A stretch of 64,000 nt of DNA from an uncultured Tateyamaria sp. (lineage in GTDB: Bacteria; Pseudomonadota; Alphaproteobacteria; Rhodobacterales; Rhodobacteraceae). The number at the start of each line of letters is the position of its first letter. Position 1 is the first letter of the stretch. The stretch lies in NCBI RefSeq assembly GCF_947503385.1, contig NZ_CANNDO010000001.1, positions 992,001 through 1,056,000 on the forward strand, given 5' to 3'. The notes beneath the pieces are model-generated. The model did no database searches and was not told the DNA's origin. It saw nothing but the letters and a program-made list of their open reading frames with translations. Positions 1-64,000 of this stretch are shown piece after piece. A program made the translations under genes and the position numbers.

Positions 1-924
1 TGCGCTGTGGCGCGCGATTGTCGCGGCGATGGCTCCGGTGGTTTCAGCAGAGGCGGTCACGCCACCACCGGTCAGGGTGACATCCCCCGTCTGGGTGATG
101 TCGATGTCACCATTGGCCTCAACATAAAATCCAAAGTGATCGCTGGATGTGGATTGGCCCGACGATTGGGCAAAGCGGGTTGAGAACACGCGCTGGTTCA
201 CGCCAACATCGCCGCTGCGGTCCACGACCAGCGTGCGTTGGCCACCATCCAGCGACACATTTCCGGTATTGGTGAATGTCACGTCGCCGCTGTCGTCCCG
301 CAGGCGGATTGCTCCAAACTGGCCCATGACAAAGTCGCGCTCGCCGCCCGGCGCAAAAATATTGGTGCGCCTGCTTGTCGTTGCGGTGACCGTGGGCCGC
401 GTGACGATGAGGTCGCCGGTGCGCGTGAGGTCGAGGCCTGTCCCGCTGAAGATGTTGAAGGTGCCAAAATTGGCGAGGTCAAATTCGGGTGTGTTGGTCA
501 CGTCGGACAATGTCGGCCCGGTAATGTCACCTGTCACGGTGCCGGTCACCGCTCCATCAGTCCGAATTTCAAAACCTGCACGCCGCGTCCGGCCAAAGCC
601 GGGATCAAGCACGGTGCCAAAGGTCGACAGATCGGCGTTCACGTTGATGTCCGCGCCGGTCGTATTCGTAAAACGCAGACCGGTGCCGCCGACCGCCTGC
701 GTCAGACTGTTGATGTTGATCGTGTCGAAACCACCGGTGACGGCCTGTCCGGTTGGCAGGGCCCCGTCGCAGGTAACGACGTTCCCCGTTGTCACGCAGG
801 ATGCGGACCCGACCGCCGGATAGAGTGCAGTTGTCAGTAACAAAGCGCCCAACGCGCCCATACGTGGCCACGTCACACACGGTTCGGCGTCGCCGGTTGG
901 CGCGCCCCAATTCAATAGATTCAT
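1..924 (-). CDS. Autotransporter-like exoprotein, N-terminal part (runs off left edge)
   Basis: The frame stays open for 308 codons from an ATG at 924 to the window edge, so the C-terminus is missing. The N-terminus (MNLLNWGAPTGDAEP) is followed by a hydrophobic stretch (ALGALLLTTALYPAVGSASC), which reads as a signal peptide after a long n-region. The rest is low in cysteine and rich in Gly, Thr, Asn and Asp, with many short beta-strand-like units (GDVTFTNTGNVSL, GDIDITQTGDVTL). That pattern is typical of the beta-helical passenger of type V autotransporters and related large exoproteins. An outer-membrane barrel domain would be expected at the unseen C-terminus. The gene is transcribed away from the beta-helix protein at 1334. 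Family-level assignment only; the exact role cannot be read from this part. Confidence 0.7.
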   Translation of the reverse strand, partial: MNLLNWGAPTGDAEPCVTWPRMGALGALLLTTALYPAVGSASCVTTGNVVTCDGALPTGQAVTGGFDTININSLTQAVGGTGLRFTNTTGADINVNADLSTFGTVLDPGFGRTRRAGFEIRTDGAVTGTVTGDITGPTLSDVTNTPEFDLANFGTFNIFSGTGLDLTRTGDLIVTRPTVTATTSRRTNIFAPGGERDFVMGQFGAIRLRDDSGDVTFTNTGNVSLDGGQRTLVVDRSGDVGVNQRVFSTRFAQSSGQSTSSDHFGFYVEANGDIDITQTGDVTLTGGGVTASAETTGAIAATIARHSA

Positions 925-1333
925 CTCAAATTCACCCCAGAAATACCATTTCTGACCACGAGGATAGAAGTGCGTGAAACCGATGGCGTCACCCAAATGG
1001 GTGAGATGAGGGCAGATAAAAGACGGGACCGCACGGTGCCTGCGCCGTTTGCCAGACAGGTATGCAGCAAAGGTGGCGGTCATCTGGAACGGCGGCAACC
1101 AACTGACAAGGCGGAGAAAGTGGCGGTGTGGGAGGCCGGTCCTTTTGCGGATCACAGGCTGTGCGCCGTGCGCGTGGTGTTGCCTGCCATTGCAAGGCTG
1201 CGCACGCCCCTCCCACGTCCCGTTAACCCCTTGTTGATACTTCCCCCTACCGCGATGGCTGGGTGTCCGGCCTTGGGTGTGACTGGTGGCCGTTCGGGCG
1301 CACCACGCCCGTCGAGACAAAAGGGAAATTTGG
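925..1333. other. Divergent intergenic region, no convincing gene
   Basis: This 409-bp gap separates two divergently transcribed surface-protein genes and should hold both promoters. Open frames here have poor composition and no recognisable protein. The only notable motif is a CtrA-like half-site pair at 1223-1237. No tRNA-like fold was seen. Confidence 0.5.
1223..1237 (+). promoter_or_regulatory. CtrA-like box candidate (TTAA-N7-TTGA)
   Basis: The sequence TTAACCCCTTGTTGA lies about 97 bp before the beta-helix gene start. It matches one half of the alphaproteobacterial CtrA consensus TTAA-N7-TTAA exactly and the other half with one change. It could easily be chance. Confidence 0.2.
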
Positions 1334-3616
1334 ATGAACAAAGCGATCACTGATGGCGTGCTGCTGATGCCGCCTGCCTTTGCAAACGGTCTGGATGTCT
1401 GGTCGAGCGGTGATGGCACCCCGGGCTCGGACACGTATGAAAATGCGTCCAACGCGGCCTTTGTGCCTGCGGATCAGGACTTTGGCGGCTGTCTGGAGTT
1501 GCAGAAGACATCTGGCACGACGCGGGTGCGGTACATGGGGCAGACGCCGCTGTTGCCGGGCTGCTATCTGCGCATAACGGCCCGGATCAAGGCGATTGCG
1601 GGCAACCTGCCATCGGTGCGCATTGCGGGCTATGCAGCGCGGTCGAACGGGTCTGCTGTTGGCGGTGTGGACACCACTGCCGATGTGGTGACGCTGACCA
1701 GCTACGGGTCTGTGGTCGAAGTGTCGGCCATTGTCGGCGCGGGCAACCGGAGCGGTGTGGACCTCGTTTGGGGGGCGGAGCCGGTCTATGGCCACTTTGG
1801 CCTTGACCTGACGGGGCCGAATGGCGGGGTCGTGCGTATCGACGATCTGGTGATCGAAGACATCTCATCGGTATTCCTGAGCGATCTGGTGTCGGTGGTC
1901 GACGTGCGGGATTATGGCGCGGTGGGCGATGGCACCACAGATGACAGTGCCGCCTTTGACGCCGCAGATGCGGCGGCGAACGGGCGCACGGTTCTGGTGT
2001 CCGAAGGCACCTTTCGGCTGAATTCGGATGTGGCGTTCAACAACTCTGTGCGTTTTGAAGGCACGGTGAGTATGCCCGATACGGCCATGCTGCTGATCCG
2101 CAAGAACTACAGCCTGCCCACCTATATCGACGCTTTCGGCGACGAGGTTCTGGGGTTCAAAAAGGCGTTTCAGGCGCTGCTGAACAATTCCGACCATGAC
2201 AGTCTGGACATGGAAGGGCGGCGCATCGCGCTGACCGAGCCAATTGATATGCAGGCGGCCGTGCCGAACCGCACCACCTTTGCCACGCGGCGGGTGGTAA
2301 AGAACGGCCAGATCGAGGCGGTGGGCGATGATTGGTCGACCGTTGTTGCAACCAGTCAGGCGACCTATTCCGCGTCGAATTCGCGCAAGCTGACCAATGT
2401 GACCAATGTGGCGAACGTGCCCGTGGGCGCGCTGGTGCAGGCCAATGGTGTCGGGCGCGAGATTTATGTGCGGTCAAAGAATGTGGGCGCACAGGAGATC
2501 GAGCTGAACGCGCCGCTCTATGACGCCGAGGGCACGCAGACCTACACGTTCCGCCGGTTCGATTACCTGCTGGATTTCTCGGGCTTTGCCAGCCTGTCGC
2601 TGTTCATCATGAGCGACATCGAATTTCAGTGTAACAGCAAGTGCAGTGCTGTCTTGCTGTCGCCCGGCGGTCCTGTGAAGGAATTTCAGGACTGCTATTT
2701 CAGCCGCCCCAAGGATCGTGGGATCACCTCGATCGGGGAGGGTTGTCAGGGGATGCTGATCAATCGGTGCCAGTTCCTGTCCGCCGAAGAGCCGCTGGAT
2801 GTCGCTGACCGTGTCAGCATCGGGATGAACGTCAATGCCAACGATGTGAAGCTGAAGGATTGCCGGGCCACGCGGTTCCGTCACTGGGCGGTGATGGACG
2901 GCCAGAACCACCTGATTTCGGGCAACCACTTCTTCCAGGGTGACAACGTGCCCAGCGGTGTGCGCACCGCCGGGATCATCCTGCAAGAGAATTTTTCGGC
3001 CTCGATGATCACCGGCAACTACATCGACAATTGCTTTATCGAGTGGACAAATGAACGTGACCCGACGCCGGCCTTTTCGGGAGGTTTTTCGTTCAGCGCG
3101 CTGACGATTTCCGACAATGTCTATCTGAGCGGGGACGTCGCACCGTGGTTCACCTACATCGTGGTCAAGCCGTTTGCGGCCGGTCATTTTCTGAACGGTG
3201 TGACGATCACAGGCAACCGGTTCCGCAGCATCAACGGGTCCATCGTGCGGGCGGAAAGCGTCGACACCAGCTTTGCCGACCTGGACCACAGCCGGAACAA
3301 GGATGTGTGTTTCACCGGCAATTCGTATCACAACGTACAGGAGCAGGCGCACAATCCGCTGCACATCGAGTATACGCAAAACTCTAATGCGCAGACGTGG
3401 ACCATCGACACCAACAACCAGTTGCCGTTCGAAGCGTATTGCCGGTCGGTGGATGCCGTTGTGGCGATTGGCGACATCCGCAACTCCAGCAACGCCAAGC
3501 AGTTTCAAGCGCCCGTGGCGCGTGGGCGTGCTGGGTTGAACGACGATCAGTTCACGCTGGAATGGGGCACCTCTGTGCGTGGTCCGATCCGTGCAACCGT
3601 GCGGATGGACGGCTAG
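1334..3616 (+). CDS. Right-handed parallel beta-helix / pectate-lyase-superfamily protein
   Basis: The protein is 760 residues. I start it at the ATG at 1334 (MNKAITDGVLLMPPAF), with AAGGG about 8 nt upstream, rather than at the in-frame GTG at 1286, whose added residues look non-coding. Residues 1 to about 185 look like a beta-sandwich module. The stretch VVDVRDYGAVGDGTTDDSAA around residue 190 is the classic opening of the pectate-lyase-superfamily (PF12708-type) beta-helix, also seen in glycosyl hydrolase 28-related proteins and phage tailspikes. Downstream are many short beta-helix rungs with ITGN-type turns (for example SASMITGNYIDN and VTITGNRFRS). There is no clear signal peptide. It probably binds or cleaves a polysaccharide, perhaps in exopolysaccharide processing; the substrate is unknown and catalytic residues cannot be assigned by eye. 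Confidence 0.75.
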   Translation: MNKAITDGVLLMPPAFANGLDVWSSGDGTPGSDTYENASNAAFVPADQDFGGCLELQKTSGTTRVRYMGQTPLLPGCYLRITARIKAIAGNLPSVRIAGYAARSNGSAVGGVDTTADVVTLTSYGSVVEVSAIVGAGNRSGVDLVWGAEPVYGHFGLDLTGPNGGVVRIDDLVIEDISSVFLSDLVSVVDVRDYGAVGDGTTDDSAAFDAADAAANGRTVLVSEGTFRLNSDVAFNNSVRFEGTVSMPDTAMLLIRKNYSLPTYIDAFGDEVLGFKKAFQALLNNSDHDSLDMEGRRIALTEPIDMQAAVPNRTTFATRRVVKNGQIEAVGDDWSTVVATSQATYSASNSRKLTNVTNVANVPVGALVQANGVGREIYVRSKNVGAQEIELNAPLYDAEGTQTYTFRRFDYLLDFSGFASLSLFIMSDIEFQCNSKCSAVLLSPGGPVKEFQDCYFSRPKDRGITSIGEGCQGMLINRCQFLSAEEPLDVADRVSIGMNVNANDVKLKDCRATRFRHWAVMDGQNHLISGNHFFQGDNVPSGVRTAGIILQENFSASMITGNYIDNCFIEWTNERDPTPAFSGGFSFSALTISDNVYLSGDVAPWFTYIVVKPFAAGHFLNGVTITGNRFRSINGSIVRAESVDTSFADLDHSRNKDVCFTGNSYHNVQEQAHNPLHIEYTQNSNAQTWTIDTNNQLPFEAYCRSVDAVVAIGDIRNSSNAKQFQAPVARGRAGLNDDQFTLEWGTSVRGPIRATVRMDG

Positions 3617-3634
3617 GGCTGCGCCCCGGTTGAT

Positions 3635-4285
3635 CTAAAATTCCTGCCAGAGGCCGAGCCGGAGCGACACGTCGCCCTGCTCGGCCTCGAACCCGATCTG
3701 GTAGCTGGGTTTCTTTTCGCGCGGCTGCCAGATCAGTGAGGGGGCCAGCGTCAGGCTGGTTGCGTCCTCCGTCCCGCTGACAAAAACCTGCATCATGATC
3801 TTTGTAGTGTCCGTGATGCCAAGGCCCAGCGTCGTGTCGAGTTTGGCCGTGTGCGCCGCACCGGCCAGCGACCACTCCACCGCAAAATCGACCGCAAGCC
3901 AGCCGTATTTCTCCCGCCACTTGATCCCGCGCCCGTAGCTGAGCCCGGTGCGGAGCAGCGGCTCCGTTTCGGAATTCAGCGTTGCCCCCAGACCGATTTC
4001 GTAGGCCAGTTTGTAGGCGCGGTCACCTGTCGGGATGGGCAGGCGCGCAAAGGCAAAGCCCGAGCCGCCCGCAAGCTGTCCGACAACCATGTTCGCGTCC
4101 ACCTTGATGCCAAGGGTTAGCTTGGGCCGGACGCCATATTCGAAATAGAGCGCACCGTCACTGTGCCCGTCCGCCCCTTGCAGCACTGATGATGTTAGAA
4201 AACCTGTCCCCTGCGCGCGCAGCCACGCGCCGCCATGGCAGGTCGTGGCCCAGACGAGGGCGGCAATGGTCAGGATCAGGCGCAA
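3635..4285 (-). CDS. Small outer-membrane beta-barrel-like protein
   Basis: The protein is 216 residues with an N-terminal signal peptide (MRLILTIAALVWATTCHGGA). After it come alternating hydrophobic and polar segments that look like transmembrane beta strands (ALYFEYGVRPKLTLGIKVDAN, YKLAYEIGLGATL). The last residue is Phe (LGLWQEF), as expected for a barrel inserted by the BAM complex. No named family is recognised. It converges on the beta-helix gene, with 18 bp between the stops, and is divergent from the DUF427 gene. Function unknown; envelope location is inferred. Confidence 0.7.
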   Translation of the reverse strand: MRLILTIAALVWATTCHGGAWLRAQGTGFLTSSVLQGADGHSDGALYFEYGVRPKLTLGIKVDANMVVGQLAGGSGFAFARLPIPTGDRAYKLAYEIGLGATLNSETEPLLRTGLSYGRGIKWREKYGWLAVDFAVEWSLAGAAHTAKLDTTLGLGITDTTKIMMQVFVSGTEDATSLTLAPSLIWQPREKKPSYQIGFEAEQGDVSLRLGLWQEF

Positions 4286-4327
4286 TCTTCCGCTCCTTAA
4301 AGCAGGGTTAATTTGCGCCGATCTTGG

Positions 4328-4342
4328 TTAACAATTGGTTAG
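4328..4342 (+). promoter_or_regulatory. CtrA-like box candidate (TTAA-N7-TTAG)
   Basis: TTAACAATTGGTTAG sits in the divergent gap between the barrel-like gene (start 4285) and the DUF427 gene (start 4380). One half matches the CtrA consensus exactly and the other differs by one base. This is consistent with cell-cycle or motility control of an envelope gene, but it is not proven. Confidence 0.25.
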
Positions 4343-4379
4343 GCTGGTCCGGAGTGATGTCTGGCTTAGATGGCAGCCT

Positions 4380-4850
4380 ATGACTTTGCCCGCCGAAAAT
4401 GTGCAATCCTATCCGCGCCCTCCGACGCTTGAGCCTGTGACGCATGAGATCCGGGTCGAACTGGGGGACGCGCCGGTGGCGCAAAGCTCTGCCGCGCTGC
4501 GTGTGCTGGAGACGCACCATGCGCCGACCTACTACATCCCGCCCGAAGACGTTGTTGCAGACCTCTCCGCCGCGCCGGGCGGATCGTTCTGCGAGTGGAA
4601 GGGGCACGCCGCCTATTGGACAGTCCACGCCGGGGGCATTTCGGCACAGGCCGCTGCGTGGAGCTATGCACGCCCGACGCCCCGCTTTGCCGCGTTGGCG
4701 GGCTATCTTGCGTTCTATCCGGGCCTCATGGGTGCCTGTTGGGTCGGAGGGGTGCGGGTCACGCCGCAACCGGGTGATTTCTATGGTGGCTGGGTGACGC
4801 CGAACTTGCAGGGGATTGTCAAAGGGGACGCGGCAACGCGCCACTGGTAG
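4380..4850 (+). CDS. DUF427 domain protein
   Basis: The protein is 156 residues and begins MTLPAENVQSYPRPP, a typical start for this family. The frame extends 45 nt further upstream, but those residues look non-coding. Conserved DUF427 features visible are YYIPPEDV, then FCEWKGHAAYWTV, then AWSYARPTP and a final Gly/Trp-rich segment (FYGGWVTPNLQG). DUF427 proteins are small single-domain soluble proteins of unknown biochemical function, common in Proteobacteria and Actinobacteria. The gene may share a promoter region with the following small zinc-ribbon gene. Confidence 0.85.
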   Translation: MTLPAENVQSYPRPPTLEPVTHEIRVELGDAPVAQSSAALRVLETHHAPTYYIPPEDVVADLSAAPGGSFCEWKGHAAYWTVHAGGISAQAAAWSYARPTPRFAALAGYLAFYPGLMGACWVGGVRVTPQPGDFYGGWVTPNLQGIVKGDAATRHW

Positions 4851-4912
4851 CTGGTTTTTTGCCGGTTCCGCCCCCATCTTGTGCCAAGACAACCCAACAC
4901 AGGAGCCCCCAT

Positions 4913-5182
4913 ATGAAATGTCCTATCGATGGCACAGCACTGGTGATCACAGATCGCAGCGGCGTCGAAATCGATTATTGCCCGCAGTGCCGCGGGGTCT
5001 GGCTGGACCGGGGAGAGTTGGACAAAATCCTCGAACGTTCCGCTGCCTATACCGCGCCACCGCCGCCGCCACAGGCGATGGGCCGTCAGGATTATGACGA
5101 TGACTACGATGACGAACCGCGGCGCCGGAAAAAGCGCAAGGGCGGTTTCGGGGACGTTCTGGGCGACATCTTTGATTTTTAG
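4913..5182 (+). CDS. Zinc-ribbon (TFIIB-type) small protein
   Basis: The protein is 89 residues. The ATG at 4913 has AGGAG 8 nt upstream. The N-terminal 45 residues form a zf-TFIIB-like ribbon with CPIDG at residue 3 and CPQCRGVWLDRGELDKI, giving the CxxxG and CxxCxGxWLDxGEL signature of this family. The C-terminal half is a Pro-rich linker followed by an acidic DYDDDYDD run and a basic RRRKKRKGG run, ending FGDVLGDIFDF. It probably binds one zinc ion. The role is unknown; related proteins are small, widespread and uncharacterised. Confidence 0.85.
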   Translation: MKCPIDGTALVITDRSGVEIDYCPQCRGVWLDRGELDKILERSAAYTAPPPPPQAMGRQDYDDDYDDEPRRRKKRKGGFGDVLGDIFDF

Positions 5183-5263
5183 CGGTGCGCGCGGCGCGCC
5201 GCGTTGCGCGTGCCCTGAGAACACACAATAGCCGGTGCGTTTGGAGGCGCCTTCCCGCAGCCC

Positions 5264-5686
5264 TCAGGCGACAGGCGCTTTGGCACAGGCGCGAAAGTCC
5301 TGCACCGGACCGGCCGCACTGTCCAGCGACAGCGTAACGGCAGCCGTCTGGGTAAAGGCGGTGGCCGTTGCATTGAACTCCAACCCGTCGAGCACATTGC
5401 CAAAGCCCGCATCGGTCACGGTGAGGGTCTTGCCCCGGACCGCGTGGCGGGTGGTTGAAATAGTGTTTGGCTGTGCCCCGTCAAAGCGGATGGAAAACGC
5501 GGGCGCGCTGGGCCACCCCTCCGGATTGCTGATGGCGATGGCATAGAGAGAGGCGGCGTGATCGTACGTCACTGTGACGCCCGCGCCACCCTCAATGTGG
5601 CTCAGCGTGCAGATTGGCGTGGGTGAAAAATCCCACGCATGGGCGGGTGCGGCGAGCCAGACAAGGGCGGCTGCGGCGCGGATCAT
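5264..5686 (-). CDS. Secreted or periplasmic hypothetical protein
   Basis: The protein is 140 residues with a signal peptide (MIRAAAALVWLAAPAHAWD). The mature part contains two cysteines (ICTLSHIEG near the start, FRACAKAPVA at the end), which could form a disulfide in the periplasm. It overlaps the stop of the upstream VOC gene by 4 bp (ATGA), so the two genes are translationally coupled. Unnamed proteins of this kind occur in roseobacters; no function can be assigned. Confidence 0.75.
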   Translation of the reverse strand: MIRAAAALVWLAAPAHAWDFSPTPICTLSHIEGGAGVTVTYDHAASLYAIAISNPEGWPSAPAFSIRFDGAQPNTISTTRHAVRGKTLTVTDAGFGNVLDGLEFNATATAFTQTAAVTLSLDSAAGPVQDFRACAKAPVA

Positions 5687-6066
5687 GCGGGTTCTGTGCT
5701 CAGGTCAAAATCGACGTGGATGTGGTTGCCATCGGGGTCTTCGACGTTGACCTGCACGATGTCGGTGCCGGGCACGTGGCCCAGCCGGGGTTCGATATCA
5801 TGCGCGGCGAGCGTGTCGAGGAAGGTCTGATAGCCGGTTGCGCGAAACGCCACATGTTCCATCCGCACGCCGTCATACCCCGTGGGGGCGGTGTCGACTT
5901 CGACCAGATGCACGACGGGTGTTGCGCCCAGATAAAGCCATGCGCCGGGGATGTCGAAAGGCGGGCGGGGCCCTGCGTGCAGGTCCAGCACCTCGGCATA
6001 CCAGCTTTGCATGGCGGCGAGGTTTTGGGTGAGGATATTGACGTGATCAAAGGCGGTCAGGGGCAT
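5683..6066 (-). CDS. VOC / glyoxalase-fold protein
   Basis: The protein is 127 residues and starts MPLTAFDHVNILTQNLAAMQ. The in-frame extension upstream to 6129 has unlike composition and was left out. The fold signature is clear: DHVNI at the first strand, WYAEVLDLHAGPRPPFD, HLVEVD, MEHVAFRA at the start of the second repeat, and VQVNVEDPDGNHIHVDF at the end. His and Glu residues at these positions would bind a divalent metal. VOC enzymes include glyoxalase I, fosfomycin-resistance proteins and ring-cleavage dioxygenases; the substrate cannot be told here. It is coupled to the secreted protein downstream. Confidence 0.85.
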   Translation of the reverse strand: MPLTAFDHVNILTQNLAAMQSWYAEVLDLHAGPRPPFDIPGAWLYLGATPVVHLVEVDTAPTGYDGVRMEHVAFRATGYQTFLDTLAAHDIEPRLGHVPGTDIVQVNVEDPDGNHIHVDFDLSTEPA

Positions 6067-6388
6067 GGGGTGGAGGTTAGAGCAGCGTTGCGGGCTTGTT
6101 AAGCCTTTGTGAGATTGTGAATACGACACGGACCGCGATAGCCACGCGAGCGCGGTGTATATCGTTCTAATGTGAGCGGATGGCGGGGTTTCGCAGAGGG
6201 ACGGTGTTTTGGTGTTCGGCGTTACCCGTGGGTAACTTAAGTAATTGGTATTGTGTCTTAAAATTTGGTTTTCTATGTGTGCGGTTCAAGCCGGGGCGAA
6301 GGACAAAGTGCACGTGTTGTCGTCTGTGCGCAGAGATCAGGCCTTTGAGCCCAGCCAGGAAAGCCTGCAACACTCCGCTTTGATCTGA

Positions 6389-6432
6389 GCGCCTGCCCGA
6401 CAGGCACTGTCGGGCCGCGCCGACCCTCCCCC
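6389..6432 (-). repeat. GC-rich intergenic repeat, copy 1
   Basis: Read on the minus strand, this element runs GGGGGAGGGTCGGCGCGG and then GCCCGACAGTGCCTGTCGGG. It aligns with the plus-strand element at 6656-6699 with a one-base offset and a few substitutions. The shared core has the form GCCCG-N3-GTGCC-N3/4-GGGC-N-GGCG, an imperfect palindrome able to fold into a hairpin. The copies are inverted relative to each other. Confidence 0.5.
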
Positions 6433-6438
6433 GTCAAA

Positions 6439-6456
6439 CCGGAGGTTTGCCTCCGG
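6439..6456. other. Hairpin CCGGAGG-TTTG-CCTCCGG
   Basis: A perfect 7-bp stem with a TTTG loop. The flanks also pair partly (CTCCCCCGT with ACGGGAG), so the full structure is a long imperfect hairpin next to repeat copy 1. No T-run follows on either strand, so it is not a classical terminator. Confidence 0.5.
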
Positions 6457-6655
6457 CAAAACGGGAGGCGCGATTGCGCCACCCCTCGGGTCGGCGTGTG
6501 AAAGATCCATAGAATGTTGCGACCTATTTGACCCGGGTTATGGCGACACGAGCTGTGCCAGACCTGGAGGGCGCTTCGATCGCGTTGGTCGGTGCAAGTG
6601 CTTCAAAGAATAGATGTCGAGTGAGTTGCGAAGTCCCTCGCCAATAGCGCCCTAC

Positions 6656-6699
6656 GGGGGTAGGTCGGGCGCTGCCCGGCGGTGCCGCTGGGCGGGCGT
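6656..6699 (+). repeat. GC-rich intergenic repeat, copy 2
   Basis: This plus-strand copy reads GGGGGTAGGTCGGGCGC and then TGCCCGGCGGTGCCGCTGGG. It is the partner of the minus-strand element at 6389-6432 and keeps the same palindromic core. It lies 43 bp beyond the end of the HEPN-like gene. Confidence 0.5.
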
Positions 6700-6741
6700 C
6701 GGCCCCAACGTGATCTCAATAAAATGCTACTGTGATTGCCA

Positions 6742-7377
6742 CTATGGTGTCACGGCTTCGAGTTTTTGGCATTCAATAAGACAGTTGTCGATCAAATCGG
6801 CGGCTTTGCCCTCTGAGAACCGATTACGCCTCAGATAGGCTTCAGAGGCAATAATCTCTTTAGTTAAACTCAGAGCGCCGCTTGTTATTCGAGGAAGTCC
6901 AGCAATTTCAATCGACCAAGATACAACTTGGAAATGTACGAACTCGTTTCGCCAATTGTGAAGCCGCCACAGGTCCCGGATCTGAGGCGATGCACAGTCG
7001 TCAAACCGCTGGGGAATATCGGTATTTAGGCCGTCCGGTAGCCGTCTCAAAAGACCGGGCAGATTCTGCATTTTCGGCGCTGGGAAAGCCATTTCTTCCG
7101 GTGGCAAAGTCCCTTGCTTTTTCGCAGTGGTTTTTTCGCGGTCGTTCTCAAAGTAATCTAACAGATCAGTTTCGCTCCGTTTCGATAGAGCGCCACCGCC
7201 ATTCGTTCTCGTCAGGATGCATACTGCTGCTCCTTGCAAAGCGGCGTGTGTGCATAGGACCACCTGCTTCCAAAAAAGGGGGTTCCCTGAGGTCGCCTGA
7301 AGTCCGGCTAAAGCAGAATGTAGTGACGCTTCAACGTCAATAAACTCATCAAATTCGACATAGTCGATTTTCGACAT
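6742..7377 (-). CDS. Putative HEPN-domain protein
   Basis: The protein is 211 residues, mostly helical in appearance, with no signal peptide or membrane segment. Near residues 141-150 it has LHNWRNEFVHFQ. The R-N-E-F-V-H part fits the R-phi-x3-H-type (RX4-6H) motif of HEPN domains, with the usual polar residue after the Arg. HEPN proteins include RNases in toxin-antitoxin, abortive-infection and CRISPR systems. The ATG is 3 bp after the uvrB stop on the same strand, so the two are probably co-transcribed. Composition is less GC-rich than the neighbours, suggesting acquisition. No partner nucleotidyltransferase or antitoxin is next to it. The assignment rests on the motif and overall look only. 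Confidence 0.5.
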   Translation of the reverse strand: MSKIDYVEFDEFIDVEASLHSALAGLQATSGNPLFWKQVVLCTHAALQGAAVCILTRTNGGGALSKRSETDLLDYFENDREKTTAKKQGTLPPEEMAFPAPKMQNLPGLLRRLPDGLNTDIPQRFDDCASPQIRDLWRLHNWRNEFVHFQVVSWSIEIAGLPRITSGALSLTKEIIASEAYLRRNRFSEGKAADLIDNCLIECQKLEAVTP

Positions 7378-7380
7378 CTC

Positions 7381-9585
7381 TTACCGCTTCCTTCGCTTCA
7401 CATTCCCACCCCGTTGCCCAGCCCTACCAGCCGTTGACCGACCCGATGCCTTTTGCGCGTCGTCCACGGCCTTTTCCACCGCGTATTGCCGCGCCAAGGG
7501 GTCGTCGGCCACGACCAGATCGACCGTTTCCAGCCGTTTCACCTCATCCCGCAAGCGCGCGGCCTCTTCGAACTCCAAGTTCTCGGCGGCCTTGCGCATG
7601 TCAGCGCGCAATCCGTCCAGCACCGCTTGCAGGTTGCCGCCCGCAAGCGTTTTGTCGACCTTGGCGGTGACGCGGTTCATGTCGACGTCGCCTTTGTAGA
7701 GGCCGGCCAACACATCCTCGACGTTCTTTTTCACCGTCTCGGGGGTGATCCCGTGTTCTTCGTTATAGGCCATCTGCTTGGCGCGGCGGCGGTTGGTTTC
7801 AGCCAGCGCGCGTTCCATCGAGCCGGTGATCTTGTCGGCATACATGATCACGCGGCCGTCGGCGTTGCGCGCAGCACGTCCGATGGTCTGGACAAGCGAG
7901 GTCTCAGACCGCAGGAACCCTTCCTTGTCGGCATCAAGGATCGCGACCAGCCCGCATTCGGGGATGTCGAGCCCCTCGCGCAGCAGGTTGATGCCGATCA
8001 GCACGTCGAAGGCGCCCAAGCGCAGGTCGCGCAGGATTTCGATCCGTTCCAGCGTGTCGATGTCCGAATGCATGTAGCGCACGCGGATGCCCTGTTCGTG
8101 CATGTATTCGGTCAAATCCTCGGCCATGCGCTTGGTCAGCGTGGTGCAGAGCGTGCGCATCCCGGCGGCGGCGACGCGGCGCACCTCGTCGAGCAGGTCG
8201 TCCACCTGCATCTCGACGGGGCGGATTTCAACCTCCGGGTCCAGAAGGCCGGTGGGGCGGATCACCTGTTCGGTAAAGACACCGCCTGTCTGCTCGATCT
8301 CCCACGCCGCCGGGGTGGCAGAGACGAAGACGGATTGCGGGCGCATGGCGTCCCATTCCTCGAATTTGAGGGGGCGGTTGTCCATGCAGGAGGGCAGTCG
8401 GAAGCCGTGTTCGGCCAGTGTGAACTTGCGCCGGTAGTCGCCCTTGTACATGCCACCGATCTGGGGGACGGAGACGTGGGATTCATCGGCAAATACGATG
8501 GCGTTGTCGGGGATGAATTCGAACAGGGTGGGGGGTGGTTCGCCCGGCGCGCGACCTGTGAGATAGCGCGAGTAGTTTTCGATGCCGTTGCAGACGCCGG
8601 TGGCCTCGAGCATTTCGAGGTCGAAATTGGTGCGCTGTTCGAGCCGCTGCGCTTCGAGCAGTTTGCCCTCGCTCACCAGTTGGTCGAGACGGATTTTCAG
8701 CTCTTTCTTGATGCCGATGATGGCTTGGTTCATCGTTGGTTTCGGCGTCACGTAGTGCGAGTTGGCGTAGACGCGGATATGTTCCATCGTGTCCGCTTTT
8801 TCCCCGGTGAGGGGATCGAACTCTGTGATGCTTTCCAGTTCTTCACCAAAGAATGACAGTTTCCACGCCCGGTCTTCGAGGTGGGCGGGGAAGATTTCGA
8901 GGCTGTCGCCGCGCACGCGGAATGACCCACGCTGGAACGCCTGATCGTTGCGGCGGTATTGCTGCGCCACGAGGTCGGCCATGATCTGCCGCTGGTCATA
9001 TTCTTTGCCCACGCGCAAATCCTGCGTCATGGCGCCGTATGTCTCGACCGAGCCGATGCCATAAATGCAGGAGACAGAGGCCACGATGATCACATCGTCA
9101 CGCTCTAACAGCGCCCGCGTGGCGGAGTGGCGCATTCGGTCGATCTGTTCGTTGATCTGGCTTTCTTTCTCGATATAGGTATCGGACCGCGCGACGTAGG
9201 CTTCGGGCTGGTAGTAGTCGTAGTAGCTGACGAAGTATTCGACGGCGTTGTCGGGGAAGAACCCTTTGAATTCGCCGTATAATTGCGCAGCAAGCGTTTT
9301 GTTCGGGGCGAGGATGATCGCGGGTCTCTGCGTCTCTTCGATCACCTTGGCCATGGTGTATGTCTTGCCCGTGCCGGTCGCCCCCAAGAGCACCTGATCG
9401 CGGTCACCCGCATTGACCCCCGCGCTCAGCTCTGCGATGGCCGTGGGCTGGTCGCCTGCGGGTTTGAATTCCGTCTGCATGGTGAGACGCTTGCCGCCTT
9501 CGAGCTTGAGGCGGGTGCGGACATCCTCGGCCGGGTTGGCAAGGAAGGTCTCGGGGTCGGAGGAATCGGTGTGTGCATAGGCCAT
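7381..9585 (-). CDS. uvrB: Excinuclease ABC subunit B
   Basis: The protein is 734 residues, slightly longer than E. coli UvrB (673) because of an N-terminal extension ([21 protein letters not shown]) and a basic tail. UvrB is the damage-verification helicase of nucleotide excision repair, working with UvrA and UvrC in the cytoplasm. Visible motifs are Walker A GATGTGKT, the beta-hairpin region [16 protein letters not shown], the DEAD-like box FADESH, helicase motifs SATPA and IGRAARN, and a C-terminal UVR motif ([20 protein letters not shown]) that binds UvrC. The HEPN-like gene follows 3 bp later. No LexA box was looked for exhaustively upstream. Confidence 0.98.
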
Positions 9586-9630
9586 GCGCCTAATGTGGCG
9601 CAGTGACCCGAACGCGCAAGGGCGCTGTTG

Positions 9631-10785
9631 TCAGATTCTGGCAGGAGCAAAGAGAGGCATGGGCGCGTCCAGCCCCTTGAGCGGTTCAGTGCTGACGTGG
9701 ACCATGTCCTGACCCACCGCCTGCGCCACCGTGTCGGACACCAAGATGGGCGCGCCCAGCCTGCCGCAGAACGCCTCGACCCGCGCGGCGATGTTCACCG
9801 ACTGGCCCAGCACGGTGAAATCGATCCGTTCGCGGGCACCGACATTGCCATACAGCAGCGCACCGTAATGGATGCCGGTGCCAAAGGGCACGGGCAATTC
9901 GGCCAGCGCCGCGATGCCAAGGCCCGCCTGTGCCGCGCTGAGCGCGGCGCGGCAGGCCTGCACCTTGCCCGCCTCGGTCCCGTCAGCGGGAAACATCGCC
10001 AGAATACCGTCGCCCATAAACTTGAGGATCTCGCCGTCGCTGCCGTCTATGGCGTCTGACATCACCTCGAAATAACGGTTGGCGATATTCAGCACGCGGT
10101 CCGGCGGTTCAGAGGCATTGAGCGCGGTCCAACCCCGGATGTCGGAAAACAGGATCGCGGCTTGGGTCGTTTCGATGTCGCCGCGGGTGATCTGCCCGTC
10201 CAGCACCCGGCGGCCCGTGCGCGGGCCGAGGTAACTGGTGGCAATGGCTGTGGCGAGGTGGTCGTGGCGGCGCGCCTCGACCACGGGGGCCAGCACGTCC
10301 GACAGGGTGTCGAGCAGCGCGATGTCCGCATCGCTGAAGCCGGGCCCGTCAGCGACAAAGATGACCATGCCGAACGATCCGGTGGCAAAGGGCATGGGCC
10401 TGCCGTACCAGTCGGAGGCACCGCGATCTCGCAATTCGTGCAGGACAAGGTGATCATCCGGCCCCAGACTGTCGTCAAGACGGCGGCGATAGGGCGCTTG
10501 GCTGGTGGCGATGATCTCCATCGGGCTGCCGACATAGGTGGTGCGGGTTTCCATGCCGTGCCCGGTGCGCAACTGGTCCTGATTGGTGTCATCGGTCCCG
10601 TCGGGGTCCCAGATATAGCTGACCGCGGCAATCAGGGGGTGGGTGGTGCGCATCCCCATGCGCAGGCGCATCAGCGGCACACCTGCATCCCGCAGACGTG
10701 GACCCAGACCATCGGTCAGGGCCTTCAGGCCCTGCATCCGCCCGTCGGTCAGGACCCATTCAATGAGAGGGACGGCATCATGCAT
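9631..10785 (-). CDS. Class III adenylate/guanylate cyclase with N-terminal sensory domain
   Basis: The protein is 384 residues, cytoplasmic. The N-terminal part to about residue 185 resembles a GAF-type sensor (GSFGMVIFVADGPGFSDADI). The C-terminal half is a class III cyclase catalytic domain: AAILFSDIRGWTAL supplies the first metal Asp, EILKFMGDGILAMF gives the base-selecting Lys and second metal Asp, and GQSVNIAARVEAF carries the transition-state Asn and Arg. All key residues are present, so it is expected to be active. The product is most likely cAMP given the Lys/Asp pair, though this is inference. It lies 45 bp upstream of uvrB on the same strand but has no obvious functional link to it. 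Confidence 0.9.
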   Translation of the reverse strand: MHDAVPLIEWVLTDGRMQGLKALTDGLGPRLRDAGVPLMRLRMGMRTTHPLIAAVSYIWDPDGTDDTNQDQLRTGHGMETRTTYVGSPMEIIATSQAPYRRRLDDSLGPDDHLVLHELRDRGASDWYGRPMPFATGSFGMVIFVADGPGFSDADIALLDTLSDVLAPVVEARRHDHLATAIATSYLGPRTGRRVLDGQITRGDIETTQAAILFSDIRGWTALNASEPPDRVLNIANRYFEVMSDAIDGSDGEILKFMGDGILAMFPADGTEAGKVQACRAALSAAQAGLGIAALAELPVPFGTGIHYGALLYGNVGARERIDFTVLGQSVNIAARVEAFCGRLGAPILVSDTVAQAVGQDMVHVSTEPLKGLDAPMPLFAPARI

Positions 10786-10883
10786 CAGTCTGATATGGCC
10801 TCTTTACGATCTGAGACAATTCGCATCTTGCGGGGACAGGGCGAATTTCCGATATACAGGATTAGAACGTCAGGAGCCATTCA

Positions 10884-11195
10884 ATGCGCGCACGCATCTA
10901 CCAGCCGGCCAAGACGGCCATGTCCTCGGGCACGGCCAAGACCAAGCATTGGGTGCTGGAATTCGCGCCTGCTTCCGCACGGTCGGTGGACCCGCTGATG
11001 GGGTGGACGTCGTCGTCGGACACGCAGGCGCAGGTGCGCATGAGCTTTGACAGCAAAGCGGCGGCACTGGACTATGCCAAAGAGCATGGGATCGACGCGC
11101 TGGTGCAAGAGCCGAACAAGCGCAAGGCCAACATCCGCCCCGGCGGATACGGCGACAACTTTGCCACGAACCGGCGTGGGGTATGGACGCACTAA
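10884..11195 (+). CDS. NADH dehydrogenase accessory subunit, NDUFS4-like (ETC complex I subunit)
   Basis: The protein is 103 residues. It matches the alphaproteobacterial version of the 18-kDa complex I subunit: [20 protein letters not shown] at the start, WVLEFAP, the conserved [20 protein letters not shown] and [11 protein letters not shown], and a C-terminal [19 protein letters not shown]. In mitochondria NDUFS4 helps assemble and stabilise the NADH-binding arm; bacterial homologues are restricted largely to Alphaproteobacteria. The gene overlaps the next one by 13 bp and stands apart from the nuo operon, as is usual for this subunit. Confidence 0.93.
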
Positions 11196-11647
11196 CCGTC
11201 ACCCGCGATACGCCCCGCACCCCGGACGTGGCCGCGTTGCTGACGCGCCACTTCGACTTGATGCGGTCGACTTCTCCCGAAGAAAGCTGTCATGTCATGG
11301 CGCCCGACACCCTGTCGGACTGCGGTGTAACGCTGTTTGCGGCGCGCGAAGGGGACAAGGTGCTGGGCGTGGGGGCGCTGGCCGTGATTGGTCCCGATCA
11401 TGGCGAGCTAAAGTCGATGCACACCGCCGCAGAGGCGCGCGGCAAAGGGGTGGCGCGTGCAATACTGGCCGCGCTGTTTGACGCGGCGCGGGCGCAGGGG
11501 CTAACGCGGTTGAGCCTTGAGACAGGTTCAGCACAGGCGTTTGCGGCCGCGCGCGCCCTGTACGAAGCGCATGGGTTTCAGGACTGTCCCCCGTTCGGGG
11601 ATTATGTGCTGGACCCGCTCAGCGTTTTTATGACCCGTCGCCTCTGA
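11183..11647 (+). CDS. GNAT family N-acetyltransferase
   Basis: The protein is 154 residues. The acetyl-CoA binding motif A is clear ([20 protein letters not shown], the R/Q-x-x-G-x-G/A type), preceded by [11 protein letters not shown] and followed by [20 protein letters not shown] and [15 protein letters not shown]. The pattern resembles YsnE/ElaA-like acetyltransferases acting on small amines. The start codon lies inside the end of the complex I gene (13-bp overlap), so expression is probably coupled. The substrate is not known. Confidence 0.9.
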
Positions 11648-11689
11648 ACGCTTGCCCTGTCGGCGGCACTGCGGCATGACAAGGCCAGC

Positions 11690-11766
11690 GGTCCCTTAGC
11701 TCAACTGGATAGAGCAGCTGACTTCTAATCAGCAGGTTGAGGGTTCGAGTCCTTCAGGGATCGCCA
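11690..11766 (+). tRNA. tRNA-Arg (anticodon TCT)
   Basis: A 77-nt cloverleaf with encoded CCA. The acceptor stem pairs GGTCCCT with AGGGATC (one G-T pair). The D arm contains AGCTCAACTGGATAGAGC. The anticodon arm is GCTGA-CTTCTAA-TCAGC, giving anticodon TCT for AGA codons. The T arm has GGTTCGAGTCC. No integrase or duplicated 3' end was seen nearby, so it does not appear to be an active attachment site here. Confidence 0.95.
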
Positions 11767-12348
11767 CATTTGACCCGACATGCGTGGCCTGCGGTTTTTT
11801 CGCGAGGCGATCGAGCCTGTGTTGTGAGGCGGTGCCGGGCTGAGAGGGCTTTGGTTTGCGACGGCACCCGGACCACCGTTGCACCTGCCCACCCGGACAA
11901 GCGTTCACGCATCGACATGCAGACCACAGGCCAGCCCGCGCTGCGGGACTTTTACACTCTGCGAGTTTGCATTGTTTGCCTCGTGTCCAGCAGTCTGCGC
12001 ATGGATCGCGCGCGCAATGGTAGCACGGCCTGTTTGCGCCTGTTCGAGAGGATCAGACAGGCGGGGCAGGCGCGTGTTGAGGCGGTATCATGGGGCGATT
12101 TGCGTGACGTTTGCGGGCGGGCATTCGGTGTCGTATGTTGCTGTTATCGAAAGCAAATTCGTGCATTATCCCGCAGAGCGTGTGCCCTCTTCGTAACAGA
12201 TGACAACAAAACAGCCGTTTTCCCCATGATTGTGTAAAAAAGTTAATGCACATGACAGGCGGATTGGCACGAATGCATGTCATGCTCAGCCGGCCCACGC
12301 GCCGGAGCACGAATAAAAAACGGCAAAAGCCGTGCGTGAGGGATGAAG
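11767..12348. promoter_or_regulatory. Long leader region of the giant surface-protein gene
   Basis: About 580 bp without a convincing gene. The last 140 bp are more AT-rich and hold several symmetric elements: AAAAC-AGCC-GTTTT (12208-12221), the spaced inverted repeat CATGACA / TGTCATG (12251-12257 and 12278-12284) and a hairpin ACGGC-AAAA-GCCGT (12320-12333) just before the ribosome binding site. These could be regulator or RNA-structure sites; none was assigned to a known factor. Confidence 0.4.
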
Positions 12349-15300
12349 ATGTCAAAGCTCAAAGCTGCCGCGGGTGCGGTCATTGCTGCTGTTGTTTCGC
12401 TGGTGTCCGCCACACCCCCGTCCCACGCCACGACATTCACCACCAACGTGCCCAACACGAACATCACGCTGCCAAGCGCTTATCCCGAGGCTGGCGGTGT
12501 CGTCATCGTCATGGAGGGCGTGAACGGCCAGATCTACTACCAGTTCAGCGATCCGAACGGGGCGTTCCGTGGGCGCAATTCGAACGGACGGCCAACGCGG
12601 TTTCGGGGCAATCCGTTCACGATCAACGATCCCATCCCGCTGGATTGCGGCATTCGGTCGTGCACGGACTATTTCGGCGGCGCGATTGCGCGGGTCTATG
12701 TTCGCTTTTCCGCCTATGACGGCGACACGCAGCCCGGCGGCTTTGACGAAAACGACATCAGCCTGATCCTCAACGGGGTGAATGTGGGCAACTGGTCGGG
12801 GCTGACAACCGAACGCACCAACAATGCAGGCACCAGCAGTCAGGGGTTCGGAACCGGGTTCGGCAACAACACGTTCAACACCGGCTGGTTTGCATCCAGC
12901 AATCCGACCCTGCTCAACAGTTTGCTGACGACAGGACGCACGACCACGCAGGTTCTGGATGATGACCCCGATGACAACTATTGGGACTTTCGTCGGGGCA
13001 ATAGCCTGAGCAATGAGGCGTTGCGCACAATTGCGCCCGGTTACGAATTCGAAAAGACGACCACCGCAACGGATTACACCGACGTGGGCGACGTGATCAG
13101 CTACACTTACACGGTCACGAATATCGGATCGGTGAATATCAACAATCTCACCGTGTTCGATGACAAGGTCGACGCGCAAGGCGGCACCGTCAGCTGTGAC
13201 ACCACGACGATCAACGAAACCACCGGCGGCGGCTCGGCCGAGGTGGCGACCTGTACAGCCACCTATACCGTGACCCAAGCGGATATCGACAATGGCAGCC
13301 TAAAGAACGTGGCCCGCGCCAATGGCGATCCGGAGTTCGGTCAGTTGGGCGCGGTCGAGGACACTGTGACATTGCCCGGACCCACGGCGGCCCCCGACAT
13401 GACCGTGACCAAGCTGGCCGGTCAGACGACGTTTTCGACCGTCGGTGAGGTGATCAGCTATGATTACACGGTCGAAAACACGGGCAACACCACGCTGACC
13501 GACCTGTCCGTCAGCGACGATCGCATCCCGACGCTCAGCTGTGCGCAGGCGACACTGCTGCCCGACGAGACGCTGACCTGCGCGGCCAGCTATACGGTTA
13601 CACAAGCTGATCTGGACGCTTTTGCGGTCAGCGGAACGCCACTGACCAACACCGCAACGGCGGTGGGGCAGGACCGGGGCGGTGCGACCCTGACGCGCAC
13701 GGTGACCGAAACCGTGGACGGCCCTGCGGCGGCACCGGTGATCGACGTGACCAAAACGGCGCTGCAACAGAATTTCGATGCGCGCGATGACGTGCTGCAG
13801 TTCCGGATCGAGGTGACCAACCTCGGGAATGTGACATGGCCCGGCCCGCCCAGCATCACCGATGATTTGATCACCAACGCAGGGGGCACGGTCAGCTGCC
13901 CGCCGGGGGCCATCCCGCCCAACGGCGCGGTGATCTGTTCGGCGGATTACACGGTGATACAGGATGACGTAAACGCGGGCCAAGTCTTTAACGAGGCGAC
14001 GGCAAGCATCACCGTCGGCGGCACAACTGTCAGCGCCACGGGCAATGTGACCGTTCCGTCGGTGCAAACAACCGGCCTCACAATGGTCAAACAGCTGAAC
14101 TCCGGCAGCGCCACCAGCTTTGACGCGCCGAACGTCACGCTGATCTACGACTACGTGCTGACCAACACCGGCAACGTCACCCTGACCACGCCGCGCGTGA
14201 CCGATGAAAAGGTGAGTGTGACCTGCGCGGCCACCGAAATCCTGCCGGGCACGTCGGTCACCTGTACGTCCGACAATTACCTGACGACCCAAGGCGACGT
14301 GGACACAGGCGGCGTCACCAATATCGCCACCGCTGCGGGTGATGATCCGAACGCGACCGAGGTCACCAGCGACCAGCAACAATTGACGGTCGACGCGGAC
14401 CAAATGCCTGAACTGACCCTCGACAAGCAGGCACCGGTGGTGGCACCGGTTGATTTCTTCGAAGGGCAGACGGTCACCTATACCTACGAGGTGCGCAACA
14501 CCGGCAACACCACCTTTACCGGGCCGCTGACGGTCAGCGATGACCGGATCACAGGGCCGATTGACTGTGGATCGGCGGATTTGGCCGTGAATGACATGCG
14601 GACCTGTCAGGCGATCTATACGGTGACCGTGGCGGACGAAGATCTGGGCTTTGTCACCAACACGGCGACCGCCACGGACGGTACCACCACATCCAACGCC
14701 GACACGGAAACCGTACCGCAGAACGGCACGGACGCGATTGAACTGACCAAGGTGGCCGATCTGGCGTCTGTGTCCAGCCTGTCGGACGTGATTACTTACA
14801 CCTTCACCGTCACCAATGTGGGCGACCGGTCCATCGGCACGCCGCGCACGATCACGATCAACGACCCGCGCATCGGCCCTGTTGCCTGTACGCAGACCCA
14901 GCGTATTTTCCCGGTGGGGCAGGGCACGCCGAATTCGATCACCTGCACCGGCTCCACCAACCCGACGCAGGACGAGCTTGATGCGGGCGAGGTGGTGAAC
15001 ACCGCCACAGCGCAGTTTACACGGACCAATGGCGGCAATCCGTTCACGGTTGTGTCTCCGTCGGCGCAGTCGACAGTGCCAGTGGCAATCACCCCGGCCT
15101 TTACGCTCGACAAGGTCGGTCCGGCGCAGTTCAGCAGCGTGGGCGAGCAGATCACCTATGAGTTCCGCGTCACCAACAGCACCGAGCAGACCATCGCCAC
15201 CGCAACCGTGACCGACCCGCTGATCCCGGGTCTGTCCTGTGATTTGACGGATATCGGGCCTCGCGCCACCCAGCAGTGCATCGGCACCTACACCGTCACG

Positions 15301-18300
15301 CAAGCGGATGTGGATGCAGAAACCATAACGAACACCGCCACAGTCAATGGCATGTCGAGCACCGGCGAGACGTTGGACCCAGCCAGCGACACCGAAGTGA
15401 CGCCCATCGACCCGGCGGCGGCCACGCAGTCGGTGGACCTGTCGAAGACCGCGAATGTGAGTGCGTTCAACGCGGTGGGCGATCAAATCCGCTTTAGCTT
15501 TGCCGTCGCGAACACCGGCACGCAAACGCTGACCGACATCGTGGTCACGGACCCGCTTGTCTCGTTCAGCTGTTCGATCCCGGTGCTTGCGCCCAGCACA
15601 ACGGACAGCACATCCTGTCAGGCGGTCTACACCGTCACGCAGGCTGATCTGGACGCGGGGGCGGTCAACAACATCGCGACCGTTGCCGCGCCCGGCACGT
15701 CGGGGGACACCAGCACATCGTCGGTGCCTGCTGCCAGCCGGGATGCGTCCTTTACCATCGACAAACAGGCCGATGACGCGGTGAACGTGGTGGCTGGGCA
15801 GGTCGTGACCTACAGCTACAGGGTGACGAACACGGGCAACGTCACCCTGTCGAACGTCGCGTTGACCGACACACATGTGAGTGCTGCGGGCACGCAATCC
15901 CTCGCCATCTCGGGCGGGGGCGACACAGGCAGCATCGCGCCCGGCAACACCGTGACCCTGTCAGCCACGTACACCGTCACCCAAGACGACATTGATGCAG
16001 GTGCTGCACTGACCAATACGGTCAGCGGCACCGGCACGCCGCCCGCCGGGGTGACGCCGCCCACGGCGACCGGCAACGAAAGCGTGTCAGTCGCCGCTGC
16101 AAACCCGATCTTGCGGGTGGTGAAGACCGAGACTGACGGGCTCGGCACCTTTGGGGCTGCAACCAGCAGCAAAGCCTACACATTCGCCGTGTTCAACGAC
16201 GGCAATGTGACCATTGGCAATCTGGTGCTGACCGATGACCTGACCGGGTTCACCTGCGCGCTGGATGATCTGGCACCGGGCGCGTCCACGACCACCTGTA
16301 GCGGCGGTTTGGCCCTTGGCGACAGCTATACGGTGCAGCAATCGGATTTGGATGCGCGGTTTCTGACCAACGAGGTGCAGGTGACCGGTGACGCCCCCGG
16401 CGGCACTGCCGTCAGCGCCACTGACAGCGTGACACTGACAGGCCCGTCACAGGCCCCTGCCATCACCATGACCAAGACAGCGACAGCCGGGGCCGGGTTC
16501 GCGGCCGTGGGCGATACGCTCACCTATTCTTATGTCGTGACCAATGCAGGCAACGTGACGCTGACCGAGCCGGTTGCCATCTCTGACAACCGCATTTCGG
16601 TGACCTGTCCGGCCCTGCCGTTGGGCGGGCTGGCCCCCGGCGCCACGCTGACCTGCACGGCAACGGACACGGTGACACAGACCGATCTGAATGCGGGCAG
16701 CGTGACCAACACCGCCACTGCCAGCGTGACGCAGCCCGTGGTGCCCGACACCCCCGGCGGCCCGACCACGGTCACAGCGACGACACCGCCGCAGACCGAA
16801 GTTGTGACTGCCGCGCAGTCGCCCGGCCTGTCGATCTCCAAGGCATTGGCCAGCACGTCCGCCAGCAGCTTTACGGCAATCGGCGATCAGATCACCTATG
16901 AATACACTGTCACCAACAGCGGCAACGTCACGATCACCGACACGATCAACGTGAGCGACAACAAGATTGCGGGCGGCGTGGCGCAGTTCTGTTCAGACAC
17001 CGATCTGGCGCCCGGTGCCAGCCTGTCCTGCACCCTCGTCTGGACCGCCGATCAGGGCGCGATTGACGACGGAGAGGTGGTCAACACCGCCAGCCCGGTC
17101 TCAACCTTTGGGGGCGGGTCCGTGCCGGCCAGCAGCGACACGCTGACTGTTCCGGCGGTGCAGACGCCTGCGCTGACCATGCGCAAGGATTTTGTGACGA
17201 TCCGCAATGCAACTCCGCCGCCGGTGGTGGGGGATTTTGCCGCTGGCAACACGGTCGTCTACCGCTACACGGTGACCAATTCGGGCAACACAACGATCAC
17301 CACGCAGCCCGTGGTCAACGACAACCTGATCAGTGCCGCCGCCATCACAATCGACGCCCCGTTCCCCGCAGGCGGGATGGAACCGGGCGACACCGTCACC
17401 TATACCGGTGAATATGTCCTCACCCTTCAGGACATTCAGCTGGGCAGCGTCACGAACAATGCCACGGCCACATCCGGTGGGGTGACATCGAACCCCGAGG
17501 CGGAGACCGTACCGACAGGTGCCACCCCGGCCTTGAGCATCGTCAAGACCGCGTTGCAAAGCGCCTTCACGGCGGTGGGGGATACGATTGACTATGAATA
17601 TGTGGTGACCAACACCTCGCCCGGATCGCCTGCGCCGGCCTTTGCCAACCCGATTACGGTCACTGATGACCGCACAGCGGTGACATGCCCGGCGACGCCG
17701 GGTGGTCAGTTGCGGGTGGGCCAATCCATCACCTGCACCGCGTCCTACACGGTGACGCAGGATGACCTTGATGCCGTGGACGCAGGCCAGACGGGCGGGT
17801 TCGTCACCAACGTGGCCACCGCAAACACCCTGTTTGGCGGGCAAGCGGTGCAATCACCCGCCGCCACTGTGACGGTGTCCGCGGTCAACGACCCGGCCCT
17901 GGCGGTTGCGAAATCCGTGTCCGGCGGCCCCAACCCCGCCGGGGCAGGCGACGCCATCGTTTACGCGATCCTGACCACCAACAGCGGCGACACAACGGTG
18001 AACGGCGTTGAAGTCAGTGACCCGATGCTGGCCACGCTCCGTTGTTTTCAGGGGGCAAGCAATACCGGCGCCTCCGTGACCCTGCCCATCACCCTTGCAC
18101 CGGGTGCGCAGGTGCTGTGCGAAGGGGACTACACCATCACGCAGGATGACGTGGACGATCAGACCCTTGTCAACACGGCAACCGCGCAAGGGACAACGCC
18201 CGCAGGAGCACCTGTGACCGCCACCGGTTCGGTTCCCGCCCCGCTGGAAGATGACGCACCTGCCGTGACCGTGACCAAAGCGCTGAGCATCACAGAACCC

Positions 18301-21300
18301 GACAGCACGTTCAGCATCGTCGGGCAGGAGATCGCGTTCACCGTGACCGTGCGCAATTCGGGCAATATCACGCTGAGCGCGACAACCGTGACCGACGACC
18401 TTGTGCCGGGAGAAAGCTGTACTGTGCCCAGCCTCGCTCCGGGGGATGAGGACAGCAGCTGCACCTTTGCCTACACCGTCACGCAAGAGGATATCGACGC
18501 GGGCGCGCTGACCAATGTGGCGCGGGCAAGCGCGGTCCCGGTGAGCGATCCGGGCAACCCTGTGGACGGCAGCGGCACGCTGGTCGTGGGTGGCCCCGCC
18601 GCCGAACCTGCGTTCAGTCTGGTCAAAACCGCCGACGTGACGAGCTTTGCCGCGCCGGGTGAGACGATCACCTACAGCTACAGGGTGTCGAACACCGGCA
18701 ATGTGACACTGACAGCCGCCCCGACAGTCAGCGATGACAAAATTGCAAACGTCTCTTGCCCGGCGCTGCCTACAGGTGGGCTGGCCCCGCAGGCCAGTAT
18801 CGTTTGCACGGCCACGTATCTGACCACCCAGCCGGATGTGGACAATGGTGGTGTGACCAACATCGCGACGGTGCAAAGCAGCGAAGTGCCCTTTGACCCA
18901 AGTGACCCGAACCGGGCCGAGGCCACCGAAACCGTACCCGCGACCCAAGGCCCTGCCTTCACCATCGACAAGACCGTGAACGACGCCACGCAGGTCGTGG
19001 CCGATCAGGTGCTGACCTACAGCTACCGGGTGGTGAACACCGGCAACGTCACCCTGACCGACATCACCCTGACCGACGCGCACACCAGCGCTGCCGGAAC
19101 AACCGCACTGGCGCTAAGCAACGGTGGCGTGATTGACAGCCTTTTGCCGGGGGACGAGGCGACGCTGACCGCCACGTACACGGTCACGCAGGCCGATCTG
19201 GATGATGGCAGTGACATCACCAATGCGGTGTCCGGCACCGCAACACCGCCCGGCACCCTGACACCCCCCGGCGCGCAGGACACGCAGACCGTGACCGTCG
19301 CGGCCCCTGCGCCCGAAATCACAGCGCTCAAAACCGTGAGTGCCAGCACCGGCACCGGGGTGGGCGATACTGTCACCTTCGACATCACGATCACCAATAC
19401 GGGCAATGTCACGCTGGACAGCGTGAGCCTGACGGACACTTTGCGCAACGGCAACGGGCAGGCGATCACGCCCGCGCCGGTGCCTGTCCTGACCGCCGGT
19501 GACGGCGTGGCCCTTGATGTGGGCGAGGCGTGGACCTATCAGGTGACCTACACCTTGACCCAGCCGGATATCGACAGCGGCGGGCTCAGCAATGCGGTTC
19601 TTGTGCGGGCACAAGACCCAAGCGACACGCCGGTGAGCGACCTCAGCGACAACGGCATCGCCGGTGACGGACCGGACACGCCGACGACCTTTGAACTGCC
19701 TGCACAGGCCGCAGTCACCGGGCTCAAGACCGTCACGTCCACAGGCACAGATGTGGGTGACATCGTCACCTTTGACATCACGGTGCAGAACACCGGAAAC
19801 GTGACCCTGACCGGTGTGGGTGTCGCGTCTGACACGCTTGAACGACAGGACGGCACAAGCCTTGTGCTGGCGACCGGCCCCACATTTTCCTCCAACGACG
19901 CAGGTTCGCCTGCGGGCACGCTGGTGGTGGGCGAAACCGCGACATTCGTGGCCAGCTATGTGCTGATCCAGCCCGATATCGACGCTGGTGGCATTCGCAA
20001 CTCCGCCGTGGTCACAGCCACACCGCCCCGTGGTCCACCGGTTACGGATATCACCGACAATGGCGTGCCCGGCGATGGGAACGACACGCCCACTGCGCTC
20101 GACATCGCACCCGCGCCCGCCTTTACCTTTGACAAGGCATATACCGGAGCCGATGCGAGCTTTGACAGCGCAAGCGACGTGCTCGAATACACGTTCACGC
20201 TGGTCAACACGGGCAATGTGACCCTGATCGACCCCATCACGATCACCGACCCCATTATCACCAACCCGATCATCTGCGACCCGGTGTCGGCCGCCGCTCC
20301 ATGGTCCCCGACCGAGACGCGCACCTGCTCCACAACCTACGTGGTGACCCAAGACGACGTTGACACAGGCGCGGTTGTGAACGCGGCCTCCGCCGCTGTC
20401 GGGTCCGCGCCCGGACAGACCGACAGCGTGACAGTGCCAGCGAACCAGACCCCCGCGATGGCGCTGGATAAGGTCGCCGACAGCGTTGACCCCGCGACCG
20501 AGTTCTTTGTGGGGGCTGTTATCAACTATACCTACACCGTGACCAATACCGGCAACACGACGGTCGCGGCACCGATCACCATCACCGACAACCTGATCCC
20601 GGCGGGTGACATCACCTGCCCCGTCTTCCCGACAGACGGTATCGCACCGGGCGGCACCTATGCCTGCCAAGGCACCTATACGGTGACCGCTGGCGATGTG
20701 GACCTGACCCTTGTCACGAACCTCGCCACGGCCAGCGACGGCACCACCACGTCGCCCCAAGTGACCGAGACCATCCCGAACAATGCGATCCCGGCTCTCG
20801 ACGTCACCAAGGAACTGCTGGCGGTGACGGATGCCAGCGACACGGCGCGGGCGGGCGGTTTCGAAGCGGTCGGGGACAAGCTGCTTTATCGCTTTACCGT
20901 GGTGAACACGGGCGGACTGGCCTTTGTGAACGATGTGGTGATCAACGACGCGTTGCTGTCTGCGCCGCTTGTCTGCTTTGCCCGGACGGGTGGCGATCCC
21001 GATTTCCGCCCCGGCGAAACCGTGACCTGCCAGACGGATGCCAGCACGGCCTATCTGGTGACCCAAGACGATCTGGATGCGGGACAGGTGGTGAACGAAG
21101 CCATAGCCCAGACCAGCGCCAGTGGCCTGACCGCGCCGGTGATTTCGGATGTGTCATCGGTCACAACGCCTGCGGCGACCGACCCGATGTTCACGCTGGC
21201 CAAGACAACCACCGCCACCAGCTTTGCCACTGTCGGAGAGACGATTGCCTTTGACTTCGTGCTGCGCAACACCGGCAATCAGACGCTGTCCAACCTCAAC

Positions 21301-24300
21301 GTTACAGACCCGTTGATCCCCAGCCTTGTCTGTGACGCTGCGACCCTTGCACCGGGCGCTGACCTCACATGTTCCGGGACTTATGTCACCACGCAGGTGG
21401 ACGTCGATGCGGGCACGTTCAGCAACACGGCCTCCGCCTCTGCCGTGACCCCGGCGGGCACAGCCGTGCCGCCTGTCACCAGCACGGCAACGGTGCCGGG
21501 GCCACTGACCGACCCGCTGACCCTCGCCCTGACCAAGACGGCGACGCCGTCGCCCTTTGGCGCGGTGGACAGCACGGTGTCCTATGGTTTTGCGGTCGAA
21601 AACACATCGCGCTTTACCCTTGTCGATGTCACTGTGACCGATCCGCTGATCCCGGGGTTCAGCTGTGTGATTGCGCAGCTTGATCCGGGTGTGACCAACA
21701 GCACAAGCTGCGCGGCGACCTATACGGTGACACAAGAAGACGTGGATCGCGGATCGCTGGCCAACACGGCAGAGGTGACGGCAGGCGACGTGTCAGGCAC
21801 ACGGAGCGTGACGACAAGCGCCACGATCACAACTCCGGGTCCGGCGCGCGCGCCTGCGCTTGAGGCGACCAAGACCGCCAACATCACCAGCCTGACACCC
21901 GGCTCCACCCTCACCTACGCGCTGCGTGTGGCCAATACCGGGAACGTGACGCTGGACATCTCCGGCATCACCGACACGATGAACCGGATCAATACCGGCG
22001 CGCCCACCTTCCTGACCACGCCCTTTGTGCTGGTCGGAGGCGACACGAATATCGACGGCCTGTTGGATGTGGGCGAGGTCTGGGAATACAGCGCCACCTA
22101 CCGGATCACGCAATCCGACCTGAATGCAGGGGGCGTGCGCAACTCTGTTCAGGTCACTGCGGACGGGCCTGCGGGCTCCGGGTCGGTCAGCGACACGTCC
22201 GACGACGGCGACGATGGCGACGGCAACATGAGCGATGATCCCACCGTGGTGGAGATCACGCCCGATCCGCGCCTTGATGTGACCAAAGTGGTCGTGACGC
22301 CGGGTACGCAGGCGGGCGACACGGTGGTGTTCGAAATCACTGCGGCCAATATCGGCAACGTGGACATCACCGGTCTGTCCGTCACCGACACGCTGAGCCG
22401 TGCCGACGGGTCCACCCTTGGCACGCAAAATGCGGTGCCGGTCGGGGCAATCGCGGATCCGCTGTCTCCGGGGGACGCGGCCCGTTGGCGGGTGTCCTAT
22501 GACCTGACCACCGAAGATGTGGATGCAGGTGGCCTGTCCAATGCGGTGGTGGTGCGCGGCGTGGGCCCCGGTCCGGGGTCCGTGCCTGTGACCGATACTG
22601 GCGACGACGGCGACGATACGGATGGCAACACCAGCAGTGACCCAACCGTTCTGGCGATCGCGCCGCAACCGGAACTGGTGGTGACCAAAACCTCTGCCAG
22701 CCAGACGACGGCACCGACCGCGCCCGGCGAAACTGTGTCCTTTGACATCTTGATCGAGAACCTGGGCAACGTGACGCTGCGCGATCTGGTCTTTACCGAC
22801 ACGCTCACCCGTCTGGACGGAACGCCATTGTCGCTGAACGGCACGGCGCCAAGCGGCATCGCCGCGTTGGGGGCAGGCGACAGCACGACGCTGACGGTCG
22901 CTTATACGCTCACCCAAGAGGATTTCGATGCGGGCGGCGTGCAGAACGTGTTTCAGGCGACAGGCACGGACCCGTTGGGCCTGCCGATTGCGGATGTGTC
23001 CGATGATGGCGACGACGGCGATGGCAATACGCTGAACGACCCGACACAGGTGCCCATCCCGGCCATCAGTTCCGTGACGCTGAGCAAGGAGGCAAGCGTG
23101 CCGACGCGCATCCTTGGTTCGGTGTTCGAGGTTGTCTTTACCCTGACGCTGGAAAACACCGGCAATGTCACCCAAGCAGACCTTGTGCTGGAGGACGATC
23201 TGACCGTCTTTGTCGCGCCTGCGACCCTGACGGCGGTCGGAACGCCCGTTGCAACCGGTTTCACCACCGGTGGCGCCAATGGAGGGTTCAACGGACAGAG
23301 CGTGCTGAACACCTTGGCGGCGGGGACGTCTCTTGCCCCCGGCGAAACGGGCATCGTCACCATCGCGGTGCAATATGACACCGCCGCCGGGTCGCCTGCC
23401 GGCACCAACACGGCCACGCTGACCTCTGACAGGATCGCAACGGCGGTGACCGCATCCGCAACGGTGAGCAGTTCCGAACCCACCTCGGATATTGTCGCGG
23501 GCAAGCGGCTGATCAGTGGCGGTGTCGTGCAGCGCGGGTCGGTCGTGACCTTTGAACTGACCTTTGAGAACCGCAACACCACGGCGGAAAGCGGTCTGAC
23601 CTTTGTCGATCAATTGCCACCGGGGCTTATCTATGTGCCGGACTCCGCCACGTTCAATGGGGCTGCAACGCCTGCGCCCACGCTGATGGGCCGTGCCGTC
23701 GCGTGGCCGGGTCAGACACTGACAGCCGGTGAACTTGTCACGATACAGTTGAGCGCGCGCCTCACCGGGGGGCCGGGTGAATATATCAACAACGCCTATG
23801 TGATCGGGCCGGACGGGTCGCGCGTGTCCAACACAGCCACCGCGGTGCTGCGGGTCAGCCCCGAGGCGGTGTTCGACTGCGGTGACATCATCGGCAAAGT
23901 GTTCGATGACCTGAACGCCGATGGCTATCAGGACCCGCCCCAGACGATCCGGCGCGAGGGCAATACCGCCGCAGTGCGCCGGATGCTCGACACATGGACG
24001 CCTGAACAAATCCAACTGGATGGGGGCGAACCGGGCCTGCCGGGGGTCAAGCTGGTGACCCCACGGGGCGACATCATCACCACCGACAAATTCGGTCGTT
24101 TCAACGTACCTTGCGCGCTGCTGCCCGATCAGCGGATCGGCTCCAATTTCCTGCTGAAGCTGGACGACCGGTCGCTGCCCACAGGCTACCGCGTGACAAC
24201 CGAGAACCCGCGTGTGATGCGGGTGACGGCGGGCAAGATGGTCGAGATGAACTTTGGCGCGCGCCTTGGCAATCTGGTGGAGATCGACCTGACCGCCACC

Positions 24301-24531
24301 GCCTTTGCCGGAGATGCGCCCAGTGCTGCGCTGGTGCAGGGGCTTTTGGGGCTGGTCACACAGATTCAGGACGAACCATCAGCCATCGTGCTGCGCTACT
24401 ACCGCAGTGATGAAACGGTGGGCACCGCGCGCGCCCGATTGCGCGCCGCCGAGGCGGAATTGCGCAAGGCGTGGAAGGGTCGGGGCACCTACAGGTTGGA
24501 TATCGAACGATCCGTCAGGCGGTTGCAGTGA
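12349..24531 (+). CDS. Giant secreted repeat protein (DUF11/DUF7507-type conserved repeats)
   Basis: The protein is 4060 residues from the ATG at 12349; GAGG at 12338-12341 is 7 nt away. The ATG at 12343 is also in frame but only 1 nt beyond it. A signal peptide (MSKLKAAAGAVIAAVVSLVSA) precedes a unique N-terminal domain of about 200 residues. Residues about 235 to 3800 are about 28 clear repeats plus two divergent ones, each about 110-135 residues with the pattern YTVTNTGNVTL, LxPG and YTVTQxDxDxGxVxN. Most repeats carry a cysteine pair around LxPG; five carry instead an Asp-rich loop such as SDDGDDGDGN. The C-terminal 220 residues hold an SdrD-B-like module (CGDIIGKVFDDLNADGYQD, KFGRFNVPC) and a final charged helical segment. 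It is most likely a surface fibre or adhesin partnered with the barrel protein encoded next. Ligand unknown. Confidence 0.85.
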   Translation: MSKLKAAAGAVIAAVVSLVSATPPSHATTFTTNVPNTNITLPSAYPEAGGVVIVMEGVNGQIYYQFSDPNGAFRGRNSNGRPTRFRGNPFTINDPIPLDCGIRSCTDYFGGAIARVYVRFSAYDGDTQPGGFDENDISLILNGVNVGNWSGLTTERTNNAGTSSQGFGTGFGNNTFNTGWFASSNPTLLNSLLTTGRTTTQVLDDDPDDNYWDFRRGNSLSNEALRTIAPGYEFEKTTTATDYTDVGDVISYTYTVTNIGSVNINNLTVFDDKVDAQGGTVSCDTTTINETTGGGSAEVATCTATYTVTQADIDNGSLKNVARANGDPEFGQLGAVEDTVTLPGPTAAPDMTVTKLAGQTTFSTVGEVISYDYTVENTGNTTLTDLSVSDDRIPTLSCAQATLLPDETLTCAASYTVTQADLDAFAVSGTPLTNTATAVGQDRGGATLTRTVTETVDGPAAAPVIDVTKTALQQNFDARDDVLQFRIEVTNLGNVTWPGPPSITDDLITNAGGTVSCPPGAIPPNGAVICSADYTVIQDDVNAGQVFNEATASITVGGTTVSATGNVTVPSVQTTGLTMVKQLNSGSATSFDAPNVTLIYDYVLTNTGNVTLTTPRVTDEKVSVTCAATEILPGTSVTCTSDNYLTTQGDVDTGGVTNIATAAGDDPNATEVTSDQQQLTVDADQMPELTLDKQAPVVAPVDFFEGQTVTYTYEVRNTGNTTFTGPLTVSDDRITGPIDCGSADLAVNDMRTCQAIYTVTVADEDLGFVTNTATATDGTTTSNADTETVPQNGTDAIELTKVADLASVSSLSDVITYTFTVTNVGDRSIGTPRTITINDPRIGPVACTQTQRIFPVGQGTPNSITCTGSTNPTQDELDAGEVVNTATAQFTRTNGGNPFTVVSPSAQSTVPVAITPAFTLDKVGPAQFSSVGEQITYEFRVTNSTEQTIATATVTDPLIPGLSCDLTDIGPRATQQCIGTYTVTQADVDAETITNTATVNGMSSTGETLDPASDTEVTPIDPAAATQSVDLSKTANVSAFNAVGDQIRFSFAVANTGTQTLTDIVVTDPLVSFSCSIPVLAPSTTDSTSCQAVYTVTQADLDAGAVNNIATVAAPGTSGDTSTSSVPAASRDASFTIDKQADDAVNVVAGQVVTYSYRVTNTGNVTLSNVALTDTHVSAAGTQSLAISGGGDTGSIAPGNTVTLSATYTVTQDDIDAGAALTNTVSGTGTPPAGVTPPTATGNESVSVAAANPILRVVKTETDGLGTFGAATSSKAYTFAVFNDGNVTIGNLVLTDDLTGFTCALDDLAPGASTTTCSGGLALGDSYTVQQSDLDARFLTNEVQVTGDAPGGTAVSATDSVTLTGPSQAPAITMTKTATAGAGFAAVGDTLTYSYVVTNAGNVTLTEPVAISDNRISVTCPALPLGGLAPGATLTCTATDTVTQTDLNAGSVTNTATASVTQPVVPDTPGGPTTVTATTPPQTEVVTAAQSPGLSISKALASTSASSFTAIGDQITYEYTVTNSGNVTITDTINVSDNKIAGGVAQFCSDTDLAPGASLSCTLVWTADQGAIDDGEVVNTASPVSTFGGGSVPASSDTLTVPAVQTPALTMRKDFVTIRNATPPPVVGDFAAGNTVVYRYTVTNSGNTTITTQPVVNDNLISAAAITIDAPFPAGGMEPGDTVTYTGEYVLTLQDIQLGSVTNNATATSGGVTSNPEAETVPTGATPALSIVKTALQSAFTAVGDTIDYEYVVTNTSPGSPAPAFANPITVTDDRTAVTCPATPGGQLRVGQSITCTASYTVTQDDLDAVDAGQTGGFVTNVATANTLFGGQAVQSPAATVTVSAVNDPALAVAKSVSGGPNPAGAGDAIVYAILTTNSGDTTVNGVEVSDPMLATLRCFQGASNTGASVTLPITLAPGAQVLCEGDYTITQDDVDDQTLVNTATAQGTTPAGAPVTATGSVPAPLEDDAPAVTVTKALSITEPDSTFSIVGQEIAFTVTVRNSGNITLSATTVTDDLVPGESCTVPSLAPGDEDSSCTFAYTVTQEDIDAGALTNVARASAVPVSDPGNPVDGSGTLVVGGPAAEPAFSLVKTADVTSFAAPGETITYSYRVSNTGNVTLTAAPTVSDDKIANVSCPALPTGGLAPQASIVCTATYLTTQPDVDNGGVTNIATVQSSEVPFDPSDPNRAEATETVPATQGPAFTIDKTVNDATQVVADQVLTYSYRVVNTGNVTLTDITLTDAHTSAAGTTALALSNGGVIDSLLPGDEATLTATYTVTQADLDDGSDITNAVSGTATPPGTLTPPGAQDTQTVTVAAPAPEITALKTVSASTGTGVGDTVTFDITITNTGNVTLDSVSLTDTLRNGNGQAITPAPVPVLTAGDGVALDVGEAWTYQVTYTLTQPDIDSGGLSNAVLVRAQDPSDTPVSDLSDNGIAGDGPDTPTTFELPAQAAVTGLKTVTSTGTDVGDIVTFDITVQNTGNVTLTGVGVASDTLERQDGTSLVLATGPTFSSNDAGSPAGTLVVGETATFVASYVLIQPDIDAGGIRNSAVVTATPPRGPPVTDITDNGVPGDGNDTPTALDIAPAPAFTFDKAYTGADASFDSASDVLEYTFTLVNTGNVTLIDPITITDPIITNPIICDPVSAAAPWSPTETRTCSTTYVVTQDDVDTGAVVNAASAAVGSAPGQTDSVTVPANQTPAMALDKVADSVDPATEFFVGAVINYTYTVTNTGNTTVAAPITITDNLIPAGDITCPVFPTDGIAPGGTYACQGTYTVTAGDVDLTLVTNLATASDGTTTSPQVTETIPNNAIPALDVTKELLAVTDASDTARAGGFEAVGDKLLYRFTVVNTGGLAFVNDVVINDALLSAPLVCFARTGGDPDFRPGETVTCQTDASTAYLVTQDDLDAGQVVNEAIAQTSASGLTAPVISDVSSVTTPAATDPMFTLAKTTTATSFATVGETIAFDFVLRNTGNQTLSNLNVTDPLIPSLVCDAATLAPGADLTCSGTYVTTQVDVDAGTFSNTASASAVTPAGTAVPPVTSTATVPGPLTDPLTLALTKTATPSPFGAVDSTVSYGFAVENTSRFTLVDVTVTDPLIPGFSCVIAQLDPGVTNSTSCAATYTVTQEDVDRGSLANTAEVTAGDVSGTRSVTTSATITTPGPARAPALEATKTANITSLTPGSTLTYALRVANTGNVTLDISGITDTMNRINTGAPTFLTTPFVLVGGDTNIDGLLDVGEVWEYSATYRITQSDLNAGGVRNSVQVTADGPAGSGSVSDTSDDGDDGDGNMSDDPTVVEITPDPRLDVTKVVVTPGTQAGDTVVFEITAANIGNVDITGLSVTDTLSRADGSTLGTQNAVPVGAIADPLSPGDAARWRVSYDLTTEDVDAGGLSNAVVVRGVGPGPGSVPVTDTGDDGDDTDGNTSSDPTVLAIAPQPELVVTKTSASQTTAPTAPGETVSFDILIENLGNVTLRDLVFTDTLTRLDGTPLSLNGTAPSGIAALGAGDSTTLTVAYTLTQEDFDAGGVQNVFQATGTDPLGLPIADVSDDGDDGDGNTLNDPTQVPIPAISSVTLSKEASVPTRILGSVFEVVFTLTLENTGNVTQADLVLEDDLTVFVAPATLTAVGTPVATGFTTGGANGGFNGQSVLNTLAAGTSLAPGETGIVTIAVQYDTAAGSPAGTNTATLTSDRIATAVTASATVSSSEPTSDIVAGKRLISGGVVQRGSVVTFELTFENRNTTAESGLTFVDQLPPGLIYVPDSATFNGAATPAPTLMGRAVAWPGQTLTAGELVTIQLSARLTGGPGEYINNAYVIGPDGSRVSNTATAVLRVSPEAVFDCGDIIGKVFDDLNADGYQDPPQTIRREGNTAAVRRMLDTWTPEQIQLDGGEPGLPGVKLVTPRGDIITTDKFGRFNVPCALLPDQRIGSNFLLKLDDRSLPTGYRVTTENPRVMRVTAGKMVEMNFGARLGNLVEIDLTATAFAGDAPSAALVQGLLGLVTQIQDEPSAIVLRYYRSDETVGTARARLRAAEAELRKAWKGRGTYRLDIERSVRRLQ

Positions 24532-24542
24532 GGGTGACTGCT

Positions 24543-27500
24543 ATGAACCGGATTTTCGCGACAACGGCTTTCCTTTTGGGCTCCACCGCGCTGCCTGCGC
24601 TGGCACAGGACGGTTTTGTCATCCAGCTGAACGGCGACCGGGTTGCGGGCAATGACCCGGCTCTTGAACGCCAGATCAAACGCATTGACGAGGTGCTGGA
24701 ACGGGCCGACGTGCGCGTGCAATATGACGGGCTCGACGTCACGCCGCGCCTCGACCTTGAGATCGACGGACCCGATGATACCCGCCGCGCGGGTGAAACT
24801 GTTACGCTGCAATCGGCGCTGAACTACCCCGGATTTGTCACGCGCGGCGAGGTTCTGATCCTCGACCTGAACGCGCGCGGCGGTCCCAAGACGCTGGGGC
24901 GTTACGACATCGCGCCCAATGGTCAGGTCAATGTAGAGGTGCCCGAAGGCGACAATATCGTGGCCCTGCACCGGGTCTACGATGCGCGCGGGCGCTATGA
25001 TGAAACCGCGCCCCTGCGTCTGAGCCGTGGGGACGACCGCGACCTTGTGGACGGTGTCGAGGACGGTAATGACGCCACCGCGCGCCGCCGCATCCCGGTC
25101 TATGGCGGTGCGGTCACCGTATCGGGCAGCAGCGTGGCCGCAGGCGCGCAGGTCAGCACATTGGGCGAGGTGATCACACCCAGCCCAGGCGGTGAATTCG
25201 TTATCCAGCGCATCCTGCCGCCCGGCACACATGCGGTTGGCGTGCAGGTGCGCGGCGCAGGCGCCGAACCGGTGGACGTGGTGCGCGAGATCGACGTGCC
25301 GCGCTCGGACAGCTTTTACGCGCTGCAACTGGACCTGACGCTGGGCTATAGCGACAGCGATCTGGACGGGCGCGACTACTACCAGCAGGGCCGTATCGCG
25401 GGCTATTTCAATGGCCGCTTTGCCAATGGCGTGGAATTGACCGCGCAGGTGGACACGGGCGAAGGCGATCTGGACGAGATTTTCTCGGGACTGGGCGAAC
25501 GCGATCCACGCTCGACCTTTCTGCGGCTGGACCCGGACGATTTGTATCCGACCTATGGGGACGACAGCACACTGGTCGATGACACGCCCACATCCGGCAA
25601 ATTCTATCTGCGGGTCGAAAAGGACAACAACTACGCCATCTGGGGCGATTGGCGGGCCAATATCGCCAACACGACCTATCTGCGCAATGACCGCACCCTG
25701 TACGGCGCGCGCGCGCATGTGGAATCGCGGGACGTCACATCGCAGGGCGAGGCGCGCTGGCAACTGGACGCCTATGCGGCGCAGCAGGATACGTTGACCC
25801 AGCGCGACGTGTTCCGGGGCACCGGCGGGTCGGTGTATTTTCTCAGCCGTCAGGACCTGACCATCGGGTCCGAAACGCTGCTGGTGCAGGTGCGGGATGC
25901 CACCACGGGGCGGGTGATTTCCACCCAGACGCTGGTGGCCGGGCGCGATTACACCATCAACCACATCCAAGGCATCATCACACTCGAAGAGCCGCTGCAA
26001 TCCGGCACCGGGTCCAACGGGCTGGTGGTCACGGATGTGGGCGGCGCAGCGGATGTGAACCTTGTGGTGCAATATGAATTCACCCCGGACACCGGTGACA
26101 TTGATGCGTTTGCCTACGGCGCGCGCGGCGAGCTGTGGGCGACGGACCGGCTGCGCTTTGGCGCCACTCTCCAAAGCGAACAGACCCCTGCGGGCACTCA
26201 AGAATCCTTTGGCGTCGATCTGCGGTATCAGGTGAACGAAGACACCTACCTCAGCCTCGAATACGCTCAATCCGAAGGTCCGGGCTTTGGCTCTGATGTG
26301 TCGACTGACGGTGGCCTCGTCTTTGACGAAGCCGCAGCGGTCGCAGGCAGCGGTGAAGCCTACCGGATCGAGGGGCGTGCGGCCCTTGTCGATCTGGGTC
26401 TCGACGCTGACGGGGCGATCAGCGCCTATTTCGAAGAACGCACAGCCGGTTTCACTACGCTGGATTATTCGACCACGGCGGACGAGACGCTATGGGGCAT
26501 TGCGCTGGACGTCGCGGCGACCGAACGGCTTGATATTGCGCTGTATTTCGACAGCTTTGAACAGGATGGCGGCAAGATCGACCGCGAAGGCGGGATCGAA
26601 GCAGACTATGCCGTGACGGATCAGATGACCCTGAGTTTTGGCCTCGAAAACCTTGAACGCGAGGGTGTGTCGGGGTCCGGCGATGGGTCGCGGACCGACG
26701 CCGTTGTCCGGCTGAGCTTTGAGCCGTCGGAAACGCTGAGTTGGTACGTCTATGTTCAGGAAACGCTGGAACGCTCCGGCGCGCTTGAGGAAAACGACCG
26801 CGTCGGTCTGGGTGGGCGCGTGGAATGGGCCGAAAGCTGGGAGCTTGAGGGCGAGATTTCCGATGGTGACGGCGGCACCGGTGGGCGTCTGTTGATCCGC
26901 AATGACCGGGGCGAGGCGGGCAACACCTATTTCGGCTACGAACTGGACCCCAGCCGCGAGATTTCGGGGCTGAGCCGCGCCGAAACGGGCCGGTCCAAGG
27001 GCCGGTTCATTGTCGGCGGTGAACGGCAGGTCAGCGGCACGGTCACCATGTTTGGCGAAAACGCCTATGACCGGTTTGGCCGCTATAACAGCCTGACCTC
27101 GTCTTACGGCATCACTTACGAGCCGACCGAACGGTTGTCCTTTGTGACCGCGTTCGAGACGGGACAGGTGCGTGACGAGGTGAATGGCAATTTTGACCGC
27201 TACGCGCTGTCCTTGGGCGTGCAGTACCAATCGGACATCTGGGAGGGCAAGGCACGGCTGGAATACCGCAAGGAAGACGGCACGGGCAGCGCCTCCACCC
27301 GCGACAGCGACACGTGGCTGTTCACCGGGTCGGGCAGCTACAAGATCGACGAAAGCCAGCGTCTGGTGTTCTACGCCAAACTTTCGGACACCGATGGCAA
27401 TGGCGGTATCGCCCCGGATGCAAATTTCACTGATCTGTCAGTCGGTTATGCCTATCGCCCGATCCACGACGAACGGTTGAACGTGCTGTTTCGCTATCGC

Positions 27501-27935
27501 TATTTGGATGACGAATTTGGACAACGGGTGCGCGACAGCGATGTGCCCGGACCGGTGCAGCGCAGCCATGTGTTCAGCCTCGATGCCGATTATGACCTGA
27601 CCAAAGCGTGGTCTGTGGGCGGCAAGATCGGCGCACGGTTCAGCGAAAGTGCCGCGACCAGCGGGGACGCCTACACCTCTAACGATGCGGTGCTGGGCAT
27701 CATGAACGCGCGGTGGCATATGCTGGACAAATGGGACGCTCTTTTTGAGCTGCGCGCGTTGGATTTGCGGGACGTGGGCACAACCGAGGTTGGCGGTCTG
27801 GCTGCCGTCTACCGGCACGTGGGCAAGAATGTGAAGCTCGGGATTGGCTACAACTTTACGAATTTCAGCGACGACCTGACGGACCTGACCTATGACGACA
27901 AGGGCGCATTCATCAACATTGTTGCCAAGTTCTGA
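24543..27935 (+). CDS. Large outer-membrane beta-barrel protein paired with the giant repeat protein
   Basis: The protein is 1130 residues. The ATG at 24543 has AGGG upstream and lies 11 bp after the giant gene's stop, so the two form an operon. It has a signal peptide (MNRIFATTAFLLGSTALPALA), then periplasmic beta-sandwich modules to about residue 260, including the ADVRVQYDGLDVTPRLDLEI segment and GGAVTVSGSSVAAGAQVS. From about residue 260 on, strands alternate in barrel fashion (RIAGYFNGRFANGVELTAQVD, DLYPTYGDDSTLVDDTPTSG, then many Tyr- and Asp-rich strands), and the chain ends in Phe (AFINIVAKF), the BAM signal. There is no TonB box that I can see. It probably anchors or exports the giant protein; this pairing role is inference from the operon. 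Confidence 0.8.
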   Translation: MNRIFATTAFLLGSTALPALAQDGFVIQLNGDRVAGNDPALERQIKRIDEVLERADVRVQYDGLDVTPRLDLEIDGPDDTRRAGETVTLQSALNYPGFVTRGEVLILDLNARGGPKTLGRYDIAPNGQVNVEVPEGDNIVALHRVYDARGRYDETAPLRLSRGDDRDLVDGVEDGNDATARRRIPVYGGAVTVSGSSVAAGAQVSTLGEVITPSPGGEFVIQRILPPGTHAVGVQVRGAGAEPVDVVREIDVPRSDSFYALQLDLTLGYSDSDLDGRDYYQQGRIAGYFNGRFANGVELTAQVDTGEGDLDEIFSGLGERDPRSTFLRLDPDDLYPTYGDDSTLVDDTPTSGKFYLRVEKDNNYAIWGDWRANIANTTYLRNDRTLYGARAHVESRDVTSQGEARWQLDAYAAQQDTLTQRDVFRGTGGSVYFLSRQDLTIGSETLLVQVRDATTGRVISTQTLVAGRDYTINHIQGIITLEEPLQSGTGSNGLVVTDVGGAADVNLVVQYEFTPDTGDIDAFAYGARGELWATDRLRFGATLQSEQTPAGTQESFGVDLRYQVNEDTYLSLEYAQSEGPGFGSDVSTDGGLVFDEAAAVAGSGEAYRIEGRAALVDLGLDADGAISAYFEERTAGFTTLDYSTTADETLWGIALDVAATERLDIALYFDSFEQDGGKIDREGGIEADYAVTDQMTLSFGLENLEREGVSGSGDGSRTDAVVRLSFEPSETLSWYVYVQETLERSGALEENDRVGLGGRVEWAESWELEGEISDGDGGTGGRLLIRNDRGEAGNTYFGYELDPSREISGLSRAETGRSKGRFIVGGERQVSGTVTMFGENAYDRFGRYNSLTSSYGITYEPTERLSFVTAFETGQVRDEVNGNFDRYALSLGVQYQSDIWEGKARLEYRKEDGTGSASTRDSDTWLFTGSGSYKIDESQRLVFYAKLSDTDGNGGIAPDANFTDLSVGYAYRPIHDERLNVLFRYRYLDDEFGQRVRDSDVPGPVQRSHVFSLDADYDLTKAWSVGGKIGARFSESAATSGDAYTSNDAVLGIMNARWHMLDKWDALFELRALDLRDVGTTEVGGLAAVYRHVGKNVKLGIGYNFTNFSDDLTDLTYDDKGAFINIVAKF

Positions 27936-28383
27936 CCGCGCGTGAGCCCGCCCAATCGGGTTGGTGGCGGGCGGTGCAGATTGCGCTTGCGGCACGATTT
28001 GTGTCCGTCACAACGTGGCGCGACAAGGGGATAGGGACCGAGCGACCATTGCCCAAACGCGATGTCCTTCGGGGTGACGGCGTGCGTGTCGCCTTGAGAT
28101 ATGTGACGTTTCGGCTGGAATACCTGACCCGTGATGAATGCCCCCGGACAGGCCCGTATATATGTCAAAGCCTTTGTGCCCGCTATCCGGCACATGGGTC
28201 GGGATCGCGCCGGAGGTGGATCGTTTTGGACCACATGAAAGCACTCAACTATCTTGCGGGTGCGTTTTCCAACGGGCCTGCGCACCGTAGGACGGATGAC
28301 CGGCAGGCCAAAAATTGCGGCGTCCTGCCGATCCATCGCGGACAGGCTTTGGGCTTTGCGTTTGTTGTGCCCTTCAGGCGCGA
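27936..28383. other. Convergent intergenic region
   Basis: About 450 bp between the end of the barrel gene and the end of the RraA-like gene. It contains a terminator-like hairpin at 27946-27972. A plus-strand open frame crosses it and enters the RraA-like gene, but its protein looks like shadow translation. Nothing else was recognised. Confidence 0.5.
27946..27972 (+). terminator. Terminator-like hairpin after the surface-protein operon
   Basis: GCCCGCC and GGCGGGC form a perfect 7-bp stem around a 13-nt loop, 11 bp after the barrel gene's stop. No T-run follows, so it may stabilise the mRNA end or act with Rho. Confidence 0.5.
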
Positions 28384-29094
28384 TCAGGTGCGTGCTTTTT
28401 CGAATTGCGCCCAGACCTCTTCCAGCGTGTCGATGTCGAAACCGGGTGCGCGCGCGGGACCCAAGACGATGGCCTCGCAAGAGATCACGGTTTCGATGGC
28501 CTGCTTTAGCGATGGAATGACATCGGTCGGGATGACCAACGCGCCGTGACGGTCGGCGTGGATCAACTCGTCCTGCGCCACGCGCATTCCCATGATGCTG
28601 ACGGGTGTTCCGATCTCGACCACATGCACAAAGCCGTGGCTGGGGCCGATGGACCCGGACAGAACCGGGAACCCGTCGTCGATCACATCGAGATCACGCA
28701 TGACACCATTTGTCACCGCACCAGCAAGGCCAAGGCCCTTGTGGACCGCGACATGGACCTCGCCCCACCACCCGGCGATGCAGTTTGGATAATCGACATC
28801 TTCCACCACGGCGGCGGTCGGCCCGCTGCCCGCGGCCATGGACCGGAAATAGTCCATGCGCCGGGCTCGGATCGCCTCTGGTTCTTCGGTCGGCGGGGCA
28901 AGGCCGGAAATCTTGGCGGTACGGGCAAATCCAACGGTGGCGGGGTCGCCGGGCTTGGAATGCTGCATCGTGCCACGGGTGAACCGGTTAAAGCCGCGCC
29001 TGCCCTGCGCCACCTCGATGGCGTTGCAGACAGTGGGCGTGTCCACTGATCGCAGGAGCGACAGAAGGTCGTCGGGAATTACTGTGTCAGCCAT
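28384..29094 (-). CDS. RraA-family protein (HMG aldolase-like)
   Basis: The protein is 236 residues, typical for the RraA / 4-hydroxy-4-methyl-2-oxoglutarate aldolase family. The N-terminus LLRSVDTPTVCNAIEVAQG and the central metal and substrate segment LGLAGAVTNGVMRDLDVIDDGFPVLSG (canonical G-x-V-R-D-x-D) are conserved, as is QDELIHADRHGALVIP. Members are either class II metal-dependent aldolases or RNase E inhibitors; with Arg and Asp of the catalytic motif kept, an aldolase or decarboxylase role is more likely. It is the last gene of the sugar-type ABC operon and overlaps the hydrolase remnant by 16 bp. The true substrate is unknown. Confidence 0.85.
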   Translation of the reverse strand: MADTVIPDDLLSLLRSVDTPTVCNAIEVAQGRRGFNRFTRGTMQHSKPGDPATVGFARTAKISGLAPPTEEPEAIRARRMDYFRSMAAGSGPTAAVVEDVDYPNCIAGWWGEVHVAVHKGLGLAGAVTNGVMRDLDVIDDGFPVLSGSIGPSHGFVHVVEIGTPVSIMGMRVAQDELIHADRHGALVIPTDVIPSLKQAIETVISCEAIVLGPARAPGFDIDTLEEVWAQFEKART

Positions 29095-29278
29095 GTGCTC
29101 AATGTCCTGTTCATAAAGTCGGGTTGTTCCAATGTCGGCAACTGCCCCGCGCCCGGAATGATCGCGAGCGTCGATCCCGGGATCAGTTCGTGCGTCCTCT
29201 CATGACGCGCCACGGGGCAGGGGCGGTCATCCTCACCGCACATCAAACCGGGCCGCCAGACACGCGAATCACGCATCA
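29079..29278 (-). pseudogene. Alpha/beta-hydrolase C-terminal remnant
   Basis: Starting exactly where the bicupin gene ends, a frame reads LMRDSRVWRPGLMCGEDDRP, then CPVARHERTHELIPGSTLAI and IPGAGQLPTLEQPDF, ending WLTQ at 29079. This is the C-terminal quarter of an alpha/beta-hydrolase of the 3-oxoadipate enol-lactonase type: GEDD holds the acid region and IPGAGQLPTLEQP is the segment around the catalytic His, which here is Gln. A few residues between DSR and GLMCG also appear to be missing. There is no N-terminal part (no nucleophile elbow) upstream, which is bicupin coding sequence. It looks like a decayed gene left by a deletion. Confidence 0.65.
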
Positions 29279-30244
29279 GCCCAGCGGCATTGTCTTGCCC
29301 GCAGGATCGTCCGTGCGTCTGATGCGGTACAGTGAGGCCTCGCCCGTCATCGAAGGGGCGACGGACCGCGCCACACCGTCCGGCACAAGGCACGTATCGC
29401 CGGGGGCCAGCACGGTTTCGCCGCCGTCCCAGCCCAGATGCCAGTGACCTTTCATCGGCATCAGCACTTCGGGGGCATTGCAGGTGTATTGGTCTGCGGG
29501 AATGGACCGGCGTGTGATGAAATCCACTTCAAAGCCCGGACGGTCGCGCAGGATTGCATCCGGGCCGATCACCTTGGCGGGTTGACGGTCGGCCAGCGCC
29601 ATCAAGTCCCAATAGCGGGCGACGTAATGCGGAACGACGTCGGCGGTTGTGGGTTCGCCACGTTTGGCAAGTTCTGCCTCGGGCATCAGTGGCATGGGGG
29701 CGATATCCTGCGGCGGCGTCTGCCCCTTTTTGGTGTCGTAGAGAACACCGTTTTCACCAAGGATCAGCCCATGCGCTGCCGCCTCTTCGACGACCTGCGG
29801 CGCCCACATCACGCCTCCGCCTGCATCGTCCCCGCCGAGGAACGCCATGATCATCCCGTAATCCGTCCCGATGTTTTCGAACCCGCGAAAGATGCCGGTG
29901 GGGATGTTGAAAATGTCGCCCTCCTCCAACGTCACCTTGCCGGCGTCGCCCCACCGACCCCAGAAAAACCGCCAGCGTCCCTTGAGGACAAAGAACGCCT
30001 CAGCGGTGTTGTGATCGTGCAGAGAGTTGCGGCACCGTGGCGGCTGGCCCGCCGCACCGATGTTAAAGCCGGGCGTGTCGCGGATATGCACGTGCTGGTC
30101 CGGGCTTTCTGACACTCCGCCACCGATAATGGTAAAGTTCTCCTTTTGATCGCTGCCCGGTGTGTGGGCGTCGATAAAGGCGGTTTTGCAGGGTTTGAGT
30201 TCGCCGTAGCGGACGATGCGGGGGGCTGTGTCGGTCAAAGTCAT
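29276..30244 (-). CDS. Bicupin-domain protein
   Basis: The protein is 322 residues with two cupin domains. The first (residues about 75-150) has HDHNTAEAFFVLKGRWRFFW and EEGDIFNIPTGIFRGFENIG, matching cupin motifs 1 and 2 with His, His, Glu metal ligands. The second (about 240-310) has VLMPMKGHWHLGWDGGE and LAPGDTCLVPDGVARS. This layout resembles dioxygenases such as gentisate 1,2-dioxygenase as well as sugar-modifying cupins, but an aromatic substrate is not indicated by the context. It lies in the sugar-type ABC operon between lacI and the RraA-like gene, so a role in catabolism of the imported compound is inferred. Confidence 0.8.
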   Translation of the reverse strand: MTLTDTAPRIVRYGELKPCKTAFIDAHTPGSDQKENFTIIGGGVSESPDQHVHIRDTPGFNIGAAGQPPRCRNSLHDHNTAEAFFVLKGRWRFFWGRWGDAGKVTLEEGDIFNIPTGIFRGFENIGTDYGMIMAFLGGDDAGGGVMWAPQVVEEAAAHGLILGENGVLYDTKKGQTPPQDIAPMPLMPEAELAKRGEPTTADVVPHYVARYWDLMALADRQPAKVIGPDAILRDRPGFEVDFITRRSIPADQYTCNAPEVLMPMKGHWHLGWDGGETVLAPGDTCLVPDGVARSVAPSMTGEASLYRIRRTDDPAGKTMPLG

Positions 30245-30410
30245 TGTCGTGGCCTTTTGTGGTTCGAATTGATGCGCGTCGCGGTGCAGGGGCCGGTCAA
30301 TTCGGTGGCCGCAGGTTCAGCCGTCGGGACCGCAGGCTTTGCCGATGGGTGTGAAAGCGACGCATGGCCGTGCTTTCTGACAGGCCTTCTGTACAGGTCG
30401 GTCGTCCAGC

Positions 30411-30443
30411 GCGTCCGTGCGCAGCACTGCGCCGCACGGACGC
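30411..30443. other. Long perfect hairpin between lacI-type gene and bicupin gene
   Basis: GCGTCCGTGCG (30411-30421) and CGCACGGACGC (30433-30443) form a perfect 11-bp stem with an 11-nt loop in the 278-bp gap. There is no T-run. It may stabilise or separate the upstream and downstream parts of the operon transcript, or be a repetitive palindrome. Confidence 0.6.
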
Positions 30444-30522
30444 ATCCGACTGCGGACCGCATCGTAGGGGGAGCACCGGCCCACGGCGCAGGTCCGGGAC
30501 TTTGACGTGGCGGTGCGCGGCG

Positions 30523-31554
30523 TCAGATCGGACCATCGGCCCACCCTTCCGGCACGCGCGCGCTGCCCCGAATGACCAGCGCGCTTTCGATCTCCACCCG
30601 TCCCTTGGGCGTCACGCCATCCTCGATCATGCTCAGCAGCATAGAAACCGTTTCCTCGACCATCCGGTTCACTGGTTGGCGCAGGGTGGTCAGATCGTAG
30701 GTCTTCCACGCGGACATGGGCACATCATCGTATCCCACGACCGAAACGTCCCGCGGTACGCAAAGCCGAAGATCACACCGCAGCGTTTCCAGCACGGCAA
30801 AGGCCATGTGATCATTGCCCACAAAAATCGCATCCGGCACCTCGGCACCGCTGAACAGATCCAGTGTCGCCGTGATCGCCATGCTGCGGCGATAATGACT
30901 GTCGATAACGGCAAAGGGTGTCAGGCCGTGGGCAGCAAGCCCATCCACGAACCCTTGTTGCCTGTCTCTGCCGTTCACCGATTTTTTCCAACCGGCGATA
31001 TGGGCGATCCGGCTGTGGCCGCCTGCGGCGAGGAACTGTCCGGCCAGCCGCCCGCCATCGTAGTTTGCTGCTGTCACGGACGGCAATGTGCGGTCGTCCT
31101 GACCACGGTTGAACAGAACGAATGGCATGTTCAGATCGCGCAGGCGCGCGGTCAACTGGTTGGACATGCTGGTCGATGCCAGAATGATCCCGTCCACCTG
31201 ATGGGCGAGCAGCCCTTCGACCACGCTGTCGACCTCTTCGGCCATGTTGGCGGCGAAAAAGACCAGCACATGATATCCGCGCTCGCTCAGCCGTTCGGAC
31301 AGTTTTTGCAGGGCTTCGGGGTAGAACGGGTTTTTCAGATAAGCGAGCACGATGCCAATGGTAAAGGACCGACCCGTATTGAGAGACCGGGCCAGCGTAT
31401 TGGGGCGGTACCCCAGTTCGCGCGCTGCATCCTGCACCAGTTTGACCTTGTCGGCTGACACACGCGCGCCCGGTGTGAACACACGGCTGACCGTGGGCTG
31501 GCTGACACCGGCCCGTCGCGCAACCTGCGCGGCAGTGATGCGCGTATCAGGCAC
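30523..31554 (-). CDS. LacI-family transcriptional regulator
   Basis: The protein is 343 residues, with a GTG start. The N-terminal helix-turn-helix is typical (ITAAQVARRAGVSQPTVSRV), followed by the hinge LGYRPNTLARSLNTGRS. The periplasmic-binding-protein-like effector domain runs from about residue 63 (TIGIVLAYLKNPFYPEALQK, VDGIILASTSMSN, PDAIFVGNDHMAFAVLETL, DVSVVGYDDVPMSAWKTYDL). It lies 48 bp after the ABC ATPase gene in the same direction and probably controls the operon through the palindrome at 35839-35850. The inducer is presumably the imported sugar or a derivative. Confidence 0.92.
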   Translation of the reverse strand: MPDTRITAAQVARRAGVSQPTVSRVFTPGARVSADKVKLVQDAARELGYRPNTLARSLNTGRSFTIGIVLAYLKNPFYPEALQKLSERLSERGYHVLVFFAANMAEEVDSVVEGLLAHQVDGIILASTSMSNQLTARLRDLNMPFVLFNRGQDDRTLPSVTAANYDGGRLAGQFLAAGGHSRIAHIAGWKKSVNGRDRQQGFVDGLAAHGLTPFAVIDSHYRRSMAITATLDLFSGAEVPDAIFVGNDHMAFAVLETLRCDLRLCVPRDVSVVGYDDVPMSAWKTYDLTTLRQPVNRMVEETVSMLLSMIEDGVTPKGRVEIESALVIRGSARVPEGWADGPI

Positions 31555-31602
31555 AGAGCGGCCCCGTGGCGGGTTTGAACAAAAGGTGCGCGCCGGACCG
31601 CA

Positions 31603-32658
31603 TCATGTGATCCGGTTCCCGGTGTCGGGGTCGAACAGGTACAAATGGTCCGGGTCCAAAGAGATGCTGACCACATCGTCCTGATCCTTGCGCAGATGTC
31701 GGTCGCCCTTGGCGATCACGCGCTGTTTGCCCCATTGCACGGTCAGCAACGTGGCCTCGCCGGTGTTTTCGAACGCATAGATGCGAACGTCGATATCGCC
31801 CTGACCTTCTTCGGCCACGCGCATGTCATCGGCGCGCACGCCCAGAACGACCTGCGCGCGGTCCGACGCCGCGACCCGCACCAGTTTTGTGCCACCCGTC
31901 GTGACGAAATGCCCATCCTGCACCGATCCATTGATCAGGTTCATTGCGGGCGATCCGATGAAGCCTGCCACAAAGAGATTGGTGGGATCGTTGTAGATTT
32001 CGTCGGGGGTGCCCAACTGCTGGATGATGCCGTTTTTCATCACGGCAACCCGGTCGGCCAGCGTCATCGCTTCGATCTGATCATGGGTCACGTAGATTGT
32101 CGTTATCTTGAGCGCGCGGCTAAGGTGTTTCAATTCGGCTCGCATGGTTACGCGCAGCTTGGCGTCGAGATTGGACAGCGGTTCGTCCATCAAAAAGACC
32201 TTGGGCGTGCGCACAATGGCGCGGGCCAAGGCGACCCGCTGGCGCTGGCCGCCCGACAGCGCCTTGGGCTTGCGGTGCAGAAATTCGGTCAGCTCCACCT
32301 GTTCTGCGGCCTTCTGCACGCGCGGTGCGATGTCAGCCTTGGGCGTGCCGCGCACCTTGAGCGGGTAGGCGATATTGTCGAATATCGTCATGTGCGGATA
32401 CAGCCCGTAATTCTGGAACACCATCGCGACATCCCGGTCTTTGGGCAGATCGTCATTGACCTTACGGTCGCCGATCCAGATCTCGCCCTCTGTCGGCTCT
32501 TCGAGGCCGGCGATCATGCGCATGGTCGTGGTCTTGCCGCAGCCCGAGGGTCCAAGCAGGACCAGAAACTCCTTGTCGAGTATGTCGAGGGACTGGTTGT
32601 CGACCCCGATGAAATCGCCCCAACGCTTGGTCAGGTTCTTGAGGACGACTTTGGCCAT
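31603..32658 (-). CDS. Sugar-type ABC transporter ATP-binding protein (UgpC/MalK family)
   Basis: The protein is 351 residues, starting MAKVVLKNLTKRWGDF at 32658, which overlaps the permease stop by 1 nt. Walker A is GPSGCGKTT, the signature is LSGGQRQRVALARA, Walker B is VFLMDEPLSNLDAK and the switch His is in YVTHDQIEAM. The C-terminal 110 residues are a TOBE/OB domain (GVRADDMRVAEEGQ) as in MalK-type ATPases. It powers import by the two permeases encoded just upstream in the operon. Confidence 0.95.
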   Translation of the reverse strand: MAKVVLKNLTKRWGDFIGVDNQSLDILDKEFLVLLGPSGCGKTTTMRMIAGLEEPTEGEIWIGDRKVNDDLPKDRDVAMVFQNYGLYPHMTIFDNIAYPLKVRGTPKADIAPRVQKAAEQVELTEFLHRKPKALSGGQRQRVALARAIVRTPKVFLMDEPLSNLDAKLRVTMRAELKHLSRALKITTIYVTHDQIEAMTLADRVAVMKNGIIQQLGTPDEIYNDPTNLFVAGFIGSPAMNLINGSVQDGHFVTTGGTKLVRVAASDRAQVVLGVRADDMRVAEEGQGDIDVRIYAFENTGEATLLTVQWGKQRVIAKGDRHLRKDQDDVVSISLDPDHLYLFDPDTGNRIT

Positions 32659-33485
32659 CAGCGCACGGCCCCCATTGTCATGCCTTGTACGAAATACTTG
32701 CGGATGATCAGCGCCAACACGAACATTGGCAGCATGATTATGATGCCTGCCGCACTCAGCAGGTTCCACAAATCCCCCTCTTCGGCCTTGAACAGCGCAA
32801 GGCCGATGGGCAGCGTTACCGCGTCCTTATTGGTCAGGATCAGCGCAAACAGGAACTCGTTCCACGCGATGATGAAGCAGAAGATGCCTGCCGTCAGCAA
32901 ACCGGGCGCCGCCATGGGCAGAACGATATTGCGGATCACCTGAAGCCGCGATGATCCATCGACCATCGCCGCTTCCTCGGTGTCCAACGGAATGCCATCA
33001 ATGAACCCTTTGATCATCCAGATTGCAAAGGGCATGACGATGGCAAGGTTGACGAGGATCAGGCCCAGACGCGTGTCCAGAAGCCCGACATCGCGGAACA
33101 TCACAAAGAACGGCAGGATGATAACCACGGCGGGCACGAATTGCGTGGCGAGGATCACCACCAACATCGCCGTCTCGCCGCGCAGCCGGAACCGGCTAAA
33201 GGAATAGGCGGCCATCGTAGCAATGGGGATCGCCAACACGACCGTGACAAAGGCGATGATGGTCGAGTTCAGCAGTTTGTCCCCGAGGTTGTAGGGCGCA
33301 TCAAACACGGTCCCGAAATTCGCGAAGGTCGGCGTAAAGAACAGTTTGAGCTGGTAGACATCCACGTGGGTTTTGAACGCTGCCATGAAAATCCAGATAA
33401 TCGGGACCAGCATGACGAAAATAGCCATCAGGATGAGTGCGGTCTGGATCGCCCGTGCCACCTGCTTTTTCCGTTTTCCGGTCAT
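32658..33485 (-). CDS. Carbohydrate ABC transporter permease (MalG type)
   Basis: The protein is 275 residues with six predicted membrane helices, from TALILMAIFVMLVPIIWIFM to LLSAAGIIIMLPMFVLALII. The EAA loop that contacts the ATPase is DTEEAAMVDGSSRLQVIRNI followed by VLPMAAPGL. Start follows the partner permease stop by 3 bp. It belongs to the CUT1 type of carbohydrate importers, with the partner permease, the ATPase and the binding protein all in one operon. Confidence 0.93.
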   Translation of the reverse strand: MTGKRKKQVARAIQTALILMAIFVMLVPIIWIFMAAFKTHVDVYQLKLFFTPTFANFGTVFDAPYNLGDKLLNSTIIAFVTVVLAIPIATMAAYSFSRFRLRGETAMLVVILATQFVPAVVIILPFFVMFRDVGLLDTRLGLILVNLAIVMPFAIWMIKGFIDGIPLDTEEAAMVDGSSRLQVIRNIVLPMAAPGLLTAGIFCFIIAWNEFLFALILTNKDAVTLPIGLALFKAEEGDLWNLLSAAGIIIMLPMFVLALIIRKYFVQGMTMGAVR

Positions 33486-33488
33486 TGA

Positions 33489-34361
33489 TCAATCCTTCCG
33501 GAACACGAATTTTGCGTAGGCATAGGTCAGGAAGATCATCGGGATCACCATCAGCCACGCGACAGACGCCGCATAGCCTATTTGCCCGTACTTCATCCCG
33601 TTGAAATAAATGTAGTGGCTGAGCGTTTGCGTGGCTGTGCCGGGACCGCCATTCGTCAGCATGAATATCTGGTCAAAGGTTTTCAGGCTGAAGATCGACT
33701 TCAGGATGATGACGACGGCCAGAACCGGTGCAAGCTGCGGCAATGTTACGTCCCTGAAGACGCGCCAGCCGCTGGCGCCGTCGACCTGTGCGGCTTCGAT
33801 CGTGTCTTGTGGCACGCTGGCCAAACCGCCGATCAGCACCAGCGTCAGAAACGGAATCCAGCCCCACACATCCGCCATCACGCAAACGGCGAAGGCGAGG
33901 ATCGGATCCGCCAGCCAACTGACATCGGCAAGAGGCGGGATCATCACGCCGAAAAAGGCATCGAACAGGCCAAATTCCGGGTTGAACATGAACCGGAAGC
34001 TCACGCCGATCAGCGCAGGTGACATGGCAAAGGGCAGGATGAGCAGGGTCTGCACACCCGACCGAAACCTGCCGCCCGGAGCCAGCAGCATCGCGAGACC
34101 CAGCGCCAGTAACGTCGTCAGGGCAACCGTCAGAACCGTGTAGATGGCGGTTATCCAGACCGAATTCCAGAACGCGGGTTCCTGACTGAACGCCCAGGTG
34201 TAATTCTCCCATCCCAGATACTGGTCAAGCGAACCGGGCCGGTTGAGCCGACCCACCGTGAAGGACAAGCGCAGGCTTTCGATCAGCGGCCAAATCGCGG
34301 TGGCAAACACCACAAGGACGGCTGGCAGGACCAACAGGTATTTCAGCGTGTTGTCGCGCAT
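33489..34361 (-). CDS. Carbohydrate ABC transporter permease (MalF type)
   Basis: The protein is 290 residues with six membrane helices (LLVLPAVLVVFATAIWPLIE first). The EAA loop is DTIEAAQVDGASGWRVFRDV followed by TLPQLAPVL. TNGGPGTATQTLSHYIYFNG near the end is typical of MalF/UgpA-like permeases of the CUT1 family. It pairs with the MalG-type permease encoded next. A perfect 8-bp hairpin lies in the 104-bp gap between the binding-protein gene and this one. Confidence 0.93.
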   Translation of the reverse strand: MRDNTLKYLLVLPAVLVVFATAIWPLIESLRLSFTVGRLNRPGSLDQYLGWENYTWAFSQEPAFWNSVWITAIYTVLTVALTTLLALGLAMLLAPGGRFRSGVQTLLILPFAMSPALIGVSFRFMFNPEFGLFDAFFGVMIPPLADVSWLADPILAFAVCVMADVWGWIPFLTLVLIGGLASVPQDTIEAAQVDGASGWRVFRDVTLPQLAPVLAVVIILKSIFSLKTFDQIFMLTNGGPGTATQTLSHYIYFNGMKYGQIGYAASVAWLMVIPMIFLTYAYAKFVFRKD

Positions 34362-34390
34362 GGCTGCGATGTCCCGGTGGGTGTGTGCGC

Positions 34391-34412
34391 CGCCCGGCTG
34401 ACACGCCGGGCG
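34391..34412. other. Hairpin between binding-protein and permease genes
   Basis: CGCCCGGC-TGACAC-GCCGGGCG forms a perfect 8-bp stem with a 6-nt loop. Hairpins at this place in ABC operons commonly protect the binding-protein mRNA and reduce readthrough, giving more binding protein than permease. No T-run is present. Confidence 0.6.
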
Positions 34413-34465
34413 AAGGGGGGATTGGCCGGACCGCGCGCGGCGGCCCGATCAGACGTCAGGACAGA

Positions 34466-35788
34466 TCACTCAATGCGCCCGGCGCGCCGCAGGACGCGTG
34501 TCGCCTGTTCGGCGGCGTCGGTCATCAGTTGGCGCGTATCGCCGCCTGCGGCGGCCTCGGCGATGGCGGCTGACAGGATGTCACCGACTTCGGGCCACTC
34601 CGCGATTTGCGGCATGATGTCGGATTCCTTTAACGACTCCCATGCCGCAGCCTGAATGCCGTCATTGGCCGCGTTCACATCGGGGTCCTGCAAGGACGAG
34701 ATGTGGGTAACCACGTTGTTGACGATGCTCTTGCCCGCGACCTCACGCTCGGTCGCGTTGGCCTTGTCCATCTCGGGGTTTGACAACCATTTGAGGAACT
34801 CCCATGCGGCGTCCTTGTTTTCGGAATATTCCGAAATCGAGAACGGCATGGAAATCGCGTAGGTCTTGGTGACCTCGTTGTACGATGGCATACCTGCGAA
34901 TCCGACCTGATCCTTGGACAGGGTCGAGGTTTCCGGATTGTAGAACCCGGAATAGGCCCACCACCAGACCGGGATCATCGCCGACTTGCCCTGCATGAAC
35001 GACTGGCGCGCGTCTTGTTCGACAAAAGCGAGGCTGTTGGGGTTGGTCACGCCATGCACCGTGTGCAGCGCGATGTAATCCTCTGTCGCCTTTAGCGCCT
35101 CTTCGGAGGTCCAGGCCGGTGTCCAGTCATCGTTGAAAATATCCGCCCCGGCGGCCCATAGGAAGTTGATCCAGATGAACAGGTTTTGCCGGTTGCCGTC
35201 GTTGTTGTAATACAGCGCGAGCGGCGCGATGTCCGGGTTCGTTTCCTTCAGCGACTTGCCGATCTCGATCACCTCGTTCCAGCTTGTGGGCGGTTCGGGG
35301 ATCAGGTCCTTGCGATAGAACATCAACTGCGGATGCGCGCGGAGTGGAAAGCCCAGCGTGTCGCCCTCGAACTGGGCAGAACGCGCAAAGGCGGCCGGAT
35401 AGCGATCCATGGAGATGCCGTCCCGCGCCATCAATGCGTCGATCTTCATCAACCAATGGGCGTTTGGCGGCCCCCAACTGTCGAGATAGTTGACCACGTC
35501 AAAAGTGCCGTTGGCGGCGATGCCTTCGGCATTGATCTTTTCCTGCAGGCTGCCAAACGGGATGAATGTCCATTCTGTTTCGATGCCGGTCAGTTCGGTG
35601 AACTCACCGTCGCGCAGCATCAGGCCGTCAAATTGTGGCGTCACGACGCTAAGGATGTTGAGCGTGGTGCCTTCAAAGGGTTTGCCCGCCATCAGGTTGT
35701 AGGGCATGTCCTCAGCCGACGCGGAAAGCGGTGCAAGCAACAGGGTTGCTGCCGCCACTCCGGCCTTCAATAAAGTCCTCTTGCGCAT
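34466..35788 (-). CDS. Extracellular sugar-binding protein of ABC transporter
   Basis: The protein is 440 residues with a signal peptide (MRKRTLLKAGVAAATLLLAPLSASA). It is a cluster-B, family-1 extracellular solute-binding protein: early segment TLNILSVVTPQFDGLMLRDG, then GTFDVVNYLDSWGPPNAHWL, GFPLRAHPQLMFYRKDLIPE (the usual Y-R-K-D-L), ARQSFMQGKSAMIPVWWWAY and the C-terminal KDAAWEFLKWLSNPE. Aromatic residues in the cleft fit a carbohydrate ligand, not identified here. It is the first gene of the operon, with GGGAGGA before the ATG and the palindromic operator candidate 51 bp upstream. Confidence 0.93.
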   Translation of the reverse strand: MRKRTLLKAGVAAATLLLAPLSASAEDMPYNLMAGKPFEGTTLNILSVVTPQFDGLMLRDGEFTELTGIETEWTFIPFGSLQEKINAEGIAANGTFDVVNYLDSWGPPNAHWLMKIDALMARDGISMDRYPAAFARSAQFEGDTLGFPLRAHPQLMFYRKDLIPEPPTSWNEVIEIGKSLKETNPDIAPLALYYNNDGNRQNLFIWINFLWAAGADIFNDDWTPAWTSEEALKATEDYIALHTVHGVTNPNSLAFVEQDARQSFMQGKSAMIPVWWWAYSGFYNPETSTLSKDQVGFAGMPSYNEVTKTYAISMPFSISEYSENKDAAWEFLKWLSNPEMDKANATEREVAGKSIVNNVVTHISSLQDPDVNAANDGIQAAAWESLKESDIMPQIAEWPEVGDILSAAIAEAAAGGDTRQLMTDAAEQATRVLRRAGRIE

Positions 35789-35838
35789 TTCGTCCTCCCA
35801 GATGATTCGCCGAGTTGTGATTGTGGCAAGGTTTCCAA

Positions 35839-35850
35839 GAATACGTATTC
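35839..35850. promoter_or_regulatory. Probable LacI-type operator GAATACGTATTC
   Basis: A perfect 12-bp palindrome with the central CG typical of LacI-family operators, 51 bp before the start codon of the sugar-binding protein gene. The LacI-type regulator is encoded in the same operon. Position would let it block or overlap the promoter. Confidence 0.6.
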
Positions 35851-36046
35851 AAATCAATCCCTGTTGGGTTTCTGATTGTATGCGGGCCTGTGACAACGGC
35901 ATGGGCGCGCCTGTTTGATATCCATGTGGCGTCATCAATCCGTGCCACGTTTCACCCAGAAAAACGCGCAAAAATTGCTTGCGGCAGACGGTGTGGGGGC
36001 GGGGAGACTTGTTTGGGGCTTGCGAAACGGCGCCTCTACTATAGGT

Positions 36047-36060
36047 AAAAAAAGTTGCAC
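36047..36060 (+). promoter_or_regulatory. Shared upstream element, copy at folD (AAAAAAAGTTGCAC)
   Basis: This 14-nt sequence is 62 nt before the folD start and is repeated exactly at 50282-50295 before dmmD. A weaker form lies at 61142-61155. It is a candidate binding site for one of the methylated-amine regulators. Confidence 0.45.
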
Positions 36061-36122
36061 AAAGGGAAAAATTCTGCGAGCGTCGAAAGCGCCTTTGTTG
36101 TCCACCGACGTTAGGAAGAGTT

Positions 36123-37007
36123 GTGAAAGACAGCGCCTCGACCCATCACCACATTGACGGGCGCGCCATTGCCGCGCAAATCCTGAGGGACTGTCAGGCG
36201 TATGCACAAAGCGCGCAGCGGATCGGGCGGCTGATTTCGGTTTCCATCGGGGATGTGCCGGAGATCGAGGTATATGTTCGCAACCAGACGCGCGGTGCGG
36301 CCCGCGCGGGCCTGCCGTTCGAGACAGAGTTCTGGCCGGGCGATATCACGCAGGACGCGGCCAAGGCGCGCATTCAGGCGATGAATGACGATGCCGGGAC
36401 GTTGGGGATTATTCTGCAACGCCCGGTGCCCGCGCACATCAACCTGCGCTCGCTGCAATCGGCCATCCACCCGCTCAAGGATGTCGAGGGGATGAACCCT
36501 GCCTCCATCGGCAATATCGTCTATTCGGATGTGGCGCTGGCGCCGTGTACCGCTGCGGCCAGTGTCGCGTTGATCAAGTCGACGGGTTTGGACCTCAAAG
36601 GGACCGAGGTTGTGATGATTGGCCATTCCGAGATCGTGGGCAAACCCGCTGCCATGATGCTGATGGCCGAAGGGGCAACAGTGACCGTCTGTCATCACTT
36701 GACCCGGTCGGTTGCGATGCATTCACGCCGTGCCGATGTGGTGGTGGTCGCGGTTGGCATTCCCCATTTTCTGGGGCCGAATATGATCAAACCCGGTGCG
36801 GTGGTCATCGACATCGGGATCAACCAAGTTAAAGGCGCGGATGGCAGGCCCCGGATCGTCGGTGACGTGGATACCGATGCGGTGGGTGAGATTGCAGGGT
36901 GGATCACCCCGGTGCCGGGCGGCGTGGGTCCGGTCACGGTGGCGACCCTGATGCGCAACGCGACCGTGGCGCACCAGCGCCAGGTTGCCGCTGGATGGAT
37001 GGACTGA
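36123..37007 (+). CDS. folD: FolD-like methylene-THF dehydrogenase, catalytic residues altered
   Basis: The protein is 294 residues, GTG start with AGGAAG just upstream. Overall it is a FolD (5,10-methylene-THF dehydrogenase/cyclohydrolase): ILQRPVPAHIN, HPLKDVEGMNPASIGN, MIGHSEIVGKPAAMMLM and TPVPGGVGPVTVATLMRN are in place. However, the canonical Y-V-x-x-K catalytic lysine is Gln (EVYVRNQTRG), KDVDG is KDVEG, and the GRS and CHS residues near the cofactor phosphate are GHS and CHH. From family knowledge this predicts weak or no cyclohydrolase activity and possibly NAD rather than NADP use. It is followed 1 bp later by a GlxA-type regulator and by tdm. It probably oxidises the C1 units made by amine demethylation. 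Confidence 0.85.
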   Translation: MKDSASTHHHIDGRAIAAQILRDCQAYAQSAQRIGRLISVSIGDVPEIEVYVRNQTRGAARAGLPFETEFWPGDITQDAAKARIQAMNDDAGTLGIILQRPVPAHINLRSLQSAIHPLKDVEGMNPASIGNIVYSDVALAPCTAAASVALIKSTGLDLKGTEVVMIGHSEIVGKPAAMMLMAEGATVTVCHHLTRSVAMHSRRADVVVVAVGIPHFLGPNMIKPGAVVIDIGINQVKGADGRPRIVGDVDTDAVGEIAGWITPVPGGVGPVTVATLMRNATVAHQRQVAAGWMD

Positions 37008-37008
37008 C

Positions 37009-38025
37009 ATGGGCAAACAGCAAAACCGATTTGACGTGGCCGCCGCTGTGGCAGACCCGGCGCGGGCGCAGGTGGTCGAGATTTACGTAAGCAAGGGTTT
37101 TAGCGGGCTTGAGTTATCCTCTGTCACGCATGTGCTGGCCACGGCCAACGCGATATTGGCGCGGGATCTGTTTTCGTGGCGGTTCAGCACGGATGCACCC
37201 GGTTTTGTGACCAGCGATCAGGGGGCGCTGGTGCGTGGGGAACCGGCCATTGGTGACCACAGGCTGGCAGACATGATGGTCGTGGTTGGCGGTAAAAAGG
37301 CGGGCGGGAACACTTGGCTGCCGCGCGCACGCGCGATGCAGCGCAAGGCCCGCACAGTTGTGCTCTTGTCGGACGCGGCAACGGCGTACATCAGGGCGAC
37401 CAAAGCACCTGCGGGCCGGGTCACCACGCATTGGCGGGATGTGACGCAACTGGTCGAAACCGGATACCACCCACGTTTGACAACGCATCTGAGCGAGAAT
37501 TCGGATGGCATCATCACGTCCGCAGGGGCGGGTGCCACGCTGGAGCTGATGGTCGGCCTTGTCGCGCCGCACCTGACCAGCCCGCAAGTCGCAGAACTGG
37601 GCAATCACCTGCTGTTGCAGACCATCCGCAAAAGCGACGCAGAGCAACCCAAGTCCATCGCCGACAACGAAGGGCTGTTTGATGCAAGGTTGACCGAAGT
37701 GATCCGCCTGATGGAAGACACGGTAAACGAGCCGCTGTCGATGGACGACATCACCACCCGCGTGGGCGTTTCGACCCGGCATCTTGAGCGGGTCTTTCGT
37801 TCTGTGTTCAATGATACGCCCGCGCGGTTCTACAAGCGACTGCGTGTCAAGCGCGCGCGGGCCATGATCGAGGAATCGCTATTGCCGATGGTCGATATTG
37901 CAGTCGCCACCGGCTTTGGCTCCTGCACGACGATGGCAAAGGCGATCAAGGGCGAATACGGTGTCACGCCGTCCAAGATGCGCGAGCGCAAGAACCTGCA
38001 ACTGCTCACCTATGACGGGCGCTAG
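37009..38025 (+). CDS. GlxA-type AraC-family transcriptional regulator
   Basis: The protein is 338 residues, starting 1 bp after the folD stop (TGA-C-ATG). The N-terminal 200 residues are a DJ-1/PfpI-like domain (IYVSKGFSGLELSSVTHVLA, ADMMVVVGGKK) without a nucleophile cysteine at the usual place (VVLLSDAATAY). The C-terminal 100 residues are an AraC double helix-turn-helix (LSMDDITTRVGVSTRHLERV, FRSVFNDTPARFYKRLRVKR, VDIAVATGFGSCTTMAKAIK). Family members such as GbdR respond to methylated amines like glycine betaine or dimethylglycine. It probably controls the neighbouring folD and tdm genes; the ligand is not known. Confidence 0.9.
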   Translation: MGKQQNRFDVAAAVADPARAQVVEIYVSKGFSGLELSSVTHVLATANAILARDLFSWRFSTDAPGFVTSDQGALVRGEPAIGDHRLADMMVVVGGKKAGGNTWLPRARAMQRKARTVVLLSDAATAYIRATKAPAGRVTTHWRDVTQLVETGYHPRLTTHLSENSDGIITSAGAGATLELMVGLVAPHLTSPQVAELGNHLLLQTIRKSDAEQPKSIADNEGLFDARLTEVIRLMEDTVNEPLSMDDITTRVGVSTRHLERVFRSVFNDTPARFYKRLRVKRARAMIEESLLPMVDIAVATGFGSCTTMAKAIKGEYGVTPSKMRERKNLQLLTYDGR

Positions 38026-38867
38026 GCGGCCAGATACCCGATGGCCGCAAAAACCACGACGATCCCAAGCCATTGGGCACGCGCGACCGCTTCACCAAGA
38101 AAGACGGCGGCAAGGATGATGGTAAGCACGCCAAATGTCGACGCGGCGACGGCTGCAAAGGCGGGGTAGGCGTAGCCGCCCGCCAGCATCACCGCGCCGA
38201 TGGCGATTGCGTCCAGCACGCCCATGACAATCAGCACCGGCACAGCGCGGCGCACCGGCAACAGCGGCTGGCGCAGGGCCAGCGCGAGGGCAACTACCAC
38301 CGCGACCGCGCCAAAACGTGCCAGCGCAATTGCGGTCATCTCGGTGCCTTGGGCGATGGACAACTGGCCCAGTGCAAAGGACACGGCAAAGCCGATGGCG
38401 GCAAGTATGGACCAGACCACCGCTGACGCGCGCGGGCCCGTTGTGTCCCGGTCGACCGACGTCAAGGCAACCGCGCTGCACCCGGCGACGATCACAACCA
38501 CGGCCAACCATTGCCAGCCGGTCACAACCTGCCCGTTCGCCACGGCCCAGCCGACCGACAGGATGGGAAAGCTGGCGACGATGGGGGCGACAACCCGCAC
38601 TGGCCCGATCTTGAGCGCTTGATAAAAGCTGAGGCCAGTCAGGCCAAAGACAGCCCCGGACAGGAGGGCCAGCCACGTGGCATCCCCGCCGATCCGCGCG
38701 GTGTCCAGCGCAGGTGACAAAACGGCTGTCATCACGCAGCCGGTGACAAGAACCGGGAACAGGGAGGGAAACACGCCCACTTTCTGCGAGATGTACCGCA
38801 CCAGCGTGTCGTGCACGCCCCAGCAAAACGCAGCGATCAGGCCAAGGGTCAGCGCGCCCATGTGCAT
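38022..38867 (-). CDS. DMT-superfamily (EamA) transporter
   Basis: The protein is 281 residues from the ATG at 38867 (MHMGALTLGLIAAFCWGVHD); an in-frame ATG at 38915 would add 16 hydrophilic residues without a clear ribosome binding site. Ten hydrophobic segments form two EamA repeats (AFCWGVHDTLVRYISQKVG and AAIGFAVSFALGQLSIAQG). The end overlaps the convergent regulator gene by 4 bp. EamA proteins export metabolites such as amino acids; the substrate is unknown. Position between the regulator and tdm suggests a link to amine metabolism, but this is weak. Confidence 0.85.
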   Translation of the reverse strand: MHMGALTLGLIAAFCWGVHDTLVRYISQKVGVFPSLFPVLVTGCVMTAVLSPALDTARIGGDATWLALLSGAVFGLTGLSFYQALKIGPVRVVAPIVASFPILSVGWAVANGQVVTGWQWLAVVVIVAGCSAVALTSVDRDTTGPRASAVVWSILAAIGFAVSFALGQLSIAQGTEMTAIALARFGAVAVVVALALALRQPLLPVRRAVPVLIVMGVLDAIAIGAVMLAGGYAYPAFAAVAASTFGVLTIILAAVFLGEAVARAQWLGIVVVFAAIGYLAA

Positions 38868-38997
38868 TGCCCCGCCGTCTGGATTGTTTTTCTCACGCGG
38901 CGGTGTCCCTTTCATTTGCAGATTTGCCAGAGAGGAGTATTCTCACAGTTAAATTTTTATTCCGCTAGTGCAAATCCGCGCGGCGTGGGAGGCGATG

Positions 38998-41367
38998 ATG
39001 CTTGATGACCCCTATCCCAAGGTTCGGCCTGGCCCACCGCGCCCAAGCCAGATCATCCAGCCCGCGCAATTTTCGATGCCGCCCGGCACAGAACGCTACG
39101 TGGTGCAGGGCGGTGGCGCAGTCTTTATCCCCGTCGAAGCCGGAGATGGCCTCACGGTGATCAACGATGAGGGCGGGCAGGTGTGCGAGGTGGTCTGTGC
39201 AGATGCGCAGGGCCGGGCGGGCGACACTTTGCTTGATCGTCCGGTTGACGCATCTGCGGATGGCTTGCGTGCCTTATTGGCAGGCAGTGACCAGTCTTTG
39301 CGCGGATTTCGGATGGGGCTCGAAGCGCGCAAAATTGATCTCGCAGGGGCGCGCGCCATCCGTCTGTTCGATACGGACACCCGCGCCAAGGCCACAGAAG
39401 ACATGCGTGTCACCCGCGACGGCACCCTGATCATCGCGGCACCCGGCGACCCGATGGATGCAGAGGCGCAGAATACGACGACGCCGCTCACCGTCATGAT
39501 CCGGCGCGCCACGATCAAATCCCACGTCAAATTCGCGCTGCCCGATCCGCTGGCCGACCCGGTCGCCGACATTCGCGTGCACAGCCAGACTGCCGAAGCC
39601 TACTTTGTCAAAGCGGGTGACTATATCCAGATCATTGATGTGGATGGCCGACAATGCACGGATTTCGAATGCTTTTCCGCGCGCAAGCTGGACAAGGGCA
39701 TCGAACACGCGCTGGACGTGACCACGACGCGCACCCTGATGGGGCACGCATACCCCATGCCAGGCCTGCACGCGAAATACTACGATCAGGAGATGCTGCC
39801 GCTGGTCGAGGTGGTACAGGACACCTGCGGGCGTCACGATGCCTTTGCCTTGGCCTGCTCTGCCAAATATTACGACGACATCGGCTATCCCGGTCACGTT
39901 AACTGCTCTGAGAATTTCAACACCGCACTGGCCGAATTCAATGTGACAGGTCGGCCGGGTTGGATGGCCATCAACTTTTTCTTCAATACCTATCTGGACG
40001 AACACGGGGTCATGTACTCGGACGAACCGTGGTCGCGCCCCGGCGATTATGTCCTGCTGCGGGCGCTGACGGACATCGTCTGTGTGTCGTCGGCCTGTCC
40101 TGACGACACAACGGCGGCCAATGGCTGGAACCCGACCGACATCCACGTGCGCACCTATAGCGGGCGCGAGACATTCCAACGCAGTGTCGCCTATCGGCCC
40201 ACCCCTGATGCGGACCCCAAAATGACCAAACAAACCGCCTTTCACGACAGCTTTGCCAAACACACCCGCAACTTTGTCGAATACAACGGCTATTGGCTGG
40301 CCAACTGTTTTGCCGAAGCGGGCCCGATCGAGGAATACTGGGCCTGCCGCAAGCAAGCTGTAATCATGGACCTGTCGCCGCTGCGCAAGTTCGAGATCAC
40401 CGGCCCGGATGCAGAGGCGCTGTGCCAATACGTCTTTACCCGCAACATGAAGACGCTGGCCGTGGGCGGGGTGGTGTACACCGCGATGTGCTACGAACAT
40501 GGCGGCATGATCGACGACGGGACTGTCTTTCGGTTGGGCAAGGATAATTTCCGCTGGATCGGCGGCAATGATTACGGCGGCGAATGGCTGCGTGAACAGG
40601 CGGACAAGCTGGGGCTCAGGGTGTTGGTGCGGTCCTCCACCGACCAACTTCACAACGTCGCGGTGCAGGGACCGGAAAGCCGCGATCTTCTGCGCAAGAT
40701 TGTCTGGACCGCGCCGCACAACCCCGAATTCGACCAACTGGGCTGGTTCCGCTTTACGCCTGCGCGCCTCAACACCGAAAGCGGCACGCCCTTTGTCATC
40801 TCCCGCACCGGCTACACCGGCGAGTTGGGGTACGAGGTCATGTGTCACCCAAAGGATGCGGCTGAAATCTTTGACGCGATCTGGGATGCGGGGCAGGGGC
40901 ACGGACTGCGCCCGATGGGGCTCGAAGCGCTGGACATGGTGCGGATCGAAGCGGGGCTGATCTTTGCGGGTTACGATTTTTCTGACCAGACGGACCCGTT
41001 CGAAGCCGGGATCGGCTTTACTGTCCCGCTCAAGTCAAAAGAGGATGATTTTATTGGCCGCAATGCGCTGATCCGGCGCAAGGAACACCCAAGCCGCAAA
41101 ATGGTGGGCCTTGATATCGACAGCAACGTGGCGGTGGATCACGGCGATTGCATTCACATCGGACGCGCGCAAGTGGGCGAGGTCACGTCCTCCATGCGCT
41201 CGCCGCTGCTGGGCAAGAACATCGCCCTTGCGCGCATTGACGTGGCCCATGCCGAAATTGGCGCAGCGGTTGAGGTGGGCAAGCTTGACGGTCACCAAAA
41301 ACGTCTGCCAGCCGAAATCGTACCCTTCGCGCATTACGACCCGAAAAAGGAGCGGCCAAGATCATGA
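38998..41367 (+). CDS. tdm: Trimethylamine N-oxide demethylase (TMAO aldolase)
   Basis: The protein is 789 residues. I chose the ATG at 38998 (GGAGG 5 nt before) over 38995 and the GTG at 38968. The N-terminal half to about residue 380 is a DUF1989 domain with several cysteines (DGRQCTDFECFSARKL, VQDTCGRHDAFALACSAKYY, VSSACPDDTTAANGWNPTDI) that fit its known metal site. The C-terminal half (about 410-780) is a GcvT-type tetrahydrofolate domain (VMCHPKDAAEIF, VRIEAGLIFAGYDFSDQTDP, MVGLDIDSNVAVDHGD). This fusion and length match Tdm of Methylocella and Ruegeria, which splits TMAO into dimethylamine and formaldehyde, with THF as C1 acceptor. The neighbouring tmm supports the call. Two small secreted-protein genes follow by 4-bp overlaps. 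Confidence 0.92.
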   Translation: MLDDPYPKVRPGPPRPSQIIQPAQFSMPPGTERYVVQGGGAVFIPVEAGDGLTVINDEGGQVCEVVCADAQGRAGDTLLDRPVDASADGLRALLAGSDQSLRGFRMGLEARKIDLAGARAIRLFDTDTRAKATEDMRVTRDGTLIIAAPGDPMDAEAQNTTTPLTVMIRRATIKSHVKFALPDPLADPVADIRVHSQTAEAYFVKAGDYIQIIDVDGRQCTDFECFSARKLDKGIEHALDVTTTRTLMGHAYPMPGLHAKYYDQEMLPLVEVVQDTCGRHDAFALACSAKYYDDIGYPGHVNCSENFNTALAEFNVTGRPGWMAINFFFNTYLDEHGVMYSDEPWSRPGDYVLLRALTDIVCVSSACPDDTTAANGWNPTDIHVRTYSGRETFQRSVAYRPTPDADPKMTKQTAFHDSFAKHTRNFVEYNGYWLANCFAEAGPIEEYWACRKQAVIMDLSPLRKFEITGPDAEALCQYVFTRNMKTLAVGGVVYTAMCYEHGGMIDDGTVFRLGKDNFRWIGGNDYGGEWLREQADKLGLRVLVRSSTDQLHNVAVQGPESRDLLRKIVWTAPHNPEFDQLGWFRFTPARLNTESGTPFVISRTGYTGELGYEVMCHPKDAAEIFDAIWDAGQGHGLRPMGLEALDMVRIEAGLIFAGYDFSDQTDPFEAGIGFTVPLKSKEDDFIGRNALIRRKEHPSRKMVGLDIDSNVAVDHGDCIHIGRAQVGEVTSSMRSPLLGKNIALARIDVAHAEIGAAVEVGKLDGHQKRLPAEIVPFAHYDPKKERPRS

Positions 41368-41741
41368 TCCGTCGCGCATTCCTGATCGGGCTTGTCGCTC
41401 TGGCCTTTCCCGCCCACGCTCAATCGGTCAAGCTCAAGGCGCACGAGATCGACGCGCTTTTGTCCGGCAACACGGCTGTGGGCAAATGGGAGGGTGCAGC
41501 GTACCGTCAGTATTTCGATGCGGACGGCACGACAATCTACGCGCAGGACGGGGCGCGGTCGACACGCGGGAAGTGGCGCATTGATGCGGACAAGGATGAA
41601 TACCAAAGCATCTGGCCCCGCGATGCGGATTGGGAAGGGTGGTTTGTGATGGAATGGGCCGGGACGTTCTACTGGGTCAGCAAGAAGACCCCGCCAACGC
41701 CGTTCGAACTGGTCGAAGGCCAAAGGTTGGTGGCCCCATGA
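41364..41741 (+). CDS. Small secreted hypothetical protein in the tdm operon
   Basis: The protein is 125 residues with a signal peptide (MIRRAFLIGLVALAFPAHAQS). The mature part has a Trp/Tyr-rich small beta-sheet look (GKWEGAAYRQYFDADGTTIY, RGKWRIDADKDEYQSIWPRD, WEGWFVMEWAGTFYWVSKKT). It starts within the tdm stop (ATGA overlap) and overlaps the next gene in the same way, so the three are translationally coupled. The family is not recognised. Periplasmic location is inferred from the signal peptide; the function is unknown. Confidence 0.75.
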   Translation: MIRRAFLIGLVALAFPAHAQSVKLKAHEIDALLSGNTAVGKWEGAAYRQYFDADGTTIYAQDGARSTRGKWRIDADKDEYQSIWPRDADWEGWFVMEWAGTFYWVSKKTPPTPFELVEGQRLVAP

Positions 41742-42148
41742 TCCGCGCCGCCATTTTCGCTCTGCTCTGCGGGACGTCCGTCCATGCGGAAGCGTATTGT
41801 GCGGACCTGACCGCGCTCACCAACCACAGCGCCGGGACAATCACGCTGCCCGATGGCACGCCGGGCACCTGTGTCACCTCACTGGACCTGACGGGGGCGC
41901 GTGCGGCCAATTGCCGGTGGCCCTTTGAATACCGCGCCGAGGCGGCAACAACTGCATTTACGACTTTGCTGAACGCAACGACGCGCTGCCTGAATGCCAA
42001 TGGCGTTGCGGATCAGGGCGTCAACCACCCCGACAGCTACGACCTGCGCACGTTCGATACCGAAACGGCGCAGATCAGTGTCTCCATCAAAGACAAGGGC
42101 GCTTTGCAGCAGACCTATGTCTTTTTGCGGGTCGCGCCTGCCCCTTAG
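41738..42148 (+). CDS. Small secreted cysteine-containing hypothetical protein
   Basis: The protein is 136 residues, starting [20 protein letters not shown] at the ATG overlapping the previous stop by 4 bp. The signal peptide is followed by a mature part with four cysteines (AYCADL, GTCVTSL, ANCRWPF, TRCLNAN), which could form two disulfides in the periplasm. It ends convergent with tmm, overlapping by 4 bp. No family is recognised. Its place in the tdm operon suggests it may matter in TMAO metabolism. Confidence 0.75.
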
Positions 42149-43479
42149 TTTTGCAGATAGACTTCGAGGCTGTCATCCAGCGCATCCACCCACGGTGTGT
42201 GGTGGATGGGCGCCATCGACCCGGTCATCACGGACGCATAGCAATTGTCGCGGAACGTCATGATCCCTTGTTTCTTGTGGCCCTTCCATGCCTTGAACGC
42301 CTGACAGGCCCCTTCGACATCGAATGATGGATAATCCGTCTCTGCGATCAGTTCCTTGATGTAGTCGCCCTGATACCAGATCGCGTCATAGTCATCCTCT
42401 CCCGCATCCTCGCGGGCGATACGGTCCGCCACGTCGGCTTCCATCTCGGCCTTGGAGGGCAGCGCGATCTTGCCCATGATCGCGTCGCGCACCCACCATG
42501 CCTGCGCGTCAAACATGTTGAAGGTGAACCACTGGTCCTGCATCCCCAAATAGAAGAGCGCCGGATTGTCGACCCACGCAACGCCCTTAAAAAGGTCCGC
42601 CGTCGCCAGACGGTTGGCGGTTTTCAGGCGCAAATCTTCGGCCATAAAGGGGAAATGGTGCTGGTAGCCCGTGCACAGGATCACGGCGTCCACGTCGCGG
42701 CTGGTCCCATCCTTGAAATGCGCGGTCTTGCCGTCGACATGGGTCAGAAGCGGTACTTCCGCCCAATTGTCGGGCCAATCATATCCCATGGCAGCGGTCC
42801 GGTGTGACACCGTGATGGATTTTGCCCCGTATTTCCAACATTGCGAGCCGATATCTTCGGCGGAATAGCTGGTGCCGACGATCAGAATGTCCTGATCCTT
42901 GAATTCCAGCGCATCCCGGAAATCATGGGCGTGCAACACGCGGCCCTTGAAGCTTTCGAAGCCGGGAAATTCCGGCACGTTCGGGGTGGAGAAATGGCCC
43001 GACGCGCAGATCACGTGGTCAAAGGTTTCGGTGTATTCGCGGTCGTTCGGCAGGTCTTTGACCGTCACGCTAAACACACCGTCCTCGAACGTCACCCGGC
43101 GCACCGCGGTTTCAAAGCGAATCCAGTCGCGCACACCCGCCTTTTCGACCCGGCCCTGAATGTAGTCGAAGAGCACCGCGCGCGGTGGATAGGATGCGAT
43201 TTGCTTGCCGAAATGCTCTTCGAACGAATAGTCGGCAAATTCCAACCCCTCCTTGGGGCCATTGGACCACAAATACCGGTACATAGAGCCGTGTACCGGC
43301 TCGCCATATTGGTCCACGCCAGTGCGCCATGTGTAGTTCCACAAGCCGCCCCAGTTGGATTGCTTTTCAAAGCAGACGACCTCGGGGATGTCTGCGCCGT
43401 TCTTTTTGGCGGACTGGAACGCGCGGAGCTGCGCAAGGCCCGAAGGACCGGCCCCGATGATGGCGATACGTTTGGGCAT
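42145..43479 (-). CDS. tmm: Trimethylamine monooxygenase (bacterial FMO)
   Basis: The protein is 444 residues, close to the 445-450 usual for Tmm. It oxidises trimethylamine to TMAO using FAD, NADPH and O2 in the cytoplasm. FAD-binding [13 protein letters not shown] is at residue 9, the FMO signature is [11 protein letters not shown] (F-x-G-x3-H-x3-F), the NADPH-binding GTSYSAED is around residue 204, and [20 protein letters not shown] is characteristic of the roseobacter and Methylocella enzyme. AAGGAG precedes the ATG. It converges with the tdm operon and diverges from the small membrane-protein gene at 43636. Confidence 0.96.
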
Positions 43480-43635
43480 TGTGCGACTCTCCTTAAAAAA
43501 TGCGTTACCTCAATTCCATCCACATCATCCCTGTAAGTCAACAAATTTGAACATCAGGAAAGTCATTGCTGCGCAACAAAGCCCATGTCAGGGTCACGTG
43601 ACGCAAGTTTATACGATCCGGGAAAGACGTAAGAC

Positions 43636-44028
43636 ATGATCAAACCCCATTTCAGTTTCTGGTTCATCGCGGCGTGCGGGCTTGTCTGGAACCTGATGGG
43701 ATGCCTGAACTTTATCACCCAGATGAACGCGGACGTGGTTGCGCAGATGCCCGAACTGTACCGTCAGATCATCGAAAATCGTCCCGCTTGGGCTACAGCG
43801 GCCTTTGCGGTGGCGGTGTTTGGTGGCGCAGCGGGCTGCATCGTGCTGTTGCTGCGCCGCCGGGTGGCGATGCAGGTCCTTTTTGTATCGCTGATCGGGA
43901 GTGTTGTGGCAGTGATCCACACCGTCACATTGGTCGGGTTCGCCCCCAGCACCGCTTTGGCTCTGCTCGTTGGGGCGGCCCTGTTTTGGTATTCCACGAT
44001 TGCGGCGCGGGCAGGTTGGTTGCGCTGA
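43636..44028 (+). CDS. Small four-helix membrane protein
   Basis: The protein is 130 residues with four hydrophobic segments (FSFWFIAACGLVWNLMGCLN, WATAAFAVAVFGGAAGCIVL, MQVLFVSLIGSVVAVIHTVT, STALALLVGAALFWYSTI) joined by short loops, the second loop holding RRR. This resembles small inner-membrane proteins often annotated as sugar-transporter-like or DoxX-like. It starts 156 bp from the divergent tmm start and converges on gmaS (18 bp between stops). Function unknown; a role in trimethylamine handling is possible only by position. Confidence 0.75.
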   Translation: MIKPHFSFWFIAACGLVWNLMGCLNFITQMNADVVAQMPELYRQIIENRPAWATAAFAVAVFGGAAGCIVLLLRRRVAMQVLFVSLIGSVVAVIHTVTLVGFAPSTALALLVGAALFWYSTIAARAGWLR

Positions 44029-44046
44029 CGCGCCCGATACACGCCC

Positions 44047-45381
44047 TCAGATATCGAGGGTGTTGTCCTTTTCCCATTGCGAGAAATGCGCAGTAAAATC
44101 GTTCCACTCCTGCGTCTTCATCTTGATGTAAGAGGCCGAGAATTCTTCGCCCATCGCCGCCTTCAGGCTCTTGTCTTTGTCATACTCGCGCAGGGCGTCC
44201 AGCATGTTGAGAGGCAGTTTGGGTGCGCCGCGCACTTTGTGACCGTCGGCATACATGTCGATGTCGTGCCGTTTTCCGGGGTCCGCCTTGCTGCGGATAC
44301 CGTCCAGCCCCGCCGCAATGATCACCGCCTGCAACAGATACGGGTTCGTCGCCCCGTCCGGCAGCCGCAACTCGAACCGGCCCGGGCCGGGGACCCGAAC
44401 CATATGCGTGCGGTTGTTGCCGGTCCACGTGACCGTGTTGGGCGCCCATGTGGCCCCTGACATGGTCCGTGGCGCGTTGATGCGCTTGTAGCTGTTGACC
44501 GTCGGGTTTGTGATCGCGGCCAGCGCGCTTGCGTGTTTCATGATCCCGCCCAAGAAATGACGGCCCTTTTCCGACAGGCCCAATTCGGCGGTCTGACTGC
44601 TGTCATTGGGTTCCATGGCGAAGACGTTGGTTTTGGCCTTCCCGCCAGGCGCGTCCCAGACAGAGATATGGGCGTGACATCCATTGCCCGTCAGTCCTTC
44701 GACCGGTTTGGGCATAAAGGTTGCGCGGAAGCCGTGTTTTTCGGCCACGCTTTTGGTCATGAACTTGAAGAACGAGTGCTTGTCAGCCGTGCGCAACGCG
44801 TCGTCAAATTCCCAGTTCATCTCGAACTGGCCATTCGCATCCTCGTGGTCATTCTGGTATGGTCCCCAGCCCAGATCGAGCATGTAGTCGCAAATCTCGC
44901 GCACCACATCGTAGCGGCGCATCACGGCCTGCTGGTCGTAGCAGGGCTTGGCCGCAGTGTCGTATTCGTCGCTGATCTGGTTGCCGTCGGGCGTCATGAG
45001 GAAGTATTCGGCCTCGATCCCGGTCTTGACGTGTAACCCTTCGGCGGCGGCTTCGTCGATCAGGCGCCGCAGCACGTTGCGGGGGGCTTGGGCGACATCC
45101 TCGCCTTCCATGACGCAATTGCCCGCGACCCACGCCACCTCGGGTTTCCACGGCAGTTGGATGACCGAGGACGGGTCCGGCACCGCCAGCATGTCCGGGT
45201 GCGCGGGCGTCATATCAAGCCACGTGGCAAAACCCGCAAACCCTGCGCCGTCTTCCTGCATCTCCGCAATCGCTTGGGCGGGCACCAGTTTCGCCCGCTG
45301 ACCGCCAAAGAGGTCGGTGAAAGAAATCATGAAGTACTTTACACCGTTGTCAGCGGCGAACTTTGCAAGATCAGTGGTCAT
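44047..45381 (-). CDS. gmaS: Gamma-glutamylmethylamide synthetase
   Basis: The protein is 444 residues, start MTTDLAKFAADNGVKYFMIS with AGGA before it. It is a glutamine-synthetase-type ligase: GIEAEYFLM (metal Glu), NDHEDANGQFEMNW, GNGCHAHISVWD, NSYKRINAPRTMSGATWAPN, and GRFELRLPDGATNPYLLQAV with the active-site Arg residues. The GmaS subgroup joins methylamine to glutamate with ATP, the first step of the N-methylglutamate pathway. The gene follows mgsABC in the same direction and the whole pathway is present in the window, which makes plain glutamine synthetase unlikely. Confidence 0.95.
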   Translation of the reverse strand: MTTDLAKFAADNGVKYFMISFTDLFGGQRAKLVPAQAIAEMQEDGAGFAGFATWLDMTPAHPDMLAVPDPSSVIQLPWKPEVAWVAGNCVMEGEDVAQAPRNVLRRLIDEAAAEGLHVKTGIEAEYFLMTPDGNQISDEYDTAAKPCYDQQAVMRRYDVVREICDYMLDLGWGPYQNDHEDANGQFEMNWEFDDALRTADKHSFFKFMTKSVAEKHGFRATFMPKPVEGLTGNGCHAHISVWDAPGGKAKTNVFAMEPNDSSQTAELGLSEKGRHFLGGIMKHASALAAITNPTVNSYKRINAPRTMSGATWAPNTVTWTGNNRTHMVRVPGPGRFELRLPDGATNPYLLQAVIIAAGLDGIRSKADPGKRHDIDMYADGHKVRGAPKLPLNMLDALREYDKDKSLKAAMGEEFSASYIKMKTQEWNDFTAHFSQWEKDNTLDI

Positions 45382-45411
45382 CTGTCTGTTCCTGTTGGTC
45401 TTTATGTGATG

Positions 45412-45439
45412 AGGGCGCGTGCCGTGATGGCCGCGCCCT
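45412..45439 (-). other. Hairpin between mgsC and gmaS
   Basis: AGGGCGCG (45412-45419) and CGCGCCCT (45432-45439) form an 8-bp stem, extended by GCC with GGC inside the loop. It lies in the 70-bp gap after mgsC. It may partly terminate transcription or protect the mgs message. The run after it on the minus strand is not T-rich. Confidence 0.5.
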
Positions 45440-45451
45440 TCGTTGTGGTGA

Positions 45452-46795
45452 TCAATATGCGGTGCCGGGCTTGCCGGGGTACCAGTCAGTGCCAGCAAGC
45501 GGGATCTTGGCCATTGCCGCGGCCTCCAGCGTCAGGGCACAGAGGTCCTCGGGTTCGAGATTGTGCAGGTGGTTCTTGCCGCAGGCCCGCGCGATGGTCT
45601 GCGCCTCCAGCGTCATCACCTTGAGGTAATTGTTGAGCCGCCGCCCCCCCTCGATCGGGTCAAAGCGTTTCATCAACTCGGGGTCCTGCGTGGTGATGCC
45701 GGCGGGGTCTTGCCCCTCGTGCCAGTCGTCATAGGCACCTGCGGTGGTGCCGAGCGCGTTATACTCGGCCTCCCATTTCGGGTCGTTGTCGCCCAAGGCG
45801 ATCAGGGCAGCCGTGCCGATGGCGACCGCGTCCGCGCCAAGGGCCATGGCTTTGGCCACATCCGCACCCGTACGGATGCCACCAGACACGACAAGCTGCA
45901 CCTCGCGGTGCATGTCGAGGTCTTGCAGCGCGCGCACCGCTTCGCGGATACAGGCCAGAATAGGCTGGCCCACATGTTCGATGAACACGTCCTGCGTGGC
46001 CGCCGTGCCGCCTTGCATCCCGTCGAGCACAACCACATCCGCGCCCGCCTTAACGGCAAGCGTGGTGTCAAAATAGGGCCGTGCACCGCCGACCTTGATG
46101 TAGATCGGCTTTTCCCAATTGGTGATCTCGCGCAATTCAAGGATCTTGATTTCCAGATCGTCGGGTCCGGTCCAGTCGGGGTGCCGACAGGCCGACCGCT
46201 GGTCGATCCCTTTGGGCAGGTTGCGCATTTCGGCGACGCGGTCGCTGATTTTCTGACCCAAGAGCATACCGCCGCCGCCGGGTTTCGCGCCTTGGCCCAC
46301 AACAATCTCGATGGCGTCGCAGCGGCGCAGATCATCCGGGTTCATACCATAGCGCGATGGCAGGTATTGGTAGACCAGCTTGTTGGAATGGCCGCGTTCC
46401 TCTTCGGTCATGCCGCCATCGCCGGTGGTGGTTGATGTGCCTGCCATGGTGGCGCCACGGCCCAATGCTTCCTTGGCACCACCCGACAGCGCACCAAAGG
46501 ACATGCCCGCAATGGTCACAGGAATATCCAGCTTGATCGGGTTTTTGGCAAAGCGGGTGCCCAGTGTCACGTTGGTGTCGCACCGCTCGCGATATCCTTC
46601 GAGCGGATAGCGCGACATGGACGCACCCAAAAACAGCAGATCGTCGAAATGGGGCAGCTTGCGTTTGGCGCCGCCGCCGCGAATGTCATAGATGCCCGTC
46701 GCCGCCGCGCGCCGGATTTCGGCATTCACCGGGTTCGAAAAGGTGGCCGACTGGATCGGCATCGTGCGCGGTGCGCCCTTTTGCTCGTCTTTCAT
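45452..46795 (-). CDS. mgsC: N-methylglutamate synthase subunit C (glutamate-synthase-like FMN domain)
   Basis: The protein is 447 residues, start MKDEQKGAPRTMPIQSATFS. It corresponds to the FMN and Fe-S synthase domain of glutamate synthase: PVTIAGMSFGALSGGAKEAL, TGDGGMTEEER, GQGAKPGGGGMLLGQKIS, VLDGMQGGTAATQDVFIEHV, and VSGGIRTGADVAKAMALGAD (phosphate-binding). With MgsA and MgsB it converts gamma-glutamylmethylamide and 2-oxoglutarate to N-methylglutamate. It starts 10 bp after mgsB and precedes gmaS. Confidence 0.95.
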   Translation of the reverse strand: MKDEQKGAPRTMPIQSATFSNPVNAEIRRAAATGIYDIRGGGAKRKLPHFDDLLFLGASMSRYPLEGYRERCDTNVTLGTRFAKNPIKLDIPVTIAGMSFGALSGGAKEALGRGATMAGTSTTTGDGGMTEEERGHSNKLVYQYLPSRYGMNPDDLRRCDAIEIVVGQGAKPGGGGMLLGQKISDRVAEMRNLPKGIDQRSACRHPDWTGPDDLEIKILELREITNWEKPIYIKVGGARPYFDTTLAVKAGADVVVLDGMQGGTAATQDVFIEHVGQPILACIREAVRALQDLDMHREVQLVVSGGIRTGADVAKAMALGADAVAIGTAALIALGDNDPKWEAEYNALGTTAGAYDDWHEGQDPAGITTQDPELMKRFDPIEGGRRLNNYLKVMTLEAQTIARACGKNHLHNLEPEDLCALTLEAAAMAKIPLAGTDWYPGKPGTAY

Positions 46796-46805
46796 CTGCC
46801 GTTCC

Positions 46806-47483
46806 TCAATACGCGTTGTCGATGTTGAAGTTATAAAGCTGCCGGGCCGATCCATAGCGTTTGAACTCGGACGCCTTGGCATTGCAGCCCCCGCGTTCCA
46901 GCAATTCTTCAAGGAGGGTAACGTGTTCCGGCCGCATCTCTTTTTCGATGCAGTCAGCCCCCAGCGATTTCACCGATCCACGCACGAACAGCTTGGCCTC
47001 GTAAAGAGAGTCGCCCAACGCCTCACCCGCATCCCCGCAGACCACAAGGTTGCCCGATTGCGCCATAAAAGCCGACATGTGGCCGATATTGCCGTGCACG
47101 ATGATGTCGATGCCCTTCATCGAGATGCCGCAGCGCGAAGATGCGTTGCCCTTGATGATCAGCGTGCCGCCATGCCCGGTGGCACCTGCATATTGCGAGG
47201 CATCGCCTTCGACGACGACCATGCCCGACATCATGTTTTCAGCCGTCCCCGGCCCAACAGAGCCGTGCACATGCACGGTCGCCTGCTTGTTCATACCAGC
47301 ACAATAGTATCCGGTGGAGCCTTTGATGTTCACTTCAATCGGCGCGTCCAGACCCACGGCAATCGCATGGCTGCCCTTGGGATTCACGATTTTCCACTGC
47401 GTCTGGTTGGTCGTGTCGGCCTGCGCGTGCAGGGTGGAATTCAGCGCACGAAGCCCTTGCGCTTCCAAGTCAAATGTTTGCAT
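46806..47483 (-). CDS. mgsB: N-methylglutamate synthase subunit B (GXGXG domain)
   Basis: The protein is 225 residues, equivalent to the C-terminal GXGXG beta-helix domain of glutamate synthase (GltB). Regular turns are seen: GSTGYYCAGM, GSVGPGTAENMMSGMVVVEG, ATGHGGTLIIKGNASSRCGI, GNIGHMSAF, GDAGEALGDSLYEAKLFVRG. It is structural, holding the amidotransferase and FMN subunits together. The ATG directly follows the mgsA stop (TAA-ATG, no gap), so translation is coupled. Confidence 0.95.
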   Translation of the reverse strand: MQTFDLEAQGLRALNSTLHAQADTTNQTQWKIVNPKGSHAIAVGLDAPIEVNIKGSTGYYCAGMNKQATVHVHGSVGPGTAENMMSGMVVVEGDASQYAGATGHGGTLIIKGNASSRCGISMKGIDIIVHGNIGHMSAFMAQSGNLVVCGDAGEALGDSLYEAKLFVRGSVKSLGADCIEKEMRPEHVTLLEELLERGGCNAKASEFKRYGSARQLYNFNIDNAY

Positions 47484-48413
47484 TTACGCCGCTTTCTCTT
47501 GCGCGGTTGGGGCCGCGTTGTGCGACCAGAAATAGACGGTGGCGGGCTCGGGTTCCCAGACCTTTGCGCCTTCAATGCCCGGCAGGTTTACCAGAGCGCG
47601 ATATTCAGAACCAAAGGCCACATATTGATCGGTTTCGGCCATCACGGCGGGCTTGCAGGCGATCGGGTCGCGCACCACGCCGAACCCGTCCTTGGTGCCC
47701 ACGACAAAGGTAAAGAACCCGTCGAGGTCATCAAGGCTGGAGGTCAGCGCCTCGCCCAGCGTCGATCCGGTCTGCATCTTCCATGTCAGGTAGGCCGCCC
47801 CGACTTCGGTGTCATTCTCGGTTGCGATATGCACGCCAAGACGGCGCAGTTTGCGGCGCAATGAGTTGTGGTTGGACAGCGATCCGTTGTGCACGAGGCA
47901 CTGGTCGATCCCGGTGTTGAACGGGTGCGCGCCCATCGTGGTCACCGCCGACTCGGTCGCCATGCGCGTGTGCCCGATCCCGTGCGTGCCAGACATTTGC
48001 CGAATATCGAAGCGGTCTGCCACATCTTTGGGCAGTCCAACCTCTTTGTAGATTTCAAGGGTGGACCCGTGGCTCATGATCCGCACATCGGGTCGAATTT
48101 CGGCCAGAACATCACGTGCAATGGCCACCTGATCCGCTTGCAGAGACAGCACCGCATGGGTGTCTTTTACCGACATAGACACCTTGCCCTTGATCCGTTT
48201 GCGCAGGTCATTGTCGAGCTTGTCAAAACTGGTCTCGGGTGTGTTCGACTGTACTGTCAGTTTGGCGTTACCCGTTGTTTCGTCACCATAAATCGCAATG
48301 CCTGCACTGTCAGGCCCACGGTCCGTCATGGTGATGAGCATATCCGTCAACATGTCACCAAGCTGTGGTTCCAACGCGGTGTCTTTGAGAAAAAGTCCGA
48401 CAATTCCGCACAT
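47484..48413 (-). CDS. mgsA: N-methylglutamate synthase subunit A (class II amidotransferase)
   Basis: The protein is 309 residues and begins MCGIVGLF, exposing Cys2 as the Ntn nucleophile. Other class II amidotransferase features are MTDRGPDSAGIAIYG, GIGHTRMATESAVTTMGAHP, CLVHNGSLSNHNSLR and ENDTEVGAAYL. It removes the methylamine-bearing group from gamma-glutamylmethylamide for transfer within the MgsABC complex. First gene of the mgsABC-gmaS operon; a 15-nt palindrome at 48442-48456 lies 28 bp before its start. It diverges from the amt gene. Confidence 0.95.
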   Translation of the reverse strand: MCGIVGLFLKDTALEPQLGDMLTDMLITMTDRGPDSAGIAIYGDETTGNAKLTVQSNTPETSFDKLDNDLRKRIKGKVSMSVKDTHAVLSLQADQVAIARDVLAEIRPDVRIMSHGSTLEIYKEVGLPKDVADRFDIRQMSGTHGIGHTRMATESAVTTMGAHPFNTGIDQCLVHNGSLSNHNSLRRKLRRLGVHIATENDTEVGAAYLTWKMQTGSTLGEALTSSLDDLDGFFTFVVGTKDGFGVVRDPIACKPAVMAETDQYVAFGSEYRALVNLPGIEGAKVWEPEPATVYFWSHNAAPTAQEKAA

Positions 48414-48441
48414 GGTGATGGCCCTCCGGTCAGTGGTTTGT

Positions 48442-48456
48442 CGTTCGACTCGAACG
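48442..48456. promoter_or_regulatory. Palindromic operator candidate CGTTCGA-C-TCGAACG
   Basis: A perfect 7+1+7 palindrome in the divergent region between mgsA (start 48413) and the Amt gene. Its position 28 bp before mgsA suits a repressor or activator site. No known regulator consensus was matched. Confidence 0.4.
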
Positions 48457-48615
48457 CTAGCATCGTTACATCACATGCTCAACCAATGGGAAACTATTTT
48501 TCACACGAGTTAAAAAAAGAGTCGCCAGATGAAACGTTGCGTGTTTCACTCCGGCCAGCGTCGCGCAGTTCATACGACGACGCACCAACCCAACAGTCCA
48601 ACACGGGGGTTCATC

Positions 48616-50019
48616 GTGGAAGAGCAAATCGCAGAGCTGACGGCCCAGATTGCCGCGCTGCAAGCAAGCAGTGGTGTCACCAACACCATGTTTGCCGAAA
48701 CATTCTATTATCTGACAATCCCGCTGATGATCATCATTCATGCGGGGTTTCTGGCGTACGAGATGGGGGCATCGCGCCTCAAGAACGTGCTGAGTTCCGG
48801 GGTCAAGAACATCCTCGCTTTCGCCTTTATGATCCCGACCTTCTATTTCTTTGGGTGGTGGGTCTATTGGGGCTTTCCCACGGGGCTGCCGGGTGCGGCG
48901 GGGCCTGCGGGCATCTCGGGTGTGGAATATGCCAACGCCATTGCGTGGGGCTGGGGCGAAAGTGCCCAGTATATGGGCCCGAACATCGCGGATCAGGCAT
49001 CCGGCGTGTTCTTTGGCGCTTTTGCGCTGTTCGCCGCCACGACGGCGTCCATCATGTCCGGGGCTGTAATTGAACGTATTCAGACGGTCGGCTTTGTCAT
49101 CCTTGCCGTGGTCCTTGGGTCGTTCGCGTGGGTCGTTGCCGCCGCATGGGGCTGGCACGCAGATGGCTGGCTGGTCACGCAATGGGGCGTGCATGACTTT
49201 GGCGCGGCGGGCCTTGTGCACGCGGTTGCCGGGTTCTTTGCCCTTGGCGTTTTGATCAACCTCGGGCCGCGCATCGGCAAATTCAACGCGGACGGCACGG
49301 CCAACCACATCGCAGGCCACAACATGCCGCTGACCGTGACGGGCCTGATGCTGATCATCGTCGGCTTCTGGGGCTTTCTCATGGCGTGTGTGATTGTCCC
49401 CGGAGAGGCGTGGAGCTGGTTTGCGGACAAGCCGTCGACCATCTACGGCACGCCTATCACGCTGTCGGCGCTGGCCTTCAACATCCTGATGGCAATTGCT
49501 GGTGGCGTCATCGGCGCATGGGTGCTGACGCGCGATCCGTTCTGGATGATGTCGGGCGCTCTGGCGGGGATCATCTCGACCGCCTCTGGCCTCGACATCT
49601 ATTACCCCGCGCTGGCGTTCATCATCGCCTTCTCCGCCGGGGTGATCCTAAAGCCCTGCGCCACATGGCTGGAAAACCGCGGCATCGACGATGCGGTGGG
49701 TGCGGTCACGGTGCACGGCACCATTGGTCTGTATGGTGTGATCCTGCTGGGTATCTTTGGCGCGGGCTATCCGTCGCTACAGGGTGCGGCGGGCGAGGTG
49801 CCGACCATCAGCCTGATCGGGCAGATTGTGGGTGCGATTGTTTTCTTCCTCTTGGGCTTTGTGCCCGGCTACGCGGTGTCGTTTGTCCTCAAGATGATGG
49901 GCATGTTGCGCATTCCCGAAGGGGCCGAGATCGCGGGCATGGACATGGTCAAGGTGCCAGCCGAAGGCTACCCCGAAGGCATCCCAGCGCCCGGCGTCAA
50001 TCTGGCGCCCGGCGAATAA
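48616..50019 (+). CDS. amt: Ammonium/methylammonium transporter (Amt family)
   Basis: The protein is 467 residues from the GTG at 48616 (VEEQIAELTAQIAALQAS). An ATG at 48529 would add 29 residues of unlike composition. Eleven membrane helices are visible. Amt features include the conserved HDFGAAGLVHAVAGFFALGV, GFWGFLMACVIVP, FWMMSGALAGIISTASGLDI and AVGAVTVHGTIGLYGVILLG (twin-His pore residues in HDFGAAGLVH and VHG). It imports ammonium or methylammonium. It is divergent from mgsABC-gmaS and is followed 22 bp later by a small membrane ORF, then dmmDABC, so methylammonium uptake or ammonium recapture is likely. Confidence 0.93.
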   Translation: MEEQIAELTAQIAALQASSGVTNTMFAETFYYLTIPLMIIIHAGFLAYEMGASRLKNVLSSGVKNILAFAFMIPTFYFFGWWVYWGFPTGLPGAAGPAGISGVEYANAIAWGWGESAQYMGPNIADQASGVFFGAFALFAATTASIMSGAVIERIQTVGFVILAVVLGSFAWVVAAAWGWHADGWLVTQWGVHDFGAAGLVHAVAGFFALGVLINLGPRIGKFNADGTANHIAGHNMPLTVTGLMLIIVGFWGFLMACVIVPGEAWSWFADKPSTIYGTPITLSALAFNILMAIAGGVIGAWVLTRDPFWMMSGALAGIISTASGLDIYYPALAFIIAFSAGVILKPCATWLENRGIDDAVGAVTVHGTIGLYGVILLGIFGAGYPSLQGAAGEVPTISLIGQIVGAIVFFLLGFVPGYAVSFVLKMMGMLRIPEGAEIAGMDMVKVPAEGYPEGIPAPGVNLAPGE

Positions 50020-50041
50020 TCGAACAGGAAAGGACAAAACC

Positions 50042-50215
50042 ATGGGTTTTCCATATGACGAAGCAAGCTGGTCGGTTGTTGACGGGGCTATGTTCATGGG
50101 TTGGGGCAGCGCAATGCCGGGCCTTTACACCCTGATTGCGGCAGGCATCTGCGTGGCCGTGCTGCTTTTCGGACAAAAGACCGAAAGCGCCAAAACCAAG
50201 CAATACGAGAAGTAA
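50042..50215 (+). CDS. Small single-pass membrane protein (57 aa) in the amt operon
   Basis: The 57-residue frame begins MGFPYDEASWSVVDGAMFMG with AGGAAAGGA upstream, and has one hydrophobic helix (LYTLIAAGICVAVLLFG) followed by a Lys-rich tail (QKTESAKTKQYEK). It lies 22 bp after the Amt stop and is followed by a UUCG-loop hairpin, as expected for a real last gene of the transcript. It is probably inserted in the inner membrane with the tail in the cytoplasm and may be an accessory of the Amt protein; that role is inference. Confidence 0.75.
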   Translation: MGFPYDEASWSVVDGAMFMGWGSAMPGLYTLIAAGICVAVLLFGQKTESAKTKQYEK

Positions 50216-50232
50216 GCGCTGATATCGCGTGC

Positions 50233-50256
50233 AAGGGGCGGCTTCGGTCGCCCCTT
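50233..50256 (+). terminator. Terminator-like hairpin with UUCG loop after the amt operon
   Basis: AAGGGGCGGC-TTCG-GTCGCCCCTT forms a 10-bp stem (one G-T pair) closed by a stable UUCG tetraloop, 17 bp after the small ORF. The T-run is short or missing, so it could be Rho-assisted. Confidence 0.7.
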
Positions 50257-50281
50257 CACCGTTCAAAAATTGCCCAGCAGG

Positions 50282-50295
50282 AAAAAAAGTTGCAC
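50282..50295 (+). promoter_or_regulatory. Shared upstream element, copy at dmmD (AAAAAAAGTTGCAC)
   Basis: An exact 14-nt match to the element before folD (36047-36060), 75 nt before the dmmD start. It follows the hairpin that ends the amt transcript, so it sits in the dmm promoter region. Confidence 0.45.
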
Positions 50296-50370
50296 CGCAT
50301 TCTTGCTTTTCGGCATGTGCTGAGGCTCAATACATCACAACAAGACTCATAAAGAACAGGGAAAACCACC

Positions 50371-51522
50371 ATGGCCATTCTATGGAGAACCTCGGCGCTT
50401 GCCAGCCGCCACGCAGAGATCGGCGGCGAGTTGGAAGACTGGAATGGTATGGGCACCGCGTGGTTCTACGACCATACACCGGAACGTGCCAAAGCGGATT
50501 ATGAGGCAATCCGCACCAAGGCGGGCCTGATGGATGTGTCCGGTCTGAAAAAAGTGCATGTCGTGGGCGAAGACGCTGCCTATGTGATCGACCGGGTCAC
50601 AACGCGCAACGTGGAAAAGATCGCACCGGGCCGCGCTGTGTATGCCTGCATGTTGGATGACCGCGGATTGTTTGTGGACGATTGTGTGATCTACCACATC
50701 GCCGTTAATTCGTGGCTCGTCGTGCACGGCACCGGCACCGGGATGGAGCAACTGACCACCGTGGCCGCGGCCAAAAATTGTTCGGTGATCATGGATGACG
50801 ATCTGCACGACATGTCGTTGCAAGGCCCCAAGGCGGTCGACATCTTGGCCAAGGACATCCCCGCGATCCGCGATCTGGCCTATTTCGGGATCATGCAAAC
50901 GCGCCTTTATGGCCGCGACGTGATGATCTCGCGCACGGGCTACACCGGCGAGCGTGGCTACGAGATTTTCTGCCGTGCCAAGGATGCGGTGCATATCTGG
51001 GACAATGTGTTGGAGGCCGGCGGCGACGACGTGCGCCCGACGCAGTTCTCCACCCTCGATATGCTGCGGATTGAGTCGTACCTGCTGTTCTACCCCGGTG
51101 ACAACTCCGAGACCTTCCCGTTTGCGGATGGAACGCCCGCGGGCGACAGCCTTTGGGAACTGGGCCTCGACTTTACCGTGTCCCCGGGCAAGGAAGGCTT
51201 TATCGGGTCCGAAAACCACTACGCCATGAAGGGCAAGGAACGGTTCAAGATCTATGGCGTAAAGCTTGAGGGCGACGCCATGGACCAGATGGAAATGTTT
51301 GCCCGGGTGCATCACGAGGGCAAGGATGTGGGTGTCATCACCTACGGCCTGTCCTCGGAACTGAACGGCTATTCGGTGGCAATTGCGCGGCTCGACCCGT
51401 CCGTGGCGGTGCCCGGCACCAAGGTGACTGTTGTGCAGCCCGATGGCACTGAACTGGCTGCAACCGCGGAAGAGATGCCGTTCTATGACAAGGACAAGTC
51501 GATCCGCACCGCCAAGGGCTGA
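50371..51522 (+). CDS. dmmD: Dimethylamine monooxygenase operon GcvT-like THF protein
   Basis: The protein is 383 residues, start MAILWRTSALASRHAEIGGE with AGGG upstream. It is a GcvT-family tetrahydrofolate-binding protein: VDRVTTRNV, YACMLDDRGLFVDDCVIYHI, SLQGPKAVDILAKD, ISRTGYTGERGYEIFC, LDMLRIESYLLFYPGD and KEGFIGSENHY. In roseobacters DmmD is encoded first in dmmDABC and is thought to pass the C1 unit released from dimethylamine to THF. A strong hairpin separates it from dmmA. Confidence 0.9.
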   Translation: MAILWRTSALASRHAEIGGELEDWNGMGTAWFYDHTPERAKADYEAIRTKAGLMDVSGLKKVHVVGEDAAYVIDRVTTRNVEKIAPGRAVYACMLDDRGLFVDDCVIYHIAVNSWLVVHGTGTGMEQLTTVAAAKNCSVIMDDDLHDMSLQGPKAVDILAKDIPAIRDLAYFGIMQTRLYGRDVMISRTGYTGERGYEIFCRAKDAVHIWDNVLEAGGDDVRPTQFSTLDMLRIESYLLFYPGDNSETFPFADGTPAGDSLWELGLDFTVSPGKEGFIGSENHYAMKGKERFKIYGVKLEGDAMDQMEMFARVHHEGKDVGVITYGLSSELNGYSVAIARLDPSVAVPGTKVTVVQPDGTELAATAEEMPFYDKDKSIRTAKG

Positions 51523-51528
51523 ATTTTC

Positions 51529-51561
51529 AAAGGGCGCTGGTGCAGACACCAGCGCCCTTTT
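51529..51561 (+). terminator. Strong hairpin between dmmD and dmmA (terminator/attenuator)
   Basis: AAAGGGCGCTGGTG and CACCAGCGCCCTTT form a perfect 14-bp stem with a 4-nt loop (CAGA), 6 bp after the dmmD stop and ending in Ts. It has the form of an intrinsic terminator lying inside the operon, so it may lower dmmABC expression relative to dmmD. Confidence 0.75.
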
Positions 51562-51579
51562 CACGTGACGAGGACAGGT

Positions 51580-52176
51580 ATGTCGAAATTCGAATTTCCC
51601 CCGTCGATCAAGAGCAGGCCCGTCTACGGCACGCTTGAGGCGCGTCAGGGCAAGGCGCATCTGATGATCGCGGATGCCGAAGGGGCCGAGGCGATCCTGC
51701 GCATCGCGACCCCCGATCTGATGGCCAAGACCCACATCATCTACATCCCGCGCGGCGCGGGTTTTGCCGATCAGCTGCGCGCATTGAACCCGGCGCAGTT
51801 CTACGAGGGCCCAAGCTATGCCGCGTCGGTGCAGCGCATTCGCCGCGTCTTGCAGGATGCGCATATGGGGTTGCAGGTGTACCTGACCGGGACCGAAGGA
51901 CTGATGGGGCAGGCCCAGAACGAGGCGATGCAGGCGGGTATTCCGCACACGGCCATTCAGACCGAACATCGCGGCTCCGTTGCCCGCCGGATGCAGTGCG
52001 TGCACTGCAAGGGCATCACCGAAGACGTGGAAACCGACCCGTTTCAATGCAGCCATTGCGGGCTGAACCTGTTTGTGCGCGACCACTATTCGCGCCGTCT
52101 GGCCGCCTATCAGGGGGTCTGCATCGACGCCGAAGATCCGGGCAATGTGCCCGCACCGAAGGGGATCTATGAATGA
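51580..52176 (+). CDS. dmmA: Dimethylamine monooxygenase subunit A
   Basis: The protein is 198 residues from MSKFEFPPSIKSRPVYGTLE (GAGGACA before the ATG). The N-terminal 125 residues look alpha/beta (LRIATPDLMAKTHIIYIPRG, MGLQVYLTGTEGLMGQAQNE). The C-terminal 60 residues hold CVHCKGITEDVETDPFQCSH and CGLNLFVRDHYSRRLAAYQG, i.e. two CxxC-type pairs of a rubredoxin or zinc-ribbon fold, probably an iron or zinc site for electron transfer. It overlaps dmmB by 4 bp. The assignment rests on operon order and on dmmB and dmmC being clear. Confidence 0.88.
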   Translation: MSKFEFPPSIKSRPVYGTLEARQGKAHLMIADAEGAEAILRIATPDLMAKTHIIYIPRGAGFADQLRALNPAQFYEGPSYAASVQRIRRVLQDAHMGLQVYLTGTEGLMGQAQNEAMQAGIPHTAIQTEHRGSVARRMQCVHCKGITEDVETDPFQCSHCGLNLFVRDHYSRRLAAYQGVCIDAEDPGNVPAPKGIYE

Positions 52177-53156
52177 GCGCCGCCCCACAAAAAGCCAAGC
52201 CCGGCGCGGAAAAGATCGAGGTTGTCGTGTCTGCTGTCGTGCCTCTGAATGATCTGGTGACACGGTTCGAATTTCAACGCCGTGACGGCGCCCCGTTTCC
52301 GCCGTTTTCGGGCGGGGCACATACGGTTGTCACCATGGAAGACGGCGACGGGACCCGCCTGAATCCCTATTCGCTGATGTCCGACCCGGCGGATCTGAGC
52401 ACCTATGCCATTTCTGTGCGCCGTGATGACGCTGGCCGGGGCGGTTCGCTTTTTATGCACCGCAACGTGTCGGTGGGTGACGCCATGACGATCACCTATC
52501 CCGTCAACCTGTTCTCGCTTGATCTGCGGGCGCGCAAACATGTGTTTCTCGCCGGTGGCATCGGCATCACCCCGTTCATGTCCATGATCGCGCAACTGGA
52601 ACGTCAAGGCGGCGCGTGGGAGCTGCATTATGCCTGCCGCACCGAGACGCTTGGGACCTATGTCGACGTGCTGACCTACAAGCACCCCAACAAGGTTCAT
52701 GTGTATTACGACGACCAGAGCGATGCGATTGATCTGGAACGTCTGCTGGACGGGCAACCCTTGGGCACGCACGCTTATGTTTGCGGCCCCAAGGGCATGA
52801 TCGACTGGGTGCACGCGACCGCCTCGGCTGCGGGGTGGCCAGATGCCAATGTGCATTCCGAAGAGTTTCTGGCCCCAGAGCCGGGCGTTCCCTTCCAGGT
52901 TCGGCTGTGCAAGTCCGACAAGACGATCACAGTGGGCGAACACGAAAGCCTGCTGGAAGCGATTGAGCGGGTCGGGGTCGAGGCCCCCTTCCTGTGCCGT
53001 GGCGGGTCGTGCGGGCAGTGCGAGACAGATGTCGTCACCCATAACGGTGAATTCGTGCACCGCGATCACTGGCTGGACGAAGACCAACATGCCAGCGGGG
53101 ACAAGATCATGCCCTGCGTCAGCCGCTTTATCGGGACATTGGAGCTTGAACGATGA
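52173..53156 (+). CDS. dmmB: Dimethylamine monooxygenase reductase subunit
   Basis: The protein is 327 residues with the phthalate-dioxygenase-reductase layout. Flavin-binding motif LNPYSLMSDPADL (R/N-x-Y-S-L) is near residue 62, NAD-binding GGIGITPFMSMIAQLERQGG near 129, and a C-terminal plant-type [2Fe-2S] ferredoxin has CRGGSCGQC (C-x4-C-x2-C) with a final Cys in KIMPCVSR. It passes electrons from NAD(P)H to the oxygenase subunit DmmC. The start overlaps dmmA by 4 bp and the end overlaps dmmC by 4 bp. Confidence 0.93.
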   Translation: MSAAPQKAKPGAEKIEVVVSAVVPLNDLVTRFEFQRRDGAPFPPFSGGAHTVVTMEDGDGTRLNPYSLMSDPADLSTYAISVRRDDAGRGGSLFMHRNVSVGDAMTITYPVNLFSLDLRARKHVFLAGGIGITPFMSMIAQLERQGGAWELHYACRTETLGTYVDVLTYKHPNKVHVYYDDQSDAIDLERLLDGQPLGTHAYVCGPKGMIDWVHATASAAGWPDANVHSEEFLAPEPGVPFQVRLCKSDKTITVGEHESLLEAIERVGVEAPFLCRGGSCGQCETDVVTHNGEFVHRDHWLDEDQHASGDKIMPCVSRFIGTLELER

Positions 53157-54220
53157 CCATTCAGTTTAACGACGAGACGTTCCGCGACGACTATTCGTTC
53201 CACAACTCGGACTGGGCGATCAAACGCTTTCCGTTTCCGTTCCACGAAGACAGCTACATGTACGCGGTCAACATGGAACAGCACCGCGGCGGGCCCGAAG
53301 GGTCGGTTTATGAAAAACGGTTCGATGTGGACGAGCATTACGTGTCCGAGATGCGGGACCGGGCGATGGTGCTGGCGGACGATCCGCTGCGCTGTCAGTC
53401 GCTGCCGCATATGACGCTTGCGGGCTGGGACCTGCTGGAACTGATCATGGTGTCCAAATCGGAGGACTACCCGGACCTGTTCGAGTTGCACCGCGATGGC
53501 GACACATGGCGCTGGGTGAACAAGCCGCTAGGCATTGACGATACGTTCACGTTCCTCGATGACACAACGCTGCCCTACGGGCCGATGGAATACATCACCC
53601 GCCAGACCCAAGGCGATTTCTGTGTGCTGGATCAGCGTGACGGCAACCTGTGGATGGACGCCGGGATGGTGACGACGCAGGCGGACTGGAGCCTTGATTT
53701 CGACATCGGCATGAACTTTTTCGAATGGCACGCACCGGTGCCGCTGGCCCATGAAAAAGGGATCTTTGTCCGCGCGCTGAAATTTCTGCTCAACATCCAG
53801 CAGGGCGCGCCTGCACGGCGGCTCAATTGGACGATGACGGTCAACCCGCTGCTGGATACCAGTCCGGAAAACTATCACAAATGGGGTATCCAAAAGACGA
53901 CGCTGACACCCGAGAACATCGGCGCGAAACAGCATCTGCGGGTCGAATTGCAGACATTCTTTCGTCTGCCACGCTCTAACGGTCTGGTGTTCCCGATCCG
54001 CTGCTACCTGTGCAGCTTTCAGGATCTGATGACGATGCCGAAATGGGGGCGTCGCCTGCACCGTGTGGTGCGCGATCTGCCCGTCGAACTGGCCACATAC
54101 AAAGGGTTCATCGACAACCGTCCGATGATGCTTGATTACCTGTCACAGTTCGATGACGGGCTGCCCACATCGCCCGGTGTCTGGCCCGATCTAGAGACCG
54201 AGCCGCCCCTGTCCCGGTGA
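53153..54220 (+). CDS. dmmC: Dimethylamine monooxygenase subunit C (DUF3445, haem-dependent oxidative demethylase)
   Basis: The protein is 355 residues and belongs to the DUF3445 / haem-dependent oxidative N-demethylase family. Conserved segments are FPFPFHEDSYMYAVNMEQ near the start, MTLAGWDLLELIMVSKSEDY, QRDGNLWMDAGMVTTQADWS, FEWHAPVPLAHEKGIF, RLNWTMTVNPLLDTSPEN and LRVELQTFFRLPRSNGLVFP. It is the catalytic subunit that oxidises dimethylamine to methylamine plus formaldehyde. Last gene of dmmDABC; its stop is adjacent to the convergent stop of the XRE-cupin regulator. Confidence 0.93.
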   Translation: MTIQFNDETFRDDYSFHNSDWAIKRFPFPFHEDSYMYAVNMEQHRGGPEGSVYEKRFDVDEHYVSEMRDRAMVLADDPLRCQSLPHMTLAGWDLLELIMVSKSEDYPDLFELHRDGDTWRWVNKPLGIDDTFTFLDDTTLPYGPMEYITRQTQGDFCVLDQRDGNLWMDAGMVTTQADWSLDFDIGMNFFEWHAPVPLAHEKGIFVRALKFLLNIQQGAPARRLNWTMTVNPLLDTSPENYHKWGIQKTTLTPENIGAKQHLRVELQTFFRLPRSNGLVFPIRCYLCSFQDLMTMPKWGRRLHRVVRDLPVELATYKGFIDNRPMMLDYLSQFDDGLPTSPGVWPDLETEPPLSR

Positions 54221-54877
54221 TCAGGTGTTCTGCGGATAGCTGATGACGGACAGGTAGCGTGCGGGCAGGGCCACCAGCTTGTCCGGGCCGTGCGGCGCAT
54301 CCGCATCGAAAAACAGCGTATCACCCGGTTTCAGAGCAAAGACGTCATCACCGTGCCGATAGTCGACCTCGCCCTCCAGCATGTAGATCGTTTCGATCCC
54401 GCCGTGCTGGAACGCGGGAAACACGTCGGATTCCGCCGTCAACGTAATGAGGTAGGGTTCAACAATCACACCAGAGGCATTTGCCCCGATATGGCCCAGC
54501 AGGTTGTACTGGTGGTTGGCGCGCGTACCCTCGCGATCAATCGACACGCCTTCGCCGGATTTGGTGTGCACCGCTTGGCGGCTTTCTTCGAACCGGCGGA
54601 AAAAACTGGTGAGCGGGACCGACAGCGCATTGGCCAAGAGCTGCAATGTGGTGAGGGACGGGGAGGTATTGCCGTTCTCGATCTTGGACAGCATTCCGAT
54701 GGACAGGCCGGTGATCTGGGACAGTTCGGCGACCGTAATCTCTTGCTGTCGACGAAAGGCGCGCACCTCACGACCGATCGCCACTTCGAGGACCTTTTCA
54801 CGTTCGCCGTCACGCGTTCTATGCGGATCCTGCGTAAGTTTGCTGACCACTTCGGCTTCCAACTTTTCTCTGTTCAC
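54221..54877 (-). CDS. XRE-family regulator with C-terminal cupin
   Basis: The protein is 218 residues with a GTG start; no in-frame ATG lies upstream before a stop. Residues about 36-95 form an XRE helix-turn-helix (EITVAELSQITGLSIGMLSK, IENGNTSPSLTTLQLLANAL). Residues about 140-215 are a cupin_2 sensor domain (GIETIYMLEGEVDYRHGDDV, LKPGDTLFFDADAPHGPDKL). Such proteins regulate amine and polyamine catabolism in many Proteobacteria. It lies between dmmC and the GlxA-type regulator at 54994 and may control the dmm or mgd operon. The effector is unknown. Confidence 0.9.
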   Translation of the reverse strand: MNREKLEAEVVSKLTQDPHRTRDGEREKVLEVAIGREVRAFRRQQEITVAELSQITGLSIGMLSKIENGNTSPSLTTLQLLANALSVPLTSFFRRFEESRQAVHTKSGEGVSIDREGTRANHQYNLLGHIGANASGVIVEPYLITLTAESDVFPAFQHGGIETIYMLEGEVDYRHGDDVFALKPGDTLFFDADAPHGPDKLVALPARYLSVISYPQNT

Positions 54878-54993
54878 AACGCGCGCTTTCTATGCAGCCA
54901 TGCCCAGGGAAACAATTCGGTTCTGGGCGAAACTGAGCCACCATAAGACGGATTTTTCCCTTGAGAACGCAAAAGTTGAACCAGAGTGAAAAA

Positions 54994-55974
54994 ATGCAGA
55001 TCGGATTTCTGGTCTTTCCCGGTTTTCCCATGGCCTGTCTCACCTCCGTGATCGAACCGCTGCGCGCCGCCAACGAGATTGCGGAAGCCGACGTGTTTGG
55101 CTGGCATTTGGTGTCTGAAACGGGGCAGCGTACGGTGTCGAGTGCGCGGGTCGCCTTTGATCCGGATATGGCGCTCGCCGATGTGCCCGATCTGGATATC
55201 CTGTTTCTGCTGGGTGCCCCGGGCAGCGTGTTTCAAATGCCACGGCAAAGCGACGGGGCGCTGCGGCGTCTGGACCGCGAGGGTGCCGTTCTGGGGGCCA
55301 TCAGTGGCGGAGTATTTCCGTTGGTCCGTGCGGGCGTAATGGCAGGGTACAGGTGTTCGGTGCACTGGTGCTACGAGACTGCGTTCAGCAGCGCCTTTCC
55401 TGAAATCGAGATGACAGATGATGTCATCACCATGGACCGTCGCCGTTACACCGTGTCCGGTGCGGCCTCTGCCTTTGATCTGGCGTTGCGTCTGATCGAG
55501 GATCGGCTGGGGGCTGACACGGCACATGAGGTTGCGTGCTGGTTCCAGCACCCGACGGCCAGAGGCGAAGGTATCCGGCAAAATGTACCGATGCGCCCCG
55601 TTGCATCACCGGACCTGCCCGATCTGGTCGCGCGTGCCGCGTCCCTCTTTGCCGACAGGATCGAGGATACGATTTCCGTGGCCGAGGTGGCGGAGCGCTT
55701 GCATGTCACGCCGCGTCAGATCGAACGCGCCTTCAAAAAGGCGACGGGGCACAGTCCGACCCATTATTACCGCGCGATGCGGATGAAAGCGGCGCGGCAG
55801 CTTGTGCTCTATTCCCGCGACACCACGCTGAGCATTGCGCAGGCCGTCGGTTACAGCTCTGCCACGCCGCTACTCACCCACTACCGCGCAGCATTTGGCG
55901 TCACCCCGCAAGAGGACCGGCGCCGCATCAACTCGTTCCGCGTGCAGGGCGATGTTCCCCTGCCATCCGCCTAA
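54994..55974 (+). CDS. Second GlxA-type AraC-family regulator
   Basis: The protein is 326 residues from the ATG at 54994 (MQIGFLVFPGFPMACLTSVI). A TTG at 54961 would add 11 residues. The DJ-1/PfpI-like N-terminal domain has Ser where the nucleophile Cys would be (AISGGVFPLVRAGV). The C-terminal AraC domain is clear: ISVAEVAERLHVTPRQIERA, FKKATGHSPTHYYRAMRMKA, LSIAQAVGYSSATPLLTHYR. It resembles GbdR/CdhR-like regulators of quaternary amine catabolism. The stop overlaps the convergent mgdD by 4 bp. It may regulate mgdABCD or dmm genes; the inducer is not known. Confidence 0.9.
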   Translation: MQIGFLVFPGFPMACLTSVIEPLRAANEIAEADVFGWHLVSETGQRTVSSARVAFDPDMALADVPDLDILFLLGAPGSVFQMPRQSDGALRRLDREGAVLGAISGGVFPLVRAGVMAGYRCSVHWCYETAFSSAFPEIEMTDDVITMDRRRYTVSGAASAFDLALRLIEDRLGADTAHEVACWFQHPTARGEGIRQNVPMRPVASPDLPDLVARAASLFADRIEDTISVAEVAERLHVTPRQIERAFKKATGHSPTHYYRAMRMKAARQLVLYSRDTTLSIAQAVGYSSATPLLTHYRAAFGVTPQEDRRRINSFRVQGDVPLPSA

Positions 55975-56543
55975 GCGACGGACGTCATCGCCGTCGTCAC
56001 CGCATGATGCAGAGACCCGGCGGACGCACGGGGGCCCATGATCCGCACCAGCCGGTCCGGTTCGATGCAGGTTACCAAACAGCCCAGATGATGGATCGAT
56101 GTGCGCGTGCTGTCGCCCGCCGCAAACTGCAAAAGGTTGATATTGCAGAGCAACTCCAGCACCGCATTCACACCCGCCCCGGACAGATCAAAGCACACCC
56201 AGGCGTCCGTCTGTTCCGTCACAGATGCGCAGCGGCCAAACCGTGACGAAACCTGCGCCGCAATATCTTCGTGGGTGGCGAAATCGGCAGAGATCATCCA
56301 CTGGTCCGGCCCGATCCACAGCGCCGAAAAAGGATCGCCAAACACCGCCTTGCCCGCAGCCGGTGCATCTGCGCCCAGCATGTCCCGCAGCTTCGCGCCG
56401 CACGCCGTTTCCTGACCCGCCCGCGCCGCGACAGAGGCGAGGGCGATATCGGGCAGTTCGGTCAGCGTCGTGTCGCCGATGGTGTCGACGTGCGCTGTGG
56501 TGCCACCAAGGGCGGTGATGGGGATCAGATCATGCACGGACAC
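55971..56543 (-). CDS. mgdD: N-methylglutamate dehydrogenase subunit D (SoxG-like)
   Basis: The protein is 190 residues with a GTG start overlapping mgdC by 14 bp; a second GTG at 56537 has better spacing from AGGAG and is equally possible. It is homologous to the gamma subunit of heterotetrameric sarcosine oxidase: FGDPFSALWIGPDQWMISAD, SVTEQTDAWVCFDLSGAGVN, TSIHHLGCLVTCIEPDRLVR. In the mgd context it is the fourth subunit of N-methylglutamate dehydrogenase, which turns N-methylglutamate into glutamate and a C1 unit on THF. Confidence 0.9.
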   Translation of the reverse strand: MSVHDLIPITALGGTTAHVDTIGDTTLTELPDIALASVAARAGQETACGAKLRDMLGADAPAAGKAVFGDPFSALWIGPDQWMISADFATHEDIAAQVSSRFGRCASVTEQTDAWVCFDLSGAGVNAVLELLCNINLLQFAAGDSTRTSIHHLGCLVTCIEPDRLVRIMGPRASAGSLHHAVTTAMTSVA

Positions 56544-59475
56544 GGTCTCCTTCGGGATCGACGAAATGGGCCGATACGATTTCTACGTTCACGGTGAGAT
56601 CGGTAACGGGAGAGACAAGGCGTAGCGTTTCGCCGTGCCGGTTTGCGCCGTCTTTCAGAAAGCCCAGCCCAATCATGTGGCCCAGCGTGGGCGAATAGGC
56701 GGCAGAGGTCACGTAACCCTGATCATGTGCCGCATCGACCGGGCCGTCCGCGTGCATCAGGTGGCCGCCTGCGGTGATTTTGTCGGCCGCATCGACCGGG
56801 CGCAGGCCCACTTGCACCAGCGCATCCGCCGTGTTCAGACCGGGGCGTTCTGACAGTTTGGACCCAATACTGTCCTTGGTCTTGGACACCATGCGACCCA
56901 TGCCGAGGTTCAGAGCGGTCGTTGTGCCGTTGAGTTCATTGCCCGCCGCGTGGCCTTTTTCGATCCGCATAGCGCCCAACGCTTCGGTGCCGTATGGGGT
57001 GACGTCAAACGCTTCTCCCTCCGTCATCAGCTTGCGCATCAGCGCATCGCCATACCGGGCCGGTACGGCAATCTCGAACGCCAGTTCGCCGGAGAAGGAA
57101 ATGCGGAAGAGCCGCGCGCGCAAACCGCCACAGACGGTGATGTTGCCACAGGCCATGAAGGGGAACGCATCGTTTGAGATATCGTACTCCGCGTCGACGA
57201 TTTTTTGCAGCAGTTTGCGGGAGTTTGGTCCGGCAACCGCGTATTGCGCCCATGCTTCGGTGGTTGAGATCAGTTGCACATCCGCCTCTGGCATCAGGCA
57301 TTGGCGCACAAATTCCATATGCTGGTACACTTTGCCCGCATTGGCTGTGGTCGTGGTCACGACGAAATGGTCCTCGGCCAGACGGGCGGCGGTGCCGTCA
57401 TCCATCGCAATCCCGTCTTCGCGCAGCATCAGGCCATAGCGCGTTTTGCCCACGGCCAGCTTGGCGAACCCGTTGCAATAGACTTTGTTGAGAAAAGTCG
57501 CGGCATCCGTTCCCTGCACGTCAATCTTGCCCAGTGTGGTGCAGTCGCACACCCCGACCGACGCGCGCGTGGCCATCACCTCCCGGTCTACGGATTGCCG
57601 CCAATGCGTCTCGCCCGGCAGCGGGAACCACTGCGCCCGCAGCCAGTTGCCAACCTCGACGAAAACCGCGCCGCGCTCCTTGGCCCAGACATGCGAGGGG
57701 GTCAGGCGGGTGGGGTGGAACTCTTTGCCCCGCATCCGACCGGCCAGCGCTCCGATTGATGTGGGAGTATAGGGCGGGCGAAAGATCGTGGTGCCCACCT
57801 CTGGGATCGTCTTGCCCGCAAGTTCGGCCATAATGGCGAGGCCGCCCATGTTGGACGTTTTGCCCTGATCGGTGGCCATGCCCAGCGTGGTGTATCGTTT
57901 CAAATGCTCGACCGAGCGGAACCCTTCCTGATGGCTGAGCTTCACATCCTTGACCGTGACGTCGTTTTGCTGGTCAAGCCATGCGCGCGTGCAGCCCTCC
58001 ACATACCAGAACGGGGTCTGTTCGACAGGCGCGTCCTCAGCATCGGGAATGCGGGGTGCGCGCCCTTTAAGGCCAAGCGCCTGACGCGCGGCGTCTGCCC
58101 CGGATTTGAGTGCCGCATAAGTCGAGAACTGGCCGCCCACCGCACCAGCGACCACCATGCCGGGCGGCAATGTGCCACCGGGGACAAAGGCGGCAAGCGC
58201 ATCATCCCATGCAGGCCGTCCCCGTTGGTGACAGGTCAGCTGGACGTTGGGGTTCCATCCGCCGGACACACCCAACGCACCACATTCGACGGTACGCATT
58301 TCGCCGTTGGCTTGCCGTACCTCGACAAAGGTCAGGCCAAGGCGACCCATCGTATCGACCACCTGCGCGCCTTGCAGCACCTCATAGTCGTGGCTGCGGG
58401 GCGCGTCCGCGCGGGTGTCGATCACGGCGGCCACCTTCACGCCTTTGGCGTGCAGGTCCCGTGCGGTGCGATGACCGTCATCATTGCTGGTAAAGACCGC
58501 AACACGCGGCGCGGGCGTCGCCGCCCAGCGGTTTGCATAGGCCCGCAGCGACGCCGCCAGCATGATGCCGGGGCGGTCGTTGTTTTCAAAGGCGATCGGA
58601 CGCTCAGTCGCACCGGCGCACAGCAGGGTGTTCTGCGCATAGATGCGCCACAAGATCTGACGCGGCTTGCCCGTTTCAGGCACGGCGACGTGATCGCTGA
58701 TCCGTTCAACGGCGCCATAGATGCCGTGGTCGAACGCCCCGATCACCGTCGTGCGTGGCATTAAGCGGACGTTGGGCATCGCGCTGAGTTCGGCAACGGA
58801 TTGCGTGGCCCAATCGGCCCCTGCCATATCCGCAACCGAAAACGTCTCTGCGTTCAGCCGTCCGCCCATGCGAAAATCTTCGTCCGCGAGGATCACGTGT
58901 TTGCCCGCCCGACCCGCGGTCAGTGCTGCACTGAGGCCCGCAGGACCGGCGCCGATGATCAGCAGATCACAGTGCCGGAACCCTTTGTCATAAGTGTCCG
59001 GATCGGCCTGCATCGACAAAGACCCAAGACCAGCTGCCTTGCGGATGATGGGCTCATAGATCTTTTCCCAGAACGCCGCTGGCCACATAAACGTCTTGTA
59101 ATAAAACCCCGCAGTGAGGAAGCCCGACAGCCTGTCGTTCACCGCCATCGCGTCAAAGGCAAGGCTCGGCCAGCGGTTCTGCGACCGCGCGGCCAACCCG
59201 TCAAACAGTTCTGCCGTGGTGGCCCGGGTGTTGGGTTCTTGCCGTGCGCCGCTGCGCAATTCGACGATGGCGTTGGGCTCCTCCGATCCGGCAGAGAGCG
59301 GGCCGCGTGGGCGATGGTATTTGAAGGACCGGCCCATCAGGCGCACGTTATTGGCCAGCAGCGCCGAGGCGAGCGTGTCGCCGGGATGTCCCGCGTATGT
59401 CTTGCCGTCGAACGTGAAGGTCAGCGTGGTGTTGCGATCCACCTGCCCACCGCCAAGCCGATTTTTCTGGGTCAT
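56530..59475 (-). CDS. mgdC: N-methylglutamate dehydrogenase subunit C (SoxA-like)
   Basis: The protein is 981 residues, start MTQKNRLGGGQVDRNTTLTF overlapping mgdB by 4 bp (ATGA). The N-terminus is a ferredoxin-fold segment (FDGKTYAGHPGDTLASALLA, RSFKYHRPRGPLSAGSEEPN), followed by a dinucleotide-binding domain (LLIIGAGPAGLSAALTAGRA near 175) and a C-terminal GcvT-like THF domain from about 600 (YNLL-type features VQGTDAATFLNKVYCNGFAK, VAGPNSRKLLQKI, MRIEKGHAAGNELNGTTTAL). It is the large subunit; the GcvT part takes the methylene group to THF. The same layout occurs in SoxA, but the pathway context supports MgdC. Confidence 0.92.
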   Translation of the reverse strand: MTQKNRLGGGQVDRNTTLTFTFDGKTYAGHPGDTLASALLANNVRLMGRSFKYHRPRGPLSAGSEEPNAIVELRSGARQEPNTRATTAELFDGLAARSQNRWPSLAFDAMAVNDRLSGFLTAGFYYKTFMWPAAFWEKIYEPIIRKAAGLGSLSMQADPDTYDKGFRHCDLLIIGAGPAGLSAALTAGRAGKHVILADEDFRMGGRLNAETFSVADMAGADWATQSVAELSAMPNVRLMPRTTVIGAFDHGIYGAVERISDHVAVPETGKPRQILWRIYAQNTLLCAGATERPIAFENNDRPGIMLAASLRAYANRWAATPAPRVAVFTSNDDGHRTARDLHAKGVKVAAVIDTRADAPRSHDYEVLQGAQVVDTMGRLGLTFVEVRQANGEMRTVECGALGVSGGWNPNVQLTCHQRGRPAWDDALAAFVPGGTLPPGMVVAGAVGGQFSTYAALKSGADAARQALGLKGRAPRIPDAEDAPVEQTPFWYVEGCTRAWLDQQNDVTVKDVKLSHQEGFRSVEHLKRYTTLGMATDQGKTSNMGGLAIMAELAGKTIPEVGTTIFRPPYTPTSIGALAGRMRGKEFHPTRLTPSHVWAKERGAVFVEVGNWLRAQWFPLPGETHWRQSVDREVMATRASVGVCDCTTLGKIDVQGTDAATFLNKVYCNGFAKLAVGKTRYGLMLREDGIAMDDGTAARLAEDHFVVTTTTANAGKVYQHMEFVRQCLMPEADVQLISTTEAWAQYAVAGPNSRKLLQKIVDAEYDISNDAFPFMACGNITVCGGLRARLFRISFSGELAFEIAVPARYGDALMRKLMTEGEAFDVTPYGTEALGAMRIEKGHAAGNELNGTTTALNLGMGRMVSKTKDSIGSKLSERPGLNTADALVQVGLRPVDAADKITAGGHLMHADGPVDAAHDQGYVTSAAYSPTLGHMIGLGFLKDGANRHGETLRLVSPVTDLTVNVEIVSAHFVDPEGDRVRA

Positions 59476-59744
59476 GTCCGTGCCCCCACCGTGCGGGCCA
59501 GTTCGACCGCCGTGATCTCGTGCGTGGTGGTGTTGCGCGTGACGATCAGGATCGACCGGTCGCCACCTTCGTGAAACCACAACTCGCGGTGCGGTCCTGC
59601 CGGGTTGTCGCGCAAGTATCCATAGTCGTGCCACTCTTCGGCTGTAGCGGTGTCCGGGTCGGGGCGGTCCATCAGTGTCGCCGCACCAAGATAGACAAAT
59701 TCAGCGCTGTCGCGTGGACCAAGCAAAGGGTGATTGATGATCAT
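59472..59744 (-). CDS. mgdB: N-methylglutamate dehydrogenase subunit B (SoxD-like, no zinc cysteines)
   Basis: The protein is 90 residues, begins MIINHPLLGPRDSAEFVYLG and contains RPDPDTATAEEWHDYGYLRD and HRELWFHEGGDRSILIVTRN. This matches the delta subunit of sarcosine oxidase in layout. Sarcosine oxidase SoxD has a CPxCG motif and a downstream His/Cys pair that bind zinc; here there are no cysteines at all (HPLLGPR in place of CPxCGPR). That fits MgdB rather than SoxD. It overlaps mgdC by 4 bp and follows mgdA after 10 bp. Confidence 0.9.
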   Translation of the reverse strand: MIINHPLLGPRDSAEFVYLGAATLMDRPDPDTATAEEWHDYGYLRDNPAGPHRELWFHEGGDRSILIVTRNTTTHEITAVELARTVGART

Positions 59745-59754
59745 GTGCGGCCCC

Positions 59755-61005
59755 TCAATGCAGGTTGGGCTGATTGCCCATCCCTTTTTCGTCGATCATG
59801 TGACCGGTGCGGAACCGGTCAAAACGATAGGCGGTTGCGGTCTCGTGCGGTTCATCCCGGGCGAGCAGATGCGCAAAGGCGTAGCCAGAGGCGGGCGTGG
59901 CCTTGAACCCGCCATAGCACCAGCCGCCGTTGAAATAGAGCCCGTCGATATGGGTCCGGTCGATGATGGGCGAGCCGTCCATGCTCATGTCCATGATCCC
60001 GCCCCACATGCGCAACAGGCGCGCCCGTCCGATCATGGGCATGATGGCCATGCCGCCCTCGCAGACATCCTCGACAACCGGCAGGTTGCCGCGTTGGGCG
60101 TAGGAGTTGTAGCCGTCGATGTCGCCTCCGAAGACGAGTCCGCCCTTGTCGGATTGCGACACATAGAAATGGCCCGCGCCAAAGGTGATGACGCCCGGCA
60201 AGACCGGCTTCAGCCCTTCGGAGACAAAGGCCTGCAGGACGTGCGATTCAATGGGCAGGCGCATCCCGGCCTTGGCCATGAGGCGACTGGAATTGCCCGC
60301 AACTGCACAGCCCACGCGGCCTGCGCCAATAAACCCCTTGGACGTTTCGACACCAAGGCATGTGCCGTCTTCGATGCGAAAACCGATGACTTCGCAGTTC
60401 TGAATGATGTCGACGCCACGGCTGTCTGCGGCGCGCGCGTACCCCCATGCCACTGCATCGTGGCGTACCGTGCCGCCGCGCCGCTGCGCCAGCCCCCCTT
60501 TGATGGGGAACCGCGCATCATCAAAGTTCAGAAACGGATACTCCAGCCGGATCTGCGCCTCGGACAGCAGTTCGGCATCGGCACCGTTCAGGATCATGGC
60601 GTTGCCGCGCCGGATGAATGCATCGCGCTGCGCGTCGGAGTGGATCAGATTCATGATCCCACGCTGGGACACCATCGCGTTGTAATTCAGGTCCTGTTCC
60701 AGACCCTCCCACAGCTTTAGGGAAAACTCATAAAACGGCTCATTTCCGTCCAGCAGATAGTTCGAGCGGATGATGGTCGTGTTGCGCCCGACATTGCCGC
60801 CGCCGATCCAGCCTTTTTCGATTACCGCAACGCGCCGTTCTCCGTAGACCGACGCAAGATAGTGCGCGGTGGCCAGTCCGTGTCCGCCGCCGCCGATGAT
60901 GACGATGTCATATTGCGCTTGCGGCTCGGGATCGCGCCACGCTTGCGTCCAGCCTTTGTGGCCTGTGAGCGCCTCTTTTATGACCTTGAATCCGGAATAT
61001 CGCAT
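59755..61005 (-). CDS. mgdA: N-methylglutamate dehydrogenase subunit A (SoxB-like flavoprotein)
   Basis: The protein is 416 residues, start MRYSGFKVIKEALTGHKGWT with AGGAGG upstream. It is the FAD/FMN-containing oxidase subunit: IVIIGGGGHGLATAHYLASV (dinucleotide fold), GWIGGGNVGRNTTIIRSNYL (flavin-linkage region), HDAVAWGYARAADSRGVDII and FNGGWCYGGFKATPASGYAF at the end. SoxB and MgdA share this pattern; gmaS and mgsABC in the same window make MgdA the better name. It opens the mgdABCD operon and diverges from tmoX. Confidence 0.93.
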   Translation of the reverse strand: MRYSGFKVIKEALTGHKGWTQAWRDPEPQAQYDIVIIGGGGHGLATAHYLASVYGERRVAVIEKGWIGGGNVGRNTTIIRSNYLLDGNEPFYEFSLKLWEGLEQDLNYNAMVSQRGIMNLIHSDAQRDAFIRRGNAMILNGADAELLSEAQIRLEYPFLNFDDARFPIKGGLAQRRGGTVRHDAVAWGYARAADSRGVDIIQNCEVIGFRIEDGTCLGVETSKGFIGAGRVGCAVAGNSSRLMAKAGMRLPIESHVLQAFVSEGLKPVLPGVITFGAGHFYVSQSDKGGLVFGGDIDGYNSYAQRGNLPVVEDVCEGGMAIMPMIGRARLLRMWGGIMDMSMDGSPIIDRTHIDGLYFNGGWCYGGFKATPASGYAFAHLLARDEPHETATAYRFDRFRTGHMIDEKGMGNQPNLH

Positions 61006-62233
<1,228 letters not shown>

Positions 62234-62259
62234 GGCCATCCAAACCTGTTGAGACCTTT

Positions 62260-62294
62260 CGCCCGTCCGGGGTTACACTCCGGGCGGGCGTTTT
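62260..62294 (+). terminator. Intrinsic terminator/attenuator between tmoX and tmoV
   Basis: CGCCCGTCCGG and CCGGGCGGGCG form an 11-bp stem (one G-T pair) with a 9-nt loop, followed by TTTT, 26 bp after the tmoX stop. It probably gives more binding protein than ATPase and permease. Confidence 0.8.
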
Positions 62295-62331
62295 GAACAC
62301 CGACGCCTGATCGGTGAGGAGAGCCAAAACC

Positions 62332-63348
62332 ATGACCGCCGACACGGTGATTTCCTGCAAAAACGTCTGGAAGATTTTCGGCGCCGATCCGGAACGATAT
62401 CTGCGGTCGATGCCTGCGGATCACAGCTTTGATGACATCCGGGCGGACGGCTACATCGCCGGGGTCAAGGATGTGTCCATCGAAGTTTCGCGCGGTGAGA
62501 TGTTGGTGATCATGGGGTTGTCGGGGTCGGGGAAATCCACGCTTGTCCGTTGCTTTTCCCGCCTGCACGAAATCACAGGCGGGTCGATCGTGGTTGAGGG
62601 GCAGGACATCATGTCCCTGTCCGAAAAGGAACTGATCGAGTTGCGCCGCAACAAGATGGGTATGGTGTTTCAATCCTTTGGCCTGTTGCCGCACCGCACG
62701 GTGCTGGAAAACGTGGCCTTCCCGCTTGAAATGCGCGGGCAGGACAAACACACGCGCCGCGAACGGGCGCTTGAGGTGGTCAAGCTGGTGGGGCTCGAAG
62801 GGCGCGAAGAGTATTTCCCCCGCGAACTGTCGGGCGGTCAGCAGCAGCGCGTAGGCATCGCCCGCAGCCTCGCCATTGAGCCAGACATCTGGTTTCTGGA
62901 CGAACCCTTTTCAGCGCTTGATCCACTGATCCGGCGCGAGATGCAGGACGAGTTTCTGCGCCTGCAAGGGATGCTGGGCAAGACCATTGTCTTTATCACC
63001 CACGACTTTGACGAGGCGTTGCGGCTGGCGGATCGTATCGCGATCATGAAGGACGGCGCGGTCGAACAATGCGACACGCCCGATCAGATCGTGTTGAACC
63101 CCGCCACCGAATACGTGCGCAAATTCACCGAAGACATCGACAAGGCCCGCGTGGTGCACGCGGGCGTTCTGGCGCAGGCCGACGCGGCGGGCGAGGGGGA
63201 GCCGGTGGATGCCAAGGCATCGGTGCAGGATCTTGCGCGCCTGTTGGTGCATGACACCCGTCCTGTCATTCCGGTTGCCACGAACGGCACTGTGATTGGC
63301 GGGATGGACCGTATCGCCGCGCTGGATATCTTGCTGGAGGCCAGTTGA
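62332..63348 (+). CDS. tmoV: TMAO/betaine-type ABC transporter ATP-binding protein
   Basis: The protein is 338 residues, start MTADTVISCKNVWKIFGADP with GAGGAG upstream. It is a ProV-type ATPase: Walker A GLSGSGKST, signature LSGGQQQRVGIARSLAIEPD, Walker B IWFLDEPFSALDPL, switch ITHDFDEALRLADRIAIMKD, and a short C-terminal part with only a partial CBS-like region (TRPVIPVATNGTVIGGMDRI). It energises import of TMAO with the permease encoded next, whose ATG overlaps the stop by 1 nt. I use V for the ATPase by analogy with ProV. Confidence 0.92.
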   Translation: MTADTVISCKNVWKIFGADPERYLRSMPADHSFDDIRADGYIAGVKDVSIEVSRGEMLVIMGLSGSGKSTLVRCFSRLHEITGGSIVVEGQDIMSLSEKELIELRRNKMGMVFQSFGLLPHRTVLENVAFPLEMRGQDKHTRRERALEVVKLVGLEGREEYFPRELSGGQQQRVGIARSLAIEPDIWFLDEPFSALDPLIRREMQDEFLRLQGMLGKTIVFITHDFDEALRLADRIAIMKDGAVEQCDTPDQIVLNPATEYVRKFTEDIDKARVVHAGVLAQADAAGEGEPVDAKASVQDLARLLVHDTRPVIPVATNGTVIGGMDRIAALDILLEAS

Positions 63349-64000
63349 TGGCCAACGTGGCCGACACGATCAAGGACGCGGCCCCTGCGGTTGGACAATG
63401 GACCCGTGGCAGACTGGCGCTGGTCCTTGTGGGCATTGCCGTCGCGTTGACCTTGCTGCGATATGCCGGATTGTTGCCGGATGCCCTGTTTCGTCTCCCC
63501 GAGGCGCTGATTCCGCCCTTTGCGCTTTGGCTGGACGTGATCTTCAATTTCATCAAGGACGATCTGGGCCTGTTGGCCTTTACGCGGATGCTGACCGAAG
63601 GGCTGGAATGGCTGCTGGATGTGACCGCCAACCTGATGTTCGGCAAGCGGCGCTGGCCGTATCTTGGGCCGATCCCTTGGACGGCTGTGGCGGCGGTGGC
63701 CGCCGTCATCGGCTACTATCTTGGCGGTTGGCGCATGGCTGCGCTGGGGGCGGGCACGTTCATTTGGACTGCGTTGATCGGTCAGTGGAAAATCGCGATG
63801 GAGACGATGTCCGTGCTAATGGTCGCGGCTCCGCTTGCGTTCTTTATCGGGCTGGGGCTGGGGATCCTTGCGTGGAAATACACCGCCGTGAACCGCGCGA
63901 TCAAACCGATCCTTTCGGTACTACAGACGCTGCCCTTCTTTACGTATCTGCTGCCTGCGGTCATCTTCTTTAAGGTTGGGCCAACCGCCGGCGCGGTGGC
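63348..64000 (+). CDS. tmoW: TMAO/betaine-type ABC transporter permease, 5' part (runs off right edge)
   Basis: About 217 codons are visible before the window ends. The protein starts MANVADTIKDAAPAVGQWTR and has an N-terminal membrane helix (LALVLVGIAVALTLLRYAGL) before the long ProW-type N-terminal region, then helices including TAVAAVAAVIGYYLGGW and MVAAPLAFFIGLGLGILAW. The C-terminal EAA loop is beyond the edge. It pairs with the ATPase and TmoX. Confidence 0.9.
   Translation, partial: MANVADTIKDAAPAVGQWTRGRLALVLVGIAVALTLLRYAGLLPDALFRLPEALIPPFALWLDVIFNFIKDDLGLLAFTRMLTEGLEWLLDVTANLMFGKRRWPYLGPIPWTAVAAVAAVIGYYLGGWRMAALGAGTFIWTALIGQWKIAMETMSVLMVAAPLAFFIGLGLGILAWKYTAVNRAIKPILSVLQTLPFFTYLLPAVIFFKVGPTAGAV

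Follow-up and report, generated by a model that had tools for sequence, protein, structure and literature searches.

Yeast Mtd1 (PDB 1edz), a FolD relative without the catalytic lysine, is a monofunctional NAD-dependent methylene-H4F dehydrogenase. For the bifunctional human enzyme seven residues are reported as key to substrate binding and catalysis, Tyr52, Lys56, Gln100, Leu101, Asp125, Gly273 and Gly276, and the 2'-phosphate of NADP is held by the trio Arg173-His196-Ser197 (PMC3368264). Leu101 is described as contacting the ligand through its backbone oxygen (PMC11387627). A salt bridge between Asp121 and Arg234 is reported for the P. aeruginosa FolD (PMC3338484), and mutation of D121 in E. 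coli FolD is reported to lower kcat/Km to 0.17% (PMC6443876). The first-pass annotation of the locus described here had stated that the lysine is needed for cyclohydrolase activity and that dehydrogenase activity survives its loss. This agrees with what is reported for E. coli FolD K54N, which has about 19% of the dehydrogenase left and undetectable cyclohydrolase, the cyclohydrolase step being one that can also proceed spontaneously (PMC5688156). The human K56E mutant likewise is reported to work still as a dehydrogenase, although its Km is higher (PMC9173628). In R. pomeroyi on glycine betaine, H4F-linked C1 oxidation via Fhs is described as giving needed reducing power and ATP (PMC4744692), and the same H4F-linked scheme, with a folD, is described for SAR11 (PMC3160333).

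The window we analyzed is a stretch of 64,000 nucleotides from an uncultured Tateyamaria sp., and it carries at 36123..37007 (+) an open frame with a GTG start for a FolD paralogue of 294 aa without Lys54, here called FolDQ. Both FolD domains were found above cut-off (PF00763, 78.7 bits; PF02882, 191.1 bits). Thirty NCBIfam models match at 0.001; among the 25 listed none is above its cut-off, and the best score among these is 259.4 bits against a cut-off of 411. The protein is 34% identical to the canonical FolD of its own genome and 35% to E. coli FolD, and the named loci closest to it (87% and 83%, among the best 80 of 527 relatives) lie on contigs of uncultured Tateyamaria. The AlphaFold2 model has a mean pLDDT of 89.3 (64.1 to 89.3 over five models), with values below 50 at residues 1-6 and 130-136, the latter stretch overlapping a subfamily-specific motif, and all 50 PDB structure matches listed for the model are FolD/MTHFD. 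A pseudogene was considered and rejected, as the frame is open and dN/dS was 0.009 to 0.083 in nine pairs. Selection on FolDQ is purifying: the window gene against three relatives gave 0.047 to 0.083 at a dS of 1.2 to 2.2, near saturation, and six other pairs gave 0.009 to 0.046.

FolD-like ORFs were collected from 167 loci (225 sequences, 185 distinct) and joined with P0001 and E. coli FolD to 187 rows, of which three partial ones (two from L015, one from L077) were excluded, so that 184 rows were counted. The E. coli reference sequence agreed with PDB 1b0a, with no difference across 288 residues. Residue 54 is Q in 120 rows and K in 64; the distinct Q genes number at most 119, because P0001 and L003 are one gene. 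These sets are not random, as Q rows were sought using the window protein and K rows are mostly other FolDs of the same genomes together with the best non-Q matches of a phylum sample. In a tree of the 184 rows made by a quick method, one branch parts the Q set from the K set (SH-aLRT 100), and very long branches join the two. Q54 was also present at all loci of the best 80 of 527 relatives, three of them via rows identical to ones already counted; canonical FolDs are possibly among the 527, and the named loci, being the best 80, lean to clade A (see below).

FolDQ is carried by 34 of 248 genomes of the family, which were sampled at nearly one per genus. G079 gave no reading at position 54 and G190 was read only in part. 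We name two clades in this analysis, A (14 carriers, at least 66% identity) and B (20 carriers, 55-59%). The carriers belong to the class Alphaproteobacteria, and in a sample of 398 genomes of the phylum matches above 300 bits were found in 15, each from the own genome, family or class by its label; none of the 398 gave such a match under the label of same phylum only. FolDQ was found as well on two, possibly mis-binned, MAG contigs that bear the titles Gammaproteobacteria and Woeseiaceae (L085, L065). In one genome from a different family of the same class it stands alone (L177:9135-11673), beside ORFs that we take to resemble glcF and glcE.

The replacement of the catalytic lysine by Gln that the first-pass annotation had read from the motif YVRNQ was confirmed, and its KDVEG, GHS and CHH were likewise found as claimed. 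Residues Y51-V-R-N-Q55 of FolDQ align without a gap on Y50-V-A-S-K54 of E. coli, which places Gln55 (codon CAG, 36285..36287, +) at Lys54, and Q stands there in 120/120 subfamily rows. A lysine shifted to a nearby position was ruled out, since no Q row has a gap or insert at positions 46-64. Among the 120 Q rows Lys is absent from positions 46-51, 53 and 54 and occurs once at 52; at 55, 56 or 57 it is found in 8 to 12 rows, and E. coli also has Lys at 56.

The human residues were mapped by motif to E. coli positions 50, 54, 98, 99 and 121, and the 2'-phosphate trio to 167/190/191. FolDQ alters three of the seven key human residues, the Lys, the Leu and the Asp. Arg100 (codon CGC, 36420..36422, +) takes the place of Leu99, the human Leu101 of the substrate site, a further change that the first-pass annotation did not mention; Arg at 99 is found in 120/120 Q rows and in 0/64 K rows. 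Glu122 (codon GAG, 36486..36488, +) takes the place of Asp121, the pterin-binding carboxylate, so that the carboxylate is retained. This D121E change is found in 119/120 Q rows, the exception being L107 with Ala. Five more changes separate all 120 Q rows from the K rows (V38S, S65F, L96I, F123M and G145A), while P143A is found in 119/120 and N169E in 110/120. Arg234 is present in 64/64 K rows and in 18 of the 120 Q rows, the rest of which have Gln (89), Ser (8) or His (5); with its loss in 102/120, both partners of the Asp121-Arg234 salt bridge are mostly altered in the Q set. Arg52 is present in 119/120 Q rows. Invariant in 120/120 are Tyr50, Gln98, Lys118, Asp119, Gly122, Thr142, Ser168, Ile170, His190, Ala209, Gly231, Ile232, Gly261 and Gly262. 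The recurrence of one substitution set in all or nearly all of the 120 Q rows is far beyond chance.

By analogy with E. coli K54N, FolDQ has very probably lost cyclohydrolase activity. From its conserved residues we consider it rather likely that the protein acts as a dehydrogenase on methylene-H4F, and we give about an even chance to the full reading, in which FolDQ would be a catabolic methylene-H4F dehydrogenase without cyclohydrolase. What the dehydrogenase-only reading explains least is the rebuilt pterin site. The pocket is remodelled past Lys54 (L99R, D121E, F123M, P143A, G145A and the loss of R234), which is more than a plain loss of cyclohydrolase requires. The drop in kcat/Km reported for E. 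coli FolD mutated at D121 (PMC6443876) also counts against this reading, although Glu still offers a carboxylate.

Possibly, the pocket has been repurposed, with the FolD fold and the nicotinamide cofactor kept and another C1-folate, pterin or reaction handled, since the substrate site is rebuilt (V38S, L99R, D121E, F123M, P143A, G145A, R234Q). The first six of these changes are fixed jointly in 119 to 120 of 120 rows, and at 234 the Q rows have Q (89), S (8), H (5) or R (18). In addition, the window protein is equally far from its own canonical FolD (34%) and from that of E. coli (35%), and a very long branch leads to the subfamily. However, Tyr50, Gln98 and the carboxylate at 121 are retained, and the neighbours Tdm, gcv-like (L180) and fhs-folD make or use methylene-H4F and fit the ordinary substrate. 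A repurposed pocket is unlikely in our judgement. The fixed substrate-side changes (L99R, D121E, V38S, F123M, P143A, G145A and mostly R234Q) could also mean that FolDQ has a new activity on the FolD fold and uses another C1 carrier or C1-folate form in methylated amine and betaine oxidation, where canonical FolD, encoded in the same operon, would carry out a distinct step beside it. We hold this version to be quite unlikely. An enzyme that is still bifunctional, with Arg99, Arg52 or Gln54 together with Gln98 replacing Lys54 in cyclohydrolase action, would fit the invariance of Arg99, which lies beside Gln98 in the substrate site; yet arginine is a poor general base, a canonical FolD is retained alongside FolDQ, and we find the idea distinctly improbable. 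The undetectable cyclohydrolase reported for E. coli K54N (PMC5688156) also argues against it.

At the cofactor site, two of the three residues corresponding to the 2'-phosphate trio are changed. His168 (codon CAT, 36624..36626, +) stands at human Arg173 and is H in 120/120 rows, and His192 (codon CAC, 36696..36698, +) stands at human Ser197, E. coli Arg191, and is H in 119/120 (one X), the human numbering being by motif. Compared with the K rows these are R/A167H and S/R/K191H. The equivalent of His196 is kept in FolDQ, as are the other mapped cofactor contacts. In the human and Leishmania enzymes the Arg and the Ser bind the NADP 2'-phosphate, and the first-pass annotation had taken their replacement as a sign of a perhaps NAD-linked enzyme. 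The replacement itself stands, but Arg and Ser are not universal at these sites, because E. coli FolD, with GAS and THR, has Ala and Arg in their place and still uses NADP; the own canonical FolD has GRS and AHS. The two histidines hint, weakly, at a preference of FolDQ for NAD, a proposal that may well go either way.

A separate, normal FolD was expected elsewhere in the genome, and it was found. The own genome has two PF00763 matches, FolDQ and a canonical FolD at G000:C2:902521-902868, the latter near Fhs with one ORF in between. A PF00763 match besides FolDQ was present in 38/40 genomes (the 34 carriers and 6 behind named loci), so FolDQ usually occurs alongside a canonical FolD. FolDQ as the only FolD was considered for the remaining two, G153 and G190, and rejected: FolDQ lies at the contig start in both and Fhs is missing too, which makes an assembly break likelier. 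In G190 both PF00763 matches are parts of FolDQ itself, and in G002 the two matches other than FolDQ are fragments of 44 profile positions, one at a contig end. In all three genomes FolDQ thus lies at or near a contig end and Fhs, canonical folD or both are absent or truncated, a pattern such as would arise if duplicated, nearly identical fhs-folD blocks had broken the assemblies. Presence of Fhs was uninformative as a marker of carriers, since 231/248 genomes have FTHFS. No match to a separate cyclohydrolase FchA (FTCD_C, PF04961) was found in the own genome, and its two matches to PurU (TIGR00655) are both under cut-off.

Canonical folD lies within about 1.3 kb of FolDQ in 19/20 clade B carriers and in 4/14 clade A carriers. 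Among the loci of the best 80 of 527 relatives it is directly upstream of FolDQ in 18, with gaps between the matches of 0 to 65 bases. In clade B, locus L175 has fhs, a small ORF, folDQ and folDK in this order, and by their coordinates L172 and L176 are arranged alike. This adjacency in clade B and in the 18 loci would suit a weakly active or inactive FolDQ that pairs with canonical FolD as heterodimer or regulator, but that is the most doubtful of the alternatives, as the invariant cofactor-binding residues and most catalytic ones would be needless in an inactive partner, and the own genome, like 5 further clade A carriers, has the two genes far apart or on different contigs.

In the window, FolDQ is followed by a GlxA-type AraC-family regulator (37009..38025, +) whose ATG lies 1 base past the FolDQ stop codon. 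The coupling to GlxA proposed in the first-pass annotation is thus seen here, but the link is local: such a regulator stands beside FolDQ in only 7/80 loci (best 80 of 527). Next come an EamA-family permease (38022..38915, -), which perhaps moves a methylated amine or C1 product, and trimethylamine N-oxide demethylase (Tdm; 38968..41367, +; NF053776, 1228.5 bits, cut-off 1100). A small ORF after tdm (41364-41741, +) is conserved in 15/80 loci (best 80 of 527). Trimethylamine monooxygenase (Tmm) is encoded at 42145..43479 (-; NF058570, 835.8 bits, cut-off 675), and a glutamine synthetase type III-like gene at 44047..45498 (-; TIGR03105, 663 bits, cut-off 469.6), which by its context we take to be GmaS. 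Four ORFs at 50371..54220 (+; 50371-51522, 51565-52176, 52173-53156 and 53153-54220) are by their place presumably dmmDABC; the last matched no NCBIfam model at 1e-20. SoxA-/SoxB-family genes at 56530..61125 (-; TIGR01372, 1305.7 bits, and TIGR01373, 679.8 bits, both above cut-off) are, judging by context, presumably subunits of N-methylglutamate dehydrogenase. With a ProV-like ATPase also in the cluster, the gene labels cover the whole pathway from TMA to methylamine. A second GlxA-type regulator (54961-55974, +), 24% identical to the FolDQ-adjacent one, lies between the dmm-like and sox-like genes, the same spot that is reported for R. pomeroyi TmaR, between dmm and sox-type genes (PMC13390433).

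Two further features were observed in this genome. At 12343-24528 (+) the window has a single open frame of 4062 aa and, after it, another of 1154 aa at 24471-27932. A second Tdm-like protein at G000:C4:163975-166212 scores 1017.4 bits, under the Tdm cut-off of 1100, and is among 17 listed matches of this kind with 987 to 1066 bits.

Across the family, Tdm above cut-off was found in 57/248 genomes, 20/34 carriers versus 37/214 non-carriers (Fisher p = 1e-6, uncorrected for kinship). In clade A the association is with 11/14 carriers versus 46/234 other genomes (p = 9e-6, uncorrected for kinship) and in clade B Tdm is present in 9/20 carriers (p = 0.02, uncorrected for kinship). The surroundings of FolDQ were searched by tblastn with named queries, because choosing ORFs by length was misleading in GC-rich loci. 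Among the loci of the best 80 of 527 relatives, Tdm of at least 60% identity is in the flank of 27, both Tdm and canonical folD are found at 5, and neither is in the flank at 40, many upstream flanks being short. These 40 loci count against the catabolic dehydrogenase. The EamA permease is in the flank of 23 of the 80 and lies between FolDQ and tdm in 21. Locus L180 has the order gcvT-, gcvH- and gcvP-like ORFs, folDQ, EamA, tdm; the gcv-like labels are in part presumptive. No single conserved neighbour of FolDQ was found among 20 neighbour proteins scanned, which include a formate dehydrogenase-like protein, a BCCT transporter, a Rieske oxygenase, GDPD, FKBP and a fatty acid desaturase, and some immediate neighbours are without an evident C1 role. 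In L063 a bacterial-like globin gene (8085-8543) lies 21 bases past FolDQ, with relatives in 19 other loci. The role in handling C1 units from TMAO and dimethylamine put forward in the first-pass annotation is in line with the tdm association but proved too narrow, since the subfamily is also found within fhs-folD operons and near other genes where no tdm is in view, and the tdm, fhs-folD and gcv-like contexts tie FolDQ to sources and sinks of methylene-H4F and not to TMAO alone.

We infer for FolDQ an active dehydrogenase, its substrate and cofactor, and a hand-over to canonical FolD, as follows. Methylene-H4F would be supplied by Tdm, N-methylglutamate dehydrogenase, glycine cleavage and related demethylases, and FolDQ would oxidise it to methenyl-H4F, reducing NAD(P)+, more likely NAD+. 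The methenyl-H4F would then leave FolDQ, and canonical FolD, often the next gene, or spontaneous opening would convert it to 10-formyl-H4F. Reverse Fhs and formate dehydrogenase would complete the oxidation to CO2, giving ATP and NADH. In view of the H4F-linked C1 oxidation described for R. pomeroyi and SAR11, it is economical to read FolDQ as a dehydrogenase dedicated to supplying that route. If FolDQ is indeed dehydrogenase-only and NAD-linked, this would explain how methyl groups are turned into energy without draining the NADPH-linked folate pool.

FolDQ, a very divergent second FolD, occurs in many Alphaproteobacteria, both marine and soil ones, often near genes for methylated-amine degradation. 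Relatives of 74% identity (residue 54 unread) are annotated as bifunctional in two plasmid records (H1, H3); public annotation thus says bifunctional although FolDQ lacks the lysine on which one of the two activities depends in E. coli. We found no description of the subfamily among the top results of a search of open-licence literature, which cannot separate 'folD' from 'fold'. Compared with bifunctional FolD/MTHFD (E. coli 1b0a, H. pylori 6ape, human MTHFD1 and MTHFD2), FolDQ shares the fold, with a TM of 0.82 to 0.90 by query length among the 50 matches listed, both Pfam domains, Tyr50, Gln98, the glycine loops and the cofactor loop. It differs from them by Gln54, Arg99 and Glu121, by His at two of the three 2'-phosphate residues, and by the lack of an NCBIfam model above cut-off among the 25 of 30 listed. 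Yeast Mtd1 is a remote relative: among 27 PDB matches to the subfamily profile 1edz ranks last (2e-17, the best being 1.1e-77), so any resemblance of FolDQ to Mtd1 would be convergent. The carolacton-resistant K54N of E. coli FolD resembles FolDQ in the loss of Lys54 and is reported to keep dehydrogenase in part (PMC5688156), but it is a single laboratory mutation, whereas FolDQ forms a subfamily in which the change is fixed and the site rebuilt. Taken together, the family itself is already known, and by its sequences the Lys54-less FolDQ appears as a deep, conserved subfamily within it.
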